Shown here: positions 1 through 64,000 of the stretch, in pieces | Numbering within the stretch: the stretch's first letter is position 1 | How the letters are laid out: the number at the start of each line of letters is the position of its first letter | NCBI RefSeq assembly: GCF_010994755.1 | Contig: NZ_WHSB02000011.1 | Coordinates: 62,001-126,000 of the forward strand | Reading direction: 5' to 3' | Origin: Shinella lacus | Lineage (GTDB): Bacteria > Pseudomonadota > Alphaproteobacteria > Rhizobiales > Rhizobiaceae | Length of the DNA: 64,000 nucleotides | Program-made: the position numbers and the translations under genes | The notes under the pieces: model-generated | Databases searched by the model: none | The model's input: only the letters and a program-made list of their open reading frames with translations | Told to the model about the DNA's origin: nothing

Positions 1-400
1 CGACGAGCAGCACCGCGCCATGGCCGCGGCCACGCGCCTCGGTGATGGCAGCCCGCATCAGCGCGCCGCCGATGCCCTTGCCCTCATGCTCGCAATCGAC
101 GGCGAGCGGGCCGAGCAGCAGCGCCGGCACGGCATTGCCGTCGGAATCGACGCCCGCCTCGACATTCCACAGGCGGACGGTGCCGATGACGTGGCCATCC
201 GGGTCGCGGGCAACGAGTGCCAAGCCTTCCGCAGCCACGCGGCCGCGGCGGATCTTTTCCGAGGATTTACGGAAACGCCCCTCGCCCATGACGCGGTCAA
301 GCAAACGCTCGCGCGCGACGACGTCGCCGGCATTTTCCCGGTCGATAGTGAAAGCGGCATGCGCGAAGAACGCGCGGACAGAATCAAGAACAGTGGCCAT
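1..400 (-). CDS. GNAT family N-acetyltransferase (partial, C-terminus outside window)
   Basis: The 133 visible codons read MATVLDSVRAFF from an ATG at 400 and run off the left edge. A Shine-Dalgarno GGGAGG lies 7 nt upstream of this start. The acetyl-CoA pyrophosphate loop is visible near the end (LAVDCEHEGKGIGGALM, the Q/R-x-x-G-x-G/A signature with His-Glu-Gly-Lys-Gly-Ile-Gly), preceded by the beta strands VIGTVRLWNVEAG and ALLLGPLAV. This is a YhbS-like GNAT domain of unknown substrate. It lies 93 bp downstream of the ornithine/lysine decarboxylase in the same direction, with a strong hairpin between them, so co-transcription is only partial at best. A link to acetylation of an amine made next door is possible but unproven. 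Confidence 0.85.
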   Translation of the reverse strand, partial: MATVLDSVRAFFAHAAFTIDRENAGDVVARERLLDRVMGEGRFRKSSEKIRRGRVAAEGLALVARDPDGHVIGTVRLWNVEAGVDSDGNAVPALLLGPLAVDCEHEGKGIGGALMRAAITEARGRGHGAVLLV

Positions 401-459
401 CGTTGGGCCTCCCGAACTCAAAACCGATTCAAACGGTATCTGGAAGGAATTGTGAATTT

Positions 460-486
460 GGCGCTCCCGCTCGAAACGGGAGCGCC
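460..486 (-). terminator. Hairpin terminator after the decarboxylase gene
   Basis: A perfect 10-bp stem (GGCGCTCCCG / CGGGAGCGCC) with a 7-nt loop starts 7 bp past the odc2 stop codon. On the minus strand it is followed by AAATTCACAATT, a poor U-tract. It probably acts as a partial terminator or 3' stabiliser between odc2 and the downstream acetyltransferase. Confidence 0.6.
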
Positions 487-493
487 GGTAGAT

Positions 494-1627
494 TTAGATG
501 ACGTAGGCCTTGAGCGGCTCGAAGCCGTTGAAGGCGACGGCCGAATAGGTCGTCGTATAGGCGCCGGTGCCCTCGATCAGAACCTCGTCGCCGATCGAAA
601 GGGTGATCGGCAGCGGATACATGTTCTTCTCGTACATCACGTCGGCCGAATCGCAGGTCGGGCCGGCGAGCACGCAGGGCTCCATCTCGTCCTGATCGCG
701 CGCGGTGCGGATCGGGTAGCGGATCGCCTCGTCCATGGTTTCGGCGAGGCCGCCGAACTTGCCGATGTCGAGGAAGACCCAGCGGTGGTTGTCGTTGTCC
801 GACTTCTTCGAGACGAGAACGACTTCCGCCTTGATCACACCCGCATTGCCGACCATGCCGCGGCCCGGCTCGATGATGGTTTCCGGGATCTGGTTGCCGA
901 AGTGCTTCTTCAGCGCACCGAAGATCGCCTTGCCATAGGCTTCGGCAGACGGAACGTCGCGCAGGTACTTCGTCGGGAAGCCGCCGCCCATGTTGACCAT
1001 CTTGAGTTCGATGCCCTGCTTGGCAAGCTGCACGAAGACGCGCTTGGCATCGGCAAGAGCCGAATCCCAGGCATCGACCTTGGTCATCTGTGAGCCGACA
1101 TGGAACGACACGCCATAGGAGACGAGACCGTTCTGGTGGGCGTAGACGAGCACGTCGACGGCCATCTGCGGCACGCAGCCGAACTTGCGCGACAGCGGCC
1201 ATTCGGCACCTTCACCATCCGTGAGCACGCGGCAGAACACGCGCGCACCGGGAGCGGCACGGCCGATCTTCTCGACTTCCTCATGGCTGTCGACGGCGAA
1301 GAGCGAAACGCCGAGCGCATGCGCCTTGGCGACGTCGCGTTCCTTCTTGATCGTGTTGCCGAAGGAGATGCGGCTCGGGGTGGCACCGGCATCGAGCGCC
1401 ATTTCGATTTCGGCGACGGACGCGCAATCGAAGTTGGAGCCCATGGAGGCGAGCAGGCGCAGGACTTCCGGCGCCGGGTTTGCCTTGACGGCATAATAGA
1501 TCGAGCTGTCGGGCAGCGCGTGGCGGAAAGCCTTGAAATTGTCACGCACGACATCGAGGTCGACCACGAGGCACGGGCCGTCGGGACGTCGGGTGTTCAG
1601 GAAGTCGATAATACGTGCAGTTGCCAT
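494..1627 (-). CDS. odc2: Ornithine/lysine decarboxylase, PLP fold type III (ODC2-like)
   Basis: The 377-residue protein is an alanine-racemase-fold decarboxylase that makes putrescine or cadaverine from ornithine or lysine in the cytoplasm. The PLP lysine is K48 in YYAVKANP. The phosphate-binding glycine loop is NMGGGFPTKY and later EPGRGMVGNAG. The catalytic cysteine is C325 in the CDSADV segment near the C-terminus. Length matches rhizobial ODC2, which is described as a bifunctional lysine/ornithine enzyme, so the exact substrate is not settled here. I chose the ATG at 1627 because GGGGAA lies 7 nt upstream; an in-frame ATG at 1642 has no good ribosome site. The gene has its own promoter and a roughly 400-nt structured leader, and stands alone upstream of a GNAT gene. 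Confidence 0.93.
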   Translation of the reverse strand: MATARIIDFLNTRRPDGPCLVVDLDVVRDNFKAFRHALPDSSIYYAVKANPAPEVLRLLASMGSNFDCASVAEIEMALDAGATPSRISFGNTIKKERDVAKAHALGVSLFAVDSHEEVEKIGRAAPGARVFCRVLTDGEGAEWPLSRKFGCVPQMAVDVLVYAHQNGLVSYGVSFHVGSQMTKVDAWDSALADAKRVFVQLAKQGIELKMVNMGGGFPTKYLRDVPSAEAYGKAIFGALKKHFGNQIPETIIEPGRGMVGNAGVIKAEVVLVSKKSDNDNHRWVFLDIGKFGGLAETMDEAIRYPIRTARDQDEMEPCVLAGPTCDSADVMYEKNMYPLPITLSIGDEVLIEGTGAYTTTYSAVAFNGFEPLKAYVI

Positions 1628-2029
1628 TTCGGTATTCCCCATATCCAGGTTGCTCCGGGAAGCCCGGAGGACAAAGGGCAGAATGCAAGCACGCTTTGGA
1701 ACCAGCCGGTGGAGACCCCGGAACCAAACGTGCGCATCATGCGCGATCGGTGAACCGAAGCCCGCCTAGGCTTCAATTCGGCTTTGTCTGCCTTGGATTG
1801 GCGGGAAAACCCGACCGCACGTCCGGCAATGAAGGTGTGCCTCTTCAGTAACCCCGGCTGTTGGAAAGCCGGCAGACACCAGAAAGGCCCGCACCGTCGT
1901 TGCTTCAAGATGTCCTCGCTCTTCCGGTTGGCCGGAGAAACGACTGGAGGGGTTAATTCCAGGTACCTTACCGAGTTCCTCACCAAATCGAGGGTCGGCG
2001 GACACCCACAGGCACGTGCGACTTTGGGC
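1628..2029 (-). promoter_or_regulatory. speF-type structured leader RNA of the decarboxylase gene
   Basis: About 400 nt separate the predicted transcription start (near 2029) from the odc2 ATG, and no convincing gene lies there. The transcript can form several hairpins: CCGGCT/AGCCGG at 1854-1872, GAAGCC/GGCTTC at 1757-1774, and a tight 7-bp CTCCGGG/CCCGGAG stem with a 3-nt loop at 1653-1669, just 25 nt before the start codon. Position, size and gene context match the speF leader motif described upstream of ornithine decarboxylase genes in alphaproteobacteria. The family assignment rests on context and hairpins, not on a covariance-model match. Its ligand and mechanism are not established for this class as far as I know. 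Confidence 0.7.
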
Positions 2030-2035
2030 AAAGGG

Positions 2036-2064
2036 GAGATAAGAAGAATCGCTGTCGTAATCAA
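2036..2064 (-). promoter_or_regulatory. Predicted sigma-70 promoter of odc2
   Basis: On the minus strand TTGATT (2059-2064) is followed by a 17-bp spacer and TATCTC (2036-2041). This places the transcript start near 2029 and fixes the length of the leader. Confidence 0.6.
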
Positions 2065-2184
2065 GAGGTTTTTTGAAAGTCGCTATTGAAAATATTTTGA
2101 CAGCCACGACATTCGCCGGACTGGTTTTCACAGAATGGTGATTACGCACCGGCCACCGTTTCGGCCGCAGCCGCGTGGGGACAC

Positions 2185-3090
2185 ATGGACACTCTGACCC
2201 GAATCCGGGCCTTCATCGACGTCGTCGACGCCGAAGGCTTTTCCGCAGCCTCGCGCAAGACCGGCCGGTCCAAGGCGCTGCTCTCGAAATATGTGCGCGA
2301 ACTGGAGGACGAATTGGGCACGCTCTTGCTCAACCGCACCACCCGCCAGTTCTCCATGACCGAGGCCGGCCACACCTATTACCGCACCGCTTCCGATATC
2401 CTGAAGGAGATCGACAACCTCGCCGATCTCGTGCGCGAGAAGAACACGGATCTGCGCGGCAAGCTGAAGGTTTCCGCGCCCCGCACCTTCGTCGATGCCG
2501 ATATCGGCCAGTCGATCATCGATTTCGGCAAGGAGCATCCGGAACTGTCGCTCGAAATCGTCTCCGACGATCGCTTCGTCGATCTCGTGGAGGAAGGTTT
2601 CGACGTGGCCATCCGCATCACGCGGCTGGAGGATTCCGCCCTCATCGCGCGAAAACTCGGCGATTTCTTCCTGAAGATCTGCGTGAGCGAAGAATTCCTC
2701 GCCCAGGCCGGCCCGATCAACCATCCAAGCGACCTCGCGCGCCTGCCCTGCATCATCGACACCAACGGCAAGTCGCACAGCAACTGGCGCTTCATCGACG
2801 AAAAGGGGGCCGGCTTTTCCGTGCCGGTCGGCGGGAATATCGAGGTGAACAGCCCGACGGCGGCGGTGCGTGCGGCGGCAAGCGGGCTCGGCGTCGCGCA
2901 GGTGCCGGCGTTCATCGCCCGCCATTGCCTGGAAACCGGCAAGATCGTCTCGATCCTCGAAGATTACCTACCCACCGACCGCGGCATCTACGCGATCTAT
3001 CCGCATCGCCGCTACCTGCCGGCGAAGGTGCGCACCTTCGTGGATTTCCTGCACGCCTGGTTCCGTCGCAATCCCGGCATCGAGGCCTGA
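2185..3090 (+). CDS. LysR-family transcriptional regulator
   Basis: This 301-residue protein has the standard LysR layout. An N-terminal winged helix-turn-helix covers about residues 1-60 (FIDVVDAEGFSAASRKTGRSK, then LLNRTTRQFSMTEAG), and a type-2 periplasmic-binding-fold effector domain follows from about residue 90 (GKLKVSAPRTFVDADIG onwards). It belongs to the subgroup resembling regulators of quinone or dehydrogenase genes, whose ligands are mostly unknown. It is divergent from odc2 across a 557-bp gap that is mostly the odc2 leader. It could regulate the adjacent DUF1007-RcnA pair 75 bp downstream, but nothing in the sequence proves a target. GGGGA upstream supports the ATG at 2185. Confidence 0.9.
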   Translation: MDTLTRIRAFIDVVDAEGFSAASRKTGRSKALLSKYVRELEDELGTLLLNRTTRQFSMTEAGHTYYRTASDILKEIDNLADLVREKNTDLRGKLKVSAPRTFVDADIGQSIIDFGKEHPELSLEIVSDDRFVDLVEEGFDVAIRITRLEDSALIARKLGDFFLKICVSEEFLAQAGPINHPSDLARLPCIIDTNGKSHSNWRFIDEKGAGFSVPVGGNIEVNSPTAAVRAAASGLGVAQVPAFIARHCLETGKIVSILEDYLPTDRGIYAIYPHRRYLPAKVRTFVDFLHAWFRRNPGIEA

Positions 3091-3165
3091 TAAAGTCCCA
3101 ATTCCGACCCATTTGCGTTACATTCAACCGGACGATTCTGAACGCCCGCGAGAGGACTGACACCC

Positions 3166-3807
3166 ATGCGATTCCTCCCCCTCCTCCTTGCCGGCGCAGC
3201 GCTTGCCGCCCCGGCGGCGGCGCTCGCCCATCCGCACATTTTCGCGGAAGCCCGGCTGGAAGTGGTGGCGGGCGAGGACGGCACGGTCAGCGAGCTGCGC
3301 AATGTCTGGCGCTTCGACGAGATGTTTTCGGCGAGCGTCGTGATGGACTTCGACAAGAACAGCAATGCGGCGCTCGACCCGGACGAACTGGCGGACGTCG
3401 GTAAGACCGTCCTCGAATCGCTGGAAGAGTTCAGCTACTACACGACGATCACCGAGGACGGGAAAACCATCAAGGTCGGCAAGCCGGACGCGATCAATGT
3501 CGACTACAAGGACGGCCAGCTGCTGATGTTCTTCACGGTCAAGCCGGGCGAGACGATGCCGCTCAAGGGCAAGCTCACCTTCGGCGTCTACGACCCCACC
3601 ATGTATGCCGCGATGGATTTTGCCTCGGATGACGATCTCGTGGCCGTCGGCGACAAGTTTTCCGCCTGCAAGCGCGCCGTCGTGCGGCCGGATGCGGATG
3701 AAGTGCTCGCCCAGAACCAGGACAGCCTGACGGAAGCCTTCTTCAACGACCCCGCCGGCACCGACATGTCGAAACTCTTCGCCACCCGTCTGGAGATGAC
3801 ATGCTGA
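3166..3807 (+). CDS. DUF1007 family secreted protein, partner of RcnA-type exporter
   Basis: The 213-residue product begins with a signal peptide (MRFLPLLLAGAALAAPAAALA, cleaved before HPHIFAEARLEV). The mature part has the DUF1007 pattern, including the N-terminal HPHIF and the WRFDEMFSASVV segment with acidic residues (DFDKNSNAALDPDELADVG) that resemble an EF-hand-like metal site. It has a C-terminal cysteine pair (C168 region and the terminal TC). DUF1007 genes are regularly found beside nickel/cobalt exporters of the NicO family, and here the stop overlaps the start of such a gene by 7 nt. A periplasmic metal-binding or adaptor role for the exporter is inferred. The function of the family is not established. 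Confidence 0.85.
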   Translation: MRFLPLLLAGAALAAPAAALAHPHIFAEARLEVVAGEDGTVSELRNVWRFDEMFSASVVMDFDKNSNAALDPDELADVGKTVLESLEEFSYYTTITEDGKTIKVGKPDAINVDYKDGQLLMFFTVKPGETMPLKGKLTFGVYDPTMYAAMDFASDDDLVAVGDKFSACKRAVVRPDADEVLAQNQDSLTEAFFNDPAGTDMSKLFATRLEMTC

Positions 3808-4808
3808 CCCGCGGACGCGCCCTCACGCTTCTTACCCTGACGCTCGCCATCGCCGCGACCGCGAGCCTCGCGCACGCCGCATCCCCGCTCGGCATCGGCT
3901 CCGCGGAGCCGGGCTTCAACACGACCGGCACCTTCGGCAGCCTGTTTGGCTGGATCAACGCGCAGCAGCAGGGTTTCTACCGGCTGATGACCGGCGCGCT
4001 GAAGGACATGCGCGAAACCCCCTGGGCAGCCTCGACGCTCGTCGGGCTCTCCTTCGCTTATGGCGTCTTCCATGCCGCCGGCCCCGGCCATGGCAAGGCG
4101 GTCATCTCCTCCTACATGCTGGCAAACGAGGTGGAGCTAAAGCGCGGCGTGCTGCTCTCCTTTCTCTCCTCGATCCTGCAGGGCGTGGTCGCCATCCTGC
4201 TCGTCGGTGCGGCCTTCCTGTTCCTGCGCGGCACGACCGTTTCGATGACCGACGCCACCCGCGCGCTCGAAACCGGCAGCTACGCGCTGATCGCCCTCTT
4301 CGGCGCCTGGCTGCTGTTCCGCAAGCTGCGCCCGGCCCAGCGCCGCGCCTCCGCGCTCGGCGCACAGGCCGTCGAGGTGCATGACCATCATCATCACGGC
4401 CATGATCACCATCACCATCATGCCGGCGAGATCTGCTCGACCTGCGGCCATGCCCATGCGCCGGACCCGTCGCTGTTGAAGGGTGAGCGCTTTGCGCTCA
4501 GGGAAGCCTGGTCGGCCATCGTCGCCGTGGGGCTGCGCCCCTGCTCCGGCGCGCTCATCGTGCTGAGCTTTGCTCTGTTGAACGGCCTCTATCTCGGCGG
4601 CCTGCTCGCGGTCTTCGCCATGTCGATCGGCACGGCCATCACCGTCTCGACGCTCGCCACGCTCGCGGTCACCGCCAAGGGTGCGGCCGTGCGGTTCGCC
4701 GGCAACGGTTCCGCCGCCGTGCGCGTCGGCAACGCCATTGAGATCGGCGGCGCGGCTCTGGTCATGGTTCTGGGACTGCTGCTGCTCGGAGCCTCGCTCC
4801 AAGCCTAG
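3801..4808 (+). CDS. NicO/RcnA-family nickel-cobalt efflux membrane protein
   Basis: The 335-residue inner-membrane protein has a hydrophobic leader (about residues 7-27), then six further membrane segments. The family motifs HAAGPGHGKAVISSYML (around residues 93-109) and VGLRPCSGALIVL (around 245-257) are intact. Between the two membrane blocks lies a cytoplasmic or periplasmic metal-rich loop with HDHHHHGHDHHHHHAG followed by CSTCGHAHA, a likely Ni/Co-binding region. It probably exports Ni(II) or Co(II). It is translationally coupled to the DUF1007 gene. No RcnR-type repressor is adjacent. Its TAG stop sits inside a CTAG that also carries the stop of the convergent small gene. Confidence 0.88.
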   Translation: MLTRGRALTLLTLTLAIAATASLAHAASPLGIGSAEPGFNTTGTFGSLFGWINAQQQGFYRLMTGALKDMRETPWAASTLVGLSFAYGVFHAAGPGHGKAVISSYMLANEVELKRGVLLSFLSSILQGVVAILLVGAAFLFLRGTTVSMTDATRALETGSYALIALFGAWLLFRKLRPAQRRASALGAQAVEVHDHHHHGHDHHHHHAGEICSTCGHAHAPDPSLLKGERFALREAWSAIVAVGLRPCSGALIVLSFALLNGLYLGGLLAVFAMSIGTAITVSTLATLAVTAKGAAVRFAGNGSAAVRVGNAIEIGGAALVMVLGLLLLGASLQA

Positions 4809-5017
4809 TTTTCGTGGTTGCGCTGGTAGCGCGCACGCAGCCAGAACAGCAGGAAGAAGCCGAGCACGAGCAGCGTGCCGAAGATGCCCGCGAGCCAGGG
4901 CGAGACGCCGCCGAGTGCGATCATGATGCGCGGCAGGAAATAGAAGGCCACGCCCGTTCCCAGCAGGATGGCGAGCGCCGCCAACACCGGCGATTTTGCC
5001 TTGCGCTCCCCGCTCAT
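4805..5017 (-). CDS. Small two-helix membrane protein, unknown function
   Basis: The 70-residue protein has a short basic start (MSGERKAKSPVL), two predicted membrane helices (about 11-33 and 40-60: ALAILLGTGVAFYFLP and LAGIFGTLLVLGFFLLFWL) and a basic tail RARYQRNHEN. I do not recognise the family. Its start overlaps the stop of the upstream acetyltransferase as ATGA, so translation is coupled. Its stop shares a CTAG tetranucleotide with the stop of the convergent RcnA-type gene. The codon use and the ATGA coupling argue that it is real. Confidence 0.7.
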   Translation of the reverse strand: MSGERKAKSPVLAALAILLGTGVAFYFLPRIMIALGGVSPWLAGIFGTLLVLGFFLLFWLRARYQRNHEN

Positions 5018-5694
5018 GCCGACAACCCGGCGCGGATGTCTTCCAGCTTGCGCTTCTGCTGGCCGTCCGCATCGAAATTATCCGGCGACAGCCAGGCATC
5101 GAAGGCCTTGGCGACGACGGGCCATTCGCCGTCGATGATCGAGAACCAGGCGGTATCGCGGTTCTCGCGCTTGGACAGCATGTGCTGGCGGAACACGCCT
5201 TCGAAGGTGAAGCCGAGGCGGGCGGCGGTGCGCTTGCTCGGCTCGTTGCGGTTGTCACACTTCCATTCGTAGCGGCGGTAGCCGAGATCCTCGAAGACGT
5301 GCTTGGCGAGCAGGTACTGCGCCTCGGTGGACAGCGGCGAGCGGGACATGGCGCCGCCATGCGCGATGCCGCCGATCTCGACGACGCCGTTTGCCGGATC
5401 GGGCCGCATGTAATGCGCCATGCCGACGACCGTGTCACTCGCCTTGTCGATGATGACCTCACGCACCCAGCCGGACTTGAGCACGGCCTCGGACCAGGCG
5501 TCGAAACCCTCGATGCCGGTGAAATCGTCCTGTGCGAAATATTTCAGCAACGGATTGATCGCCATGCCGCCGAAGGCATCCCACAGCGCCTGGAGGTGTT
5601 TTGCGCGATCATAGGGCTCGAGGCGCACGGTGCGGCCCTCGAGGGCCACGGGGGCCGGCGGCGGGCAGCCTTTCCAATCCTTGAGGTCGCGCAT
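5014..5694 (-). CDS. GNAT family N-acetyltransferase (RimJ/RimL type)
   Basis: The 226-residue protein starts at ATG 5694 with GGAGGA 6 nt upstream; the open frame continues further upstream but that part lacks a ribosome site and overlaps the neighbour. It shows the RimJ/RimL-like pattern: VALEGRTVRLEPYDR near the N-terminus, a central VVGMAHYMRPDPANGVVEIG strand block, and RRYEWKCDNRNEPSKRTAAR near residues 160-180 followed by LGFTFEGVFRQHMLSKREN. It resembles acetyltransferases of amino acids, ribosomal proteins or small amines; the substrate is unknown. It forms a coupled pair with the small membrane protein (ATGA overlap). Confidence 0.88.
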   Translation of the reverse strand: MRDLKDWKGCPPPAPVALEGRTVRLEPYDRAKHLQALWDAFGGMAINPLLKYFAQDDFTGIEGFDAWSEAVLKSGWVREVIIDKASDTVVGMAHYMRPDPANGVVEIGGIAHGGAMSRSPLSTEAQYLLAKHVFEDLGYRRYEWKCDNRNEPSKRTAARLGFTFEGVFRQHMLSKRENRDTAWFSIIDGEWPVVAKAFDAWLSPDNFDADGQQKRKLEDIRAGLSA

Positions 5695-5794
5695 GAGAAA
5701 TCCTCCTTCGGTCTTTGCCGAAGGGATAGAGCAGCGCGCGGGCGCACGCAATGTCGAAAGCAGGGAGCGGCGTTCGGCCGCTCCCCTCACAAAC

Positions 5795-6487
5795 TTAGAC
5801 GGTGGCGGCGGAAACCGTCGCCTCGATATGATCGACCAGCGCATCCGGCAGGTTGAGGCGGCCGGCCAGCAGGTCGAGATAGCCGCGCTCGGCGCGCGAC
5901 TTCGGCTCGATGGCGAGGCGCGAGGCGGTGTAGAGTTCGACGCGCTGCTCTTCGGTCGTGGCGGCGGAGATGATCGCGTCGAGATCGACCGGGTTGGCAA
6001 GCTCCTCTTCCAGGAACTGCGCGGCATCGGCACCGAGGCCGGAAACCTTCAGCTTGTCCATGATGCGGGCGCGCTCGGCCTCGTCGATATGGCCGTCGGC
6101 ACGCGAGGCGGCGATCATGGCGCGAACGAGGATGAGGGCGAAATCGGTGCTGACGGCCTCGGGGTGGAAGCCGGAATCGCTCGGCGGGGGCAGCAGTTCA
6201 GGCGTCGTGCCCTGCGTCGTCTCGACCGGGTTCTGGCCGGCCTTGTAGTTCTTGTACGCCTGGTAGCCGAGGCCGGCGATGGCGGCGAGGCTGCCGAGCT
6301 TCAGCGCGGAGCCCGCCACCTGGCGGCCGGTGCCCGTACCGAGAAGAACGCCGGCAATGGCGATCGAGGCGAGCGGATTGTCCTTGGCGAGCTGGGTGAC
6401 CTGGCCGGCGCGATCGCGCACGGATCCGCCGGCGCCGGGCACCTGGGAACCGAGGAACTGGTCAAGCAACTTCTTGGCGTCAAACAT
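5795..6487 (-). CDS. TerB-like / DUF533 family protein
   Basis: The 230-residue protein begins MFDAKKLLDQFLGSQVPG with GGAGA upstream of ATG 6487. Residues 1-85 contain a glycine- and alanine-rich hydrophobic stretch (IAIAGVLLGTGTGRQVAGSA then LGSLAAIAGLGYQAYKNYK) typical of DUF533. The C-terminal half (about 110-225) is an all-helical TerB-like domain with the acidic motif AASRADGHIDEAERARIM. Members are often annotated as tellurite-resistance TerB-like, but a tellurite role has not been shown for this group. It is monocistronic by spacing. Confidence 0.82.
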   Translation of the reverse strand: MFDAKKLLDQFLGSQVPGAGGSVRDRAGQVTQLAKDNPLASIAIAGVLLGTGTGRQVAGSALKLGSLAAIAGLGYQAYKNYKAGQNPVETTQGTTPELLPPPSDSGFHPEAVSTDFALILVRAMIAASRADGHIDEAERARIMDKLKVSGLGADAAQFLEEELANPVDLDAIISAATTEEQRVELYTASRLAIEPKSRAERGYLDLLAGRLNLPDALVDHIEATVSAATV

Positions 6488-6573
6488 AGGGCGTCTCCGT
6501 TTCGCTTGTTCTCTTGTCAGGGCCGACTGCAAGGCAAGATAGGAATGCGCGCGGAGGATTACAAACGCATAAC

Positions 6574-6592
6574 GGGCGACCAAAGGCCGCCC
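6574..6592 (-). terminator. Possible terminator after eda
   Basis: An 8-bp stem (one G-T wobble) with a 3-nt loop lies 27 bp past the eda stop on the minus strand. The trailing sequence GTTATGCGTTT is only weakly U-rich. Confidence 0.4.
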
Positions 6593-6618
6593 GCTTGCAA
6601 ATCCGTTGAACTTGGGCC

Positions 6619-7257
6619 TCAGCCCTTGAGCGCTGCGGCTTCCGCGGCAAGCTTGGTGATGCCGGCCCAGTCGCCCTTGGCGACGAGGTCCTTCGGCGCG
6701 ACCCAGGAGCCGCCCACGCAGATGACGTTCGGCAGCGAGAGGTAGTCGCGGGCGTTCGACAGCGAGATGCCGCCCGTCGGGCAGAACAGCGTGCCGGCCA
6801 GCGGCGAGGCGAGCGACTTGAGATAGGCGGCACCCCCCGCCTGTTCGGCCGGGAAGAACTTCAGCACCTGGTAGCCCTCTTCGCGAAGGCCCATGACTTC
6901 GCTGGCGGTCGCCGCACCCGGCAGCAGCGGGATGTCGGAATCGTGAGCCGCGTCGATCAGCTCCTGCGTCGTGCCGGGGCTGACGACGAACTGCGAGCCG
7001 GCTTCCACGGCCGCCTCGAACTGCGCGGCGTTGAGGATGGTTCCGGCACCGGCGACGGCACCCTCGACCTCGTTGGCAACGGCGCGGATCGCCTCCAGGG
7101 CGGCCGGTGTGCGCAGCGTGATCTCGATGGCCTTCAGCCCGCCCGCGACCAGCGCCCGCGCCAGCGGAACGGCCGTCTTGACGTCGTCGATGACCAGCAC
7201 CGGCACCACCGGCTGTAGCTTCAGGACGGAAAGGAGCTTGGCGTTTTTCTCGCTCAT
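6619..7257 (-). CDS. eda: KDPG / KHG aldolase (2-dehydro-3-deoxy-phosphogluconate aldolase)
   Basis: The 212-residue class I aldolase splits 2-keto-3-deoxy-6-phosphogluconate into pyruvate and glyceraldehyde 3-phosphate in the Entner-Doudoroff pathway. The Schiff-base lysine is K133 in [15 protein letters not shown], and the catalytic glutamate is E45 in [13 protein letters not shown]. The phosphate site CPTGGIS and the ENxxxY-type C-terminal strand VICVGGSW are present. The length is exactly that of Eda. The gene stands alone here rather than beside edd or zwf. I take ATG 7257; the frame stays open further upstream without a better ribosome site. Confidence 0.95.
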
Positions 7258-7341
7258 GGCATGACCTTTTAAAACGATTGAATTGGGACCCGAATAGCGC
7301 GTCTGCGACGTCATGTCGAGCTTAAAGCAAGATTCATGGAC

Positions 7342-7369
7342 TTGTCATGACACACTTATCGTGTAGTCT
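7342..7369 (+). promoter_or_regulatory. Predicted promoter of the CYTH gene
   Basis: TTGTCA (7342-7347), a 16-bp spacer and TAGTCT (7364-7369) lie 43 bp before the CYTH start codon. Confidence 0.4.
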
Positions 7370-7411
7370 GCCCGTCGCCTTAAGCCTGTCTCAAACAGCG
7401 AAAGCGTGCCT

Positions 7412-7897
7412 ATGGCAAAAGAGATCGAGCGGAAGTTCCTGGTGTCCGGTCAGCGTTGGCGCACCTTTGCAGATGAAGGCATCGCCATACGGCAGGCCTA
7501 TATCGTTGCCCAGGAGGACCGGTCGCTCCGCGTCCGCATCTTCGGCGACGGCAAAGCCCGCATGACCCTCAAGATCGGCCACGCCGTGCTCGTCCGTGAC
7601 GAGTACGAATATGACATCGACCGCGACGAGGCAGAGGACATGCTGCGCCATGCGATCGGCAACGTTATCGAGAAGGTGCGCTACAAGGTGCCGCACGCCG
7701 GTTATGTCTGGGAAGTCGACGTCTATGGCGGCGCCCATCATGGCCTGGTGATCGCCGAGGTCGAGCTCGCCTCGATCCACGACGACCCGGACCTGCCGAA
7801 CTGGGTGGGCCGCGAGGTCACCGGTGAAAGCCAGTATTCCAACCAGTCCATGGCGCTCGGCGCCAGCAACGGTGCGAGCCTGCGCCAGCTCGCCTGA
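7412..7897 (+). CDS. CYTH-domain triphosphatase (class IV adenylate cyclase/ThTPase-like)
   Basis: The 161-residue protein is a single CYTH domain. The diagnostic ExExK motif is at the very N-terminus (E4, E6, K8 in MAKEIERKF). Further charged strands that line the triphosphate tunnel follow: [49 protein letters not shown] and the terminal acidic VIAEVELAS. Short single-domain bacterial CYTH proteins mostly hydrolyse inorganic triphosphate; adenylate cyclase activity cannot be excluded. ATG 7412 places the motif at residues 4-8; a GTG 6 nt upstream is an alternative start. Confidence 0.9.
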
Positions 7898-7953
7898 GAG
7901 CTGCAACAGAGCGCCGCATTGCCTGGAATGCGCCGAAGCTGTATGTGGCGGCG

Positions 7954-8892
7954 ATGACAAACGAGATCTCCTCACCCGCTCCGGACAGCGGCTTCCTGGT
8001 TGCCGCGCTCTATCATTTCGTCTCGGTTCCGCGCTTTGCGGATCTGCGCGACCCCTTGCAGGCGCTCTGCGAGGAAAACGGCGTGCGCGGCACGCTGCTT
8101 CTCGCCCATGAAGGCATCAACGGCACGATCGCCGGTCCCCATGCCGGCATCCGCACGGTGCTTGACTTCCTGCGTAGCCAGCCGGAATTTTCCGGGCTGG
8201 AGCACAAGGAAAGTTTTGCCGCCGACATGCCGTTCCTGCGCATGAAGGTGCGGCTCAAGAAGGAGATCGTCACAATGGGCGTCGAGGATATCGACCCCAC
8301 GCGCTCCGTCGGCACCTATGTGGCGCCCGCGGACTGGAACGCGCTGATCTCCGATCCGGACACCATCGTCATCGACACGCGCAACGACTACGAGACGGCG
8401 ATCGGCATGTTCAAGGGCGCGGTCGACCCGAACACCAAGACGTTCCGCGAATTTCCCGACTGGGTGCGCAGCAATACCGGCCTGCACAACAAGCCGAAGA
8501 TCGCCATGTACTGCACCGGCGGCATCCGCTGCGAGAAGGCCACGGCCTTCATGAAGGAGCAGGGTTTCGACGAGGTCTTTCACCTCAAGGGCGGCATCCT
8601 GAAATATCTCGAAGAGGTGCCGGCGGAAGAGAGCCTGTGGGAAGGCGCCTGCTTCGTCTTCGACGAGCGCGTCTCCGTGCTGCATGGGCTTGAGGAAGGC
8701 GAGCACAAGCTCTGCCGCGCCTGCCGCCATCCGCTGACCGCCGAAGACACCACCTCGGCGCTCTACGAGCCCGGCGTTTCCTGCCCGCATTGCCACGCCA
8801 GCCGCAGCGACGAAGACCGCCTGCGCTTCCGCCAACGCCAGAAGCAGATGGACCTCGCCAGGAAGCGCGGCGAACGCCACCTCGGCAAGTAA
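7954..8892 (+). CDS. trhO: tRNA uridine(34) hydroxylase, rhodanese domain
   Basis: The 312-residue protein matches the TrhO/YceA family, which hydroxylates U34 of tRNAs on the way to mo5U/cmo5U. An N-terminal acylphosphatase-like domain contains [16 protein letters not shown]. The rhodanese domain spans about residues 125-225 with IDTRNDYE and the active-site loop [11 protein letters not shown], where C187 is the catalytic cysteine. A C-terminal cysteine-rich extension (CRACRHPL and [12 protein letters not shown]) looks like a zinc knuckle, as in the bacterial family. ATG 7954 is chosen; a GTG 9 nt upstream is also in frame. The stop is immediately adjacent to the stop of the convergent GGDEF-EAL gene (no gap). 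Confidence 0.93.
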
Positions 8893-11088
8893 CTAGCCCG
8901 CGACAGCCTGCACGTCGGTCGGGGGCGCCAGCAATTCGCCGATCGCCTTCTCGCTCATCGGACGGGCGAAAAAGTAGCCCTGGAGCTGGTCGCAGCCGCA
9001 GAGATGCAGGAATGCGGCCTGTTCTGCGGTCTCCACGCCCTCCGCCGTCACCGGCATGTCGAAGGAAGCGGCAAGCGCCACCGTCGCCTGTAGCATCGCG
9101 CCGCCCTTGGCCGATTGTTCACCGGCGATGGTCAGCGAGCGGTCGATCTTCAGGCGATCGAAGCCGAAGCGGATGAGGTAGCCGATGCTGGAAAAGCCGG
9201 CGCCGAAATCGTCGAGCGCGATGCGCACGCCGCCGGCCTTCAGCCGGTCCATGACGAGCTTGGCGCGGCCGGGATTCTGGATAAAATAGCCCTCGGTGAT
9301 CTCCAGCGTGACGCGCGACGGCTCGATGCCGGCGGCCTCGATGATGCCGAGCGCCTGGTCCGGGAAATAGGGATTGCGGAACTGCGCCGGCGAGACGTTG
9401 ATCGAGACGCCGATCTCCGGCCAGTTGCGCGCCGCCTCGCAGGCGCGGCGCAGCACCAGCGGCCCGAGCACATCGATGACACCGGTCGCTTCCGCCAGCG
9501 GAATGAAGACATCCGGCGGCACCGACACCGTACCGCCGCGATACCAGCGGGCGAGCGCCTCGACGCCGCAGATCTCGCGCCCGCGCGCCTTGACGATCGG
9601 CTGGAACACCACATCGATCTCACCGCGCACCACGGCGGCGCGCAGCGCATCCTCCATCTCGCGTCGCTCGTCGCGGTCGTCGTCCATCAGCGTTTCGTAG
9701 TGCATGGCGCGCCCGCGACCGGCATGTTTTGCCCGGTACATGGCGACGTCGGCGCGGCGCAGCAGTTCCTCGCCCAGGACCACGCCCTTGCGCGAGACGG
9801 CAAGGCCGATGCTGGCGCCGACGACGGCGACACGCTCGCCGATCGCGAAGGGCTCGGAGAAGAAATCGAGGATGGAGCGGGTGAGGCGCTCGGCCTCTCC
9901 GCCATCGGCACTGTCGAGGAAGACGATGGCGAACTCGTCGCCGCCGATGCGGGCAAGCATGGCCTTTGCCGGAACGAGGCGGGACAGCCCGGCCGAAACG
10001 CCTCGGATCAGCCGGTCGCCGACCGCATGGCCGTAAAAATCGTTGACGTCCTTGAAGCCGTCGAGGTCAAGATAGAGCATCACCACGTCGCGCGCCTCGA
10101 CGATCGCACGCGCATTCAGTTCGTCGAGGCCGAGATAGAGGCCGGTGCGGTTCCGGAGCCCGCTCAGCCGGTCGGTCAGGGCCTGGGTGCGTGCGGTGTT
10201 CTCATCGGCCTTGAGGCGGATCGCGAAGGCGGCCCCCGTCAGCACGAGCAGCGCGAAGAAGAAGATCACGCCGGCGAGCGCCAGCACGACGAGCGGGCGC
10301 ACCTGCGCATAGCTCTGGTCACCGGGCGAACTCGGCGTCCAGGAGAGGAAGCCCAGCGTCTTGCCGTCGGGATCGGTCAGGACCACGCCATTGTGCCCCT
10401 CGGGAGACCCCTCCTCCAGCATCAGGCCGGAGATCAGGAAGTTTTCGGCAATGCGCGCGATGCGCGCCGGCGTGAGATGCCGGATGATGAAGAGCGTGCG
10501 CAGCGCATCCGCCGGCGCCTTCACCGCATCGGAGACCGGGCGGATGGCCGAGACCGCCGCGACCGCCGGTCCGTCCGGCGTCTGCAGAAAGGCGCCCAGT
10601 TCCTCACCCGGCTCCAGGCCGGCATGCAGGATCTTTCGCTGCATCTCCACGAAGGCCGCCCCGCCATAGGCGCGTGCATCCGCCGCGAAGGGCGCGCCGT
10701 CGCGGTAGGCGAGGATGGTGCCGCCCTTCTCATCGACGATAAAAACCGTATCGAAAAGCGGTCCGCCTTCTGTCGCGAGCCCAATATTGGTGGTGAGCCA
10801 GGGCATGTCGGCGTTGCCGTAAACGGCCGTTACCGCATCGTCCCAAACCGAATAGTCGCGCACGGTGGTGACCATGGAACTGCGCATGGAGGAGAGCGCG
10901 CCATACACCGTCTGACGCGTGCGCTCCTGGTCGAGCTCGTTCGCGCGGGTCGCGAGGAAACCGAGCGCCATCATGACGAGAATGGTGGCGAGGCTGACGA
11001 CGACGGCAAACGACGCGAGCACGCCCAGAACGACCGCAAGCCGTCGGGCGCCGATCATGCCAGAAAGGTGGCGCGCAAGTCGCAGCAT
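8893..11088 (-). CDS. CHASE4-GGDEF-EAL membrane sensor of cyclic di-GMP
   Basis: The 731-residue protein has an N-terminal membrane helix (about 16-45), a periplasmic CHASE4-like sensor (about 50-240, with RDYSVWDDAVTAVYG), a second helix (about 262-285), a GGDEF domain (about 300-460) and an EAL domain (about 475-720). The diguanylate cyclase signature RIGGDEFAIV is intact. The phosphodiesterase residues also look intact: EALARW, INVSPAQF, EITEG, DDFGAGFSS, KIDRS and AEGVET. So either activity, or both, could be functional. GGAGAAG precedes the ATG. It is convergent with trhO. A second c-di-GMP-type protein (HD-GYP) is encoded 1.6 kb away. Confidence 0.93.
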   Translation of the reverse strand: MLRLARHLSGMIGARRLAVVLGVLASFAVVVSLATILVMMALGFLATRANELDQERTRQTVYGALSSMRSSMVTTVRDYSVWDDAVTAVYGNADMPWLTTNIGLATEGGPLFDTVFIVDEKGGTILAYRDGAPFAADARAYGGAAFVEMQRKILHAGLEPGEELGAFLQTPDGPAVAAVSAIRPVSDAVKAPADALRTLFIIRHLTPARIARIAENFLISGLMLEEGSPEGHNGVVLTDPDGKTLGFLSWTPSSPGDQSYAQVRPLVVLALAGVIFFFALLVLTGAAFAIRLKADENTARTQALTDRLSGLRNRTGLYLGLDELNARAIVEARDVVMLYLDLDGFKDVNDFYGHAVGDRLIRGVSAGLSRLVPAKAMLARIGGDEFAIVFLDSADGGEAERLTRSILDFFSEPFAIGERVAVVGASIGLAVSRKGVVLGEELLRRADVAMYRAKHAGRGRAMHYETLMDDDRDERREMEDALRAAVVRGEIDVVFQPIVKARGREICGVEALARWYRGGTVSVPPDVFIPLAEATGVIDVLGPLVLRRACEAARNWPEIGVSINVSPAQFRNPYFPDQALGIIEAAGIEPSRVTLEITEGYFIQNPGRAKLVMDRLKAGGVRIALDDFGAGFSSIGYLIRFGFDRLKIDRSLTIAGEQSAKGGAMLQATVALAASFDMPVTAEGVETAEQAAFLHLCGCDQLQGYFFARPMSEKAIGELLAPPTDVQAVAG

Positions 11089-11173
11089 CGTCTTCTCCGA
11101 CCAAGCTGCGATGATGCGGCAGAACCGTTATGAATCCTTTACAGTACAGGCGACAATGCGAGGGATAACAGCC

Positions 11174-12544
11174 TCAGGTCGTGCGATGGTTGCCCTTCGG
11201 GAACTGGCCGGCAAGCGCGGCGTACCAGTGGCCGCTCTTCTTCACGGTGCGCTGCTGCGTCTCATAGTCCACATGCACGATGCCGAAGCGCATGCGGTAG
11301 CCCTCCGCCCACTCGAAATTGTCCATCAGGCTCCAGGCGAAATAACCGCGCATGGGATAGCCCTCGCCGATCAGGTCCGCCGTGATGCCGAGATGGTCGG
11401 CGATGTAGTCAAGACGCGGCTGGTCGTCCACCGCACCATCCTCGATGCCCATATTGTAGCAGGCGCCGTTTTCCGTGATGTAGCAATCGGGCAGCGCATA
11501 ATCCGCATTGAGCTTGCGGATGAGATCGCCGAGCGCGGGTGCAAAAACCTCCCAGCCGATATCGGTCTTGACGTCGGCGACCGGCGGGGCCGGCACCGTC
11601 GCCGGGAACTCCGCACCCTCGGCCGGATCGTTGGAAACCCGCATGGGCGTATAATAGTTGAGACCCCACCAATCGAGCTTCTGGCTGATCGTTTCCATGT
11701 CGCCCGGCTCGATTGCCGGCATGCGGTGGCCGAGCGCGGAGAGGAAGGATGCCGGATATTCGCCCTTGAAGACCGGACCGAAGAAGACGCCATTGTGGAA
11801 GTCGAAGGCGCGGGCGGCGGCCGCCTGATCCGCAGCATCGTCGCTGCCGGCATGGATGGAATGGGCGTTCAGCACGAGGCCGACGGGAAGCGTCGGCCGC
11901 TCGGAGCGGATGGCCGCGACGCCGAGACCGTGCGCGAGGTTGGTGAAATGAAGGGCGTGCAGCGCCGCATCCATGTTGCGCTCGCCGGGCGCATGGATGC
12001 CGTAGAGATGGCTGAGCCAGACGGAGCACCAGGGCTCGTTGAAGGTCGCCACCGAATCCAGCCGGTCGCCGAGCCGCGCGATGACCGTTTTTGCGTAGCG
12101 CTGGAAGGCATAGGCCGTCTGCCGCGCCGTCCAGCCGCCGTCGCCGGCCAGCATCAGCGGCAGGTCCCAGTGGTAGAGCGTCGCAAAAGCCTTTATGCCG
12201 CGCGCCTTCAGGCCGTCGACGAGGCGGTCGTAGAAATCCAGCCCCTTCTCGTTTACCGGCCCGGTGCCTTCCGGAATGATGCGTGGCCAGGCGATGGAGA
12301 AACGATAGGCCTCGACGCCGAGCGACTGGATGAGGTCGAGGTCTTCCTCCAGCCGATTGTAATGGTCGCAGGCCAAGTCGCCATTGTGCCGCCCGAAGAC
12401 CCGGCCGGGCATGTTGGAAAAGGCATCCCAGATCGACGGCTTGCGGCCATCGGTCTTCGTCGCCCCCTCGATCTGGAAGGCGGCCGTCGCCACGCCGAAC
12501 ACGAAATCGCCGGGAAAACGTCCGGCAAGCGCCTTGGGATCCAT
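11174..12544 (-). CDS. GH1 beta-glucosidase
   Basis: The 456-residue cytoplasmic enzyme is a complete glycoside hydrolase family 1 protein. The acid/base is E170 in SVATFNEP and the nucleophile is E358 in CYITENGA. The N-terminal signature FVFGVATAAFQIEGA and the C-terminal YFAWSLMDNFEWAEGY (aglycone/glucose-binding tryptophans) are present. It probably hydrolyses beta-glucosides or cello-oligosaccharides after uptake. No signal peptide is visible. Two in-frame ATGs (12550 and 12544) are possible; GAGA lies 8 nt before the second, so I use 12544. A perfect 18-bp palindrome 43 bp upstream is a likely operator. Confidence 0.93.
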   Translation of the reverse strand: MDPKALAGRFPGDFVFGVATAAFQIEGATKTDGRKPSIWDAFSNMPGRVFGRHNGDLACDHYNRLEEDLDLIQSLGVEAYRFSIAWPRIIPEGTGPVNEKGLDFYDRLVDGLKARGIKAFATLYHWDLPLMLAGDGGWTARQTAYAFQRYAKTVIARLGDRLDSVATFNEPWCSVWLSHLYGIHAPGERNMDAALHALHFTNLAHGLGVAAIRSERPTLPVGLVLNAHSIHAGSDDAADQAAAARAFDFHNGVFFGPVFKGEYPASFLSALGHRMPAIEPGDMETISQKLDWWGLNYYTPMRVSNDPAEGAEFPATVPAPPVADVKTDIGWEVFAPALGDLIRKLNADYALPDCYITENGACYNMGIEDGAVDDQPRLDYIADHLGITADLIGEGYPMRGYFAWSLMDNFEWAEGYRMRFGIVHVDYETQQRTVKKSGHWYAALAGQFPKGNHRTT

Positions 12545-12587
12545 CGTCATCGTCTCTGAAATGCGGCGGGAGGGACGCCCGCGAGCC

Positions 12588-12605
12588 TACTGCAACGTTG
12601 CAGTA
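12588..12605. promoter_or_regulatory. Perfect 18-bp palindromic operator upstream of the beta-glucosidase
   Basis: TACTGCAACGTTGCAGTA is a perfect inverted repeat with the central CG typical of LacI-family operators. It is 43 bp before the GH1 start and overlaps a possible minus-strand -10 region. It lies in the 179-bp divergent gap to the HD-GYP gene, so either gene could be controlled. No LacI gene is adjacent. Confidence 0.6.
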
Positions 12606-12723
12606 TTGCCGTTTTCAACAAAAATCAATGGTCTTCATGGCCTGCACGACCAGATTGGCAGCCGTCAATCCACCTCACCCGGGCGCGTATTAATCAGCCA
12701 TTCCTTAAACGAAGGTTAGGACC

Positions 12724-13671
12724 TTGCCCTTTAAAGTGCCCATGGCTTGGGACGGAGACACTTACGTGGTACGGCGAATTCCAAAGCATCTTGTCCGCAA
12801 GGGCATGTTCGTGGAATCGGTGGAATGCCCAAACGCCGAGTTTTCGGACCGGCGGTTCCTCGTGCAGTCCGATGAGACCGTGCGCGCCATCCTCGCCACC
12901 TCCGCCGCCTATGCTTTGGTCAATCCGCAAAAGAGCACCGTCGACATCGACACGGCCACCGCCCCCTCGCCCGCGCAAAAGCAGGCCGAGGAGCGCAAGC
13001 TCACCACCGAGACGGTGGCGCAATCCGCCCGGTCGCTGCGCGAGAGTTTTGCCGCCGCCCAAGCCGGCCAGCTTGAAATCGAGGCGCTCGGGCCGGTCGC
13101 CGACGATATTTCCGACCGCATCGACGCAGCGCCGGATATCTTTTTGAAGGTCACCCGGCTGAAGACCAAGGACGAAGGCACCTATGTGCATTCGCTGGCC
13201 GTAAGCGCGCTGATGATGCGGCTCGCCCGCCTGATGCATTATGAGGACGGCGCGGTGCGGGAGCTGGGCGTCGCCGGCCTGCTGCACGATGTCGGCAAGC
13301 TGATGGTGCCGAACGCCATCCTCAACAAGAAAGGCGGGCTCGATACGGACGAAAGACGCCTGGTGCGCGGCCATCCGGAGATCGGCTACCGCCTCTTGAA
13401 GAAACAGGGCAACGTCTCCGATACCGTGCTCGACATTTGCCGCTACCACCACGAGATGCTCGACGGCAGCGGCTACCCGCTCGGCCTCAAGGCCGAACAG
13501 CTCAGCCCGGAAATCCGCCTCGCCACCGTCTGCGACGTCTTCGAGGCGCTGACCAGCACGCGCCCCTACAAGCGGCCGTGGACGACACGCGACGCGCTGA
13601 ACTGGATGTACGACCGCGGCCACCTGTTCGACAAGAAACTGGTGCTCCGCCTCGGCAGCATTTTTCCCTGA
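12724..13671 (+). CDS. HD-GYP domain c-di-GMP phosphodiesterase with DUF3391
   Basis: The 315-residue protein has an N-terminal DUF3391-like segment (RRIPKHLVRKGMFVESVECP, about residues 15-70), a polar linker, and an HD-GYP domain (about 135-300). The metal and family motifs are intact: HSLAVSALM, LLHDVGKLMVP, RGHPEIGY, YHHEMLDGSGYPLGL and CDVFEALTSTRPYK. It should hydrolyse c-di-GMP to pGpG/GMP. The start appears to be TTG at 12724, with GAAGG 8 nt upstream. An in-frame GTG (12736) and ATG (12742) are alternatives but lie too far from that site. It is divergent from the beta-glucosidase gene. Confidence 0.9.
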   Translation: MPFKVPMAWDGDTYVVRRIPKHLVRKGMFVESVECPNAEFSDRRFLVQSDETVRAILATSAAYALVNPQKSTVDIDTATAPSPAQKQAEERKLTTETVAQSARSLRESFAAAQAGQLEIEALGPVADDISDRIDAAPDIFLKVTRLKTKDEGTYVHSLAVSALMMRLARLMHYEDGAVRELGVAGLLHDVGKLMVPNAILNKKGGLDTDERRLVRGHPEIGYRLLKKQGNVSDTVLDICRYHHEMLDGSGYPLGLKAEQLSPEIRLATVCDVFEALTSTRPYKRPWTTRDALNWMYDRGHLFDKKLVLRLGSIFP

Positions 13672-13716
13672 CGGGAACACCGGCCGCCGCGATGGCGCGG
13701 CAGCCGGCGGCTTTGC

Positions 13717-14901
13717 CTAGACCTTCACCCAGGCACCGTTCTTCTTCGAGGACTGCACGCAGGCATCGACGAAGACCATGCCCTTGAGGCCATCGTCCAC
13801 CGTCGGATAGACGACGGCGGGATCGAGCGTTGTGCCGTTGCGCTTGGCGTGGATGGCGCGCGCGGCTTCCGAATAAATGTTGGCGAAGCCTTCGAGATAG
13901 CCTTCCGGATGGCCGGAGGGCACGCGGCTCATGCGCGCGGCCGCAGCACCGGCGCCCGCACCGTTGCGGGTGATCAGGCGCTTCGGCTCGCCGAAGGGCG
14001 TGTACCACAGGTAATTCGGATCGGCCTGCACCCATTCGATGCCGCCCTTGGTGCCGTAGACGCGCACCTTCAGGCCGTTCTCGTGGCCGGGCGCGACCTG
14101 GCTGCACCAGAGCATGCCCTTGGCGGCGACACCGTCCTTTTCCTTGAAACGCATCATGACATGGGCGTTGTCATCGAGCCGACGGCCCGGCACGAAGCTG
14201 TCGAGATCGGCGGAAAGCTCGGCAAGGTCGAGGCCCGAGACGAAGCAGCCGAGATTGTAGGCATGGGTGCCGATATCGCCGGTGGAGCCGCCAGCACCCG
14301 ATTTCGTCGGGTCCGTGCGCCAGGCCGCCTGCTTCTGGCCACCCGATTCGATGTCTTCCGTCAGCCAGTCCTGCGGATATTCCATCTGCACGAGGCGGAT
14401 CGTGCCGAGTTCGCCATTCGCGATCATCTCGCGCGCCTGGCGGACCATCGGATAGCCGGTGTAATTGTGCGTCAGAACGAAGAGCGCGCCGCTCTCCTCC
14501 GCCAGCTTCTTCAGCTTGCGGGCGTCCGACAGCGTCGAGGTCAGCGGCTTGTCGCAGATGACGTGGATGCCGCGCTTCAGGAATTCCTTGGCCGCCTCGT
14601 AGTGCACATGGTTCGGCGTGACGATCGCCACCGCCTCGATGCCGTTCTTCAGCTTCGCCTCGCGGATCGCCATTTCCTTGAAGCTGCCATAGCTGCGCGA
14701 CGGATCGAGCCCGAGTTCACGCGCCGACTGCGCGGCTTTTTCCGCCGAGGACGACAATGCACCGGCAACCAGTTCGTAGTGATCGTCGAGCCGCGCGGCA
14801 AAGCGGTGCACCGCGCCGATGAAGGCGCCGGAGCCGCCGCCGACCATGCCGAGCCGAATGCGGCTCTCCCGCGCTTCGCTTGCGCTTCCTTCGATTGCCA
14901 T
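13717..14901 (-). CDS. Gfo/Idh/MocA family sugar oxidoreductase
   Basis: The 394-residue NAD(P)-dependent enzyme has an N-terminal Rossmann fold (RLGMVGGGSGAFIGAVH) and a C-terminal alpha/beta substrate domain. The usual EKP motif reads CDKPLTSTL, so Asp replaces Glu, as in some subfamilies. The catalytic region GGSTGDIGTHAYNLGCF carries the Asp and His expected for hydride transfer. It likely oxidises or reduces a sugar, cyclitol or keto-sugar. It is the second gene of an operon with the sugar isomerase (12-bp gap). The DUF993 locus encodes another, distant Gfo/Idh protein. Confidence 0.9.
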   Translation of the reverse strand: MAIEGSASEARESRIRLGMVGGGSGAFIGAVHRFAARLDDHYELVAGALSSSAEKAAQSARELGLDPSRSYGSFKEMAIREAKLKNGIEAVAIVTPNHVHYEAAKEFLKRGIHVICDKPLTSTLSDARKLKKLAEESGALFVLTHNYTGYPMVRQAREMIANGELGTIRLVQMEYPQDWLTEDIESGGQKQAAWRTDPTKSGAGGSTGDIGTHAYNLGCFVSGLDLAELSADLDSFVPGRRLDDNAHVMMRFKEKDGVAAKGMLWCSQVAPGHENGLKVRVYGTKGGIEWVQADPNYLWYTPFGEPKRLITRNGAGAGAAAARMSRVPSGHPEGYLEGFANIYSEAARAIHAKRNGTTLDPAVVYPTVDDGLKGMVFVDACVQSSKKNGAWVKV

Positions 14902-14913
14902 GGGTATTCCTCC

Positions 14914-15966
14914 TTAAAGTCCGAGCATACGGCGGTTGGCGGCCTCATCGGTGCCGGAATCGGCGAAATCGTCAAACGCCTTCTCCGTGACGCGGATGAT
15001 ATGCGCCTTGACGAATTCCGCCCCCTCGCGCGCGCCGTCCTCCGGGTGCTTCAGCGCGCATTCCCATTCGACCACGGCCCAGCCGGCAAAATCATTGGCC
15101 GCCATCTTGGAGAAGACCGCGCCGAAATCCACCTGGCCATCACCCAGCGAACGGAAGCGGCCGGCGCGGTTGACCCAGCCCTGGAAACCGCCATAGACGC
15201 CCTGCCGGCCGGTCGGGTTGAACTCGGCATCCTTCACATGGAACATGCGGATGCGGTCCTTGTAGATGTCGATATTGTCGAGATAGTCGAGGCACTGCAG
15301 CACGTAGTGCGACGGGTCGTAGAGCATGCAGGCGCGGGCATGGTTGCCGGTGCGCTCCAAAAACATCTCGTAGGTGATGCCGTCGTGCAGGTCCTCGCCC
15401 GGATGGATCTCGTAGCAGACGTCGACGCCGTTGTCCTCGGCATGGTCGAGGATCGGCTTCCAGCGTTTCGCAAGCTCGTCGAAGGCGGTCTCGACGAGGC
15501 CGGCCGGCCGCTGCGGCCAGGGATAGACGAAGGGCCAGGCGAGCGCGCCGGAAAAGCTTGCCATGGCATCGAGGCCGAGATGCTTGGAGGCGGTCAGCGC
15601 CATCTTCACCTGCTCCACCGCCCAGGCCTGGCGCGCCTTCGGATTGCCGCGCACTTCCGGCGCCGCAAAACCGTCGAAGGCTTCGTCATAGGCGGGATGC
15701 ACGGCGACGAGCTGGCCCTGGAGATGGGTGGAAAGCTCGGTGACCTCAACGCCGTTTTCGCGCGCCTTGCCGGCGAATTCGTCGCAATAGGTCTTGGATT
15801 CCGCGGCCTTCTTCAGGTCGATGAGGCGCGCATCCCAGGTCGGGACTTGCACGCCCTTGTAGCCGATATCGGCAGCCCATTTGGTGATCGAGTCCCAGGA
15901 ATTGAACGGCGCGGCATCGCCGGCAAACTGCGCGAGAAACAGGGCCGGGCCCTTGATCGTCTTCAT
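14914..15966 (-). CDS. Sugar phosphate isomerase/epimerase (AP endonuclease family 2 fold)
   Basis: The 350-residue TIM-barrel protein belongs to the xylose-isomerase-like/IolE superfamily. It has the acidic and histidine metal ligands expected at strand ends: the VCYEIHPGEDLHDG segment, MLYDPSHYVLQ, RIRMFHVKDAEF and WAVVEWECALKHPED. The start ATG 15966 has a strong GGAGGAAG 7 nt upstream. Members act as isomerases, epimerases or dehydratases in sugar and cyclitol catabolism, and some relatives process 3-keto-glycosides together with Gfo/Idh enzymes. The exact reaction is unknown. It leads an operon with the Gfo/Idh gene and has an 18-bp perfect palindrome in its promoter region. Confidence 0.88.
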   Translation of the reverse strand: MKTIKGPALFLAQFAGDAAPFNSWDSITKWAADIGYKGVQVPTWDARLIDLKKAAESKTYCDEFAGKARENGVEVTELSTHLQGQLVAVHPAYDEAFDGFAAPEVRGNPKARQAWAVEQVKMALTASKHLGLDAMASFSGALAWPFVYPWPQRPAGLVETAFDELAKRWKPILDHAEDNGVDVCYEIHPGEDLHDGITYEMFLERTGNHARACMLYDPSHYVLQCLDYLDNIDIYKDRIRMFHVKDAEFNPTGRQGVYGGFQGWVNRAGRFRSLGDGQVDFGAVFSKMAANDFAGWAVVEWECALKHPEDGAREGAEFVKAHIIRVTEKAFDDFADSGTDEAANRRMLGL

Positions 15967-16011
15967 CGGTGACTTCCTCCCATGGACCTGACCGCACCGG
16001 GCGGCCAGTCG

Positions 16012-16038
16012 AAGATATTTTTGCGGTACGTACCGCAA
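16012..16038 (-). promoter_or_regulatory. Perfect 18-bp palindrome over the isomerase/Gfo operon promoter
   Basis: TTGCGGTACGTACCGCAA (16021-16038) is a perfect inverted repeat, 55 bp upstream of the isomerase start. A -10-like TATCTT on the minus strand (16012-16017) abuts it, so a bound repressor would block the -35/-10 region. The sequence differs from every other operator in this window, so its regulator is probably encoded elsewhere. Confidence 0.65.
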
Positions 16039-16144
16039 CGTGCGGAAAGCTATCGGCCTTTGGCGGGTCGGGCAATGCTGAAATCACCGTCGCGCGGCAA
16101 AAAGCGCTTGTGACATTAGGGCTGGCAACACCCTACCTCTCCTC

Positions 16145-16222
16145 CGTCATCCTCGGGCTTGACCCGAGGATCCATGGGCCTCTGCTGAAGAGTGGATCCT
16201 CGGGTCAAGCCCGAGGATGACG
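16145..16222. repeat. RIME/REP-like nested palindrome, copy 1
   Basis: Two 30-nt arms (16145-16174 and 16193-16222) are perfect reverse complements around an 18-nt spacer. Each arm is itself a hairpin (CCTCGGG-CTTGA-CCCGAGG). This mosaic of two palindromes resembles the extragenic RIME-type elements of rhizobia. It lies in the gap between the isomerase promoter and the transporter operon terminator. A diverged copy is at 49858-49943. Nothing else is visible in this 338-bp gap apart from the operator and the terminator. Confidence 0.75.
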
Positions 16223-16260
16223 TCGAGAATGGAGCGTGGGCTTGCAAACCAGCAAAATAA

Positions 16261-16287
16261 ACCGCCCGGGTCATCATGTCCCGGGCG
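16261..16287 (-). terminator. Terminator of the ribose-type ABC transporter operon
   Basis: A perfect 9-bp stem (CCGCCCGGG / CCCGGGCGG) with a 9-nt loop lies 17 bp past the binding-protein stop on the minus strand. It is followed by TTTATTTTG, a good U-tract. Confidence 0.8.
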
Positions 16288-16304
16288 GCTCGATTGCTGT
16301 CAGA

Positions 16305-17258
16305 TCAGAACGGGGAATCCGGGAAGTAGAAGTCCTTCGCGTTCTCCTTGGTCACCAGCGTCGCGTCGATCGTGTAGACGCCGCGCACCGGAACCTGGCC
16401 GTAGAAGTTGGCGACGGTCATCTCGAGCGCCGTGCCCACCATTGCCGGCGGATAGAGCACGTCGACCGGGATCATCTTGTCGCCGTCCATGACCTTCTTG
16501 ATCATTTCCTTCGAACCGGCACCGGCGATGACATACTGGATGTCTGTGCGGCCGGCCTGTTCGATGGCCTGGAGCACGCCGACGGCCATGTCGTCGTCCT
16601 GGCACCATACGACGTCGATCTTCTGGTATTTGGTCAGGTAGTCCTGCATGACTTTGAAGGCATCGTCGCGGTTCCAGTTGCCGTACTGGCGGTCGAGAAT
16701 CTTGACGCCGGAGCCTTCGACGCCCTTGTCGAAGCCGTCCTGGCGTTCCTGGTCGATCGGGATCGGCAGGCCGCGGATGACGACGACTTCAGCTTCCGGC
16801 GTCGTGGTCTTGATATATTCGCCGGCCGTCTGGCCGAGCGCGAAGTTGTTGCCGGCGACGTAGAGGTCACGCACGGAATTGTCGTTGGTGCTCGGCGCAC
16901 GGTCGACGAGGGCGACAAACGTGCCCTTGCCCTTGACTTCCTTGATGGCGTTGACCAGCGGATCCGGATCGGTCGGCAGGATGACGAGCGCGTCGATGCC
17001 CTGCGTTTCGAGGTCCTGCACGGCATTCGCCTGGCTTGCCGGGTCCGGGGAGGTCTTGACGATGACGTTGAGGCCCGGATTACGCTCCATGAGGAGCTTG
17101 GCGACGCGTTCGGCATGGAAGACGACGCCGGACGTCCAGCCGTGGTCGGCGGCCGGGATCGAAACGCCGATCGTTACCTTCTTTTCTTCCTGTGCGTGGA
17201 CGACCCCGGCCACCAGCGCCATCGCGGCAACCGTCAGGCCCAATAGTTTCTTGCGCAT
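16305..17258 (-). CDS. Sugar ABC transporter periplasmic binding protein (ribose type)
   Basis: The 317-residue protein has a signal peptide (MRKKLLGLTVAAMALVAGVVHA, cleaved before QEEKKVTIGVS) and a type-1 periplasmic-binding fold. Segments such as IGVSIPAADHGWTSGV, LVILPTDPDPLVNAI, YVAGNNFALGQTAGEY and VWCQDDDMAVGVLQAI match the RbsB-like family. GGGAGGAA precedes the ATG. It is the last gene of the ATPase-permease-binding-protein operon, followed by a strong terminator. Its sugar is not identifiable from sequence. The neighbouring isomerase and Gfo/Idh genes suggest a cyclitol, keto-sugar or uncommon sugar rather than ribose. Confidence 0.93.
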   Translation of the reverse strand: MRKKLLGLTVAAMALVAGVVHAQEEKKVTIGVSIPAADHGWTSGVVFHAERVAKLLMERNPGLNVIVKTSPDPASQANAVQDLETQGIDALVILPTDPDPLVNAIKEVKGKGTFVALVDRAPSTNDNSVRDLYVAGNNFALGQTAGEYIKTTTPEAEVVVIRGLPIPIDQERQDGFDKGVEGSGVKILDRQYGNWNRDDAFKVMQDYLTKYQKIDVVWCQDDDMAVGVLQAIEQAGRTDIQYVIAGAGSKEMIKKVMDGDKMIPVDVLYPPAMVGTALEMTVANFYGQVPVRGVYTIDATLVTKENAKDFYFPDSPF

Positions 17259-17322
17259 GAGTTTCCTCCCAAATGCAGGTCTTTACTTCGCGGCCGGGCG
17301 ACCTGTGGACCCGGCTAGAGGT

Positions 17323-18333
17323 TTACGACTTCCGCACCAGCGAGCGCTGGACGAGCATCGCAATGATGATGATCGCGCCCTGGATGGCCCCGATCAGATA
17401 TTCGCTGATGAAGTTGGAGAGCAGCATAATGTTGCCGACCAGTTCGAGAATGAAGGCGCCGCAGATCGTGCCCCAGACGCGCCCCGCCCCGCCCTTCAGC
17501 GCCGTGCCGCCGACGACGACCGCGGTGATCGCCTGCAACTCCCACAGGATGCCGGTGGTGGCCGAGGTGGAGCCGAGGCGCGGCACATAGAGCAGCACGG
17601 CAATGGCGACGCAGAGGCCCTGGATGACGAAAGCGATGGTGCGCACGCGGTTGACCGGAATGCCGGAATAGCGCGCGACGTCGCTGTTCGAACCCACCGC
17701 CACCACATGGCGGCCGTAACGCGTGCGGTAGAGAATGAAGGCCGCGACGGCCGTGACGGCGAGGATGACGACGATCGGCACCGGCACGCCGAGGATGTAG
17801 CCGAAATAGGCCGGGCGATAGAGCGCCTGCAATTCCGGCTCGCGCAGCGTGATCGCGCCGCCCTGCGACAGCCAGGTGGTCAGGCCGCGATAGATGCCCA
17901 TCGTGCCGAGCGTGGCGATGAAGGGCTCGATCCGGCCGACGGTGGTGATGAGGCCGTTCGCCAGACCGCAGGCCCCGCCGATGACCATGGTCAGCACGAC
18001 CGCGGCCGCCAGCATGAGGCCCGGATCGGCGATCGCGCCGGAATTCATGAAGATGATCATGATCGAGGCGACGAAGGCCACCATGGAGCCAACCGAAAGG
18101 TCGAGGTCGCCCGACGAGATGACGAAGGTGGCGCCCACCGCGATGATCGCGATGAAGGCGCTGCGCGTCGCGACGTTCGCCAGGTTGTTGATGCCGATGA
18201 AGTTGGGATTGACCAGCGCGCCGACGATCAGAAGCAGCGCCAGCGCTGCAAAGGGCGCGACGGCCCTCAGATCGATATCCCGCCAGCTGCGGCCCCTGCT
18301 CTTCGTTTCGACCGCGTCTTCGCCTGCCGTCAT
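17323..18333 (-). CDS. Sugar ABC transporter permease (RbsC-like)
   Basis: The 336-residue inner-membrane protein has about nine to ten membrane helices and the RbsC/BPD_transp_2 pattern: FVISSGDLDLSVGSMVAF near residues 70-88, ANGLITTVGRIEPFIATLGT, and GTALKGGAGRVWGTICGAF. ATG 18333 follows a GGGGA site. The reading frame is open far upstream through the ATPase gene, but that part is an antisense-free shadow of the ATPase in another frame. It presumably forms a homodimeric channel driven by the two-domain ATPase encoded just upstream (47-bp gap). Confidence 0.92.
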   Translation of the reverse strand: MTAGEDAVETKSRGRSWRDIDLRAVAPFAALALLLIVGALVNPNFIGINNLANVATRSAFIAIIAVGATFVISSGDLDLSVGSMVAFVASIMIIFMNSGAIADPGLMLAAAVVLTMVIGGACGLANGLITTVGRIEPFIATLGTMGIYRGLTTWLSQGGAITLREPELQALYRPAYFGYILGVPVPIVVILAVTAVAAFILYRTRYGRHVVAVGSNSDVARYSGIPVNRVRTIAFVIQGLCVAIAVLLYVPRLGSTSATTGILWELQAITAVVVGGTALKGGAGRVWGTICGAFILELVGNIMLLSNFISEYLIGAIQGAIIIIAMLVQRSLVRKS

Positions 18334-18380
18334 GTTCGTCCCCGACGTAATTTGTTGTTTGATGCCACCCGGCCGATAGC

Positions 18381-19907
18381 TCAGGCGGCGGCCTTCTTCT
18401 TCAACCCTGCCGAATAGCGCATGATCTCCTGTTCGGAGATTTCCTCGCCTTCGAGAATGCCGACGATCCGCCCTTCCCGCATCACGGCGACGCGCGTGCA
18501 GAGCCCGATGATCTCCGGCATCTCGGAAGAGACGACGATGATCGACTTGCCGTCGCGGGCAAGTGCGGAAATGAAATGATAGATCTGCTGCTTGGTGCCG
18601 ACATCGATGCCGCGTGTCGGCTCGTCGATGATGATGATGTCCGGTTCGGTCTCCATGACCTTGGCGAGCAGCAGCTTCTGCTGGTTGCCGCCCGACATGC
18701 GCCCGGCAACGACCCGGCCGTCGCGTACGCGAATATCGAAGCGCCGGCGCGCGCGCTCCAGCGCCTCCGCCTCGCTTTTCGGATTGAGATAGCCATAGCG
18801 GCCATGCCGATCGAGCGATTGCAGCGTCAGGTTCGCGGTCATGCGGGAGTTGAGAAGCAGGCCCTTGTGCTTGCGGTCCTTGGTCATATAGGCGATGCCG
18901 ACGCGGTTGGCGGCATGCACGTCCCCGCCGGGCACGCTCTCGCCGCGCACCAAAACTTCTCCGGAAAGGCGCGAGCGGAGCCCCGCCACCGCCTCCATCA
19001 GCTCCGTGCGGCCGGAGCCGATCAGGCCGGAAAAGCCGAGGATCTCGCCCTTGCGCACCTCGAAGCTTGCATCCTTGACGTAATGCGTCGTGAGCCCCTC
19101 GACGGAGAGTGTCACCTCCTCGTCGATGCTCGGCTCCTGCTTGGACGGGTACAGGCTGGAAAGCTCGCGGCCGACCATCAACTGCGCAATCGACTCGCCG
19201 TCGAGAATGCTGGTCGGCGCCGTCTTGATCCATTGCCCGTCGCGCAGCACCGTGACGCGATCGGTGAGTTCCATCACCTCGTCGAGCTTGTGCGAGACGA
19301 AGACGAAGGATGTGCCCTTTTCCCGCAGCTTGCGCACCTGGCGGAACAGGTAATTGGTCTCCTCGCGGGAGAGCACGGCGGTCGGCTCGTCCATGAAGAT
19401 GATGCGCGCATCGCGGCTGATCGCCTTGGCGATTTCCACCATCTGCTTGTCGGCGATCGACAGCGAACTGATCATCGCATTCTCGTCGACATGCGAACCG
19501 AGCTGGTCGAGCACGCGGCGCGTCTCGCCGCGCATGAACTTTCGGTCGAGCATGCCGTAGCGCGTCACCTCGCGGCCAAGGAACAGGCTCTCGGTCACGG
19601 TCAGGTGTTCGGCGAGGTTGAATTCCTGATGGATGATGACGATGCCGAGCGATTCCGCCTGCCCGTTCGGCGGCAGTTTCACCGGCTGGCCATCGAGGAG
19701 GATTTCGCCGGAGGTCGGCTGTTCGAAGCCGGACAGGATCTTGACGAGCGTCGATTTTCCCGCGCCGTTCTCGCCCATCAGAGCATGGATTTCGCCGGCG
19801 CGAAGCTCGAAATTGACGCTGAAAAGCACCTGCACGCCGCTGAAAGACTTGCTGATGCGGCGCGCGGAAAGAACGACGGGAGCCCCGTCGGCAGCGTCCG
19901 GATTCAT
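18381..19907 (-). CDS. Sugar ABC transporter ATPase, two nucleotide-binding domains (RbsA-like)
   Basis: The 508-residue protein has two tandem ABC domains (about 10-245 and 262-500). The first has a canonical Walker A (GENGAGKST), a diverged signature LSIADKQMVEIAKAI and Walker B RIIFMDEPT. The second has the usual degenerate Walker A of this family (GLIGSGRTEL, no Lys) but a good signature MSGGNQQKLLLAK and Walker B DIIIIDEPTRGIDVG. It energises the downstream permease. GGGAGGAA precedes ATG 19907. It is the first gene of the operon and is divergent from a LacI gene, with twin palindromic operators between them. Confidence 0.94.
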   Translation of the reverse strand: MNPDAADGAPVVLSARRISKSFSGVQVLFSVNFELRAGEIHALMGENGAGKSTLVKILSGFEQPTSGEILLDGQPVKLPPNGQAESLGIVIIHQEFNLAEHLTVTESLFLGREVTRYGMLDRKFMRGETRRVLDQLGSHVDENAMISSLSIADKQMVEIAKAISRDARIIFMDEPTAVLSREETNYLFRQVRKLREKGTSFVFVSHKLDEVMELTDRVTVLRDGQWIKTAPTSILDGESIAQLMVGRELSSLYPSKQEPSIDEEVTLSVEGLTTHYVKDASFEVRKGEILGFSGLIGSGRTELMEAVAGLRSRLSGEVLVRGESVPGGDVHAANRVGIAYMTKDRKHKGLLLNSRMTANLTLQSLDRHGRYGYLNPKSEAEALERARRRFDIRVRDGRVVAGRMSGGNQQKLLLAKVMETEPDIIIIDEPTRGIDVGTKQQIYHFISALARDGKSIIVVSSEMPEIIGLCTRVAVMREGRIVGILEGEEISEQEIMRYSAGLKKKAAA

Positions 19908-19944
19908 GATTTCCTCCCTGCGGCTCCTCGACCGCTTGAGCCAT

Positions 19945-19983
19945 GATGTAAACCTTTACATGATCTATGTAAAGGTTTACATC
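19945..19983. promoter_or_regulatory. Tandem LacI-type operators in the transporter/regulator gap
   Basis: ATGTAAACCTTTACAT (19946-19961) and ATGTAAAGGTTTACAT (19967-19982) are each perfect 7+7 palindromes, and together they form a larger perfect 17-bp inverted repeat around GATCT. Their centres are 21 bp apart, two helical turns. TTTACA and TACATC within the repeats could act as -35 and -10 boxes of the transporter promoter (17-bp spacer), so repressor binding would cover the promoter. Confidence 0.8.
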
Positions 19984-20015
19984 ACTGGATATCCGCAATT
20001 TTCACCAAGCGCCGT

Positions 20016-20043
20016 TTGACCGTCAGACAAGTCTGTGTAGTGT
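20016..20043 (+). promoter_or_regulatory. Predicted promoter of the LacI gene at 20075
   Basis: TTGACC (20016-20021), a 16-bp spacer and TAGTGT (20038-20043) lie 31 bp upstream of the GTG start. Confidence 0.45.
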
Positions 20044-20074
20044 CGCCGCAACGCGAGCCGAGTGAGAAAATAGA

Positions 20075-21106
20075 GTGTCATCTTCCAGCCCCGCCACGAT
20101 CGAAGATGTCGCGCGGATCGCGCAAGTCTCGATCGCGACCGTTTCCCGGGCGATCCACACGCCGGAAAAGGTGGCGAATTCGACGCGGCTGAAGGTCAAC
20201 CAGGCCATCGCCATCACCGGCTATACGACGAACGCCATGGCGCGCAGCCTGCGCCTCGGCCGGTCGAACATGATTCTCGTCGTGGCGCCCGATATCGGCG
20301 ACCCGAATTTCTCCAACATTCTGGTGGGCCTGGAAAACGAGGCACGCTCGCACGGCTACGGCATCCTAATCGGCCATACCCACAACGACCCGCAGCGCGG
20401 GCTCGAATATCTGAAATTCCTGAATTCCAACCAGGCGGCCGGGCTGATCCTGTTCACCGGCATCCTGCCCTTCGGCCACCAGTCCATGACGGCCCGCCTG
20501 CCGCCGAGCGTCGGCGTCTTCGAGCCGGTCTACAATGGCGGCATTCCCTATGTCGGCGTCGACGATATCGAGGGCGCGCGCAAGGCGGTCGATCTGCTGG
20601 TCGCCGAAGGCCACCGCAAGATCGCCTTCATCGGCGATTCGCGCACGCGCCTCGCCTATAGCCGCCGCCGCCAGGGCTACGATGCCGGGCTCGATGCCGC
20701 CGGCGTGCCACCCGGCGAGCGCACCATCCTGGAAGGCGACGGCACGATCGAAAGCGGGCGCCTCGCACTCGAACAGCTCTTCATGCGCGACACGCTGCCC
20801 ACCGCCTTCATGTGCGTCAACGACCAGACGGCGATCGGCGTGATGATCGGCCTTGGCGCCCGCGGCTACGACATTCCCGGCGACTTTTCCGTCACCGGCT
20901 TCGACGACGTGCCGCAGGCAACCTTCATGACGCCCTCCCTCACCACCATCCGCCAACCCCGCACCGCCATCGGCAAGAGCGCCATGGCGCTGCTGCTTGA
21001 ACTGCTTTCCGGCAGCGAACCGCCGGAAACCGAGATCCTGTTGCGGCCGGACCTGATCGTGCGGAACTCGGTCACGGCACCTTCGCGGCGGTTTCAGAAG
21101 CGGTAG
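20075..21106 (+). CDS. LacI-family repressor of the adjacent sugar ABC transporter
   Basis: The 343-residue protein has a LacI helix-turn-helix at residues 8-60 (ATIEDVARIAQVSIATVSRA, then a hinge-type segment near NAMARSLRLG) and a periplasmic-binding-type effector domain (PDIGDPNFSNILVGLENEA through VTGFDDVPQATFMTPSLTT). The start is GTG at 20075, with only a weak ribosome site (GTGAG). It is divergent from the ATPase-permease-binding-protein operon. The two identical-type palindromes in the 167-bp gap make it the obvious regulator of that operon. The C-terminal tail runs into an intergenic repeat. Confidence 0.92.
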   Translation: MSSSSPATIEDVARIAQVSIATVSRAIHTPEKVANSTRLKVNQAIAITGYTTNAMARSLRLGRSNMILVVAPDIGDPNFSNILVGLENEARSHGYGILIGHTHNDPQRGLEYLKFLNSNQAAGLILFTGILPFGHQSMTARLPPSVGVFEPVYNGGIPYVGVDDIEGARKAVDLLVAEGHRKIAFIGDSRTRLAYSRRRQGYDAGLDAAGVPPGERTILEGDGTIESGRLALEQLFMRDTLPTAFMCVNDQTAIGVMIGLGARGYDIPGDFSVTGFDDVPQATFMTPSLTTIRQPRTAIGKSAMALLLELLSGSEPPETEILLRPDLIVRNSVTAPSRRFQKR

Positions 21107-21112
21107 GCCTAT

Positions 21113-21152
21113 CCCCCTCTGTCCTGCCGGACATCTCCCCCTCAAGGCGGGA
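21113..21152. repeat. Single arm of an extragenic repeat family
   Basis: This 40-nt stretch (CCCCCTCTGTCCTGCCGGAC and following) is a diverged single copy of the arm found twice, inverted, at 39825-39974. It fills the 49-bp convergent gap between the LacI and chemoreceptor genes. Confidence 0.6.
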
Positions 21153-21155
21153 GCC

Positions 21156-22664
21156 TTAGCGGTAGCGGCGCTGGCCCGCCTTGGCCGCCCGCTCCCCCCG
21201 CCCCGCCGACACCGTGAACCGGTCGACCAACCCCTTCAGCGTCGTGCTGATCTGCATGAGATTGTGCGTGGCCGCATTGGTTTCTTCCACCATTGCGGCG
21301 TTCTGCTGGGTCATCTGGTCCATGCTGCCGACCGCCTTGTTGATTTCGGAGATGCCAGCGGATTGCTCGCGGGCCGAGCTGGCGATCGCGTCGATATGCC
21401 CGTTGATATGCACCACCTGCTCGCCGATATGGTGCAGCGCCTCGCCGGTCTTGTTGACCAGCGACACGCCGAGCAGCACGTCCTCGAAGGACTTGTCGAT
21501 CAGCGCCTTGATCTCCCGGGCCGCATCCGCGGATTTCTGCGCGAGTTCGCGCACCTCCTGCGCCACCACCGCAAACCCCTTGCCCGCCTCGCCCGCCCGC
21601 GCCGCCTCGACGCCCGCATTCAGCGCGAGCAGGTTGGTCTGGAAGGAAATCTGGTCGATGACGCCGATGATCTGGGTGATCTTGCGCGACGAATCCTCGA
21701 TCGCGCTCATCGCCGAAACCGCCTGCTCGACCACCGCGCCGGAGCGTTTCGCCTCTTCCGTCGCGCTGCCGACGACGCGGCGCGCTTCCTCCGCCCGGTG
21801 CGCCGCCTCGCGGGAAATGGTGGTGATCTGCTCGACCGCAGCCGCGGTTTCCTCCAGCGAGGCCGCCTGCTGCTCGGTGCGTTTCGCCATGTCGTCCGTG
21901 GCGTTGACCAGCTCGCCGGAATTGCCGGCCGCATCCTCCGCCGCCGTCACGATGGCGCCGAGTGTGTCGTCGAGCTTGTCGATCGCGGCATTGAAATTGG
22001 AGCGCAGGCCCTCGAACTGCGGGGCGAGCGGCCTGGTGATGGCAGCGGTCAGGTCGCCGCCGGCAAGACGGTTGAGCGAGGTGTCGAGCGCGCCGAGCGC
22101 CTCCTCCTGCTCGGCATTCAGCACCTGCCGCTCGGCCTCCACCTTCTCGCGCTCCTCCTGAAGGGCCTCCAGATAGACCGAGATCGCATAGTCCATATCG
22201 ACCAGCGCCGCCTTGACGATGGCCGAAATCTCCTCGCCGAGCGCCGCCGCCTTCTTGCGGTAGAGGAAACCATCGAGATGCCTGGCGACGACGCTCTCGA
22301 CGATCGCTTCGAGGATCAGCGCATAACCGCCGATATACCAGCGCGGCTCCAGGCCAAGACGGGCATGCGTGCGGCCGATCATCGTGACGGCATCGACATA
22401 TTGTGCATCGAAGCGCGCCGAGCCGATCAGCTCCCAATGCTTGGCCTGCCGGCCCTTGGCGCTCTGGATATGCGCCTCGCTGGAAAAGAAGCGGGCCGTT
22501 TCCGGCATGGCGCGGGCCTTGCGGTAGAAGATGTCGAGCGCGCCGTCGAGCGAGGCGGAAATCGTCGGCAGCGCCCGCTTCAGGGCATCGCGCTGGCCAC
22601 CGTCGAGCGCGACGAACTGCAGGCGTTCATTCAGTTGCTGGGTCTTGGCATCCTGCGCTGACAT
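21156..22664 (-). CDS. Globin-coupled methyl-accepting chemotaxis protein (aerotaxis-type sensor)
   Basis: The 502-residue cytoplasmic chemoreceptor has no membrane helix. Residues about 10-170 form a sensor-globin (protoglobin) domain: FYRKARAMPETARFF, then the proximal haem ligand H100 in MIGRTHARLGLEPRWYIGGY. A HAMP-like linker region follows (about 190-240, SLNRLAGGDLTAAITRPL). The signalling domain spans about 250-490 with the hairpin tip IDQISFQTNLLALNAGVEAA and GKGFAVVAQEVRELAQ. It should sense oxygen or a redox ligand through haem and signal to CheA. No CheR-tethering pentapeptide is evident at the C-terminus (AGQRRYR). I place the start at ATG 22664 with GAGGA 8 nt upstream; the upstream open extension lacks globin-family sequence. 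Confidence 0.92.
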   Translation of the reverse strand: MSAQDAKTQQLNERLQFVALDGGQRDALKRALPTISASLDGALDIFYRKARAMPETARFFSSEAHIQSAKGRQAKHWELIGSARFDAQYVDAVTMIGRTHARLGLEPRWYIGGYALILEAIVESVVARHLDGFLYRKKAAALGEEISAIVKAALVDMDYAISVYLEALQEEREKVEAERQVLNAEQEEALGALDTSLNRLAGGDLTAAITRPLAPQFEGLRSNFNAAIDKLDDTLGAIVTAAEDAAGNSGELVNATDDMAKRTEQQAASLEETAAAVEQITTISREAAHRAEEARRVVGSATEEAKRSGAVVEQAVSAMSAIEDSSRKITQIIGVIDQISFQTNLLALNAGVEAARAGEAGKGFAVVAQEVRELAQKSADAAREIKALIDKSFEDVLLGVSLVNKTGEALHHIGEQVVHINGHIDAIASSAREQSAGISEINKAVGSMDQMTQQNAAMVEETNAATHNLMQISTTLKGLVDRFTVSAGRGERAAKAGQRRYR

Positions 22665-22945
22665 CGGACAAATCCTCAAGCTGTTGGAATGGCGACTGGC
22701 GCCAAGTCCCGAATCGGGATTCTCGCATCCAGCCTGTCGCGATTTTTTGCAGGAGACAGTAAACAAACACTATAGTCGTCGATGGATTACTTAAAACAGA
22801 ATTGACAAAGCGCAATTGAATCGCAAATTTATATGGATTGCTCGCTTATTGTTATCAAACACACCAATATATACGAAGGTCGTAGTAAACTCATTTTACG
22901 CCGGCAAAAGTATATCTTACCTTACGTGAGGCATGACTTCGCAAA
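22665..22945. other. AT-rich intergenic region upstream of the chemoreceptor gene
   Basis: The roughly 280 bp between the chemoreceptor start and the xylA terminator are strikingly AT-rich in 22740-22920 compared with the surroundings. On the minus strand a TATAGT -10-like box lies near 22770. A short dyad GTCCCGAATCGGGAT is at about 22705-22719. No credible small gene is visible. The region probably holds the chemoreceptor promoter. Confidence 0.5.
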
Positions 22946-22970
22946 CAAAAAGGGCGCCGGTAGGCGCCCT
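22946..22970 (-). terminator. Rho-independent terminator of the xyl operon
   Basis: A perfect 8-bp stem AGGGCGCC / GGCGCCCT with loop TACC lies 25 bp past the xylA stop and is followed on the minus strand by TTTTTG. This is a textbook terminator. Confidence 0.88.
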
Positions 22971-22995
22971 CTTGTTATCGTCGGGAAGTGTTCGG

Positions 22996-24306
22996 TCAGA
23001 CGTAGCGGTTGACCACGTTTTCCAGAAGCTCCTGCTTGCCGGAGCGCGGCTCCGGGTTGATGCCGTCCTTGAGCACATAGGCTTCCAGCGCTTCCAGCGA
23101 GGAACCGCCGGACAGGATCTTTTGCGCCTCGGGCTTCTGCCAGCCGGCATAACGATCGGCGAGCGGCGCGGAGAGCGCCTTGTCCTCGATCATCTTCGCC
23201 GCCGCCCGCAGGCCGCGTGCGCAGCAATCCATGCCGCCGATATGGCCGATCAACAGGTCCGCCGGGTCGATCGACTGGCGGCGCAGTTTAGCGTCGAAGT
23301 TGGTGCCGCCCGACGTGAAACCGCCGCCGGCGAGGACCTGGTAGTAGGCCAGCGCCATTTCCGGCACGTTGTTGGGGAACTGGTCGGTGTCCCAGCCTGA
23401 CTGGTAGTCGTTGCGGTTCATGTCGATGGAACCGAAGACGCCGAGCGCATTGGCGAGCGCCAGTTCATGCTCGAAGGAATGGCCGGCGAGGATGGCGTGG
23501 CCCTGCTCGATGTTGAGCTTCACCTCGTTTTCCAGGCCATACTTCTTGAGGAAGCCGTAGACGGTGGCGACGTCGTAGTCGTACTGGTGCTTGGTCGGCT
23601 CCTGCGGCTTCGGCTCGATGAGGATCGCGCCCTTGAAGCCGATCTTGTGCTTGTATTCGACGACCATGTTGACGAAGCGGCCGAGCTGGTCGAGCTCCTG
23701 GCCGATATTGGTGTTGAGCAGGGTCTCGTAACCTTCGCGGCCGCCCCACAGCACGTAATTGTCGCCGCCGAGGCGATGGGTGGCGTCGATGCAGGTCTTT
23801 ACCGTCGCAGCGGCGAAGGCGAAGATATCCGGATCCGGATTGGTCGCCGCACCGCCCATGTAGCGGCGGTTGGAGAAGAGGTTGGCGGTGCCCCAGAGCA
23901 GCTTGACGCCGGTCTCGGCCTGCTTCTTCTCGAAATAGTCGACGATCTCGTTGAGGTTCTTGGTGTTCTCGACGAAATCCTTGCCTTCCGGCCGCACGTC
24001 GGCGTCGTGGAAGCAGTAGAAGGGCACGCCGAGCAGCTGGAAGAATTCGAAGGCGACGTCGGCCTTCAGCTTCGCCGCCTGGATCGAATCCTCGAACCAC
24101 GGGCGCTGGAAGGTCTGCCCGCCGAAGGGATCGCCGCCCGGCCAGACGAAGGTATGCCAATAGGCGACGGCGAAGCGCAGGTGGTCTTCCATGCGCTTGC
24201 CCGCAACGATTTCATCGGGATTGTAGTGACGGAAGGCGAGCGGGTTGGTGCTTTCGGGACCTTCATACTTGATCTTGGCGATATCGCCGAAGAAGCCGGT
24301 GGCCAT
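22996..24306 (-). CDS. xylA: Xylose isomerase
   Basis: The 436-residue class II xylose isomerase converts D-xylose to D-xylulose using two divalent metals. The catalytic base is H100 in [13 protein letters not shown]. The lysine and acids of the metal site are in [16 protein letters not shown], and the signatures [31 protein letters not shown] and [20 protein letters not shown] are intact. AGGAGA precedes ATG 24306. It lies 28 bp downstream of xylB and ends at a strong terminator, completing the lacI-xylB-xylA operon. Confidence 0.97.
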
Positions 24307-24334
24307 GGGTGTCTCCTCTGATGTGTTTGTTCGG

Positions 24335-25789
24335 TCAGTAAGCGGCGCGGATTGCCGGGTAGAGGCGGCGGTAGCGCTGATAGGCATCCTCATAGGCGGC
24401 CGTGAGCGCCGCCTCGGGTTCGATGGTCTCGGCTGTCGCCGGTGCACTGCACACCGCGACCGGGTCGGCACCCGTCGCGGCGATGAGACCGAGGCGTGCG
24501 GCGCCGAAAGCGGCACCGAAATCGCCGTCCGCCGGCAGGTCGACGGGCAGGTCGAGCGCCGTGGCAATGGATTTCAGCCAGTAGCGCGAGCGCGACCCGC
24601 CACCGATGGCGGTGACGCGGGAAAGCTGCGTGCCGGCGGATTTCAGCGCTTCCAGGATGTCGCGGATGGCGAAGGACACGCCTTCCAGCACCGCCTGCGT
24701 CAGCACCGCGCGGCCGCTTTCATGGCCAAGGCCGAGGAAGGCGCCGCGGATCGCCGCGTCATTGTGCGGCGTGCGCTCGCCCGAAAGATAGGGCAGGAAG
24801 GTGACGCCGGATGGCGCCTTGAGCGTCTCGCCGAGTTCCCCGGTAAGGTCGGCGGCGGACGCGCCGGTGACGCGCGAATGCCAGTTCAGCGCGTCGGTGG
24901 CCGAGAGGATGACGCCCATCTGGTGCCAGGTGTTCGGCAGCGCGTGGCAGAAGGCGTGCACGGCGCTTTCGGGGTTCGGCAGGTATGTCGCATTGGCTGC
25001 GAAAAGCACGCCGGAAGTGCCGAGCGAGACGAAGGCCGCGCCCTCGCGGACCGTGCCCATGCCACAGGCAGAGGCGGCATTGTCCCCCGCCCCGCCGGCA
25101 ACGATAATGCCCTCGCCAAGCCCCCATTTCGCGGCCAATTCCGGCCGCAAGGTGCCGGCGGCGTCGGTGCCTTCGACGAGCGTCGGCATCTGGCGCTCTT
25201 CAAGCCCGGTCGCGGCGAGCAAGTCACCGGACCATTTGCGGGCACCCGTATCGAGCCAGGCGGTGCCGGCGGAATCCGACATTTCCGACATGTGCTCGCC
25301 GGTGAGCCAGACGCGCAAAAAGTCCTTCGGCAGCAGGACCCAGCGGATTTTGGCGAAGAGATCCGGTTCGTTCGCCTTCACCCAGGCAAGTTTCGGCGCG
25401 GTGAAACCGGGGAAGACGATGTTGCCGGTGATCTTGCGGAAGCGCGGATCGGCATCGAGCGCCGCCGCCTCGCGGTGGCTGCGCGTGTCGTTCCACATGA
25501 TGCAGGGGCGCAGCACCTTGTCCTCGCCGTCGAGCAGGGTCGCGCCGTGCATGTGGCCGGAAAGGCCGATGCCGCGCACGGCCGCCAGTTCTGCGGGGTG
25601 GGCGGCGCGCAGGCCGGCGATCGCCTCCTCCGTCGCGCGAATCCAGTCGGCCGGGTCCTGTTCCGACCAGCCGGCATGCGGGCGGGTGGTCGTGACCTCC
25701 TTGCTGGAGGCGGAGCCGATGACGGCCTGGTCGGCGTCGATCAGCATGGCCTTGACGCCGGATGTACCGAGGTCGATCCCGAGATACAT
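24335..25789 (-). CDS. xylB: Xylulokinase
   Basis: The 484-residue FGGY-family kinase phosphorylates D-xylulose to xylulose 5-phosphate. The N-terminal ATPase-fold strand is [18 protein letters not shown]. The substrate region [11 protein letters not shown] and the catalytic aspartate in [16 protein letters not shown] are present. The ATP-binding segment is [19 protein letters not shown]. Length fits XylB. It is the middle gene of the xyl operon, 11 bp after the LacI gene and 28 bp before xylA. Confidence 0.96.
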
Positions 25790-25800
25790 GGTGTTGCTCC

Positions 25801-26844
25801 CTAGTTGTTATCGTCCTCGTCCGGGCCGGCCGGGAGGTTGTCCTTGATGAAGATGTCGAGGCGGATGCGCTCCTGCGCGGCAATCACCGGCAGGCCGTCC
25901 GCCTTGGCCCGCAACACGCGGATGGCGCTGCGCACCTCGTGGCCGGCATCCTGGTTGAGCACGGCGTCGATGATGCCGGTTTCGAGGGCTGCGCGGGTGT
26001 GCGCCGTCAGCTCGTGGGCGATGACGCAGAGATCCGTCCTGTCGGCGAGGGCCGCGACGAGGCCCTGGTTGCCGGCGCCGAGGCTGTAGATGCCGGCCAG
26101 ATCCGGCGTGGACGCGAGGCAGCCGGATACCAGCGACAGTGACAGTTTGGGATCGTCCTGCCCTTCCAGCACCGGCAGCACCGCGCGGCCGACCGGCATC
26201 TCCGCGATCGTGGCAAGGAAGCCATCGAGGCGTTCGCGGTGGTCGCGCACGCGCATAGAGCCGGCGAGTACGGCGACGGGGCCTGGACGGTTGCCGAGAA
26301 AACGGCCCATCAGGCTGCCGGCGGTGCGGCCGGCGGCGACGTTATCGACGCCGACGAAATGATCGCGGCCGGAATTTGCAAGATCGGAGACGAGCGTGAC
26401 GACAGGAACGCCGGCCGCATGCGCCCGGCCGATCGCCGCTGCAACCTCCGGCGCATCGACCGCAACGGCGGCGATGCCGGAGACCTGATCGGCGACTGCC
26501 CCATCGATCGCGGCGACCAGCGCCGCGGCATCGAAGGCCGGCACCGGCACGACGGAAAGCCGCGTGCGCTCGGCCGCCGAATGAAAGCCGGCGCGCCGAA
26601 CCTCCGCCTCTAGCCCGCGCATGAAGGGGTTGTCGCCGGCAGGTAGGATGAAGACGAGCGGGTAGACGCGGCTCTTCGCCAGGTTCGCCGCCGCCACGTC
26701 GCGCACATAGCCGAGCGTCGCAATCGCCGCCTCGACCTTGGCCTTCGTCACCCCGCGCACACCCGGCCGGTCGTTCAGAACGCGGTCAACCGTCGCAAGG
26801 CTGACGCCCGCCGTATCGGCAATATCGTGAACCGTGGGTCTCAT
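25801..26844 (-). CDS. LacI-family regulator of the xylose operon
   Basis: The 347-residue protein has a LacI DNA-binding domain at residues 1-60 (TVHDIADTAGVSLATVDRVL) and a ribose-binding-like effector domain (FILPAGDNPFMRGLEAEVRR, VGVDNVAAGRTAGSLMGRFL, VLAGSMRVRDHRERLDGF). It is the first gene of lacI-xylB-xylA, so it probably represses its own operon until xylose or a derivative binds. An operator-like palindrome lies 36 bp upstream. It replaces the ROK-type XylR found with xylAB in many other bacteria. Confidence 0.92.
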   Translation of the reverse strand: MRPTVHDIADTAGVSLATVDRVLNDRPGVRGVTKAKVEAAIATLGYVRDVAAANLAKSRVYPLVFILPAGDNPFMRGLEAEVRRAGFHSAAERTRLSVVPVPAFDAAALVAAIDGAVADQVSGIAAVAVDAPEVAAAIGRAHAAGVPVVTLVSDLANSGRDHFVGVDNVAAGRTAGSLMGRFLGNRPGPVAVLAGSMRVRDHRERLDGFLATIAEMPVGRAVLPVLEGQDDPKLSLSLVSGCLASTPDLAGIYSLGAGNQGLVAALADRTDLCVIAHELTAHTRAALETGIIDAVLNQDAGHEVRSAIRVLRAKADGLPVIAAQERIRLDIFIKDNLPAGPDEDDNN

Positions 26845-26863
26845 CTCTCCTCCGTGCCGAGAC

Positions 26864-26899
26864 CCTTTAGAGGAATTTTTGATGTACGTAAATCAGAAA
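26864..26899 (-). promoter_or_regulatory. Operator and promoter of the lacI-xylB-xylA operon
   Basis: A 24-bp imperfect palindrome (26876-26899, 20 of 24 positions symmetric) has the core TGATGTACGTAAATCA. On the minus strand TTTACG (26887-26892) and TAAAGG (26864-26869), 17 bp apart, could be the -35 and -10. The palindrome covers the -35 box. Confidence 0.6.
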
Positions 26900-26933
26900 T
26901 TTTCACGCGGTGGATTCGAGCGCATTTTTCACT

Positions 26934-28046
26934 TTAGAGGCGCTTGCTGAACGCGTGGGTGAAGACGACATCGCCCGGACTCTGTCCCGCATGGGCGAGC
27001 GCGACATCCATGACGGTGTCGGTGATGCGGACGAGCGCGAAGCCGCCGAGGAAGGTCGCGATGGGCTTGAAGATGTCATAGCCCTCGCGGTTGTAGATCA
27101 TCGGCGTCGGATGTTCATGACCGTGGAAGATGCCGACGACATTGTGGTTTTTCAGCGTGGCGATGAGACCGGCGCGCTCCTCGTCGCTCCACCAGTGCGC
27201 CGGGCCGGCGCCATGCGGATCGAAGGTCTTTGCCGCCGGGTCCCAATGCTCGGTGGAAAACTGATCCCAGCCGTAATGCTGGAAGAGCACGACCGGCCGG
27301 CCATCCGCGGCATAGGTGGAGAGGTCCTGCTGGAGCCAGGGCAGGCCGCTGATCGCGCCCTTCGTGTCGTCCCCGCCGAAACGCTGGAGCTGCACAAGAT
27401 GCAGCCCGCCCCAATCCCAGGAATAGTTGTCGGAATCGATATCGTAGTTCGTCACGGGCACCGGCGCCTTGTAGAACACGGTCGAGCGATGGTTCAGCTC
27501 GACATAGTCGCGCAGTTCGCGGCGATACCAGTCAAGATGCGGCGGCGCGCCATCCTGGTCGAGATCGTGATTGCCGAGGCCGTTATAGACGGGATAGTGC
27601 ACCCGGTCCGGGCCGGTGCCCTGCTGGTAGCGGCTGGCGAATTGCTGGAGCTGGCGCCCCTCGCCCGGCACCTTCACCTGCCCGCCGCCGTCATCCGTCA
27701 TGTCGCCGCCGAGCACGAGGCCGAGCGGCGTGGCGATGCGCGTGCCGGCGCTCGCAAGACCGGACGGCTTGCCGTCGATCTCCGCCGGCCAGACGAGACC
27801 GCCGACGGCGTTCACCGCCGCGACATGCCGGAGCAGCGCCGCATCCGTCTTGCCCTCATCCGCACAATTGGGGCTGAGGCTGTCGGCCGAGACGAGGCAG
27901 GCATGCACATCGCAGGAGAAGAGAAAGGTCGCATCCGTCGCCGGCCGCGGGGTTTGCGCAAGAAGAGGCATGCGGGGCAAGGCGAAGGACAGGCCGAGGC
28001 CGGCGGCCCCGGTCAGGAGATGGCGGCGGGTGGGCTGGAAGGGCAT
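26934..28046 (-). CDS. Tat-exported calcineurin-like metallophosphoesterase
   Basis: The 370-residue protein has a twin-arginine leader (TRRHLLTGAAGLGLSFALP, RR at residues 7-8). The binuclear metal motifs follow in order: FLFSCDVHA, LVLGGDMTDDG, VYNGLGNHDLD, LFQHYGWD and GIFHGHEHP. It is a periplasmic phosphoesterase or phosphatase whose substrate is unknown. A long insertion between the GNHD and second His motifs contains DSDNYSWDWGGLHLVQLQ, where many relatives of secreted phosphatases are aromatic-rich. It stands alone, divergent from the PhzF-like gene. Confidence 0.9.
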   Translation of the reverse strand: MPFQPTRRHLLTGAAGLGLSFALPRMPLLAQTPRPATDATFLFSCDVHACLVSADSLSPNCADEGKTDAALLRHVAAVNAVGGLVWPAEIDGKPSGLASAGTRIATPLGLVLGGDMTDDGGGQVKVPGEGRQLQQFASRYQQGTGPDRVHYPVYNGLGNHDLDQDGAPPHLDWYRRELRDYVELNHRSTVFYKAPVPVTNYDIDSDNYSWDWGGLHLVQLQRFGGDDTKGAISGLPWLQQDLSTYAADGRPVVLFQHYGWDQFSTEHWDPAAKTFDPHGAGPAHWWSDEERAGLIATLKNHNVVGIFHGHEHPTPMIYNREGYDIFKPIATFLGGFALVRITDTVMDVALAHAGQSPGDVVFTHAFSKRL

Positions 28047-28175
28047 GCGGATCTCCGGCGCAAACTGATCCCCCGCATTTTGAGGCAGGATGGCGCCGGC
28101 GTACAGAGGCCGAACGATGTAGCCTTGAGCGATGCCTTCCGACTTGTTACCACCAAGCTTTCAGGGAGGCGGATG

Positions 28176-29060
28176 ATGAAGCTGCGTTTTCACACGGTCG
28201 ATGTGTTCACCCGGACCCGGTTCGGCGGCAATCCGCTCGCCGTCGTGCTCGATGCCGATGGCCTGACCGGCGAAGAGATGCAGATGGTCGCCCGGGAGTT
28301 CAACTATTCCGAGACGAGCTTCGTGCTGCGCCCGAAAGACGGCCGGCATACGGCGCATGTGCGCATCTTCACGCCGACCGTCGAGGTGCCCTTCGCCGGC
28401 CATCCCAATGTCGGCACCGCCTATGTGCTGGCGGCAATGGAAGAGGCCGGACCGGTGGAGGAATTCGTCTTCGAGGAGGCGGCGGGGCTCGTGCGGGCGC
28501 AGATCCTGCGCGAAGACGGCGAGGTCGACCAGGTTCAATTGACCGCGCCGCAGCCGCTGTCCGTTGGGCGCAGCATCGCGCCCGAAAGCGTTGCCGCCTG
28601 CCTGTCGCTCTCGGAGGCGGATATCGCGCTCGGCCTGCACCAGCCCTGCATCGCCTCGGTCGGCCTGCCGTTCATCGTCGTCGAAATCGCCACGCGCGAG
28701 GCCCTGCAGCGCGCCAAGCCGGACCTCTCGGCCTTTTCCGCCATCCTGCCGGCGGATGGTGCCGATGCCATCTATCTTTACTGCCGGGAACGGCGGGAAG
28801 ACGACGGCACGGTGGATTTCACCGCCCGCATGTTCGCGCCCTTCGACGGCCTGCCGGAGGACCCCGCAACGGGAAGTGCCACGGCGGCAGCCTGCGCGCT
28901 GATCGCCAGCCTGGAGGGCGGCATGCCGCGGCGTTTCCAGGTGGCGCAGGGCATCGACATGCAGCGGCCGAGCCTGCTGTCCGTCGAGGTCGTCGACCGA
29001 CACACCGTCCGCATCGGCGGCGCCTGTGTGCCGGTGATGAGCGGGACGCTGAGCGTTTAG
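28176..29060 (+). CDS. PhzF family isomerase/epimerase
   Basis: The 294-residue protein has the two-lobed diaminopimelate-epimerase fold of PhzF. The general acid/base glutamate is E46 in REFNYSETSFV. Other family landmarks are FGGNPLAVV, TPTVEVPFAGHPNVGTAYV and the C-terminal FDGLPEDPATGSATAAACALI. Most PhzF relatives are not phenazine enzymes and their substrates are unknown; no other phenazine gene is present here. Of the two adjacent ATGs (28173, 28176) I use the second because GGAGG lies 6 nt upstream. The frame is open well upstream across the phosphoesterase gene, which I regard as non-coding. Confidence 0.9.
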   Translation: MKLRFHTVDVFTRTRFGGNPLAVVLDADGLTGEEMQMVAREFNYSETSFVLRPKDGRHTAHVRIFTPTVEVPFAGHPNVGTAYVLAAMEEAGPVEEFVFEEAAGLVRAQILREDGEVDQVQLTAPQPLSVGRSIAPESVAACLSLSEADIALGLHQPCIASVGLPFIVVEIATREALQRAKPDLSAFSAILPADGADAIYLYCRERREDDGTVDFTARMFAPFDGLPEDPATGSATAAACALIASLEGGMPRRFQVAQGIDMQRPSLLSVEVVDRHTVRIGGACVPVMSGTLSV

Positions 29061-29201
29061 GACCAATCGACATTCAGCCCAGGCCGTGCCGAAAATGGTG
29101 AGTTTCCGTGACCCGGAGCGCAGCGTACTTTCAGTACGTGAGCACCGGAAGCGCGGAAAATCGCTGTTTGCAGGCCGGCATGGGCTGAATGTCGATTGGT
29201 C
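29061..29201. repeat. MITE-like inverted-repeat element between convergent genes
   Basis: The ends are perfect 21-bp inverted repeats (GACCAATCGACATTCAGCCC plus one base at 29061-29081, and its complement at 29181-29201). The 99-bp interior is itself partly self-complementary, centred on CGTACTTTCAGTACG near 29124-29138. The element exactly fills the gap between the PhzF-like gene and the convergent MFS gene and could fold as one long hairpin. I see no coding capacity and no clear target-site duplication. Confidence 0.75.
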
Positions 29202-29207
29202 CGAGGC

Positions 29208-30803
29208 TCAGTGCCCGCCACCACCGCCGCCGCCGACGGCCTGGGGTTTCTTGATGATGAAGGCGCAAAACACGAGGGAGCCGAACAGCACCGTCAGCAG
29301 GACGAAGACATCCGCGAAGGACAGGATTGTTGCCTGCCGCTGCACGAGGCCGGCCATCTTCTGGATGGCGATGGTCGCGCCATCGAGGCCGTGTGACGTA
29401 TAGGTCGCCGCCATGTTGCGCATCTGGTCCATGGCTTCCGGATTGCCCCACTGCACATGCTCGGAGAGCCGGGCATAATGCTCCTGCTGGCGCTGGGTGA
29501 GGATCGTGTTGATGATCGCGAGCCCCACGGCACCGCCGAGGTTGCGCGTCAGGTTGAACACGCCGGAGGCGCCGCGAACCTTGTCCGGCGACAGCGTGCC
29601 GAGCGCCACATTGTTGATCGGCACCATGCAGATCATCAGGCCGAAACCACGCAGGATCTGCGGCACGAGCAACTCGTAGAAATCCCAGTCCACCGTGAGG
29701 CTGCTCATGATCCAGGTGCCGTAGGAGAAGCTCGCGAAACCGATCATCATCATGAACCGCGGGTCCATGCGGCTCGACAGCGCCCCGGCAATGGGCGCGG
29801 TGAAGAACATGGTGAGGCCGCTGACGAACATGGTCTCGCCGATCATCAGCGAATCATAGCCGCGGATGCGCCCGAGATAGAGCGGATAGATATAGGTGAG
29901 CCCGTAAAGGCCGATGCCCATGACGAAGGAAAAGAGCGAGCCGAAGGCGAAATTTCGGTTGGAAAAGGCACGCAGGTCCACCACCGGGAACTCGACCGAG
30001 AAGACCCGATAGAAGAAGATCAGCCCCCCGATCACCGAGGCGACGGCGCCCAGCACGATGTGCTCGTCGTTGAACCAGTCGTTGGCATTGCCCTCTTCGA
30101 GCACATATTCCAGCGCGCCGAGGAAGACGGCCATGGCGGCAAGGCCGAACCAGTCGAACTTCTTCATCAGCGAAAGCTGCGGCTTGTCGAAATCGATGAA
30201 ATTCCAGGTCACGATCGTCACGATGATGCCGGGAACGATGTTGACGAGGAACAGCCAGTGCCAGGAAAAGGCGTGGCTGAGATAACCGCCGACCGTCGGG
30301 CCGATCGTCGGCGCGAGCGTTGCGACGAGGCCGATCATCGGCGAGACGACGGAGCGCTTGGACGGCGGGAAGATCGTGAAGGCGGCCGCGAAGACCGAGG
30401 GGATCATGCCGCCGCCGATGAAACCCTGGATGGCGCGGTAGACGATCATCTGGTCGATGTTCGTCGCGGTGGCGGCGAGCGCGCTTGCGGCGGTGAAGCC
30501 TGCGGCAGACACGGCAAACAGCACGCGGGTCGAGACGATGCGCGCGAGCGTGCCCGACAGCGGGATCATGATGACCTCCGCGATCAGGTAGGAGGTCTGC
30601 ACCCAGCCGATCTCATCCGTGCCCGCGCTCAGGCCCGCCTGGATTTCGGCAAGCGAGGCGGAGACGATCTGGATGTCGAGGATCGACATGAACATGCCGA
30701 AGACCATCGCGAAGAACGCGATGACGCGGCGGACGGGAACCTTGTCGGATTGGGCGGGCGCCGCCGCAATCGCACCGGCTGTCGGTTGAGCGGTCGCGGC
30801 CAT
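29208..30803 (-). CDS. DHA2-family multidrug efflux transporter (EmrB-like)
   Basis: The 531-residue protein has 14 predicted membrane helices. Major-facilitator motifs are visible: QTSYLIAEVIMIPLSGTLAR near the second helix, the antiporter motif C region LAPTIGPTVGGYLSHAFSW, and VRGASGVFNLTRNLGGAVG later. It would export drugs or toxic organics with H+ exchange, together with the adaptor encoded 27 bp upstream. An odd feature is the glycine-rich C-terminal tail (QAVGGGGGGGH). The pair is controlled by the divergent TetR gene. Confidence 0.93.
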   Translation of the reverse strand: MAATAQPTAGAIAAAPAQSDKVPVRRVIAFFAMVFGMFMSILDIQIVSASLAEIQAGLSAGTDEIGWVQTSYLIAEVIMIPLSGTLARIVSTRVLFAVSAAGFTAASALAATATNIDQMIVYRAIQGFIGGGMIPSVFAAAFTIFPPSKRSVVSPMIGLVATLAPTIGPTVGGYLSHAFSWHWLFLVNIVPGIIVTIVTWNFIDFDKPQLSLMKKFDWFGLAAMAVFLGALEYVLEEGNANDWFNDEHIVLGAVASVIGGLIFFYRVFSVEFPVVDLRAFSNRNFAFGSLFSFVMGIGLYGLTYIYPLYLGRIRGYDSLMIGETMFVSGLTMFFTAPIAGALSSRMDPRFMMMIGFASFSYGTWIMSSLTVDWDFYELLVPQILRGFGLMICMVPINNVALGTLSPDKVRGASGVFNLTRNLGGAVGLAIINTILTQRQQEHYARLSEHVQWGNPEAMDQMRNMAATYTSHGLDGATIAIQKMAGLVQRQATILSFADVFVLLTVLFGSLVFCAFIIKKPQAVGGGGGGGH

Positions 30804-30830
30804 GGCCCGCGCTCCTTTGCTGGATGAAGC

Positions 30831-32033
30831 CTATTCGGCCTTCGCGGCGACCGCCGTCGAAGTCGGCGCCGTGCGGCTGTCGACGTCGACGACCACGCTC
30901 AGGCCCGCCCTGAGCTTGCCCGTGTCCAGCGCCTCCTTGGGGATGGCGATGCGGACGGGCACGCGCTGCGTGACCTTGGTGAAGTTGCCCGTGGCGTTTT
31001 CCGCCGGCAGCAGCGAGAAGACGGAGCCGGAGGCCGGTGCAATCGAATCCACGGTGCCGAGAATGTCGTCGTCCTCATAGGCGTCGACATGCAGGTGCAC
31101 CTTGGAGCCCGGCACGAGATGGGCGATCTGCGTTTCCTTGAAATTCGCCTCGACATAGAGGTCGCGCACCGGAACGAGTGCTGCAAGCCGCTGGCCGGCC
31201 GAAACGAGATCGCCCACCTGAACCGCGATATTGCCGACGACGCCGTCATAGGGCGCCTTGAGCACGGTGAAGCCGAGGTCGCGCTCCGCCTTGTCGCGGG
31301 CGAGTTCCAGCGAGCGGACTTCGCTTTCGGATTCGTTGCGCTGCGCCTGGAGCACGGCGATGCTCGCTTTCGCGGCAACGATATTGGCATCCGCGCCGAC
31401 GAGATTGGCCTTCGCCTGGTCGAGCGCGACGGTGGCGCTGTCGAGCGAGGCGGTGGTGCCGACCGCCTTTGCGTTCAGCTCCTTGGCGCGATTTTCGGCG
31501 ACTTCGGCACCGCTGAGCGCTGCCTGGTAGGCCGTCTTCTGGGCCTCCGCCTGGGCAAGGCTCGCCTTGGCGCCCTCGATCTGCGCGTCGATGCGGTCGA
31601 GCGCCAGCTTCTGCGTCGCGATCTGGGCTTCGGCCTGCTCCTTGGCAAGGCGATAGTCGCCGTTGTCGAGCGTCACCAGCGGGTCGCCGGCCTTGACGGC
31701 CTGGTTGGCGACGACGTTCACGACCTCGACATAACCGGAGACCTTCGGGGAAATGGAGGCGATGTCGCCCTCGATATAGGCGTCGTCCGTCGAGATCATG
31801 AAGCGGCCGTTCGTCCACCATTCGTGACCGTACCAGCTACCGGCGGCGACGAGCACGAGGCCGAGGAGCGGCAGCACGAAACGGCGGCTACTCTTTTTCT
31901 TCTCGGGCTGGGCAACGGTGGCGGCAGGCGCCGCTTCGGCCGTCGTCACCGGCCGCGCCTCTGCGGTTTCGGCCTGGAAATCATCATTGACCGGACGAAC
32001 CTTCGCCGTGCCGGCGCCATGGGTAGTCGACAT
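30831..32033 (-). CDS. HlyD/EmrA-family efflux adaptor
   Basis: The 400-residue membrane fusion protein has a proline- and alanine-rich cytoplasmic N-terminus, one membrane helix (about 52-70, FVLPLLGLVLVAAGSW), then a barrel-sandwich (ISTDDAYIEGDIASISPKV), a long alpha-helical hairpin rich in Ala/Glu/Lys (about 120-250), and a second lipoyl half (FTVLKAPYDGVVGNIAVQVG). It links the EmrB-like transporter to an outer-membrane channel encoded elsewhere. It is the first gene of the two-gene operon and is divergent from TetR. Confidence 0.93.
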   Translation of the reverse strand: MSTTHGAGTAKVRPVNDDFQAETAEARPVTTAEAAPAATVAQPEKKKSSRRFVLPLLGLVLVAAGSWYGHEWWTNGRFMISTDDAYIEGDIASISPKVSGYVEVVNVVANQAVKAGDPLVTLDNGDYRLAKEQAEAQIATQKLALDRIDAQIEGAKASLAQAEAQKTAYQAALSGAEVAENRAKELNAKAVGTTASLDSATVALDQAKANLVGADANIVAAKASIAVLQAQRNESESEVRSLELARDKAERDLGFTVLKAPYDGVVGNIAVQVGDLVSAGQRLAALVPVRDLYVEANFKETQIAHLVPGSKVHLHVDAYEDDDILGTVDSIAPASGSVFSLLPAENATGNFTKVTQRVPVRIAIPKEALDTGKLRAGLSVVVDVDSRTAPTSTAVAAKAE

Positions 32034-32070
32034 GGACGTGCCACCATCTCTGGGATAAAAATTCCGAACT

Positions 32071-32143
32071 GAACCGTTCGGTTCGATTTGACATAGTCTT
32101 CTTTCTCGCGCATATCAAGAGGAAATCGAACCACGCGGTTCGA
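32071..32143. promoter_or_regulatory. Twin TetR operators around the divergent efflux/TetR promoters
   Basis: GAACCGTTCGGTTC (32071-32084) and GAACCACGCGGTTC (32130-32143) share GAACC-N4-GGTTC and are 59 bp apart centre to centre. TTGACA (32088-32093) lies between them on the plus strand. The best -10-like hexamers on either strand are 18-19 bp from their -35 boxes, so the promoters are not exactly placed, but both must lie between or over these operators. Confidence 0.75.
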
Positions 32144-32180
32144 AATAGTTTACACCAGGTTGCGAGCACGGAAAACGGAG

Positions 32181-32840
32181 ATGCAGACGACGGAAGAAAA
32201 ACTGGCCGCCCCGCAGACGGGCCGCCGCGTCGCCGGCGAGGACCCCGCCAAGCGCGAGCAGATCCTCGACGGGGCGAAACGCGTGTTCATGGAACAGGGT
32301 TTCGAAGCCGCCAGCATGAACGACATCACGCGCGCGGCCGGCGTCTCGAAGGGCACGATCTACGTCTATTTCGAGAACAAGGAAGACCTGTTCGGCGACA
32401 TGATCGAGCGCGAGCGCCGCAAGCTCACGGAAACCGTGCGCCATGCGCTGGACAGCGACCAGCCGCTCGACAAGGCGCTGCACGATTTCGGCATGCTCTT
32501 CGCCACCCATATGACGGCGGACCAGACGATCCGCGCCATGCGCATGGTGATCGCGGCCAACCATCGCCTGCCGAAACTCTGTAGCCGCTTCTTTTCCGCC
32601 TCGGCGATCAATCCGGTCTCCGTGCTGCAGGATTATCTCGACCGGCAGGTCGCCGCCGGCATCGTCGTATCGGACGACACCGCGCAGGCCGCCAAGCAGT
32701 TCATCGAGCTCACCACCGTCGGCCTCTTCAAGCCGCGCATCTTCGGCTCCATGGAAGACGTGCCGCCGCGGGCCACAATCGAGAAGAACGTCGCCTCGGC
32801 CATCCGGGTTTTCCTCGCCGCCTACGGCGCGAAGGCCTAA
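32181..32840 (+). CDS. TetR-family repressor of the efflux operon
   Basis: The 219-residue protein has an N-terminal TetR helix-turn-helix (about residues 25-70: [46 protein letters not shown]). The all-helical ligand domain follows, with a C-terminal region similar to TetR_C proteins that regulate multidrug pumps. I use ATG 32181, with GGAAAA about 6 nt upstream and a GGAG directly adjacent; a TTG at 32160 is an alternative. It is divergent from the EmrA/EmrB-type genes and both sides carry the same GAACC-N4-GGTTC operator. Confidence 0.92.
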
Positions 32841-32913
32841 AAGCGCAACCGCGATCAAGTGACGAGCCCCGGGGGACGCCATAAGATGGCTGTCCATGAG
32901 GAGCGACACGTCC

Positions 32914-33768
32914 ATGCATCCCGTTGCCAAGGCCATCTGGTTCATCGAAAGCCATTTCGGCCGCGCCATCGCGCTCTCCGAAATCGCCGCGATGGCCGGC
33001 ATGTCGCGCCACCACCTGTCGCGGCGCTTCGGCGAGATGACCGGCCAGAACCTCAACCGCTATCTGCGCGCCCGCCGCCTTTCGGAGGCGGCCCGGCAGC
33101 TTGCCGCGGGTGCGGAGGATATCCTGGCGGTGGCGCTCGATGCCGGCTACGGCTCCCATGAGGCATTCACCCGCGCCTTTCGCGAGGAATTCGGCCTGAC
33201 GCCGGAAGCCCTGCGTGCGAAGGGCGACCTCGCCGGCCTCACGCTTCAGGAGCCCATCCGCATGTCCGCCATCGAAAAGACCGACCTTCCCACCCCGCGC
33301 ATCGAAACGCTGGATGCCTTCACCATCACCGGCCTCGCCGCCGATTTCGCGCCCGGCAAGGCCGCCGGCATTCCGGCCCTCTGGCAGAAGTTCAACGACT
33401 ATTTCGGCCACATACCCGGCCAGGTCGACAAGACCGCGTATGGGCTCTGCACCATGCTGGGAGATGGCAAGGCCGGCTTCCGCTACCTCGCTGGTGCGCG
33501 CGTCTCTACGGGCGACGACCTGCCGGCGGAATTCGAGACGGTCACGCTACCGGCGCAGGCCTGGGCGATCTTCCTGCACCAGGGCCATGTCAACGGCATT
33601 CCGGCGACGGTCGACGCCGCCTTCCGCACCTGGCTGCCGGCTTCCGGCCGCACGGTGGGCGCGTTTCCGGACGTGCTCGAATTCTACGGCGAGGATTTCG
33701 ACCCGGAAACCGGGCTCGGACGGGTGGAAATCTGGCTTCCGCTCGCCGATCGGATGACGAATCCGTGA
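32914..33768 (+). CDS. AraC-family regulator with GyrI-like ligand-binding domain
   Basis: The 284-residue protein has an N-terminal double helix-turn-helix of the AraC type (about 5-105: AKAIWFIESHFGRAIALSEI, MAGMSRHHLSRRF, DAGYGSHEAFTRAFREEFG). A GyrI-like domain follows (about 125-284) ending with DVLEFYGEDFDPETGLGRVEIWLPL. This is the Rob/SoxS-like arrangement that senses amphipathic or cationic compounds. I choose ATG 32914 with GAGGAG upstream; ATG 32896 is in frame but has no site. It lies 73 bp after the TetR gene in the same direction and may be co-transcribed with it. The targets are unknown. Confidence 0.88.
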   Translation: MHPVAKAIWFIESHFGRAIALSEIAAMAGMSRHHLSRRFGEMTGQNLNRYLRARRLSEAARQLAAGAEDILAVALDAGYGSHEAFTRAFREEFGLTPEALRAKGDLAGLTLQEPIRMSAIEKTDLPTPRIETLDAFTITGLAADFAPGKAAGIPALWQKFNDYFGHIPGQVDKTAYGLCTMLGDGKAGFRYLAGARVSTGDDLPAEFETVTLPAQAWAIFLHQGHVNGIPATVDAAFRTWLPASGRTVGAFPDVLEFYGEDFDPETGLGRVEIWLPLADRMTNP

Positions 33769-33866
33769 AATCCGCACAGAGCGCGGCCGGCCTGCTTGCC
33801 AGCGGTTGAAATCTGCATAAATACGGGAGGCCATTCTCAAAACGTATTCATGGAGAGGAAGACCGG

Positions 33867-34619
33867 ATGGACAGTATTCTTGCACTCATGCAAGACCCGG
33901 CCGCCTGGATTGCGCTCATCACGCTGATTGTGATGGAAGTCGTTCTCGGCATCGACAACCTTATCTTCATCTCGATCCTGACGAACAAGCTGCCGCCTGA
34001 ACATCGGGTTCAGGCGCGGCGCATCGGCATCGGGCTCGCACTGATCATGCGTCTCGGGCTGCTCGGCACCATCGCCTGGATCGTCCAGCTCACCACCCCG
34101 GTCTTCGAGGCCTTCGGCCACGGATTCTCGTGGAAGGACATGATCCTGATTGCCGGTGGCCTCTTCCTCGTCTGGAAGGCGACGAAGGAGATCCACCACA
34201 ATGTCGACCCCGTCGACCACAAGGAAGACATGGTTGGCGGCACGGTCACCTCGTCGTTTTCAGCGGCGATCGGCCAGATTCTGCTGCTCGACCTCGTTTT
34301 CTCGGTCGACAGCATCATCACCGCCGTCGGCATGACGCCGCATCTGCCGATCATGGTGGTTGCCGTCGTCGTCGCCGTCGCGGTCATGCTGCTGGCCGCC
34401 AACCCGCTCGCCAACTTCATCGAGAAGAACCCGACTATCGTCATGCTGGCGCTCGCTTTCCTCCTGATGATCGGCACGACGCTGATTGCCGAAGGCATGG
34501 GCTTCCACGTACCGAAGGGCTACGTCTACGCCGCCATGACCTTCTCGGCCCTCGTCGAGATCCTGAACATGGTTTCGCGGCGCGCGCGCCAGAAGAAACA
34601 GGGCACCACCACCCACTGA
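33867..34619 (+). CDS. TerC-family integral membrane protein
   Basis: The 250-residue protein has about seven membrane helices. TerC landmarks include [20 protein letters not shown] near the N-terminus (acidic Glu/Asp within the membrane), [20 protein letters not shown], and the second repeat [21 protein letters not shown]. Characterised TerC relatives export Mn(II) or metallate secreted enzymes; older annotations call them tellurium-resistance proteins. The short 98-bp upstream gap holds no yybP-ykoY-like riboswitch that I can see. GAGAGGAAG precedes the ATG. The gene ends at a strong terminator. Confidence 0.9.
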
Positions 34620-34625
34620 AGACAA

Positions 34626-34657
34626 AACCGGCGGGACAATCATCCCGCCGGTTCTTT
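34626..34657 (+). terminator. Rho-independent terminator after TerC gene
   Basis: A perfect 11-bp stem AACCGGCGGGA / TCCCGCCGGTT with a 6-nt loop is followed by CTTTGTTG. It begins 7 bp past the stop codon. Confidence 0.85.
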
Positions 34658-34800
34658 GTTGAATTGTATCGAAGACGGGACGGACGGGTTGGGAGCTCGT
34701 CTGCCGTTTCGTTGGCCACGGGAAGAAACCGGAAAAATCCCCGTGTTCTCCATCCCCGCCGCGTCCGGTTGACACGGCCCGCCTTCTCCTGGAAAAGCGT

Positions 34801-34828
34801 TTGATCGGCGGCATTGTTCCACTAAAAT
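34801..34828 (+). promoter_or_regulatory. Predicted promoter of the SLC13-type transporter gene
   Basis: TTGATC (34801-34806), a 16-bp spacer and TAAAAT (34823-34828) precede the gene by 93 bp. The rest of the 264-bp gap after the terminator shows nothing recognisable. Confidence 0.45.
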
Positions 34829-34921
34829 TGATGAATGGTTTTCGTCGTTTAATGGTGGAACCGAAAAGGCCCTGACCGAATTCATGTCGAGCATCGTCCT
34901 GCCGCACGGGCCATTAACAGT

Positions 34922-36694
34922 ATGACAATTGAGCAGACCTTCGCCTTCGTCGTCATCGGCCTGATGATGGCGGCGTTCATTTGGGGGCGGTTTCGTTACG
35001 ATCTCGTCGCCTGCTGTTCGCTGCTGCTTGCTTTGGCGCTCGGCATCGTGCCCTTCGACAAGGCTTTTTCCGGCTTCAGCGACGATATCGTTATCATCGT
35101 CGGCAGCGCGCTGATGGTGAGTGCTGCCGTCGCGCGCTCCGGTATCGTCAATGTCGCGGTCAAGCGCTTCTTTCCGAACCTCACCGAACGGCGCGCCCAG
35201 CTTGCGCTGCTCCTCGTCTCGGTCGCGGTGCTGTCGGCCTTCATCAAGAATATCGGCGCGCTCGCCATCATGATGCCGCTCGCCTTCCAGTTCGCCAAGA
35301 AATCCCGCACACCGGCCTCGAAGTTCCTGATGCCCATGGCCTTTGCCGCGTTGCTCGGCGGCCTGATGACCCAGATCGGTACTTCGCCGAACATCGTCGT
35401 CTCGCGTCTGCGCCAGGAAATCACCGGCGAGAGCTTTACCATGTTCGATTTCACGCCCGTCGGCGCGACGTTGACGGTCTGCGGCGTGCTCTTCATGCTG
35501 TTCTTCAACCGCATCGTGCCGGAGCGGGAAAACACCAGCGCCAGCATCGAAGAATCTCTGGAGGCGGCCGCCTATTCCTCCGACGCCACGGTGGAAGAAG
35601 GCTCGCCCTCGGTCGGCAAGTCTCTGAATGAAATATTGAAGAACGGTGACGGCGAAGTGATTGCCACCGCGATCATCCGCGGCCATGTCCACCTGGCGCC
35701 ATTGCCGGACGTGCGGCTTGCCGTCGGCGACACGATCTTGATGGAAGGCACGGCCGGCGCGCTTGACAAGGTGGTTTCCGCCACGGGTCTGACGCTCTCC
35801 GGCAAACCGATCCGCGCCGGACGGGGCGAAGAGGGCGAGATCAGCGCCATCGAGGCCGTCGTCGGCAATGACAGCCGCCTCATCGACATTTCGGCGCGCA
35901 GCATCGCGCTGTTCCATTCCTACGGTATCAACCTGCTCGCGGTCAGCCGGCAGGGCCAGCGCCTGCGCGAAAAACTCTCCGAAGTGCGGCTTCGCCCCGG
36001 CGACATGATCGTGCTCCAGGGCAACAACCGCACGCTTCCGACACTGCTGCCGGAACTCGGCCTGCTTCCGCTTGCCCAGCGCGAAATCCTGTTGGGCGCA
36101 CCCCGCCGGGCGATCATCCCCGTGCTGATCCTGGTCGCCGCCATGGCCTCCACCGCGCTCGGCCTCGTCCCGGTCGCCACCGGCTTCTTCGCCGCTGCCG
36201 TTGCCATGGTGCTGTTCAAGGCTGTGCCGCTGCGCGAGGCCTATACCGCACTCGACGGGCCGATTCTCGTCATGCTCGCCGCCCTCATCCCCGTCTCCGA
36301 CAGCCTGCGCACGACAGGCGCCAGCGAACTCATCGCCGGCTGGCTCGGCGATGTTGCCGTGCACCTGCCGCCCTTCGGCGCGCTGACGCTGATCCTGCTC
36401 ACGGCCATGGCGGTGACGCCCTTCCTCAACAATGCCGCGACCGTGCTGGTCATGGCGCCGATCGCCGCCAGTTTCGCCGGTGCGCTCGGGTATCGGCCCG
36501 AGGCCTTCCTGATGGCGGTGGCGATCGGCGCGGGCTGCGACTTCCTCACCCCCGTCGGCCACCAGTGCAACACGCTGGTCATGGGGCCGGGCGGCTACAA
36601 GTTCGCCGATTATCCACGCGTCGGCCTGCCGCTTTCCTTCCTCATCGTCATCGTCAGCGTGCCGACGCTGCTCGCCGTCTGGCCGGTCAAGTAG
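34922..36694 (+). CDS. SLC13/DASS-type anion transporter with central TrkA-C domains
   Basis: The 590-residue membrane protein has a split transporter core. The first half (about 1-190) has the motif LMTQIGTSPNIVVSRLR, the second half (about 400-590) has NNAATVLVMAPIA and FLTPVGHQCNTLVMGPGGY. These paired SNT-like helical hairpins bind Na+ and the anion. Between them lie two TrkA-C (RCK-C) domains (about 215-390: VIATAIIRGHVHLAPLPDVR, LSEVRLRPGDMIVLQGNN). Members of this architecture carry sulfate, silicate-like oxyanions or C4-dicarboxylates; the substrate is not decided here. The ATG at 34922 has no obvious ribosome site. Confidence 0.88.
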   Translation: MTIEQTFAFVVIGLMMAAFIWGRFRYDLVACCSLLLALALGIVPFDKAFSGFSDDIVIIVGSALMVSAAVARSGIVNVAVKRFFPNLTERRAQLALLLVSVAVLSAFIKNIGALAIMMPLAFQFAKKSRTPASKFLMPMAFAALLGGLMTQIGTSPNIVVSRLRQEITGESFTMFDFTPVGATLTVCGVLFMLFFNRIVPERENTSASIEESLEAAAYSSDATVEEGSPSVGKSLNEILKNGDGEVIATAIIRGHVHLAPLPDVRLAVGDTILMEGTAGALDKVVSATGLTLSGKPIRAGRGEEGEISAIEAVVGNDSRLIDISARSIALFHSYGINLLAVSRQGQRLREKLSEVRLRPGDMIVLQGNNRTLPTLLPELGLLPLAQREILLGAPRRAIIPVLILVAAMASTALGLVPVATGFFAAAVAMVLFKAVPLREAYTALDGPILVMLAALIPVSDSLRTTGASELIAGWLGDVAVHLPPFGALTLILLTAMAVTPFLNNAATVLVMAPIAASFAGALGYRPEAFLMAVAIGAGCDFLTPVGHQCNTLVMGPGGYKFADYPRVGLPLSFLIVIVSVPTLLAVWPVK

Positions 36695-36825
36695 TCCCGT
36701 CGGAGTTTTTCTTGACGCGCCGGGCTGAATATGGTCTCAACCCAGCCCAACGGAAAGCCTCTTTCCGCCGTTTAAAACGGCACAAAACCGGGCTCTCCCT
36801 CCCATAAGTCAAGACGGGCCATATC

Positions 36826-38295
36826 ATGAGCACTTCCGGAACCGCCTCCGGCGTTCGCGTACGCATCGCACCCTCCCCGACCGGCGAGCCGCATGTCGGC
36901 ACTGCCTATATCGCGCTCTTCAACTATCTCTTCGCGAAGAAGCACAACGGTACCTTCATCCTGCGCATCGAGGATACGGACGCCACGCGCTCGACGCCGG
37001 AATTCGAGCAGAAGGTGCTGGACGCGCTGAAATGGTGCGGGCTGGAATGGTCGGAAGGCCCGGATATCGGCGGCCCCTACGGTCCCTACCGCCAGTCCGA
37101 CCGCAAGGACATGTACCGTCCTTACGTCGACAAGATCGTTGAGAGCGGCCACGGCTTCAAGTGTTTCTGCACGCCCGAGCGGCTGGCCGAAATGCGTGAA
37201 GCCCAGCGCGCTGCCGGCAAGCCACCGAAATATGACGGCCTCTGCCTGCATATTTCCGCGGAAGAAGTCATGCGCCGCGTCGATGCCGGCGAGCCGCATG
37301 TCGTGCGCATGAAGATCCCGACCGAGGGTTCCTGCAAGTTCGTCGACGGCGTCTATGGCCCGGTCGAAATCCCGTGGGATGCCGTCGACATGCAGGTCCT
37401 GCTGAAGGCCGACGGCATGCCGACCTACCACATGGCGAATGTGGTCGACGACCACCTGATGAAGATCACCCATGTCGCGCGCGGCGAGGAGTGGCTCGCC
37501 TCCGTGCCGAAGCACATCCTCATCTATCAATATCTCGGCCTCGAACCGCCGGTCTTCATGCACCTGTCGCTGATGCGCAATCACGACAAGTCGAAGCTGT
37601 CCAAGCGCAAGAACCCGACCTCGATCTCCTACTATTCCGCGCTCGGCTACCTGCCGGAAGCGCTGATGAACTTTTTGGGCCTGTTCTTCATCCAGATCGC
37701 CGAGGGCGAAGAGCTCCTGACCATGGAGCAGCTTGCCGAAAAATTCGATCCGGAAAACCTCTCCAAGGCCGGCGCGATCTTCGACATCCAGAAGCTCGAC
37801 TGGCTGAACGGCCGCTGGCTGCGCGAGCAGCTCACGGAAGAGGAATTCACGGCGCGCGTGCTGAATTGGGCGATGGAAAACGACCGCATCCGCCAGGGCC
37901 TCAAGCTCTCGCAGTCGCGCATCTCCAAGCTCGGCGAACTGCCGGATCTCACCGGCTTCCTGCTGAAGTCGGATCTCGGCTTGACGCCTGACGCCTTCGC
38001 CAAGGTGAAATCCACGCCGGAAGAAATCCTGGACGTGCTGAACCAGGTCCAGCCGGACCTCGAAAAGATGCCGGAATGGACCGTCGAGAGCATCGAGGCG
38101 GAACTGCGTGCCAGTGCCGACCGGCTCGGAAAGAAGCTGAAGGTCGTCGTGGCCCCGCTCTTCGTCGCCGTCTCCGGCTCGTCGCGCTCGCTGCCGCTGT
38201 TCGACTCGATGGCGATCCTCGGCCGCTCGGTCGTGCGCCAGCGCCTGAAGATTGCGTCGCAGGTCGTCGCGTCGATGGTCGGTAGCGGAAAGTAA
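36826..38295 (+). CDS. gltX: Glutamyl-tRNA synthetase
   Basis: The 489-residue class I synthetase charges tRNA-Glu. The HIGH motif reads HVGT within RIAPSPTGEPHVGTAYIAL and the KMSKS motif reads KLSKRK. The C-terminal anticodon-binding helical domain follows (about 330-489). Alphaproteobacteria often encode two GluRS paralogs, one of which may be nondiscriminating and feed tRNA-Gln amidation; sequence alone does not settle which one this is. It is 11 bp upstream of lysS and surely co-transcribed. Confidence 0.95.
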   Translation: MSTSGTASGVRVRIAPSPTGEPHVGTAYIALFNYLFAKKHNGTFILRIEDTDATRSTPEFEQKVLDALKWCGLEWSEGPDIGGPYGPYRQSDRKDMYRPYVDKIVESGHGFKCFCTPERLAEMREAQRAAGKPPKYDGLCLHISAEEVMRRVDAGEPHVVRMKIPTEGSCKFVDGVYGPVEIPWDAVDMQVLLKADGMPTYHMANVVDDHLMKITHVARGEEWLASVPKHILIYQYLGLEPPVFMHLSLMRNHDKSKLSKRKNPTSISYYSALGYLPEALMNFLGLFFIQIAEGEELLTMEQLAEKFDPENLSKAGAIFDIQKLDWLNGRWLREQLTEEEFTARVLNWAMENDRIRQGLKLSQSRISKLGELPDLTGFLLKSDLGLTPDAFAKVKSTPEEILDVLNQVQPDLEKMPEWTVESIEAELRASADRLGKKLKVVVAPLFVAVSGSSRSLPLFDSMAILGRSVVRQRLKIASQVVASMVGSGK

Positions 38296-38306
38296 GGACA
38301 AGAAGA

Positions 38307-39800
38307 ATGAACGAGAAGACAGAAACCACCCTTTCCTCGGATCCGACGGAAGTCCGCCGCCAGAAGCTCGACCAATTGCGCCAGACCATCGGCGACGTCT
38401 ATCCGGCGCATTTCCATCGGACGATGACCAATGCCGAGCTTGCGGCAAAGTACGAAACGCTGGAACTCGACACCGAGAGCGGCGACGTCGTGACGGTTGC
38501 CGGCCGCGTCTATTCCTCGCGCAATTCCGGCATGTTCATGGATATCCATGACGCCTCGGGCAAGATTCAGATCTTCAGCCACAAGGACACCACGCCGGAA
38601 GAGGCGCGCGCCCTGCTGCCGATGATCGACATCGGCGACATCATCGGCGTGACCGGCGTCGTGCGCCGCACCAAGCGCGGCGAGCTGACGATCAACGCAC
38701 AGCAGATCGTCATGCTGACGAAGACCCTGCTGCCGATGCCGGAAAAGTGGCATGGCGTGGCGGATGTCGAAATCCGCTATCGCAAGCGCCACCTCGACAT
38801 CATGACCAACGAGGAATCGAAGCTGCGTTTCCAGCAGCGTTCGAAGATCGTCTCGGGCATCCGCCGCTTCATGGAAAACGACGGCTTCATGGAAGTCGAG
38901 ACGCCGATGCTGCACTCCGTCTATGGCGGTGCGACGGCCGAGCCCTTCAAGACGCACCACAACACGCTGAAGCTCGACATGTTCCTGCGCATCGCGCCGG
39001 AACTGTTCCTGAAGCGCACGCTGGTCTCGGGCCTGACCGACAAGGTGTTCGAGATCAACCGAAACTTCCGCAATGAGGGCGTGTCGACGCGGCACAATCC
39101 CGAATTCACGATGATGGAATGCTACTGGGCCTATGCCGACTACGAGGACATCATGGACCTCGTGGAGCGCCTCTTCGCCGAGCTGGCGGTCAAGATCCAC
39201 GGCTCGACGGAATTCGCCTATGGCGACAAGGAACTCTCCTTCAAGGGTCCGTTCAAGCGCGTGCCGATGCCCGATTCCGTCAAGGAAGCGACCGGCATCG
39301 ACTTCCTCGCCATCAAGACGGACGAGGAAGCGCGCGCTGCCGCCAAGGCTGCCGGCTTCGAAGTGGAGAAGGACTGGACCTGGGGCGAATGCCTCGCCTT
39401 CATCTTCGAGGAGAAGGTCGAGCCGACGCTGATCCAGCCCTCGCACGTCACCCATTTCCCGAAGGACATCTCGCCCTTCGCCAAGGAAGTGCCGGGTGAG
39501 CCGCGTCTCGTCGAGCGTTTCGAGACCTATTGCAACACCTGGGAACTCGGCAACGCCTTCTCCGAGCTGAACGACCCGGAAGAGCAGCGCGCCCGCATGG
39601 TCGAACAGCTCGAACAGGCGCATGCGCGCGGCGAAAAGTCGAAGCAGCTCGACGACGAGTTCCTCGACGCCATCGACCAAGGCATGCCGCCCGCCGGCGG
39701 CCTCGGCATCGGCGTCGACCGCCTGATCATGCTCTTAACCAACGCCCCGTCGATCCGCGACGTCATCCTCTTCCCGGCCCGCCGGGCGAAGGCTGACTGA
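38307..39800 (+). CDS. lysS: Lysyl-tRNA synthetase, class II
   Basis: The 497-residue class II synthetase has an N-terminal OB-fold anticodon domain (about 60-150: VVTVAGRVYSSRNSGMFMDI) and a catalytic domain with motif 2 (FEINRNFRNEGVSTRHNPEF, TMMECYWAYADYEDI) and motif 3 (GGLGIGVDRLIMLLT). Compared with E. coli LysS an insertion around residues 310-390 (TGIDFLAIKTDEEARAAAKA) is typical of alphaproteobacteria. It charges tRNA-Lys. It follows gltX closely. It also shares no sequence with the class I LysRS found in some alphaproteobacteria. Confidence 0.96.
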   Translation: MNEKTETTLSSDPTEVRRQKLDQLRQTIGDVYPAHFHRTMTNAELAAKYETLELDTESGDVVTVAGRVYSSRNSGMFMDIHDASGKIQIFSHKDTTPEEARALLPMIDIGDIIGVTGVVRRTKRGELTINAQQIVMLTKTLLPMPEKWHGVADVEIRYRKRHLDIMTNEESKLRFQQRSKIVSGIRRFMENDGFMEVETPMLHSVYGGATAEPFKTHHNTLKLDMFLRIAPELFLKRTLVSGLTDKVFEINRNFRNEGVSTRHNPEFTMMECYWAYADYEDIMDLVERLFAELAVKIHGSTEFAYGDKELSFKGPFKRVPMPDSVKEATGIDFLAIKTDEEARAAAKAAGFEVEKDWTWGECLAFIFEEKVEPTLIQPSHVTHFPKDISPFAKEVPGEPRLVERFETYCNTWELGNAFSELNDPEEQRARMVEQLEQAHARGEKSKQLDDEFLDAIDQGMPPAGGLGIGVDRLIMLLTNAPSIRDVILFPARRAKAD

Positions 39801-39824
39801 AGCCATTCCCTGAGGGCGAGGCAC

Positions 39825-39974
39825 CCCCCTCTGCCCTGCCGGGCATCTCCCCCTCAAGGGGGGAGATTGGATGGAGCAGCCTTTTGCCCATCTCTGATGC
39901 TGTGAAATAAGTGGAATTCTTGCTTCTTGCCGATCTCCCCCTTGAGTGGGAGATGCCCGGCAGGGCAGAGGGGG
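39825..39974. repeat. Inverted pair of extragenic repeats downstream of lysS
   Basis: Two arms of about 45 nt (39825-39870 and 39930-39974) are near-identical in inverted orientation around about 59 bp. Each arm contains CTGCCCTGCCGGGCATCTCC and a smaller hairpin CTCCCCCT..AGGGGGGAG. A diverged single arm is at 21113-21152. The pair could fold into one large hairpin and serve as a bidirectional terminator for lysS and the convergent gene. Confidence 0.75.
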
Positions 39975-40003
39975 TGTCGCTACGGGCTCCGAGAACCCGG
40001 GCG

Positions 40004-40720
40004 TCAGTGTTCGCTCGCGGCGACCTCATGCGAGCCTTCTTCAGCGGCAGCATGCTCGCCACCGCCCTCGCCTTCCGCAGCATGGCCTTCGGCCGGCGCC
40101 TCGTGGCCGCCTTCGGCTTTCGCCTCGCCGTGGCCACCGCCCTCTTCCGCCACCGCATTCGGATCGACGCAGTCGGCCCGCTCGTCCATCGCCGTGACGA
40201 TGGTCTTGATCTCGTCCAGCGACAGCTCCTTGCGCTCGCCGTAGAATTCGCCGTTGCCGGCGGGCGTGCCGTCCGTGTAGCGCGCGACGAACGGCGCCGT
40301 CATGCCGGGGATTGAAGACGGGTCGCGGGCAAAAAGCACCTCGGCGCCGATGGCGCGGCCGCGCATGTCGGCGCGGTTCACGGGACCTGCCGCATCGAGC
40401 AGGATGACCTGGTAGAGGTCGGCCTCCTCGTGATTGGACACGGCACCGGCGACGCGCAACGCCGTCTTGATGCGAACCGCCCCGTCCTTGGCGTCGGAGC
40501 GCACATATTTGCGCAGCCAGTGCTGCCCGTTGCGGTCGAGCCGCACGGTGGTGATGGTCGTGCAGGCGACGCCGGAAACCTGCTCTGCCGGCGGGCCGAG
40601 CAGCGCATCGCGCCCGACGAAAATCGCGGCAGCACCCGACGCGCCCGTCAGCACGACGACACCGGCGACGATGATCAGAAGCTTCCGCGACAAGCGGAAC
40701 GAGGTCGGAAGGAGCTTCAC
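40004..40720 (-). CDS. Membrane-anchored protein with histidine-rich tail, unknown function
   Basis: I do not recognise a family. From GTG 40720 (AGAGAAG about 10 nt upstream) the 238-residue product has one N-terminal membrane helix (about 11-35, LLIIVAGVVVLTGASGAAAI), then a soluble, presumably periplasmic domain of about 150 residues with VACTTITTVRLDRNGQHWLR and two cysteines (C53 region and the CVDPN motif). The last 48 residues are almost only Gly, Ala, Glu and His, with six histidines spaced through Glu-rich repeats (GGGHGEAKAEGGHEAP and similar). This tail could bind metal. The gene is divergent from the Mn(II) importer sitABCD, and one of two Mur-type operator motifs lies on its side of the gap. 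An upstream ATG at 40858 would start inside that operator and is rejected. Confidence 0.7.
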   Translation of the reverse strand: MKLLPTSFRLSRKLLIIVAGVVVLTGASGAAAIFVGRDALLGPPAEQVSGVACTTITTVRLDRNGQHWLRKYVRSDAKDGAVRIKTALRVAGAVSNHEEADLYQVILLDAAGPVNRADMRGRAIGAEVLFARDPSSIPGMTAPFVARYTDGTPAGNGEFYGERKELSLDEIKTIVTAMDERADCVDPNAVAEEGGGHGEAKAEGGHEAPAEGHAAEGEGGGEHAAAEEGSHEVAASEH

Positions 40721-40842
40721 GGGCGACAAACTTCTCTTTGAACGCAGAACACGGACGCGCCGAGAGCGCGCGAACTCCGTGCACTCTACCCACGGGGCGT
40801 TTCGGAAGTTTAAACGCGATGCGTGCGATTTCGGCACGTTTT

Positions 40843-40910
40843 TGCGAATGATTTGCAATTGCGTTGACAGGCGTCAAAAGCGCCCTATAGTTTAATGCAA
40901 CTCATTCGCA
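40843..40910 (+). promoter_or_regulatory. sitABCD promoter flanked by two Mur/Fur-type operators
   Basis: TTGACA (40864-40869), a 16-bp spacer and TATAGT (40886-40891) form a strong promoter. The 15-mers TGCGAATGATTTGCA (40843-40857) and TGCAACTCATTCGCA (40896-40910) fit TGC-R-AAT-N-ATT-Y-GCA with at most one mismatch and lie on each side, 53 bp apart. In rhizobia sit operons are repressed by the Mn-responsive Fur-family protein Mur at paired sites like these. Confidence 0.8.
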
Positions 40911-40930
40911 AAAGCAGATCAGGAGAGCCT

Positions 40931-41821
40931 ATGCTCCGCCGTTCGTTTCATGCCCTTCTTCTCAGCCTGCCGCTTCTCTCAGCCGCACCCGCCATCGCCC
41001 AGGAAAAGCCGAAGGTCGTGACGACCTTCACCATCATCGCCGACATCGCCTCGAACGTGGCGGGCGACGCCGCCGTGGTGGAATCGATCACCAAGCCGGG
41101 CGCGGAGATCCACAATTACCAATCCACGCCGCGCGACATCCTGAAGGCGCAAGATGCCAAGCTGGTGCTGTGGAACGGCCTCAACCTCGAACTCTGGTTC
41201 CAGAAATTCCTTGCCAATCTCGGCGACGTGCCGAACGTCACGGTCAGCGAGGGCATCGAGCCGATGAGCATCGTGGAAGGCCCCTATGAGGGCAAGCCGA
41301 ACCCGCATGCCTGGATGTCGCCCAGCAATGCGCTGATCTATGTCGAGAATATCCGCAAAGCGCTGGTCGCCCTCGACCCCGCCAATGCCGCGACCTACGA
41401 CGCCAATGCGAAGGCCTATAGCGAGAAGATCACGGCGCTCGGCGCGGAGATGAAGGCGAAGATCGATGCGCTGCCGGAAGACAAGCGCTGGCTCGTCACC
41501 AGCGAAGGCGCCTTCAGCTACCTCACCCGCGATTTCGGCCTGAAGGAGCTCTTCCTCTGGCCGATCAATGCCGACCAGCAGGGCACGCCGAAGCAGGTTA
41601 AGGCGGTGATCGACGCGGTACGCGAGCACGATATCCACGTCGTCTTCTCCGAAAGCACAGTGTCGGCCGACCCCGCCAAGCAGGTCGCCGCCGAGACCGG
41701 CGCCACCTATGGCGGCATCCTCTATGTCGACTCGCTGAGCGAGGCGGACGGCCCCGTGCCGACCTATCTCGACCTGCTGCGCGTGACCTCCGAAACCATC
41801 GTGAAAGGCCTTTCGCAATGA
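40931..41821 (+). CDS. sitA: Manganese/iron ABC transporter binding protein
   Basis: The 296-residue protein has a signal peptide ([15 protein letters not shown], cleaved before QEKPKVV) and the cluster A-I metal-binding fold. The four ligands are visible: H61 ([10 protein letters not shown]), H126 (NPHAWMSP), E192 (TSEGAFSYL) and D267 (ILYVDSLS). The His-His-Glu-Asp set with Glu in third place marks Mn(II)/Fe(II) rather than Zn(II) proteins. There is no His-rich loop of ZnuA type. AGGAGAG precedes ATG 40931. It is the first gene of a tightly overlapping sitABCD operon with two Mur-type boxes in the promoter. Confidence 0.95.
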
Positions 41822-42687
41822 TGATGGGCAGCAAGCCGAAGAGGGTGGACGGTATCGTCGCCGAGGACGTCACCGTCACCTATCGCAACGGCATGACGGC
41901 GCTGCGCCATGCGAGCTTCTCCGTGCCGAAGGGCACGATCACGGCGCTTGTCGGCGTCAATGGTGCGGGCAAATCCACGCTCTTCAAGGCGATCATGGGC
42001 TTCGTGCCGGTCGCCGCCGGCAAGGTGACGATCCTCGGCCTTTCCGTGAAGGAAGCGCTTAAGAAGAACCTCGTCGCCTATGTGCCGCAGGCCGAGGAGG
42101 TCGACTGGACCTTCCCGGTACTGGTCGAGGACGTGGTGATGATGGGCCGCTACGGCCACATGAACTGGCTGCGCATCCCCACCAAGCACGACCACGACCT
42201 GGTCGACGAGGCGCTGACGCGCGTCAACATGGCCGCGTTCCGCAAGCGCCAGATCGGCGAACTCTCCGGCGGCCAGCGCAAACGCGTCTTCCTCGCCCGG
42301 GCCCTCGCGCAGGAAGGCCAGGTGATCCTGCTCGACGAGCCCTTCACCGGCGTCGACGTGAACACGGAAGAACAGATCGTCGAACTGCTCGGCAAGCTGC
42401 GCGACGAAGGCCGCGTCATGCTGGTCTCCACCCACAACCTCGGCAGCGTGCCGGATTTCTGCGACCGCACCGTCTTCGTCAAGGGCACGGTCATCGCCTC
42501 CGGCCCGACGAAGGAGACCTTCACCGAAGCCAACCTGGAACGCGCCTTCGGCGGCGTGTTGCGCCACTTCATCCTCGGTGGGCATGATCTGCACGACGAC
42601 GAGGACAAGCGTTCGGTCAAGGTCATTACCGACGACGAACGCCCCTTCGTCATCTACAGCGAGCGCGACACGGAGAAGACGCCGTGA
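41818..42687 (+). CDS. sitB: Manganese/iron ABC transporter ATPase
   Basis: The 289-residue ABC ATPase has Walker [10 protein letters not shown] (about residues 46-54), Q-loop [10 protein letters not shown], signature [15 protein letters not shown], Walker B VILLDEPF and the H-loop STHNLG. The C-terminal extension of about 40 residues ([20 protein letters not shown]) is acidic and His-containing, as in SitB/YfeB proteins. Its start overlaps the sitA stop in ATGATGATG. It powers the two permease subunits encoded next. Confidence 0.95.
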
Positions 42688-43556
42688 TCGACTTTTTGCT
42701 CGAACCCTTCGGCTATGGCTACATGGTCAACGCCATGTGGGTCAGCGCGCTGGTCGGCTGTATTTGCGGCTTTCTCTCCGCCTATCTGATGCTGAAGGGC
42801 TGGTCGCTGATCGGCGATGCCCTCTCGCACTCGATCGTGCCCGGCGTTGCCGGCGCCTATATGCTGGGCCTGCCCTTCGCGGCCGGCGCCTTCCTTTCCG
42901 GCGGGCTCGCCGCCGCCGCCATGCTCTTCCTCAACCGCAAGACCAAGCTGAAGGAAGACGCGATCATTGGCATGATCTTCTCCTCCTTCTTCGGCCTCGG
43001 CCTCTTCATGGTCTCGCTCTCGCCGACGCCGGTGAACATCCAGACCATCGTGCTCGGCAATATCCTCGCCGTCAGCCCGGAGGATACGATCCAGCTCGCC
43101 ATCATCGGCGCCGTCACGCTGCTCATCCTGCTCTTGAAGTGGAAGGATCTGATGGTCACCTTCTTCGACGAGAGCCATGCCCGCTCGATCGGCCTCAACC
43201 CGACGGGCCTGAAAATCCTGTTCTTCACCCTGCTCAGCGCCTCCACGGTCGCCGCCATGCAGACGGTCGGCGCCTTCCTCGTCATCGCCATGGTGGTGAC
43301 GCCGGGCGCCACCGCCTATCTGCTGACCGACCGCTTCCAGCGCCTGATCGTCATCGCAGCCGCCCTTGGCGGCGGCACCAGCTTCGTCGGCGCCTATATC
43401 TCCTACTTCCTCGATGGCGCAACGGGCGGCATCATCGTCGTGCTGCAGACGGTGATCTTCCTGCTCGCCTTCCTCTTCGCCCCCAAACACGGCCTCCTCG
43501 CCGCACGCCGCAAGGGCCGGCTGGCGCTTGAACCCGCAGAAGGCGCACAGCCATGA
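42684..43556 (+). CDS. sitC: Manganese/iron ABC transporter permease subunit 1
   Basis: The 290-residue ABC-3 family permease has about eight membrane helices. Landmarks are [20 protein letters not shown] near residues 35-54 and the later [20 protein letters not shown]. The ATGA overlap with sitB indicates translational coupling. It pairs with SitD to form the metal channel. The two permeases are similar to each other over the whole length, consistent with an old duplication. Confidence 0.94.
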
Positions 43557-44395
43557 ACGAGACGCTCGAACTCGCGATCATGCCCTTCCAGCTCGCCTTC
43601 ATGCAGAACGCCTTCCTGGTGACGCTGATGATCGCCGTGCCGATGGCGCTGCTCTCCTGCTACCTCGTGCTGAAGGGCTGGTCGCTGATGGGCGACGCGG
43701 TCTCCCATGCGGTGCTGCCGGGCGTCGTCATCGCCTATGTCGTCGGCCTGCCCTTTGCGGCCGGCGCCTTCGTCGCCGGCCTGTTCTGCGCGCTCGCTGC
43801 CGGCTACCTCAAGGACAACAGCCGGGTGAAGGAAGACACGATCCTCGGCATCGTCTTCTCCGGCATGTTCGCGCTCGGCCTGGTGCTCTACGTCAAGATC
43901 CAGCCGGATATCCATCTCGACCATATCCTGTTCGGCGACATGCTCGGCATCGCCGTGTCCGATCTCGTCGAGACGGCAGCGATCGCCGTCGCATCCACGG
44001 CTTTCATCCTGCTCTTCCGCAAGGACCTGCTGGTGCATGCCTTCGACCGGCAGCACGCGTCCGCCATCGGCCTGCCCGTCAACCTGCTGCACTACGGCCT
44101 GCTCGCCGTGCTGTCGCTCGTCGTCGTCGGCGCGCTGAAAGCGGTCGGCATCATCCTGGCGATCGCCATGCTGGTGGCCCCCGGCGCCATCGCCGCCCTC
44201 GTCACCCGGCGCTTCCCAAGCATGCTGATGGTCGCGGTCAGCGTTGCGCTTGGCGCCACCTTCTTCGGCATCTGGCTGAGCTTCATCATCGACAGCGCAC
44301 CGGCCCCGACCATCGTGCTTTTGATGACCATCCTCTTCGTCTTCGCCTTCCTGTGGAATGTGCTGCAAAGCCGAAAGCCCGCGCAGGAGGCCTGA
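43553..44395 (+). CDS. sitD: Manganese/iron ABC transporter permease subunit 2
   Basis: The 280-residue ABC-3 permease shows VLKGWSLMGDAVSHAVLPGV and ALKAVGIILAIAMLVAPGAI, paralogous to SitC. The ATGA overlap with sitC completes the four-gene operon. A perfect 14-bp palindrome GTCTGTCGACAGAC lies 17 bp past the stop (44412-44425) in the 118-bp gap before the next gene; its role is unclear and it lacks a U-tract. Confidence 0.94.
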   Translation: MNETLELAIMPFQLAFMQNAFLVTLMIAVPMALLSCYLVLKGWSLMGDAVSHAVLPGVVIAYVVGLPFAAGAFVAGLFCALAAGYLKDNSRVKEDTILGIVFSGMFALGLVLYVKIQPDIHLDHILFGDMLGIAVSDLVETAAIAVASTAFILLFRKDLLVHAFDRQHASAIGLPVNLLHYGLLAVLSLVVVGALKAVGIILAIAMLVAPGAIAALVTRRFPSMLMVAVSVALGATFFGIWLSFIIDSAPAPTIVLLMTILFVFAFLWNVLQSRKPAQEA

Positions 44396-44513
44396 TCCGG
44401 CGCGGGCGCGGGTCTGTCGACAGACGTCCGGTTTGCGTTTATCGTCCCGCGCGATCGACAGGCGGTGCTTCGCGGCCGGTCGCAACGAAAGATAGAACAA
44501 GCAACGGGACGGC

Positions 44514-45749
44514 ATGGCGCATATCGGTATCGTCGGCAGCGGCCTCATGGGCTGCGCCACAGCGCTCAATCTGCTGGAGCAGGGCCACAGCGTCACCATC
44601 CTGGAGCGGGACGCCGGCGGCCTGCCGGCTTCCGTCGGCAATGCCGGCATCCTGGCCGTACCGGAGATCGATCCGCTCGCCCGGCCCGGCATGCTGCTGT
44701 CCGTGCCGAAATGGCTGCTCGATCCGCAGGGGCCACTCACCGTGCGCTGGCAGGACCTGCCGGCACTCGCCCCCTGGCTCATCCGCTTCCTGCTCTCGGC
44801 AAGCGCGGACAAGGTCGCCGCCAGCCGCGCCGCCATGCTCTCCCTCATGAAGACCGCGGAAGCGGACCATGTGCGCCTCGGCACCATGGCCGGCATCAGC
44901 GGCCATCTGCGCGACACCGGCGCTCTCACCGTCTTCGACAGCACTGCTGCCCGCGACAAGACCTTTGCCCATGAGGCGGAAAATGCCCGGCTGATCGGCT
45001 GCAACGTCGAGAAGCTGACGACTGAAGAAGCCCGCCGCCGCGTGCCCGCCTTGCAGGGCGCCTTCGCCGGCGCAATCTTCAGCGATGGCTACAAGACCTT
45101 CGACTATCCGCTGACCTTCCTGCGCCGCCTCCAGGCGGTGCTGCGCGAGCGGGCGACGCTGCTCGATGCCACGGTGTCCTCGGTTGCGCGCGCGGAAAAT
45201 GGCGTCATCGTGCGCACGGAAGGCGGACGGGAGTTCACCTTCGATCGCCTCGCCATCACCGCCGGCGTCTGGTCGCGCCGCTTCGTCGCCGATCTCGGCC
45301 TGACGGTGCTGCTCGAAACCGAGCGCGGCTACAACACCACCTTCATGAACCCTTCGACCACGCTGGAAATGCCGGTCTTCTTCTCCGAGCACGGCTTCGT
45401 CGCCACCCCCTTCGAGAATGCGCTGCGCATCGGCGGCGCGGTGGAACTCGCCTCGCCGGAGGCCCCCGCCAACTACAAGCGCACCGCCGCCATGCGCAAG
45501 AAAATGCGCCGCTACGTGCCGGATCTCCAGGAAGAGGGCGGCACGGAATGGATGGGCCGCCGTCCCTCGACGCCGGACACGCTGCCCGTGATCAGCCTGC
45601 ATCCCGGCGACCCGCGCATCGCCTTTGCCTTCGGCCACGGCCATCTCGGCCTGACGCTTTCGGCAACGACCGGCCGCCATGTCGCGCGCCTGCTCGCCGG
45701 CGAAGGCGACGCGGCGCTCACCCCCTTCTCCATCGCCCGTTTCCAGTAG
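44514..45749 (+). CDS. FAD-dependent amine/D-amino-acid dehydrogenase (DAO family)
   Basis: The 411-residue flavoprotein belongs to the DadA-like branch of the DAO superfamily. The N-terminal dinucleotide-binding loop is IGIVGSGLMGCATALNLLEQ with ILERD following. A second FAD contact is FGHGHLGLTLSATTGRHVA near the C-terminus. The catalytic core includes GYNTTFMNPST and GTEWMGRRPSTPDTLPVI, close to the pattern of D-amino acid dehydrogenases (MGRRPSTPDSLP). Substrate may be a D-amino acid or secondary amine, with electrons passed to the respiratory chain. A nucleoside hydrolase gene follows 40 bp later and is probably co-transcribed. Confidence 0.9.
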   Translation: MAHIGIVGSGLMGCATALNLLEQGHSVTILERDAGGLPASVGNAGILAVPEIDPLARPGMLLSVPKWLLDPQGPLTVRWQDLPALAPWLIRFLLSASADKVAASRAAMLSLMKTAEADHVRLGTMAGISGHLRDTGALTVFDSTAARDKTFAHEAENARLIGCNVEKLTTEEARRRVPALQGAFAGAIFSDGYKTFDYPLTFLRRLQAVLRERATLLDATVSSVARAENGVIVRTEGGREFTFDRLAITAGVWSRRFVADLGLTVLLETERGYNTTFMNPSTTLEMPVFFSEHGFVATPFENALRIGGAVELASPEAPANYKRTAAMRKKMRRYVPDLQEEGGTEWMGRRPSTPDTLPVISLHPGDPRIAFAFGHGHLGLTLSATTGRHVARLLAGEGDAALTPFSIARFQ

Positions 45750-45789
45750 GCGCGCGATCTCCATAACAACAACAAACAAGAGACCGACC

Positions 45790-46740
45790 ATGCATAAGGT
45801 TATTTTCGATACGGATCCCGGCGTCGATGACGCGATGGCGTTGCTGTTCCTGCACAATCACCCCGAGATCGACCTGATCGGCATCACCACCGTCTTCGGC
45901 AATGCCGCAATTGAGACGACGACACGCAATGCGCTGTTCCTGAAGCGCGAATGGGGCATCGAGGCACCGGTGGCCAAGGGTGACGGCAAGACCTACAACC
46001 CGATGCGCAACCCGATCGACTGGCCGGTGATGATCCACGGCCATGACGGGCTCGGCAATATCGACGTGCCGGAAACGATCGACCTGCCGCTCGACCCGCG
46101 TTCGGCGTCCCGCTTCATCATCGAGACCGTCCGGGCAAATCCCGGCGAGGTGACGCTGATCGCCGTCGGCCGCATGTCGAACCTCGCCTATGCGCTGAAG
46201 GAAGACCCGGCGATTGCAGGCCTCGTCAAACAGGTCATCATCATGGGCGGCGCCTTCGATGTGCCCGGCAACATCACACCCGCCGCCGAGGCGAACATCC
46301 ACGGCGACCCGGAAGCCGCCGATGCGGTGATGATGGCGCCGTGGAAAGTGGTCGTCGTCGGCCTCGACGTGACGATGAAGACCGTGATGACGCGCAAGCG
46401 CCTCGCCGAACTGACCGCGCAGAACGGCAAGCACCTGAAACTGCTTTCCGACATCTCGCAGTTCTACATCGACTTCTATGGCCAGCATGTGAAGGACGAG
46501 GGCATGGTGGTGCATGACAGCTGCGCCTGCATCTACCTCATCGCACCCGACCTCTTCACCACCCGCTCGGGCGCGATCCGCGTCGTCGCCGGCGGCATCG
46601 CCGATGGCCAGACGATCCAGAAGCCCGACGCCCGCAGCTTCCCGCCCGGCAACTGGGACGACCTGCCCAGCCAGCACGCCTGCATCGGCATCGATGCGGA
46701 AAAGGTGATGGCGCTGCTCGACGAGACGCTCGTTCGCTGA
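45790..46740 (+). CDS. Inosine-uridine-preferring nucleoside hydrolase family protein
   Basis: The 316-residue protein has the nucleoside hydrolase calcium motif at the N-terminus (VIFDTDPGVDDAMALLFLH) and the second family segments FGNAAIETTTRNAL, IIMGGAFDVPGNITPAAEAN and HDSCACIYLIAP. It should split the N-glycosidic bond of ribonucleosides. One deviation is the strand usually read as GPLTNLA, here GRMSNLA, so substrate or efficiency may differ. The hairpin after the gene is described separately. Confidence 0.9.
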   Translation: MHKVIFDTDPGVDDAMALLFLHNHPEIDLIGITTVFGNAAIETTTRNALFLKREWGIEAPVAKGDGKTYNPMRNPIDWPVMIHGHDGLGNIDVPETIDLPLDPRSASRFIIETVRANPGEVTLIAVGRMSNLAYALKEDPAIAGLVKQVIIMGGAFDVPGNITPAAEANIHGDPEAADAVMMAPWKVVVVGLDVTMKTVMTRKRLAELTAQNGKHLKLLSDISQFYIDFYGQHVKDEGMVVHDSCACIYLIAPDLFTTRSGAIRVVAGGIADGQTIQKPDARSFPPGNWDDLPSQHACIGIDAEKVMALLDETLVR

Positions 46741-46746
46741 AAAACC

Positions 46747-46773
46747 GCCGGCCGGTACCCGTCACCGGCCGGC
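46747..46773 (-). terminator. Hairpin terminator in the convergent gap
   Basis: A 10-bp perfect stem GCCGGCCGGT / ACCGGCCGGC with a 7-nt loop overlaps the last codons of the minus-strand gene and is followed on that strand by GGTTTT. It starts 7 bp past the nucleoside hydrolase stop and may act in both directions. Confidence 0.65.
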
Positions 46774-47736
46774 GTATTCATCCCACCATTTGAGGACGCG
46801 CAAGGCCCGAAGCGTGACCCAGCGCGAGGGTTCTCCCACCGCCTCCATCTCGAACCAGACCGGCCCCTTGAGCTGCCAGTCGAGCGGCCAGGTGCCATCC
46901 TGCGATTGGCGGGCGCGCAGATGGTCGATGGCCTCGCCGAGGCGGGGATCGGGCGCCGCGCCGGTCGCGAGAGACGCTGCGCGAAAATATTCGAGGCCGC
47001 GCAAAAAGTCGTAGCGCCAGCGGTTCGGGTGCAGGAATTTCAGGTAGCGTTCGTCGGCCGGCGCGCCGGTGCTCAGGCGGCGAAACAGGCCGCGTTCCAG
47101 CAGATAGTCCTCACCCGCCGCCCGTGCCGCCCGCGTTTCAGCCGTGGCGCCCACCGCCTGCTCATAGGCGAGAAGGCCTTCCAGCACATTGATCGTCGAA
47201 TGGAAGGACGAGCGGTGCGAGCCGTTGCAGCGCTCGCAGTTCCAGCCGCCGTCCGCCTGCCGTTCGCTAAGCAGGCGCGTGACGATCGGCGAGACATCGA
47301 CGCCGAAATAGGCCCCGGCGATCACCGTGCGCCCGTTGATGCACTCCTCCACCTCACCGTCCCAGTAAGGCTGGCCGTCATGATCCCAGCGGGAATTCCG
47401 GCCGATGAGGTCGACCGTACGCCGCGCGCGGTCCGATGTGGGATCAAGGCCAAAATCGTGAAGCTGCTGGAGCGAAAAGCAGGTGGCGGTCCAGGCCTGG
47501 CCGAGTTCGCGCCATTTCTCTTCCGAATAATCAGCCGGCATGAAGGCGCCGCCGGCCCATTGCCCGTCCGCATCCTGATGGGAGAGAAGTTCTGCGCCCC
47601 AGCCCTCGGTTTCCACCTTGGCGCGCTCGGCCTGCCATGCCGCTTCCGGCGCATCCAGGAGATCGCGTAGCACCTGCCAGCGGATCGCGGGATCCGAAGC
47701 GAGAAGCCAGTCGATGACCGAACCGGAGGGAGCCAT
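46762..47736 (-). CDS. Soluble prenyltransferase/squalene-cyclase-fold protein, unknown function
   Basis: The 324-residue protein consists of alpha/alpha-barrel repeats of the terpenoid cyclase/prenyltransferase type: QDADGQWAGG, RQADGGWNCERCNGS and RQSQDGTWPLDW are QW-like motifs. A CxxC (CERC) in the middle repeat is unusual. There is no DxDD or DxDTAE cyclase catalytic motif, so it is probably not a squalene-hopene cyclase. The function is unknown. I take ATG 47736; an upstream ATG at 47766 is possible and no clear ribosome site distinguishes them. The gene lies downstream of ung in the same direction (33-bp gap). Confidence 0.75.
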   Translation of the reverse strand: MAPSGSVIDWLLASDPAIRWQVLRDLLDAPEAAWQAERAKVETEGWGAELLSHQDADGQWAGGAFMPADYSEEKWRELGQAWTATCFSLQQLHDFGLDPTSDRARRTVDLIGRNSRWDHDGQPYWDGEVEECINGRTVIAGAYFGVDVSPIVTRLLSERQADGGWNCERCNGSHRSSFHSTINVLEGLLAYEQAVGATAETRAARAAGEDYLLERGLFRRLSTGAPADERYLKFLHPNRWRYDFLRGLEYFRAASLATGAAPDPRLGEAIDHLRARQSQDGTWPLDWQLKGPVWFEMEAVGEPSRWVTLRALRVLKWWDEYAGR

Positions 47737-47769
47737 GGGGCGAAGTCTAGCAGCCCCGCATGGCAATTT

Positions 47770-48459
47770 CTATTCCGGCGTCGCTGGAAGCTGCCAGTCG
47801 ATCGGCTCTCGGCCGTGTTCTTCCAGAAACGCATTCGCCTGCGAAAACGGCTTGGAACCCAGGAACCCGTTATGCGCCGAGAGCGGCGACGGATGGGCGG
47901 AGCGCAGCACGAGATGGCGGCTGCGATCGACGAAGGCCGCCTTCTTCTGGGCATAGGAGCCCCAGAGAATGAAGACGACGGGCTTTTCCTGCTCGTTGAC
48001 GGCACGGATGACGGCATCGGTAAACCGCTCCCAGCCGCGCCCCTGATGCGAGGCCGCACGGCCCATCTCCACCGTCAGGACGCTGTTGAGCAGCAATACG
48101 CCCTGCTTGGCCCAATGTTCCAGAAAACCATGGCGCACCGGCGCGATGCCAAGGTCCGTCTGCATTTCCTTGTAGATATTGACCAGCGACGGCGGGATGC
48201 GCACGCCCGGCTGCACGGAAAAGCACAGGCCATGCGCCTGCCCCTCGCCGTGATAGGGGTCCTGCCCGAGAATGACGACGCGCACCTCGTCGAGCGGCGT
48301 CAGGTCGAGTGCGCGAAAATACTCGACACCCCTCGGGAAGATGCGCCGCCCCTCCTGCTTCTGCTCCAGCAGGAATTTCTTGAGGTCGGCCATGTAGGGG
48401 CTGGAGAATTCCGCCGAAAGCGGCGTCTTCCAGCTCTCGCCGATCTTCACATCCGTCAT
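47770..48459 (-). CDS. ung: Uracil-DNA glycosylase, family 1
   Basis: The 229-residue DNA repair enzyme removes uracil from DNA. The water-activating loop is [20 protein letters not shown] with D67 and H70. The uracil-specificity segment is [12 protein letters not shown] and the DNA-intercalation loop is [14 protein letters not shown] with H189. Length and order match E. coli Ung. It heads a possible two-gene unit with the cyclase-fold gene. Confidence 0.96.
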
Positions 48460-48520
48460 CGTCCGCTCCCGTCCAGCACTTGCGAAAGGAAGCGGAGTTT
48501 AACGCCGGATGGCCGGGAGC

Positions 48521-48538
48521 ACCGGCCAAAGGGCCGGT
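48521..48538 (-). terminator. Possible terminator after the DUF993 gene
   Basis: A 7-bp stem ACCGGCC / GGCCGGT with loop AAAG lies 15 bp past the DUF993 stop. It lacks a U-tract. Confidence 0.35.
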
Positions 48539-48553
48539 CATCCACAGCTAATC

Positions 48554-49720
48554 TCAGGCGACGCCCAGCACCGTCATCAGGCTTTTCATGCGCGCGGCCG
48601 CCAGTTCCGGCTTGTCGAGCACATTCGCCTGGTCGGCAAGGCGGAAGACGTCTGCATAATGCGTGACACCGCGAGCGGACTGCATGCCGGCCGGCATGGT
48701 GAAATGGTCCTGGTGACCGTTCAGCCAGGCAAGGAACACGACGCCCGCCTTGTAATATTGCGTCGGCGCCTCGAAAATCTTGCGTGACAGCGGCACCGTC
48801 GGCTCGATGACGGCGCGGAACGTCTCGACATCGCCGGCGGCAAGCGAAGCGAGCGCCTTGGAGGCCTGCGGCGCCACCGCATCGAAAATGCCGAGCAGCG
48901 CATGGCTGTATTTGCGGCCATCGCCCTCGATCAGTTCGGCATAATTGAAATCATCACCGGTAAAGCACAACACGCCCTCCGGCAGACGATCGCGCATCGC
49001 GACTTCCTTGGCGTTTTCGAGCAGCGAAATCTTGATGCCCTCGACCTTGTCGCGGTTCTCCTCGATGATCGAGAGCACGGCATCCAGCGCCGGCTCGAAG
49101 CTGTCCGAGCCCCAATAGCCCTTCAACTGCGGATCGAACATGTCGCCGAGCCAGTGCAGCACGACCTTGTCCTTCGCCTGGCCGAGGATGTGGCCGTAGA
49201 CCTTGCGGTAATCGTCCGGCGATTTGGCAAGGCGGGCAAGCGCGCGGCTCGCCATCATGATCGCCCGGCCGCCATGTTTTTCGACGAAGCCGACCTGCTC
49301 CTCATAGGCCCGGATAACATCGTCCAGCGAGCGGGCATCGGCCGGGTTGAGATGGTCCGTGCCGGCACCGCAGGCGAGATCGGCGCCCGGCACCGTGCGC
49401 GCCTCGGCGAGCGAACGGCTGATCAGTTCCTGCGCGCCCGCCCAGTCGAGCCCCATGCCGCGCTGCGCCGTATCCATCGCCTCGGCGATGCGGAAGCCGA
49501 GCGACCAGAGATGATGCCGGAAGGCCAGGGTCGCGTCCCAGTCCACCGCCGGCGCCTCCCACGGCCGTGTGTCGCGGCGCGGATCGGAGACCACATGCGC
49601 CGCCGCATAGGCGATGCGGTTGAAGCGTGGCACCGCGGACGGCCGGACAAGCGGCGTGCCGACGAGATCGTAACGGGCAAGGCCACCATCCGGCTGCGGC
49701 AGGGTAAGGCTGATTGACAT
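48554..49720 (-). CDS. DUF993 family protein (dihydrodipicolinate synthase-like TIM barrel)
   Basis: The 388-residue protein belongs to DUF993, a family placed near DapA-type aldolases/lyases but uncharacterised. Visible landmarks are PRFNRIAYAAAHVVSDPRRD, ADLACGAGTDHLNPADARSL, ASRALARLAKSPDDYRKVYG, VVLHWLGDMFDPQLKGYWGS, VEGIKISLLENAKEVAMRDR and LCFTGDDFNYAELIEGDG. The lysine in EGIKISL is a good candidate for a Schiff-base residue by position, but this is inference. It is divergent from a LacI gene, with a matching operator in its promoter, so it belongs to the same regulon as the CoA-transferase operon. It probably cleaves or condenses a keto acid. Confidence 0.82.
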   Translation of the reverse strand: MSISLTLPQPDGGLARYDLVGTPLVRPSAVPRFNRIAYAAAHVVSDPRRDTRPWEAPAVDWDATLAFRHHLWSLGFRIAEAMDTAQRGMGLDWAGAQELISRSLAEARTVPGADLACGAGTDHLNPADARSLDDVIRAYEEQVGFVEKHGGRAIMMASRALARLAKSPDDYRKVYGHILGQAKDKVVLHWLGDMFDPQLKGYWGSDSFEPALDAVLSIIEENRDKVEGIKISLLENAKEVAMRDRLPEGVLCFTGDDFNYAELIEGDGRKYSHALLGIFDAVAPQASKALASLAAGDVETFRAVIEPTVPLSRKIFEAPTQYYKAGVVFLAWLNGHQDHFTMPAGMQSARGVTHYADVFRLADQANVLDKPELAAARMKSLMTVLGVA

Positions 49721-49745
49721 GAAATCCTCCCAGGGGTTTTCCAGG

Positions 49746-49774
49746 GCAATAATTTAGATCGTTCCAAGTTTCAA
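49746..49774 (-). promoter_or_regulatory. DUF993 promoter with LacI operator between -35 and -10
   Basis: On the minus strand TTGAAA (49769-49774), a 17-bp spacer and TATTGC (49746-49751) form the promoter. The spacer contains TTGGAACGATCTAA (49754-49767), the same 14-mer as in the divergent LacI promoter apart from one base. Confidence 0.78.
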
Positions 49775-49857
49775 GGTGATTTTTGAAAACACGCCGCCCC
49801 GATCGACATGCGCGCAGCAACCGAAGTTATGCGGGAAGCCATCGCCCCACCCTCGGT

Positions 49858-49943
49858 CGTCATCCTCGGCCTTGAGCCTAGGATCCACAAGCCCGGGCGT
49901 TGCGCGTGCAGCATGGATGGTCGGGTCAAGCCCGACCATGACG
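49858..49943. repeat. RIME/REP-like nested palindrome, diverged copy 2
   Basis: Two 30-nt arms (49858-49887 and 49914-49943) keep the outer CGTCAT...ATGACG ends of the element at 16145-16222. The inner hairpins have diverged separately: CCTCGGCCTTGAGCCTAGG on the left and GGTCGGGTCAAGCCCGACC on the right. It sits between the two LacI-controlled promoters. The rest of this 366-bp gap holds only the promoters and operators. Confidence 0.65.
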
Positions 49944-50011
49944 GGTGGAGAGGGCACAGGCGTGGTCGAGAGGCCGCAAAGGCTTCTACCGCTATTCGTC
50001 ACAAAAACCTC

Positions 50012-50040
50012 TTGACAAATTTGGAACGATCCAATTATTT
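50012..50040 (+). promoter_or_regulatory. Promoter of the LacI/CoA-transferase operon with operator in the spacer
   Basis: TTGACA (50012-50017), a 17-bp spacer and TTATTT (50035-50040). The spacer contains TTGGAACGATCCAA (50021-50034), a 14-bp near-perfect palindrome. Binding would exclude RNA polymerase directly and would make the operon autoregulated. Confidence 0.82.
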
Positions 50041-50086
50041 GACATCAACAAGCAGGCGAAAGACGCCGCGCGTTGGGAGGATGATC

Positions 50087-52131
<2,045 letters not shown>

Positions 52132-52136
52132 GTCCT

Positions 52137-53750
52137 ATGAGCAAGCATATCACCCCGCGCCAGGCCGCAGATCTGATCCCGGACGGCGCCGTCGTTTCGG
52201 TCTCCTCCTCCTCCGGTCTTGGCTGCCCGGACCTGATGCTGAAGGCGATCGGCGAACGCTTCGACGAGACCGGCAGCCCGAAGAACCTGACGACGCTGCA
52301 CCCGATCGCCGCCGGCGACATGAGCGGCATCAAGGGCGTGGATTACATTGCGAAAAAGGGTCTTTTGAAGAAGATCATCGGCGGCTCCTACCCGTCCGGC
52401 CCCTCCTCCTCCGAACCGCCGCTGATCTGGCAGATGATCGGTAGCGACGAGGTCGCCGCCTATAACATCCCCTCCGGCATCCTCTTCGACATGCACCGCG
52501 AGGCCGCAGCAAAACGCCCCGGCGTCATCACCAAGGTCGGCCTCGAAACCTTCGTCGACCCGCGCCGCGAAGGCTGCGCGATGAACGCTTCGGCGGCACG
52601 CGAACCGGTGGTCGAGAAGATCACCTTCGCCGGTGAGGAATGGCTCTATTTCAAGGCGATCGCGCCGCAGGTGGCGATCATCCGCGCCACCACGGCCGAC
52701 GAACGCGGCAACCTGACCTATGAACACGAGGGCGCCTATCTCGGCGGGCTCGACCAGGCGCTCGCCGCCCGCAACAATGGCGGCATCGTGATCGCGCAGG
52801 TCAAGCGCATCGTCAAGGAAGGCTCGCTGAAACCGCATGACGTGCGCGTGCCGGGCGTGCTGGTCGATTATGTCGTGGTCGATCCGGACCAGAAGCAGAC
52901 GACGCAGACGCTGTACGACCCCGCGATTTCCGGCGAGATCTTTCGGCCGCTCGACACATTCCGCGTGCCGGAATTCAACATCCAGAAGGTCATCGCCCGC
53001 CGCGTGGCGCAGGAGCTGGAAGCCGGCAGCGCCGTCAATCTCGGCTTCGGCATTTCCGCTAACGTGCCGCGCATCCTACTCGAAGAAGGCCTGCATGGCG
53101 CAGTGACGTGGGTGATCGAACAGGGGGCCGTCGGCGGCGTGCCGCTGCTCGATTTCGCCTTCGGTTGCGCTTCGAATGCCGATGCCTTCATGCCCTCGCC
53201 CTACCAGTTCACCTATTTCCAGGGCGCGGGCTTCGATGCCTCGCTGCTCTCCTTCCTCGAAATCGGCAAGGACGGCTCGGTCAACGTCTCGAAACTGTCG
53301 TTCCGGCCGCATGTGACGGCGGGCGCGGGCGGTTTCGTCGACATCACGGCGCGGGCGAAGAAGATCGTCTTCTCCGGCATGTTCAATGCCGGCGCGAAAC
53401 TCTCCGTCGAAGGCGGCAAGCTGGTGATCGAGAAGGAAGGCAAGCTGAAGAAGCTGGTCAATGCCGTGGAGCATGTCACCTTCTCCGGCCCGCGCGGTGT
53501 CGCGCAGGGGCAGGACATCACCTATGTCACCGAGCGCTGCGTGCTGAAGCTGACGCCCGAGGGTGTCATGCTCACCGAGATCGCGCCGGGCGTCGATCTC
53601 CAGGCGCATATCCTCGACCAGTCGGAATTTGCACTGATCGTTTCGCCGGACCTGAAGGTGATGGACACAGCACTCTTCACCGATGCGCCGATCGGCCTGA
53701 CGCTGCCGCAGAAGGCACCGCGCAAGCTGGCAGGAGCGCACCATGGCTGA
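52137..53750 (+). CDS. Single-chain acyl-CoA:carboxylate CoA-transferase
   Basis: The 537-residue protein is a fused family I CoA-transferase (alpha and beta halves in one chain, as in acetate/propionate or 3-oxoacid CoA-transferases). The N-terminal glycine-rich loop is VVSVSSSSGLGCPDLML. The beta half begins near residue 280 with FNIQKVIARRVAQELEAGSA and NLGFGISANVPRI. The catalytic glutamate should be in VTWVIEQGAVGGVPLLDF. It activates a short-chain or hydroxy acid as the CoA thioester. The next gene starts 8 bp before its stop. Confidence 0.9.
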   Translation: MSKHITPRQAADLIPDGAVVSVSSSSGLGCPDLMLKAIGERFDETGSPKNLTTLHPIAAGDMSGIKGVDYIAKKGLLKKIIGGSYPSGPSSSEPPLIWQMIGSDEVAAYNIPSGILFDMHREAAAKRPGVITKVGLETFVDPRREGCAMNASAAREPVVEKITFAGEEWLYFKAIAPQVAIIRATTADERGNLTYEHEGAYLGGLDQALAARNNGGIVIAQVKRIVKEGSLKPHDVRVPGVLVDYVVVDPDQKQTTQTLYDPAISGEIFRPLDTFRVPEFNIQKVIARRVAQELEAGSAVNLGFGISANVPRILLEEGLHGAVTWVIEQGAVGGVPLLDFAFGCASNADAFMPSPYQFTYFQGAGFDASLLSFLEIGKDGSVNVSKLSFRPHVTAGAGGFVDITARAKKIVFSGMFNAGAKLSVEGGKLVIEKEGKLKKLVNAVEHVTFSGPRGVAQGQDITYVTERCVLKLTPEGVMLTEIAPGVDLQAHILDQSEFALIVSPDLKVMDTALFTDAPIGLTLPQKAPRKLAGAHHG

Positions 53751-54522
53751 ACCGCGCATCCGCATATCCATCGAAGGCGCCATCGCGACGATCACCGTCG
53801 CGCGGCCGGAGAAGCTCAACGCCTTCGACATCGACATGCTGAAGGAATTGTCCGCCGCCTGCGACGATGTCGAGGCGAATGCCGCGGTGCGCGTCGCGAT
53901 CCTCACCGGCGAAGGCAAGGCCTTTTCCGCCGGCGGCGACATCCGCGCCTGGGGCGGCATGGAGGCCAACGAATTCGGCCACGCCTGGGTGCGCTTCGGC
54001 CACCGCGTCTTCGAACGGCTGGCGACGCTGCGCATGCCGCTGATCGCCGCTGTCAACGGCCATGCGCTGGGCGGCGGGCTGGAACTGGCGGCTGCGGCCG
54101 ATATCCGCATCGCCGAAACGCAGGTGAAGATCGGCCTGCCGGAAGCGGGCCTCGGCATGGTGCCCGGCTGGTCCGGCACGCAGCGGCTGGTGAAGCGTTT
54201 TGGCGCGCAGGCGGTGCGGCGCATGCTGCTCGGCGGCGAAGTGCTGGCGGCGGCGGAAGCGGAAACACTCGGCATCCTCGATCAGGTCGTGGAGACCGGA
54301 ACAGCCGTCGAAGCGGCGAAGACCTATGCGGCGCGCATTGCGGCGCGCGGGCCGGCGGCGACGGAAGTGTCGAAGCTGATGATCGCGGTGGCGAACAATG
54401 AAGACAATGGTGCGGCGGTGGAGGCCCTCGGCTCGATCCTCGTCGCCAAGACCGGGGACCTGAAGGAAGGCGTCGCCGCCTTCACGGGAAAACGCCCCGC
54501 AGACTTCAAGGGAGAATGGTAA
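53743..54522 (+). CDS. Enoyl-CoA hydratase/isomerase family protein
   Basis: The 259-residue crotonase-fold enzyme has oxyanion-hole segments GKAFSAGGDIRAW (about 65-77) and GHALGGGLELAAAADIRIA (about 107-125). The glutamate following in GLPEAGLGMVPGWSGTQRL is the usual catalytic residue; a Glu is also present in GLELA. It could hydrate, isomerise or retro-aldol cleave a CoA thioester made by the preceding transferase. The start overlaps the transferase gene by 8 bp and its stop overlaps the next start (TAATG). Confidence 0.9.
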   Translation: MAEPRIRISIEGAIATITVARPEKLNAFDIDMLKELSAACDDVEANAAVRVAILTGEGKAFSAGGDIRAWGGMEANEFGHAWVRFGHRVFERLATLRMPLIAAVNGHALGGGLELAAAADIRIAETQVKIGLPEAGLGMVPGWSGTQRLVKRFGAQAVRRMLLGGEVLAAAEAETLGILDQVVETGTAVEAAKTYAARIAARGPAATEVSKLMIAVANNEDNGAAVEALGSILVAKTGDLKEGVAAFTGKRPADFKGEW

Positions 54523-56027
54523 TGACCGCGCATGTGAAACCCAAGGCGCTTGACAACTTCCAGGCACGCGATTTCCGCATGCTGATCGACGGCGTCTGGA
54601 CGGAAGGTGCCGGCCCGGCACTTGAGCGCGTGGCACCCGGCCACGGCATCGTGGTGAGCCGCTATCCGGCCGGCACCAAGGCCGATGCCGAACGCGCCAT
54701 CGCCGCAGCCCGCAAGGCCTTCGACGAGGGTCCGTGGCCGAGCATGACGGGCGCCGAGCGCTCCAACATCCTGCTGAAGGCCGCCGACCTCATCGCCGCC
54801 CGCGCCGATGAACTCGCCTTCCTCGACTGCATCGAGAGCGGAAAGCCGATCAGCCAGGCGAAGGGCGAACTCGGTGGTGCCGCCGACATCTGGCGCTATG
54901 CCGCAGCGCTTGCCCGTGATCTGCACGGCGAAAGCTACAACACGCTCGGCCAAGGCACGCTCGGCGTGGTGCTGCGCGAGGCGATCGGCGTCGTTTCGAT
55001 CATCACGCCCTGGAACTTCCCCTTCCTGATTGTCAGCCAGAAGCTGCCCTTCGCGCTCGCTGCCGGCTGCACCACGGTGGTCAAACCCTCGGAGCTCACC
55101 TCCGGCTCGACGTTGGTTCTCGGCGAGATCCTCGTCGAAGCCGGCGTTCCGGCCGGTGTCGTCAACATCCTCACCGGCACCGGCCCCGAAGTCGGCGCGC
55201 CGATGACGACGCATCCGGATGTCGACATGGTCTCCTTCACCGGCTCCACCGGCGTCGGCCGCCTGACGATGGCCAATGCCGCGCAGACGCTGAAGAAGGT
55301 CTCGCTGGAACTCGGCGGCAAGAACCCGCAGATCGTCTTCCCGGACGCGAATCTCGACGAGTTTATCGACGCCGCCGTCTTCGGCGCCTATTTCAATGCC
55401 GGCGAATGCTGCAATGCCGGCTCGCGGCTGATCCTGCACAAGTCGATTGCCGCGGATGTCACCGCCCGCATCGCGGAGCTGGCGAAAAAGGTGAAGGTCG
55501 GCGATCCGCTCGATCCGACGACCCAGGTCGGCGCGATCATTACGCCGCAGCACCTCGAAAAGATCGGCTCCTATGTGGACGGCGCGACCAAGGCCGGCGC
55601 TTCGGTCGCGCTTGGCGGCGGCGCGCTCGATCTCGGCCTCGGCCAGTTCATGACGCCGACCATCCTCTCCGGCGTGCTGCCCGACATGACGGTCGCCCGT
55701 GAAGAGGTCTTTGGCCCTGTCCTCTCGGTGCTGACCTTCGAGACGACGGAAGAGGCTATTCGCATCGCCAACGCCATCGACTACGGCCTGTCGGCCGGCG
55801 TGTGGAGCCGCGATTTCGACACCTGCCTGACCATCGGCCGCAAGGTGCGCGCCGGCACGGTCTGGATGAACACCTTCATGGACGGCGCCTCGGAACTGCC
55901 CTTCGGCGGCTACCGCCAGTCCGGCCTCGGCCGCGAACTCGGACGCCATGCCGTGGAAGACTACACCGAGACCAAGACGCTCAACATGCATATGGGTGCA
56001 CGCACCGGCTGGTGGATGCCGCGATGA
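54522..56027 (+). CDS. NAD(P)-dependent aldehyde dehydrogenase
   Basis: The 501-residue ALDH-superfamily enzyme has the nucleotide-binding segment WNFPFLIVSQKLPFALAAGC, SFTGSTGVGRLTM, the general base glutamate in SLELGGKNPQIVF and the nucleophile Cys296/297 in NAGECCNAGSRL. The pattern is closest to aminobutyraldehyde/betaine-type dehydrogenases. The start ATG 54522 overlaps the hydratase stop (TAATG), with GGAG 7 nt upstream. It would oxidise an aldehyde released by cleavage of the operon substrate. It ends the operon, convergent with the next LacI gene 47 bp away. Confidence 0.93.
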   Translation: MTAHVKPKALDNFQARDFRMLIDGVWTEGAGPALERVAPGHGIVVSRYPAGTKADAERAIAAARKAFDEGPWPSMTGAERSNILLKAADLIAARADELAFLDCIESGKPISQAKGELGGAADIWRYAAALARDLHGESYNTLGQGTLGVVLREAIGVVSIITPWNFPFLIVSQKLPFALAAGCTTVVKPSELTSGSTLVLGEILVEAGVPAGVVNILTGTGPEVGAPMTTHPDVDMVSFTGSTGVGRLTMANAAQTLKKVSLELGGKNPQIVFPDANLDEFIDAAVFGAYFNAGECCNAGSRLILHKSIAADVTARIAELAKKVKVGDPLDPTTQVGAIITPQHLEKIGSYVDGATKAGASVALGGGALDLGLGQFMTPTILSGVLPDMTVAREEVFGPVLSVLTFETTEEAIRIANAIDYGLSAGVWSRDFDTCLTIGRKVRAGTVWMNTFMDGASELPFGGYRQSGLGRELGRHAVEDYTETKTLNMHMGARTGWWMPR

Positions 56028-56074
56028 GCAAATCCTTCCCGACAACCAAGGCAGGGACCGGCTCCGCCGCCCGC

Positions 56075-57127
56075 TCAGGGCGTCGGGAAGCTGAATTGCG
56101 GGTTCTGCAGGATCGTCAGGTCCTCGACCGGCTCGCCGACGATGCGCTGCAGGAGCAACTGCCCCATGGCCTCGCCGGCCGCCTTCAGGTCCTCGTAGAT
56201 CGTCTCGACCTTGGGCTGGATCTGGCTCAAGAGCAGCGAGGTCTGCTTGGCGACGATGTCGTATTCCGTGCCCAGCGTAAAACCCTGGTCGCTCATACCG
56301 GTGATGGTGGCAAGCGCCGAGACTTCGCCGGGACAGGCGAAGCCATCCGGCGCGTCGGGCTCGGCGCTGCGGCGGCGCACATAGTCGCGGATCATGTCGG
56401 CGGGACTGTCGAGATCGAGCGTCTCGGGGATTTCGTAGGCGATGCCCGCCTCGCGCACCGCGGTCATGAAGCCGTGCAGCATGTGCTGGTAGAAGGTGAG
56501 ACGCTTGGGCGGCAGGATGATCGTCACCTTGCGCCGGCCCTTGACGATCAGCCGCTTGGCGGCCTCGTAGGCGAAGGCGAAATTGTCGTAGTCGACGAAG
56601 GCATGCGGGGTGGAGAATTCCGTGCGGCCATGCGTGACGAAGGGAAAGCCGTTTTCGAGCAGCAGCCGCACGCGCGGGTCAAAAGGCTCGGTGCGCGAAA
56701 AGATCAGGCCATCGGCCATGCCGTTGCGGATGATGTAGTTGACCGCATCGACATTGCTGCCGTCGAGAAAATTCGGCGTGACGATGAGATGGTAGGGCGT
56801 CGCCTGGAGCGCGCGCGCCAGGCCATGCATGATGGATGTGCCGAAGCCCAGGATTTCCTCGTGCGGGTCGAGCAGCACGGAAATGACATTGGTGCGGCCG
56901 GTCTTCAGGCGCTGGGCGGCGCGGTCCGGCAGGTAGCCGATCTCGGCGGCCACCTCGTGCACGCGCCGACGGGTGTTTTCCGAAATCTGCGGCGCATTGC
57001 CGAGCGCGCGGGAGACCGTGGTGATCGCAAGGCCCGTCAGTTCGGCAATGGTCTTCAGCGTCGGCTTGCCGGCTCGGGGCGGGCTGCGGGCGGGTTCACT
57101 GTCGGCGGGCTTTTCGATGCGGGACAC
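56075..57127 (-). CDS. LacI-family regulator of the MalE-type sugar operon
   Basis: The 350-residue protein has an unusual proline-rich N-terminal extension of about 20 residues (MSRIEKPADSEPARSPPRAG), then the LacI domain TLKTIAELTGLAITTVSRAL and an effector domain with VLLDPHEEILGFGTSIMHGL and DYDNFAFAYEAAKRLIVKGR. It is divergent from the SBP-permease-permease-ATPase-GMC-SDR operon. Two palindromic sites with central AACGTT are present in the intervening 332-bp gap. It likely represses that operon and itself. The family resembles AglR-type regulators of sugar uptake. Confidence 0.9.
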   Translation of the reverse strand: MSRIEKPADSEPARSPPRAGKPTLKTIAELTGLAITTVSRALGNAPQISENTRRRVHEVAAEIGYLPDRAAQRLKTGRTNVISVLLDPHEEILGFGTSIMHGLARALQATPYHLIVTPNFLDGSNVDAVNYIIRNGMADGLIFSRTEPFDPRVRLLLENGFPFVTHGRTEFSTPHAFVDYDNFAFAYEAAKRLIVKGRRKVTIILPPKRLTFYQHMLHGFMTAVREAGIAYEIPETLDLDSPADMIRDYVRRRSAEPDAPDGFACPGEVSALATITGMSDQGFTLGTEYDIVAKQTSLLLSQIQPKVETIYEDLKAAGEAMGQLLLQRIVGEPVEDLTILQNPQFSFPTP

Positions 57128-57209
57128 GGGTGCGTTTCTTTGGATGGCGGACGTCGATCGGCGGCACCATACCGGCGCACCCCGCCTCTAGCAATCTTGC
57201 GCTGCACAG

Positions 57210-57227
57210 AATTTAAAACGTTTTCCG
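57210..57227. promoter_or_regulatory. LacI operator near the regulator gene, site 1
   Basis: AATTTAAAACGTTTTCCG contains the perfect palindrome AAAACGTTTT (57215-57224). It lies 83 bp before the LacI start and shares AATTTA-M-AACGTTTT with site 2, 124 bp away. Confidence 0.65.
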
Positions 57228-57322
57228 TGCACTGCAAAAAGCGCCCGGATTTGCGGCAATCGCCTGCACTGCCTGAATTTACCGCATTTGCGAAAGCACA
57301 TGGCCTCTGCTACCGGAGCGAC

Positions 57323-57353
57323 TTGACTCCGCAAATTTACAACGTTTTAAATT
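57323..57353 (+). promoter_or_regulatory. Promoter of the sugar ABC operon with LacI operator, site 2
   Basis: TTGACT (57323-57328), a 17-bp spacer and TTTAAA (57346-57351) form the promoter. AATTTACAACGTTTTAAATT (57334-57353, 18 of 20 positions symmetric) covers the spacer and the -10 box. The rest of the gap between the two sites shows nothing recognisable. Confidence 0.75.
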
Positions 57354-57459
57354 GGCGCGGCACTTTGAGCCGCAAACGGAATTCCGATGCCTTCAAGGGC
57401 GTCGGGGAAATCGGCGGGAGGAGGCTCTCGCCCTCGAACTTGCAAACGGGAGGAATACG

Positions 57460-58713
57460 ATGCGCAAGTTTCTGACAACCACTGCGATCGCCGCGGTGAT
57501 GATGACCATGGGCGGCATGTCCGCTACCAAGGCAGCCGAAGGCGTCGAGGTTCTGCACTGGTGGACATCCGGCGGCGAGGCAGCCGCCCTCGACGTCCTG
57601 AAGAAGGACCTGGAAGCCAAGGGCATTTCCTGGACCGACATGCCGGTTGCCGGCGGTGGCGGCACGGAAGCCATGACGGTTCTGCGCGCCCGCGTCACAG
57701 GCGGCAATGCGCCGACCGCCGTGCAGATGCTCGGCTTCGACATTCTCGACTGGGCCAAGGAAGGCGCACTCGGCAATCTCGACGACGTGGCCGCAAAGGA
57801 AGGCTGGGACAAGGTCATTCCGACCGCGCTCCAGCAGTTCTCGAAGTATGACGGCCACTGGATCGCAGCGCCGGTCAACGTGCACTCCACGAACTGGGTC
57901 TGGGTCAACAAGGCAGCCCTCGATGCAGCCGGCGGCAAGGAGCCGACGAACTGGGATGAACTCGTCGCCCTTCTCGACAAGTTCAAGGAACAGGGCATCA
58001 CGCCGGTGGCGCATGGTGGCCAGCCGTGGCAGGACGCGACGATCTTCGACGCGGTCGTGCTCTCCTTCGGCAACGACTTCTACAAGAAGGCGTTCATCGA
58101 CCTCGATCCGGAAACGCTGGGCAGCCCCCAGATGAAGGAAGCCTTCGACCGCATGACGAAGCTGCGTTCCTACGTGGACGACAACTTCTCGGGCCGTGAC
58201 TGGAACCTCGCGTCCGCCATGGTCATCGAAGGCAAGGCCGGCGTTCAGTTCATGGGCGACTGGGCGAAGGGCGAATTCATCAAGGCCGGCAAAAAGCCGG
58301 GCACGGACTTCGTCTGCATGCGCTTCCCGGGCACGCAGGGTTCGGTCACCTTCAACTCCGACCAGTTCGCGATGTTCAAGGTTGCCGACGACAAGGTTCC
58401 CTCGCAGCTCGTGATGGCATCCGCCATCGAGAGCCCGGCCTTCCAGTCGGCCTTCAACGTGGTCAAGGGCTCGGCGCCGGCCCGCACCGACGTCTCGGAC
58501 GAAGCCTTCGACGATTGCGGCAAGAAGGCCATCAAGGACCTCGCGGAAGCCAACACCAACGGCTCGCTGTTCGGTTCCATGGCACACGGCCACGCCAACC
58601 CGGCCTCCGTCAAGAACGCGATCTATGACGTCGTGACCCGCCAGTTCAACGGCGAGCTTTCCTCCGAGGAAGCCGTGACGGAACTCAAGGCCGCCGTCGA
58701 GGCTGCGAAGTAA
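57460..58713 (+). CDS. Sugar ABC transporter binding protein (MalE/GtsA-like)
   Basis: The 417-residue protein has a signal peptide ([22 protein letters not shown], approximately residues 4-25) and a type-1 extracellular solute-binding fold: [40 protein letters not shown], and [20 protein letters not shown]. It is closest in pattern to bacterial glucose/mannose and related hexose binding proteins. GGGAGGA precedes ATG 57460. A repeat with two stable hairpins follows directly and probably limits transcription or decay into the permease genes. The sugar is unknown. Confidence 0.93.
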
Positions 58714-58718
58714 GAGGC

Positions 58719-58823
58719 TAGCCCCTCACCCTACCCTCTCCCCACTGGGGAGAGGGGATTTGAACGTCGCGGCAAAGCCCTTCTCCCCAGCGGGGAGAAG
58801 GTGGCGGCAGCCGGATGAGGGGG
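58719..58823. repeat. Two-hairpin intercistronic repeat inside the sugar operon
   Basis: Between the binding protein and permease genes there are two hairpins, CCCTCTCCCC-ACT-GGGGAGAGGG (58734-58756) and CCTTCTCCCC-AGC-GGGGAGAAGG (58779-58801), framed by CCCCTCA at 58722 and TGAGGGG near 58816. This is a common dispersed repeat of alphaproteobacteria. It could act as a 3' stabiliser that raises binding-protein mRNA relative to the rest of the operon. Confidence 0.7.
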
Positions 58824-58866
58824 CCACGCGCCGCCCTGCAACCCGATTTCAACGGTGGTATCGACC

Positions 58867-59748
58867 ATGGATAGCCGCAGCCGGCTGCAGGAGCTTTTGC
58901 CGAAGCTCGTGCTGGCACCCAGTTTCCTCATCGTGCTCGTCTTCGTCTACGGCTTCATCGCCTATACGGGCTTCCTGTCGCTGACGGACAGCAAGATGCT
59001 GCCCTCCTACAACTTCGTGGGACTGAGCAACTACACCAAGCTCTGGGCGCTGCCGCACTGGTGGCGGGCGATCTCCAATCTCGCGATCTTCGCCTCGCTC
59101 TACATCGTCATCTGCTCGGTGCTGGGCCTGGGGCTCGCCATCCTGCTCGACCAGAAGATCCGCGCGGAAGGCATCCTGCGGCCGATCTATCTTTACCCGA
59201 TGGCGCTTTCCTTCATCGTGACGGGCACGGCCTGGAAGTGGTTCCTCGATCCCGGCATCGGGCTTGAGAACACCATGCACCTCTGGGGCTGGGAAAGCTT
59301 CGCCTTCAACTGGATCAAGGACCGCAACTACGCCATCTACTGCGTGGTGATCGCCGCCGTCTGGCAGTCCTCCGGCTTCGTCATGGCCATGTTCCTCGCC
59401 GGCCTTCGCGGCGTCGACAACGAGATCATCAAGGCCGCCCAGATCGACGGCGCCTCGACCACCACCATCTATCGCCGCATCATCATTCCGCTAATGCGCC
59501 CGGTCTTCCTGTCGGCCTTCGTCGTGCTCGCCCACCTCGCCATCAAGGCCTATGACCTCGTCGTTGCCTTGACCGGCGGCGGCCCCGGCCAGGCGACCGA
59601 ACTGCCCGCAACCTTCATGTATTCCTACACCTTCACCCGCAACCAGATGGGCATCGGCGCCTCGTCGGCCATCATCATGCTGGTCATGATCTTCTCGATC
59701 ATCATCCCCTACCTCTATTCCGAAATCCGCGGAGGCAAAGGCCGATGA
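58867..59748 (+). CDS. Sugar ABC transporter permease 1 (MalF type)
   Basis: The 293-residue permease has six membrane helices and the ABC coupling motif EIIKAAQIDGASTTTIYRRI followed by IIPLMRPVFLSAF. It pairs with the following permease. ATG 58867 is used; a GTG at 58855 is in frame. The ribosome site is weak, perhaps a reason for lower expression than the binding protein. Its stop overlaps the next start in ATGA. Confidence 0.92.
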   Translation: MDSRSRLQELLPKLVLAPSFLIVLVFVYGFIAYTGFLSLTDSKMLPSYNFVGLSNYTKLWALPHWWRAISNLAIFASLYIVICSVLGLGLAILLDQKIRAEGILRPIYLYPMALSFIVTGTAWKWFLDPGIGLENTMHLWGWESFAFNWIKDRNYAIYCVVIAAVWQSSGFVMAMFLAGLRGVDNEIIKAAQIDGASTTTIYRRIIIPLMRPVFLSAFVVLAHLAIKAYDLVVALTGGGPGQATELPATFMYSYTFTRNQMGIGASSAIIMLVMIFSIIIPYLYSEIRGGKGR

Positions 59749-60626
59749 GCGCTCAAAATCCCGACAACGTCATCTCGCACAACAAGCTGACGCGCGCGCT
59801 GATCTATACCGCGCTCATCCTGTTCGCCGTCTACTACATGCTGCCGCTCTACGTGATGCTGGTGAACTCGCTGAAGCCGCTGGACGAAATCCGCCAGGGC
59901 GGCATGCTGAACCTGCCGCAGGTCTGGACGATCGAGCCCTGGCTGCAAGCCTGGTCGACCGCGCAGATCGGCGTACAGCCGACGGGCCTTCGCCCCTTCT
60001 TCATCAACTCGATCCTGATGGTCGTTCCGGCCGTGGCGATCTCCACCATCATCGGCGCGCTGAACGGTTACGTGCTCACCAAGTGGCAGTTCAAGGGCTC
60101 GAACATCTTCTTCGGCCTGCTGCTGCTCTCCTGCTTCATCCCGTTCCAGATCGTGCTGATCCCCATGGCGCGCATCCTCGGCATGCTGGGACTAGCTGGT
60201 TCGCTCTGGGGCCTCATCCTGGTGCACATCGTCTACGGCCTCGGCTTCACCACGCTCTACTTCCGCAACTACTACGAAAATTTCCCGACCGAGCTGGTGC
60301 GCGCGGCACAGATCGACGGCGCGAGCTTCTTCCAGATCTTCTACCGCATCCTGCTGCCGTCCTCGGGGCCGATCATCGTCGTCTCCGTCATCTGGCAGTT
60401 CACCAATATCTGGAACGACTTCCTGTTCGGCGCCTCCTTCTCCGGCGCGAACACCACGCCGATGACGGTGGCGCTCAACAACCTCGTCTCGTCCTCGACC
60501 GGCGTGAAGGAATACAACGTTCACTTCGCAGGCGCGATCCTCGCCGCACTGCCCACCCTTATCGTCTACATCGTCTCCGGACGGTACTTCGTGCGCGGCC
60601 TGATGTCCGGCGCCGTGAAAGGATAA
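59745..60626 (+). CDS. Sugar ABC transporter permease 2 (MalG type)
   Basis: The 293-residue permease has six membrane helices and the coupling motif LVRAAQIDGASFFQIFYRIL followed by LPSSGPIIVVSVIWQF. LVNSLKPLDEIRQGGMLNLP is the typical first periplasmic loop. It overlaps the previous gene by ATGA and precedes the ATPase gene by 4 bp. It completes the heterodimeric membrane channel. Confidence 0.93.
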   Translation: MSAQNPDNVISHNKLTRALIYTALILFAVYYMLPLYVMLVNSLKPLDEIRQGGMLNLPQVWTIEPWLQAWSTAQIGVQPTGLRPFFINSILMVVPAVAISTIIGALNGYVLTKWQFKGSNIFFGLLLLSCFIPFQIVLIPMARILGMLGLAGSLWGLILVHIVYGLGFTTLYFRNYYENFPTELVRAAQIDGASFFQIFYRILLPSSGPIIVVSVIWQFTNIWNDFLFGASFSGANTTPMTVALNNLVSSSTGVKEYNVHFAGAILAALPTLIVYIVSGRYFVRGLMSGAVKG

Positions 60627-60630
60627 CCTC

Positions 60631-61746
60631 ATGTCGTTCCTCAAGATCAGCAATCTGCGCAAATCCTACGGTTCGCTCGAAATCCTCAAGGACATCAACC
60701 TCGAGATCGAGCAGGGTGGCTTCCTCGTGCTGGTCGGCCCGTCCGGCTGCGGCAAGTCCACGCTGCTCAACACCATCGCCGGCCTGGAGCCGATCACGTC
60801 AGGTGACATCGCCATCGACGGCCGCTCGGTCGCGGGCCTGCATCCCTCGAAGCGCGACATTGCGATGGTGTTCCAGTCCTACGCGCTCTACCCCAACATG
60901 ACGGTCGGCGGAAACATCGCCTTCGGCATGGAAATTCGCGGCGTGCCGAAGGAAGAGCGCGACAAGGCGATCAAGCAGGTCGCCGACATGCTCCAGATCG
61001 GACATCTGCTGGAGCGCAAGCCAGGCCAGCTCTCCGGCGGCCAGCGCCAGCGCGTCGCCATGGGCCGCGCGCTGGTGCGCGACCCGAAGCTGTTCCTGTT
61101 CGACGAGCCGCTATCGAACCTCGACGCGAAGCTGCGCGTCGACATGCGCACGGAAATCAAGCGCCTGCATCAGCGCATGAAGACCACCATCGTCTACGTG
61201 ACGCATGACCAGATCGAGGCGATGACGCTCGCCACCAAGATCGCGGTGCTGAAGGACGGCGTGCTGCAACAGTTCGGCTCGCCGGCGGAAATCTACAACA
61301 ACCCCGCCAACATCTTCGTCGCCGACTTCATGGGCTCGCCAGCGATGAACCTGCTTTCGGCGAGGATCGAGCAGAACGGCGCCGGCATGGCCGTCTCGCT
61401 CGCCCGCCACCAGGCGGAGCCGCTGGTGCTGTCCGTGCCGAACGCGCCCGGCGGACTGGCCGCCTACAAGGGCAAGGATGTGATCTTCGGCATCCGCCCG
61501 GAAGCATTGACCGACCCGGACGGCGCGGACCGCAATGCCCGCACCGTCGCGGAAGGCGATTGCCTGATCGAGGTGGTGGAGCCCGCCGGCGCCGACACCT
61601 TCGCCGTCACCCATCTCGGCGGCAAGGAAATCGTCGCGCGGCTTCGCGCCGACGTGCGCATCGCCGCCGGCCAGACCGCACGCCTCGCCTTCAACCTCGA
61701 CAAGGCGGTGTTCTTCGACCCCGCCAGCCAGCTTCGCATCGCCTGA
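60631..61746 (+). CDS. Sugar ABC transporter ATPase (UgpC/MsmK type)
   Basis: The 371-residue ATPase has Walker A GPSGCGKST (about 37-45), Q-loop VFQSYALYP, signature LSGGQRQRVAMGRAL, Walker B LFLFDEPLSNLDAKLR and the H-loop YVTHDQIEAM. The C-terminal regulatory TOBE-type domain (about 240-371) is present with VIFGIRPEALTDPDG. It energises the two permeases. The next gene (GMC oxidoreductase) starts 7 bp after the stop. Confidence 0.95.
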   Translation: MSFLKISNLRKSYGSLEILKDINLEIEQGGFLVLVGPSGCGKSTLLNTIAGLEPITSGDIAIDGRSVAGLHPSKRDIAMVFQSYALYPNMTVGGNIAFGMEIRGVPKEERDKAIKQVADMLQIGHLLERKPGQLSGGQRQRVAMGRALVRDPKLFLFDEPLSNLDAKLRVDMRTEIKRLHQRMKTTIVYVTHDQIEAMTLATKIAVLKDGVLQQFGSPAEIYNNPANIFVADFMGSPAMNLLSARIEQNGAGMAVSLARHQAEPLVLSVPNAPGGLAAYKGKDVIFGIRPEALTDPDGADRNARTVAEGDCLIEVVEPAGADTFAVTHLGGKEIVARLRADVRIAAGQTARLAFNLDKAVFFDPASQLRIA

Positions 61747-61753
61747 GTAGACC

Positions 61754-63262
61754 ATGACAACGCAGCCGGACATCGTCATCATCGGATCGGGCATCGGCGG
61801 CTCCACCATGGCCGCCGCGCTTGCCCCGACGGGCGCAAGGATCGTCATCCTGGAAGCGGGCGACCACCTGCCCGATCGTCCGGAAAACCGCGACCAGCGC
61901 GCCATCTTCCAGCGCGGCCATTTCCGCCCGAAGGAGATGTGGTACGAGGCCGACGGCACCGCCTTCAATCCCGGCAACTACTACAATGTCGGCGGCAACT
62001 CGAAATTCTACGGGGCGGTGCTGGTGCGCTACCGCAAGGAAGATTTCGAGGAGATGCGCCACCGCGACGGCGTCTCCCCAGCCTGGCCCTTTCCCTATGA
62101 AGAGCTGGAACCGTGGTATTCGGCGGCGGAAAAGCTCTACAATGTGCGCGGCACGCTCGGCGAGGACCCGAGCGAGCCGCACCATTCCGCGCCCTACCCC
62201 TTCCCGCCCGTGCCGGACGAACCCGCCATCGCGAAGGTGCGCGCGAAGATGAAGGCAAACGGCCTGCACCCCTATTCGCTGCCGCTCGGCGTCGATATCG
62301 ACCGCTGGCTCGCCAAGGCGAAGACGCCGTGGGATGCGCATCCGAACGCCAACGACGGCAAGATGGATGCCGAAAGCACGGCACTCGCCGAAGCCCTCAG
62401 GCACCCGAATGTCGAGCTGCGCACCAATTGCCGGGTGACCCGGCTCGCCACCGCACCGCATGGCCGCACCATCTCTACAGTGCATTACATGCGCGATGGC
62501 GAGGCGCACAGCATCTCGCCAAAACTGGTCATCCTCTCGGCGGGCGCCGTGCAATCGGCCGTGCTGCTGCTGCGCTCGGCCTCGGAGGCCTTTCCGAAGG
62601 GGCTTGCCAACAGCTCCGACCAGGTCGGCCGCAACTTCATGAACCACAATTCGAGCGCCGTGATCGGCGTCTCGCCCTTCTATAAAAACACATCCGTCTA
62701 CCAGAAGAGCTTTGGCTTCAACGACTACTACCTCTCGGACGGCAATGGCGGCGCGCCGCTCGGCAATGTGCAGCTCCTCGGCCGCGTCTCGGGAAAGATA
62801 CTCAAGGCCAACATGCCCTCCGTGCCGGAATGGCTGCTGGAACAGGTCGCCGCCCGCGCTATCGATTTCTACGCAATGAGCGAGGACCTGCCGCATCCGG
62901 AAAGCCGCATCACGGTGGACCGCGACCGCATCGTCATGAAATGGACGCGCACCAACTGGCAGGCCCATCTCGACCTGGTCACCAAGCTGAAGGCCGCGCT
63001 GAAGAAGGCCGGTTTCCCCATCGTGCTCGCCCGCGCCTTCGACAAGCGCACGCCCTCGCATCAATGCGGTACGGTGCGCATCGGCAACGATCCGGCAACG
63101 GCGCCGCTCGATATCTGGAGCCGCGCCTATGACCATCCGAACCTCTTCGTGGTCGACGCCTCCTACCTGCCGACCTCGGCCGCGGTGAACCCGGCGCTGT
63201 CCGTTGCCGCCCAGGCGCTGCGCGTCGCGGACCGCATCAAATCGAGGGATCTCGCCGTATGA
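61754..63262 (+). CDS. GMC family FAD-dependent oxidoreductase
   Basis: The 502-residue protein is a glucose-methanol-choline oxidoreductase without signal peptide. The FAD loop is DIVIIGSGIGGSTMAAALAP, the flavin-attachment region is NYYNVGGNSKFYGAVLVRYR, and the C-terminal catalytic pair is the His of FDKRTPSHQCGTVRIG and the Asn of PTSAAVNPALSVAAQALR. It would oxidise a hydroxyl of a sugar, polyol or glycoside and pass electrons to an unknown acceptor. Relatives include catalytic subunits of pyranose/glucoside 3-dehydrogenases, but this copy lacks an adjacent partner subunit. It is translationally linked to the SDR gene (ATGA). Confidence 0.9.
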   Translation: MTTQPDIVIIGSGIGGSTMAAALAPTGARIVILEAGDHLPDRPENRDQRAIFQRGHFRPKEMWYEADGTAFNPGNYYNVGGNSKFYGAVLVRYRKEDFEEMRHRDGVSPAWPFPYEELEPWYSAAEKLYNVRGTLGEDPSEPHHSAPYPFPPVPDEPAIAKVRAKMKANGLHPYSLPLGVDIDRWLAKAKTPWDAHPNANDGKMDAESTALAEALRHPNVELRTNCRVTRLATAPHGRTISTVHYMRDGEAHSISPKLVILSAGAVQSAVLLLRSASEAFPKGLANSSDQVGRNFMNHNSSAVIGVSPFYKNTSVYQKSFGFNDYYLSDGNGGAPLGNVQLLGRVSGKILKANMPSVPEWLLEQVAARAIDFYAMSEDLPHPESRITVDRDRIVMKWTRTNWQAHLDLVTKLKAALKKAGFPIVLARAFDKRTPSHQCGTVRIGNDPATAPLDIWSRAYDHPNLFVVDASYLPTSAAVNPALSVAAQALRVADRIKSRDLAV

Positions 63263-64000
63263 CGACACCAGCACGCCCCGTCGCCATCGTCACCGGCGGC
63301 CGCCGCGGCATCGGCCTCGGCATCGCAAAAGCGCTCGCGGCGCAGGGCTTCGACATCGCCATCACCGGCATCGGCGACAGCGATGCCGCGACCGACGCCA
63401 TGCTGGCCGAGTTCGACGGCCGCGCGATCTATCTCAAGGCCGACCTCGCCGATCTCTCCGGCCACGCAGCCACCGTCAAGGCGATAGAAGACCAACTCGG
63501 CGCCATCGGCTGCCTCGTCAACAATGCCGGCATCGCCTCCGTCGTGCGCGGCGATTTCCTCGATCTTTCGCCGGAAAATTTCGACACGATCGTCGGCACC
63601 AACCTGCGCGGCACGGTGTTCTTCACGCAAGCCGTGCTGAAGGCGATGCTGCATTCCAAACAGGCGGCCGGCCCGCGCTCGGTCATCAACATCACCTCCG
63701 TTTCCGCCTCGCTCGCCTCGCCGGAACGGCTGGACTACTGCATGACAAAGGCCGGGCTTGCCGCCTTCAGCCAGGGGCTGGCGCTGCGATTGGCTGACAC
63801 CGGCATTTCCGTCTTCGAAATCCGCCCCGGCATCATCCGCTCCGACATGACGGCCGGCGTTTCGGGAAAATACGACACGCTGATCGAGGGCGGCCTCGTG
63901 CCGATGAAGCGCTGGGGCGAACCGGACGACATCGGCTCCGCCGCCGCCGCGCTCGCAACAGGCCAGTTCGCCTTCGCCACCGGCTCGGTGATCAATCTCG
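63259..64000 (+). CDS. Short-chain dehydrogenase/reductase (partial, C-terminus outside window)
   Basis: The visible 247 codons form an almost complete classical SDR. The cofactor loop is VTGGRRGIGLGIA (residues 11-23), followed by NNAG (88-91), the serine region NITSVSAS and the catalytic Y160/K164 in LDYCMTKAG. It reads through DIGSAAAALATGQFAFATGS before the window ends, so only a few residues are missing. It probably oxidises or reduces an intermediate of the same sugar route as the GMC enzyme. Its start overlaps the GMC stop (ATGA). Confidence 0.92.
   Translation, partial: MTTPARPVAIVTGGRRGIGLGIAKALAAQGFDIAITGIGDSDAATDAMLAEFDGRAIYLKADLADLSGHAATVKAIEDQLGAIGCLVNNAGIASVVRGDFLDLSPENFDTIVGTNLRGTVFFTQAVLKAMLHSKQAAGPRSVINITSVSASLASPERLDYCMTKAGLAAFSQGLALRLADTGISVFEIRPGIIRSDMTAGVSGKYDTLIEGGLVPMKRWGEPDDIGSAAAALATGQFAFATGSVINL

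Follow-up and report, generated by a model that had tools for sequence, protein, structure and literature searches.

The DNA analysed here, a 64,000-nucleotide stretch of the Shinella lacus genome (the window), carries a gene cluster which is conserved across rhizobia and their relatives and which very likely acts on 1,5-anhydro sugars: 1,5-anhydro-D-fructose (AF), 1,5-anhydro-D-mannitol (AM) and perhaps 1,5-anhydro-D-glucitol (AG). That it serves aerobic uptake and catabolism of these sugars, and does so by a CoA-dependent route, is, taken jointly, rather probable. At the level of sequence, this reading draws on an orthologue of AF reductase (AFR), a sugar-type ABC importer, a LacI-family regulator with two conserved operators, and a conserved set of genes for DUF993, LacI, AFR, a CoA-transferase (CoAT), an enoyl-CoA hydratase (ECH) and an aldehyde dehydrogenase (ALDH), together with GMC1-SDR-GMC2, two GMC oxidoreductases and an SDR dehydrogenase.

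A first-pass annotation had proposed that LacI controls a regulon for the catabolism of a sugar-like compound, in which CoA activation and possibly a C-C lyase take part; the conserved gene set, the operators and the fold of DUF993 support this outline. Its six genes (DUF993, LacI, Gfo/Idh, CoA-transferase, crotonase and ALDH) are real and belong to the Pfam families it named (Table 1). Describing the last five as overlapping was a slight overstatement: there is overlap at three of the four junctions (LacI/Gfo, 4 bp; CoAT/ECH, 8 bp; ECH/ALDH, 7 bp), and Gfo and CoAT are separated by a 5-bp gap. The contig continues downstream of the SDR gene with a choline-dehydrogenase-like GMC oxidoreductase (GMC2) and a Dabb protein.

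Table 1 Features of the cluster, with positions in the window.
Feature	Position	Strand	Basis
DUF993 (PF06187); TIM barrel of the DHDPS/NAL superfamily, putative class I (Schiff-base) C-C lyase	48554..49720	-	Pfam, 4dnh homologue, fold, K230 invariant in 20 diverse members
LacI operator before DUF993 (TTGGAACGATCTAA)	49754..49767	-	pattern search, related intergenic regions
LacI operator before lacI-afr operon (TTGGAACGATCCAA)	50021..50034	+	pattern search, related intergenic regions
LacI-family regulator	50081..51133	+	Pfam, NCBIfam
AFR, Gfo/Idh family; A13, S33, R38, K94, H180 present	51130..52131	+	homology, residues
Family I CoAT, YdiF/FadX type; glutamate 328 in EQGAVGG	52137..53750	+	Pfam, homology, motif
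ECH/crotonase, both glutamates E114, E134	53743..54522	+	Pfam, residues
ALDH	54516..56027	+	Pfam; solved relatives 3u4j, then 7w5l
Second LacI regulator, possibly of transporter operon	56075..57127	-	Pfam; 37/80 related loci
Possible operator of second LacI (TTTACAACGTTTTAAA), weak; related core at 57215	57336..57351	+	pattern
Sugar-binding protein (SBP), CUT1-type ABC transporter	57451..58713 (start 57451 or 57460)	+	Pfam; 85% identity to 4r2b
ABC permease	58855..59748	+	family scan
ABC permease	59745..60626	+	family scan
ABC ATPase (MalK-like)	60631..61746	+	family scan
GMC1, related to FAD glucose and fructose dehydrogenases	61754..63262	+	homology
SDR dehydrogenase, truncated by window end	63259..64000	+	contig beyond window

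The Gfo/Idh protein is an orthologue of the characterised AFR of Sinorhizobium morelense, to which it is 78% identical over its full length (258 of 331 aligned residues with 2glx, 261 of 333 with 4koa), and is predicted to carry out the NADPH-dependent reduction of AF to AM. The coenzyme residues A13 and S33 are kept, as are the catalytic residues K94 and H180 and the AFR residue R38; S. meliloti SMc04400 is presumably also an AFR. An A13G/S33D mutant of AFR appears in a table of PMC5817062. As an AFR orthologue, the Gfo/Idh protein is not uncharacterised: it allows a substrate class to be named, and it is the already described first step of a pathway. A role in inositol metabolism was rejected, since the IolG models score far under their cut-off and the AFR match stands at 78%; an aromatic or hydroxycinnamate role, considered for the CoA activation, crotonase and ALDH, was rejected because the cluster has an AFR orthologue and a sugar ABC transporter.

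CoAT, previously called fused, is an ordinary YdiF/FadX-type single chain which holds the alpha and beta halves (match to YdiF, 2ahu, across 6-527) and has its catalytic glutamate in an EXG-type motif. The two catalytic glutamates of rat ECH lie 20 residues apart, the spacing also found here. The best solved relative of ALDH, 3u4j, is named only as an NAD-dependent ALDH, and the next, 7w5l, is an L-sorbosone dehydrogenase; sorbose and sorbosone dehydrogenases form a pair.

DUF993 has a homologue of solved structure, 4dnh, and fold comparison supports its placement in the aldolase superfamily, with the TIM-barrel fold of the DHDPS/NAL aldolases; this comparison carries the assignment, the sequence-profile link being weak by itself. 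K230, in strand 226-232, is a candidate Schiff-base (catalytic) lysine. The profile alignment sets it on the DHDPS lysine, in a weak match (probability 1.5%, E 0.033), and the latter lysine lies on barrel strand 6, where the candidate may also be placed. Unlike DapA, YagE and HOGA1 of the superfamily, DUF993 forms a separate Pfam family (9-17% identity to them), and the GXXGE motif, which binds the substrate carboxylate in DHDPS and the 2-oxo-acid aldolases, was not seen: the corresponding place, which was located visually and falls where the confidence of the model is low, reads AMDTAQRG. Its absence speaks against a plain KDG-type substrate. An NCBIfam scan gave no match for DUF993 and a literature text search for DUF993 or PF06187 found no paper; the role considered below, if true, would be the first function for the family.

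The first-pass annotation had placed uptake elsewhere for want of a transporter, yet positions 57451-61746 encode a sugar ABC transporter of CUT1 type. Relatives of its SBP include sugar- and glucose-binding proteins; 4r2b contains glucose, and 5dvf is a Pseudomonas glucose-binding protein. The transporter belongs to the cluster, as do the two GMC oxidoreductases and the SDR. In 26 relatives without the second LacI gene, the transporter lies downstream of ALDH on the same strand, after a gap of 99-256 bp. S. meliloti SMc04396, which is likely to be orthologous to the SBP gene, is reported to be induced by dextrin, and we count this against the 1,5-anhydro sugar reading.

Joint conservation of the gene set in relatives, on which the earlier proposal depended, was found. 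Among the 80 best AFR loci from named genomes, CoAT is present in 79, ECH in 78, ALDH in 78, DUF993 in 71 and the transporter in 62. The cluster DUF993 is absent from eight of the 80 clusters; in seven of these genomes the sole copy is a 58-60% paralogue whose contig lacks the operator, and the eighth has none. We count these clusters against the proposed catabolic reading. Comparison of ORF positions and lengths in seven of the eight loci gave no consistent candidate for a replacement. A further point against that reading is that glycerate kinase was not found in the 80 loci, although just 16 of them extend to GMC2, beyond which it is expected.

AF catabolism in S. morelense (AFR; Kuhn et al. 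2006, via a review) resembles the present system in its AFR orthologue, its place in the Rhizobiaceae and its aerobic character. According to PMC12441222, AFR is the known first enzyme of rhizobial AF catabolism, an enzyme yet to be identified then hydroxylates C1 to give mannose, and no analogous oxidative AG pathway has been described. The published conversion of AM to mannose counts against a CoA ester route; here, by contrast, AFR is linked to genes for CoAT, ECH, ALDH, a protein of aldolase fold and a transporter, and the AFR loci yielded no P450. Gut bacteria break down the identical anhydropolyols AG and AM anaerobically, by PTS phosphorylation and the oxygen-sensitive glycyl-radical YbiW/PflD (PMC12441222); The cluster proteins that were scanned matched no PTS or glycyl-radical family. 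For two neutropenias, a probiotic approach would require an enzyme that works in the presence of oxygen (PMC12441222), and an aerobic AG-consuming route, if true, would be relevant to it. No paper on an aerobic AG/AM gene cluster was among the matches listed in the open-licence literature. The cluster brings together candidate genes for the missing steps, an importer and a regulator, and could fill pathway steps beyond the sole known enzyme, AFR.

1,5-Anhydro sugars are ring sugars without the reactive carbon, and a CoA route would exist because they have no aldehyde carbon through which the usual reactions of sugars could proceed. GMC1 and AFR, judged by family, would interconvert C2 (AG to AF to AM), and GMC2 and ALDH would oxidise the C6 CH2OH to a carboxylate, from which CoAT would form a 1,5-anhydrouronyl-CoA. 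The thioester would acidify C5-H, so that the crotonase could remove the C4 hydroxyl by elimination. The vinyl ether so formed would be hydrated, which would open the ring to a 2-keto-3-deoxy acid, and DUF993 would cleave the carbon chain into pyruvate and glyceraldehyde, the latter entering metabolism as glycerate. This exact order of steps is tentative. An undescribed aerobic pathway with these features (a sugar-uronyl-CoA thioester, elimination and rehydration across the ring-ether carbon by the crotonase, C-C cleavage by DUF993) is a possibility that we hold with considerable doubt.

The same substrates may instead be degraded in a manner closer to beta-oxidation, the SDR oxidising, once CoA activation has taken place, a 3-hydroxyacyl-CoA (at C4) and DUF993 cleaving a 3-keto acyl compound, which we judge unlikely. 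Acyl-CoA dehydrogenase and ETF genes accompany the paralogous gene sets on S. meliloti pSymA and contig C7, and for oxidative deoxyribonate catabolism a CoA-activated sugar acid is proposed to be cleaved after activation by a CoA-transferase, in a pathway that includes glycerate kinase (Price et al. 2019, PMC6365646). Cleavage there falls to a beta-keto acid cleavage enzyme or thiolase, and the available text mentions neither AFR nor DUF993. Against the variant, Pfam puts DUF993 outside the beta-keto acid cleavage family, and such chemistry would leave the C5 ring ether in place.

Two further explanations seem improbable to us. The in vivo substrate of AFR could be an osone (a 2-keto aldose) or a different keto sugar, which counts against the 1,5-anhydro sugar reading; the operon would then degrade osones or an oxidised plant or fungal sugar, with AF reduction a side activity. 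AFR is said, in the literature of 2006, to reduce osones, the second-best solved relative of ALDH is a dehydrogenase of L-sorbosone, itself an osone, and the relatives of SBP would fit, but osones should not need CoA chemistry, and S. morelense was isolated with AF as sole carbon source, a trait ascribed to Rhizobiaceae (PMC12441222). Alternatively, the published route from AM to mannose (PMC12441222) is right: AFR produces AM, an oxygenase encoded elsewhere turns it into mannose, and the substrate of CoAT, ECH, ALDH and DUF993 is another one, co-inherited. The review does not claim that the hydroxylase gene lies beside that of AFR. The S. lacus genome has two P450 matches, both on other contigs, and the pSymA and C7 sets (CoAT-ECH-SDR-DUF993) lack AFR, so the module can act on other substrates. 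Against this, CoAT, ECH and ALDH form one tightly packed unit in 78-79 of the 80 AFR loci, and tblastn with the two P450s as queries detected no P450 there; a heme-motif scan of these loci gave one match, taken as chance.

The regulatory signals bear out the earlier observation that both promoters carry the same operator. The DUF993-LacI intergenic region of the window has two copies, and so does every one of the 68 related regions tested, compared with none of 68 after shuffling (one shuffle per region). This conservation is stronger evidence than counts in the window or genome: when 3 mismatches are allowed, 5 matches occur in the window against 5.3 expected from shuffles, which is no excess (four of the five being the two exact sites read on both strands), and TTGGAWCGWTCYAA, with at most one mismatch, occurs at three places in the 7.04-Mb genome, both promoter sites included, and the backwards control pattern at one. 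The second LacI, whose gene is present in 37 of the 80 loci, possibly regulates the transporter operon. Its operator call is weak: 15 of 35 related regions have the core; in the genome the pattern occurs at two places and is outnumbered by its backwards control (eight matches, three on one strand and five on the other). The first LacI, judging by gene order, is probably the orthologue of S. meliloti SMc04401.

The Gfo/Idh protein of the window is an orthologue of 1,5-anhydro-D-fructose reductase (AFR). Its closest solved structures, 2glx (258/331 identical residues) and 4koa (261/333), are both named as this enzyme, and the next match among solved structures reaches 126 bits vs 579. The 2glx protein comes from S. 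morelense (PMC5817062, PMC5969746); A13 and S33, the positions altered in the coenzyme-specificity mutant A13G/S33D of AFR tabulated in PMC5817062, are both present in the window protein. In S. meliloti Ak57, one stretch carries DUF993, LacI, AFR, CoA-transferase, crotonase (ECH), aldehyde dehydrogenase (ALDH), a sugar-binding protein, two permeases, an ATPase, GMC, SDR, GMC and glycerate kinase, with the AFR gene annotated 1,5-anhydro-D-fructose reductase. The cluster is real, conserved and more interpretable than the first-pass annotation had supposed; it is a probable operon for anhydro sugars, built around AFR and equipped with an importer. The operon is partly known already; among the papers listed by text searches, none describing its CoA-dependent genes came up.

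Coordinates and family assignments of the six genes (DUF993, LacI, AFR, CoA-transferase, ECH, ALDH) agree with those first assigned. Their description as five overlapping genes holds for LacI/AFR (4 bp), CoA-transferase/ECH (8 bp) and ECH/ALDH (7 bp), but AFR and CoA-transferase are separated by a 5-bp gap. The statement that no transporter is present was mistaken, as one lies to the right of the six genes, past the second LacI gene.

Features of the AFR cluster and its continuation (window coordinates)
Feature	Position	Strand	Remark
DUF993	48554-49720	-	
Near copy of operator TTGGAACGATCCAA	49754-49767		opposite strand to 50021-50034 site
Operator TTGGAACGATCCAA	50021-50034		
LacI start	50081		
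Second LacI gene	56075-57127	-	
TTTACAACGTTTTAAA	57336-57351		candidate site of second LacI
CUT1-type sugar ABC transporter	57451-61746		
GMC oxidoreductase (GMC1)	61754-63262		
SDR	after GMC1		cut by window end
Choline-dehydrogenase-like GMC (GMC2) and Dabb protein	farther along contig, past SDR		

Elsewhere in the window, 40895-44395 encodes a ZnuA-like metal-binding protein, an ABC ATPase and two ABC-3 permeases, and looks like an ordinary zinc/manganese uptake operon. An inosine-uridine-preferring nucleoside hydrolase at 45793-46740 is the same neighbour in three related regions (L043, L046, L050).

DUF993 was found in 48/151 family genomes, 40/150 order genomes and 0/14 control genomes. 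Forty regions around the DUF993 places of the family search were fetched, the window's own place not being one of them: 23 hold the six genes together, with DUF993 67-90% identical to the window copy (in one of them, L060, ALDH is matched over only 10%), and 17 have DUF993 at 54-61% identity and no AFR orthologue, three of these (L052, L071, L073) with CoA-transferase and ECH. An AFR-based survey of named genomes examined the best 80 of 205 relatives, a gene being counted from 45% identity upwards. LacI occurs in 80/80 of these loci, CoA-transferase in 79/80, ECH and ALDH each in 78/80, DUF993 in 71/80, GMC1 in 65/80, a same-strand sugar-binding protein in 62/80 and the second LacI in 37/80. 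The six-gene set keeps its strict order in 68 of these best 80. Among the 12 others, eight have no DUF993 (L096, L099, L100, L103, L104, L105, L108, L159), a contig end cuts L101 and L135, and genes are split into several matches in L113 and L125. ALDH is followed by the transporter at a spacing of 99-256 bp in 26 loci that lack the second LacI, and directly by GMC1-SDR-GMC2 in 15 loci where no transporter intervenes.

The claim that both promoters carry the same operator is borne out. Within the window, TTGGAACGATCYAA is matched exactly at these two sites and nowhere else. When up to 3 mismatches are allowed, one further place appears, at 43139, and the total of 5 matches is not above the chance expectation of 5.3. 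With TTGGAWCGWTCYAA at up to 1 mismatch, the Shinella lacus genome has one place besides the two, and the backwards control also gives one. Two sites within 2 mismatches of TTGGAWCGWTCCAA occur in 68/68 DUF993-LacI intergenic regions and in none after one shuffle per region; these regions are not independent, being from related species, yet they differ in length and flanking sequence. They were drawn from the 71 loci with DUF993, L113, L125 and L156 having failed a coverage or spacing filter; L113 and L125 have two operator sites each, too. The eight genomes without cluster DUF993 have the operator at one to four places, and 7/8 have a DUF993 paralogue (58-60% identity) on contigs other than those of the operator sites, so that the link of DUF993 to the regulon is strong but not without exception. 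For the second LacI, TTTACAACGTTTTAAA is a weakly supported candidate site: its core recurs in 15/35 related regions, and at up to 2 mismatches it has two places in the genome, below the backwards-control count.

The binding protein of the transporter shares 85% identity with 4r2b and has a distant relative in 2b3b, named a glucose-binding protein. From Ak57 gene order and SMc numbering, we take smc04396 to be the likely orthologue of its gene. Dextrin induction would neither prove nor exclude anhydro sugars as substrates. Such induction is reported for smc04396, a putative sugar transporter gene of S. meliloti (PMC4960864), and SMc04401 is listed as a regulator (PMC4560400).

According to a review (PMC12441222), Rhizobiaceae reduce 1,5-anhydro-D-fructose to 1,5-anhydromannitol, which is then converted to mannose by a P450-like hydroxylase it calls still unidentified; the review also states that for 1,5-anhydroglucitol no comparable oxidative pathway has been reported. 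A tblastn search with the two P450s of the Shinella lacus genome, both encoded off the cluster contig, found no P450 in the best 80 of 205 AFR loci, and a heme-motif scan of these 80 gave one match, taken as chance. We infer an order in which GMC2 and ALDH, whose second-best solved relative is L-sorbosone dehydrogenase, would oxidise C6, followed by CoA transfer, crotonase chemistry beside the ring ether and a cleavage of aldol type. If this cleavage split a 2-keto-3-deoxy acid to pyruvate and glyceraldehyde, it would account for the glycerate kinase adjoining the cluster in two annotated replicons. The 80 AFR loci, only 16 of which reach GMC2, showed no glycerate kinase, and the Shinella lacus genome has one MOFRL match, on a different contig. 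Deoxyribonate catabolism has been proposed to proceed by way of a CoA-bound sugar acid and to include glycerate kinase (PMC6365646).

A second set, on another contig (C7) of the Shinella lacus genome and on S. meliloti pSymA, comprises GMC, ALDH, CoA-transferase (68-69% identical), ECH, SDR and DUF993 (56%), with acyl-CoA dehydrogenase and ETF, without AFR, and on pSymA with glycerate kinase. This reuse of the CoA-transferase-ECH-SDR-DUF993 core agrees with a shared module of acid-CoA and lyase steps to which different front ends are joined. The C7 cluster (L052:1-13600, L078:11600-19500; pSymA counterpart L074, L076) also encodes a TetR regulator, a CUT2-type ABC transporter, a zinc alcohol dehydrogenase, an aldo-keto reductase and a xylose-isomerase-like TIM barrel, the ETF being present as subunits. 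PDB 4dnh (SMc04132; solved, uncharacterised) shares 57% identity with the DUF993 protein of the window, vs 80% for the Ak57 cluster copy, and so probably represents a paralogue that belongs to a different context. In yet a third setting (58-61% identity; L035:3900-15700, similarly L034, L036, L038, L047, L048 and L055), DUF993 is accompanied by distant Gfo/Idh proteins and no CoA-transferase match, which suggests that DUF993 is at work in several sugar pathways. In L073, a Rieske ring-hydroxylating-type oxygenase (10542-11705) adjoins a cluster of DUF993, SDR, CoA-transferase and ECH.
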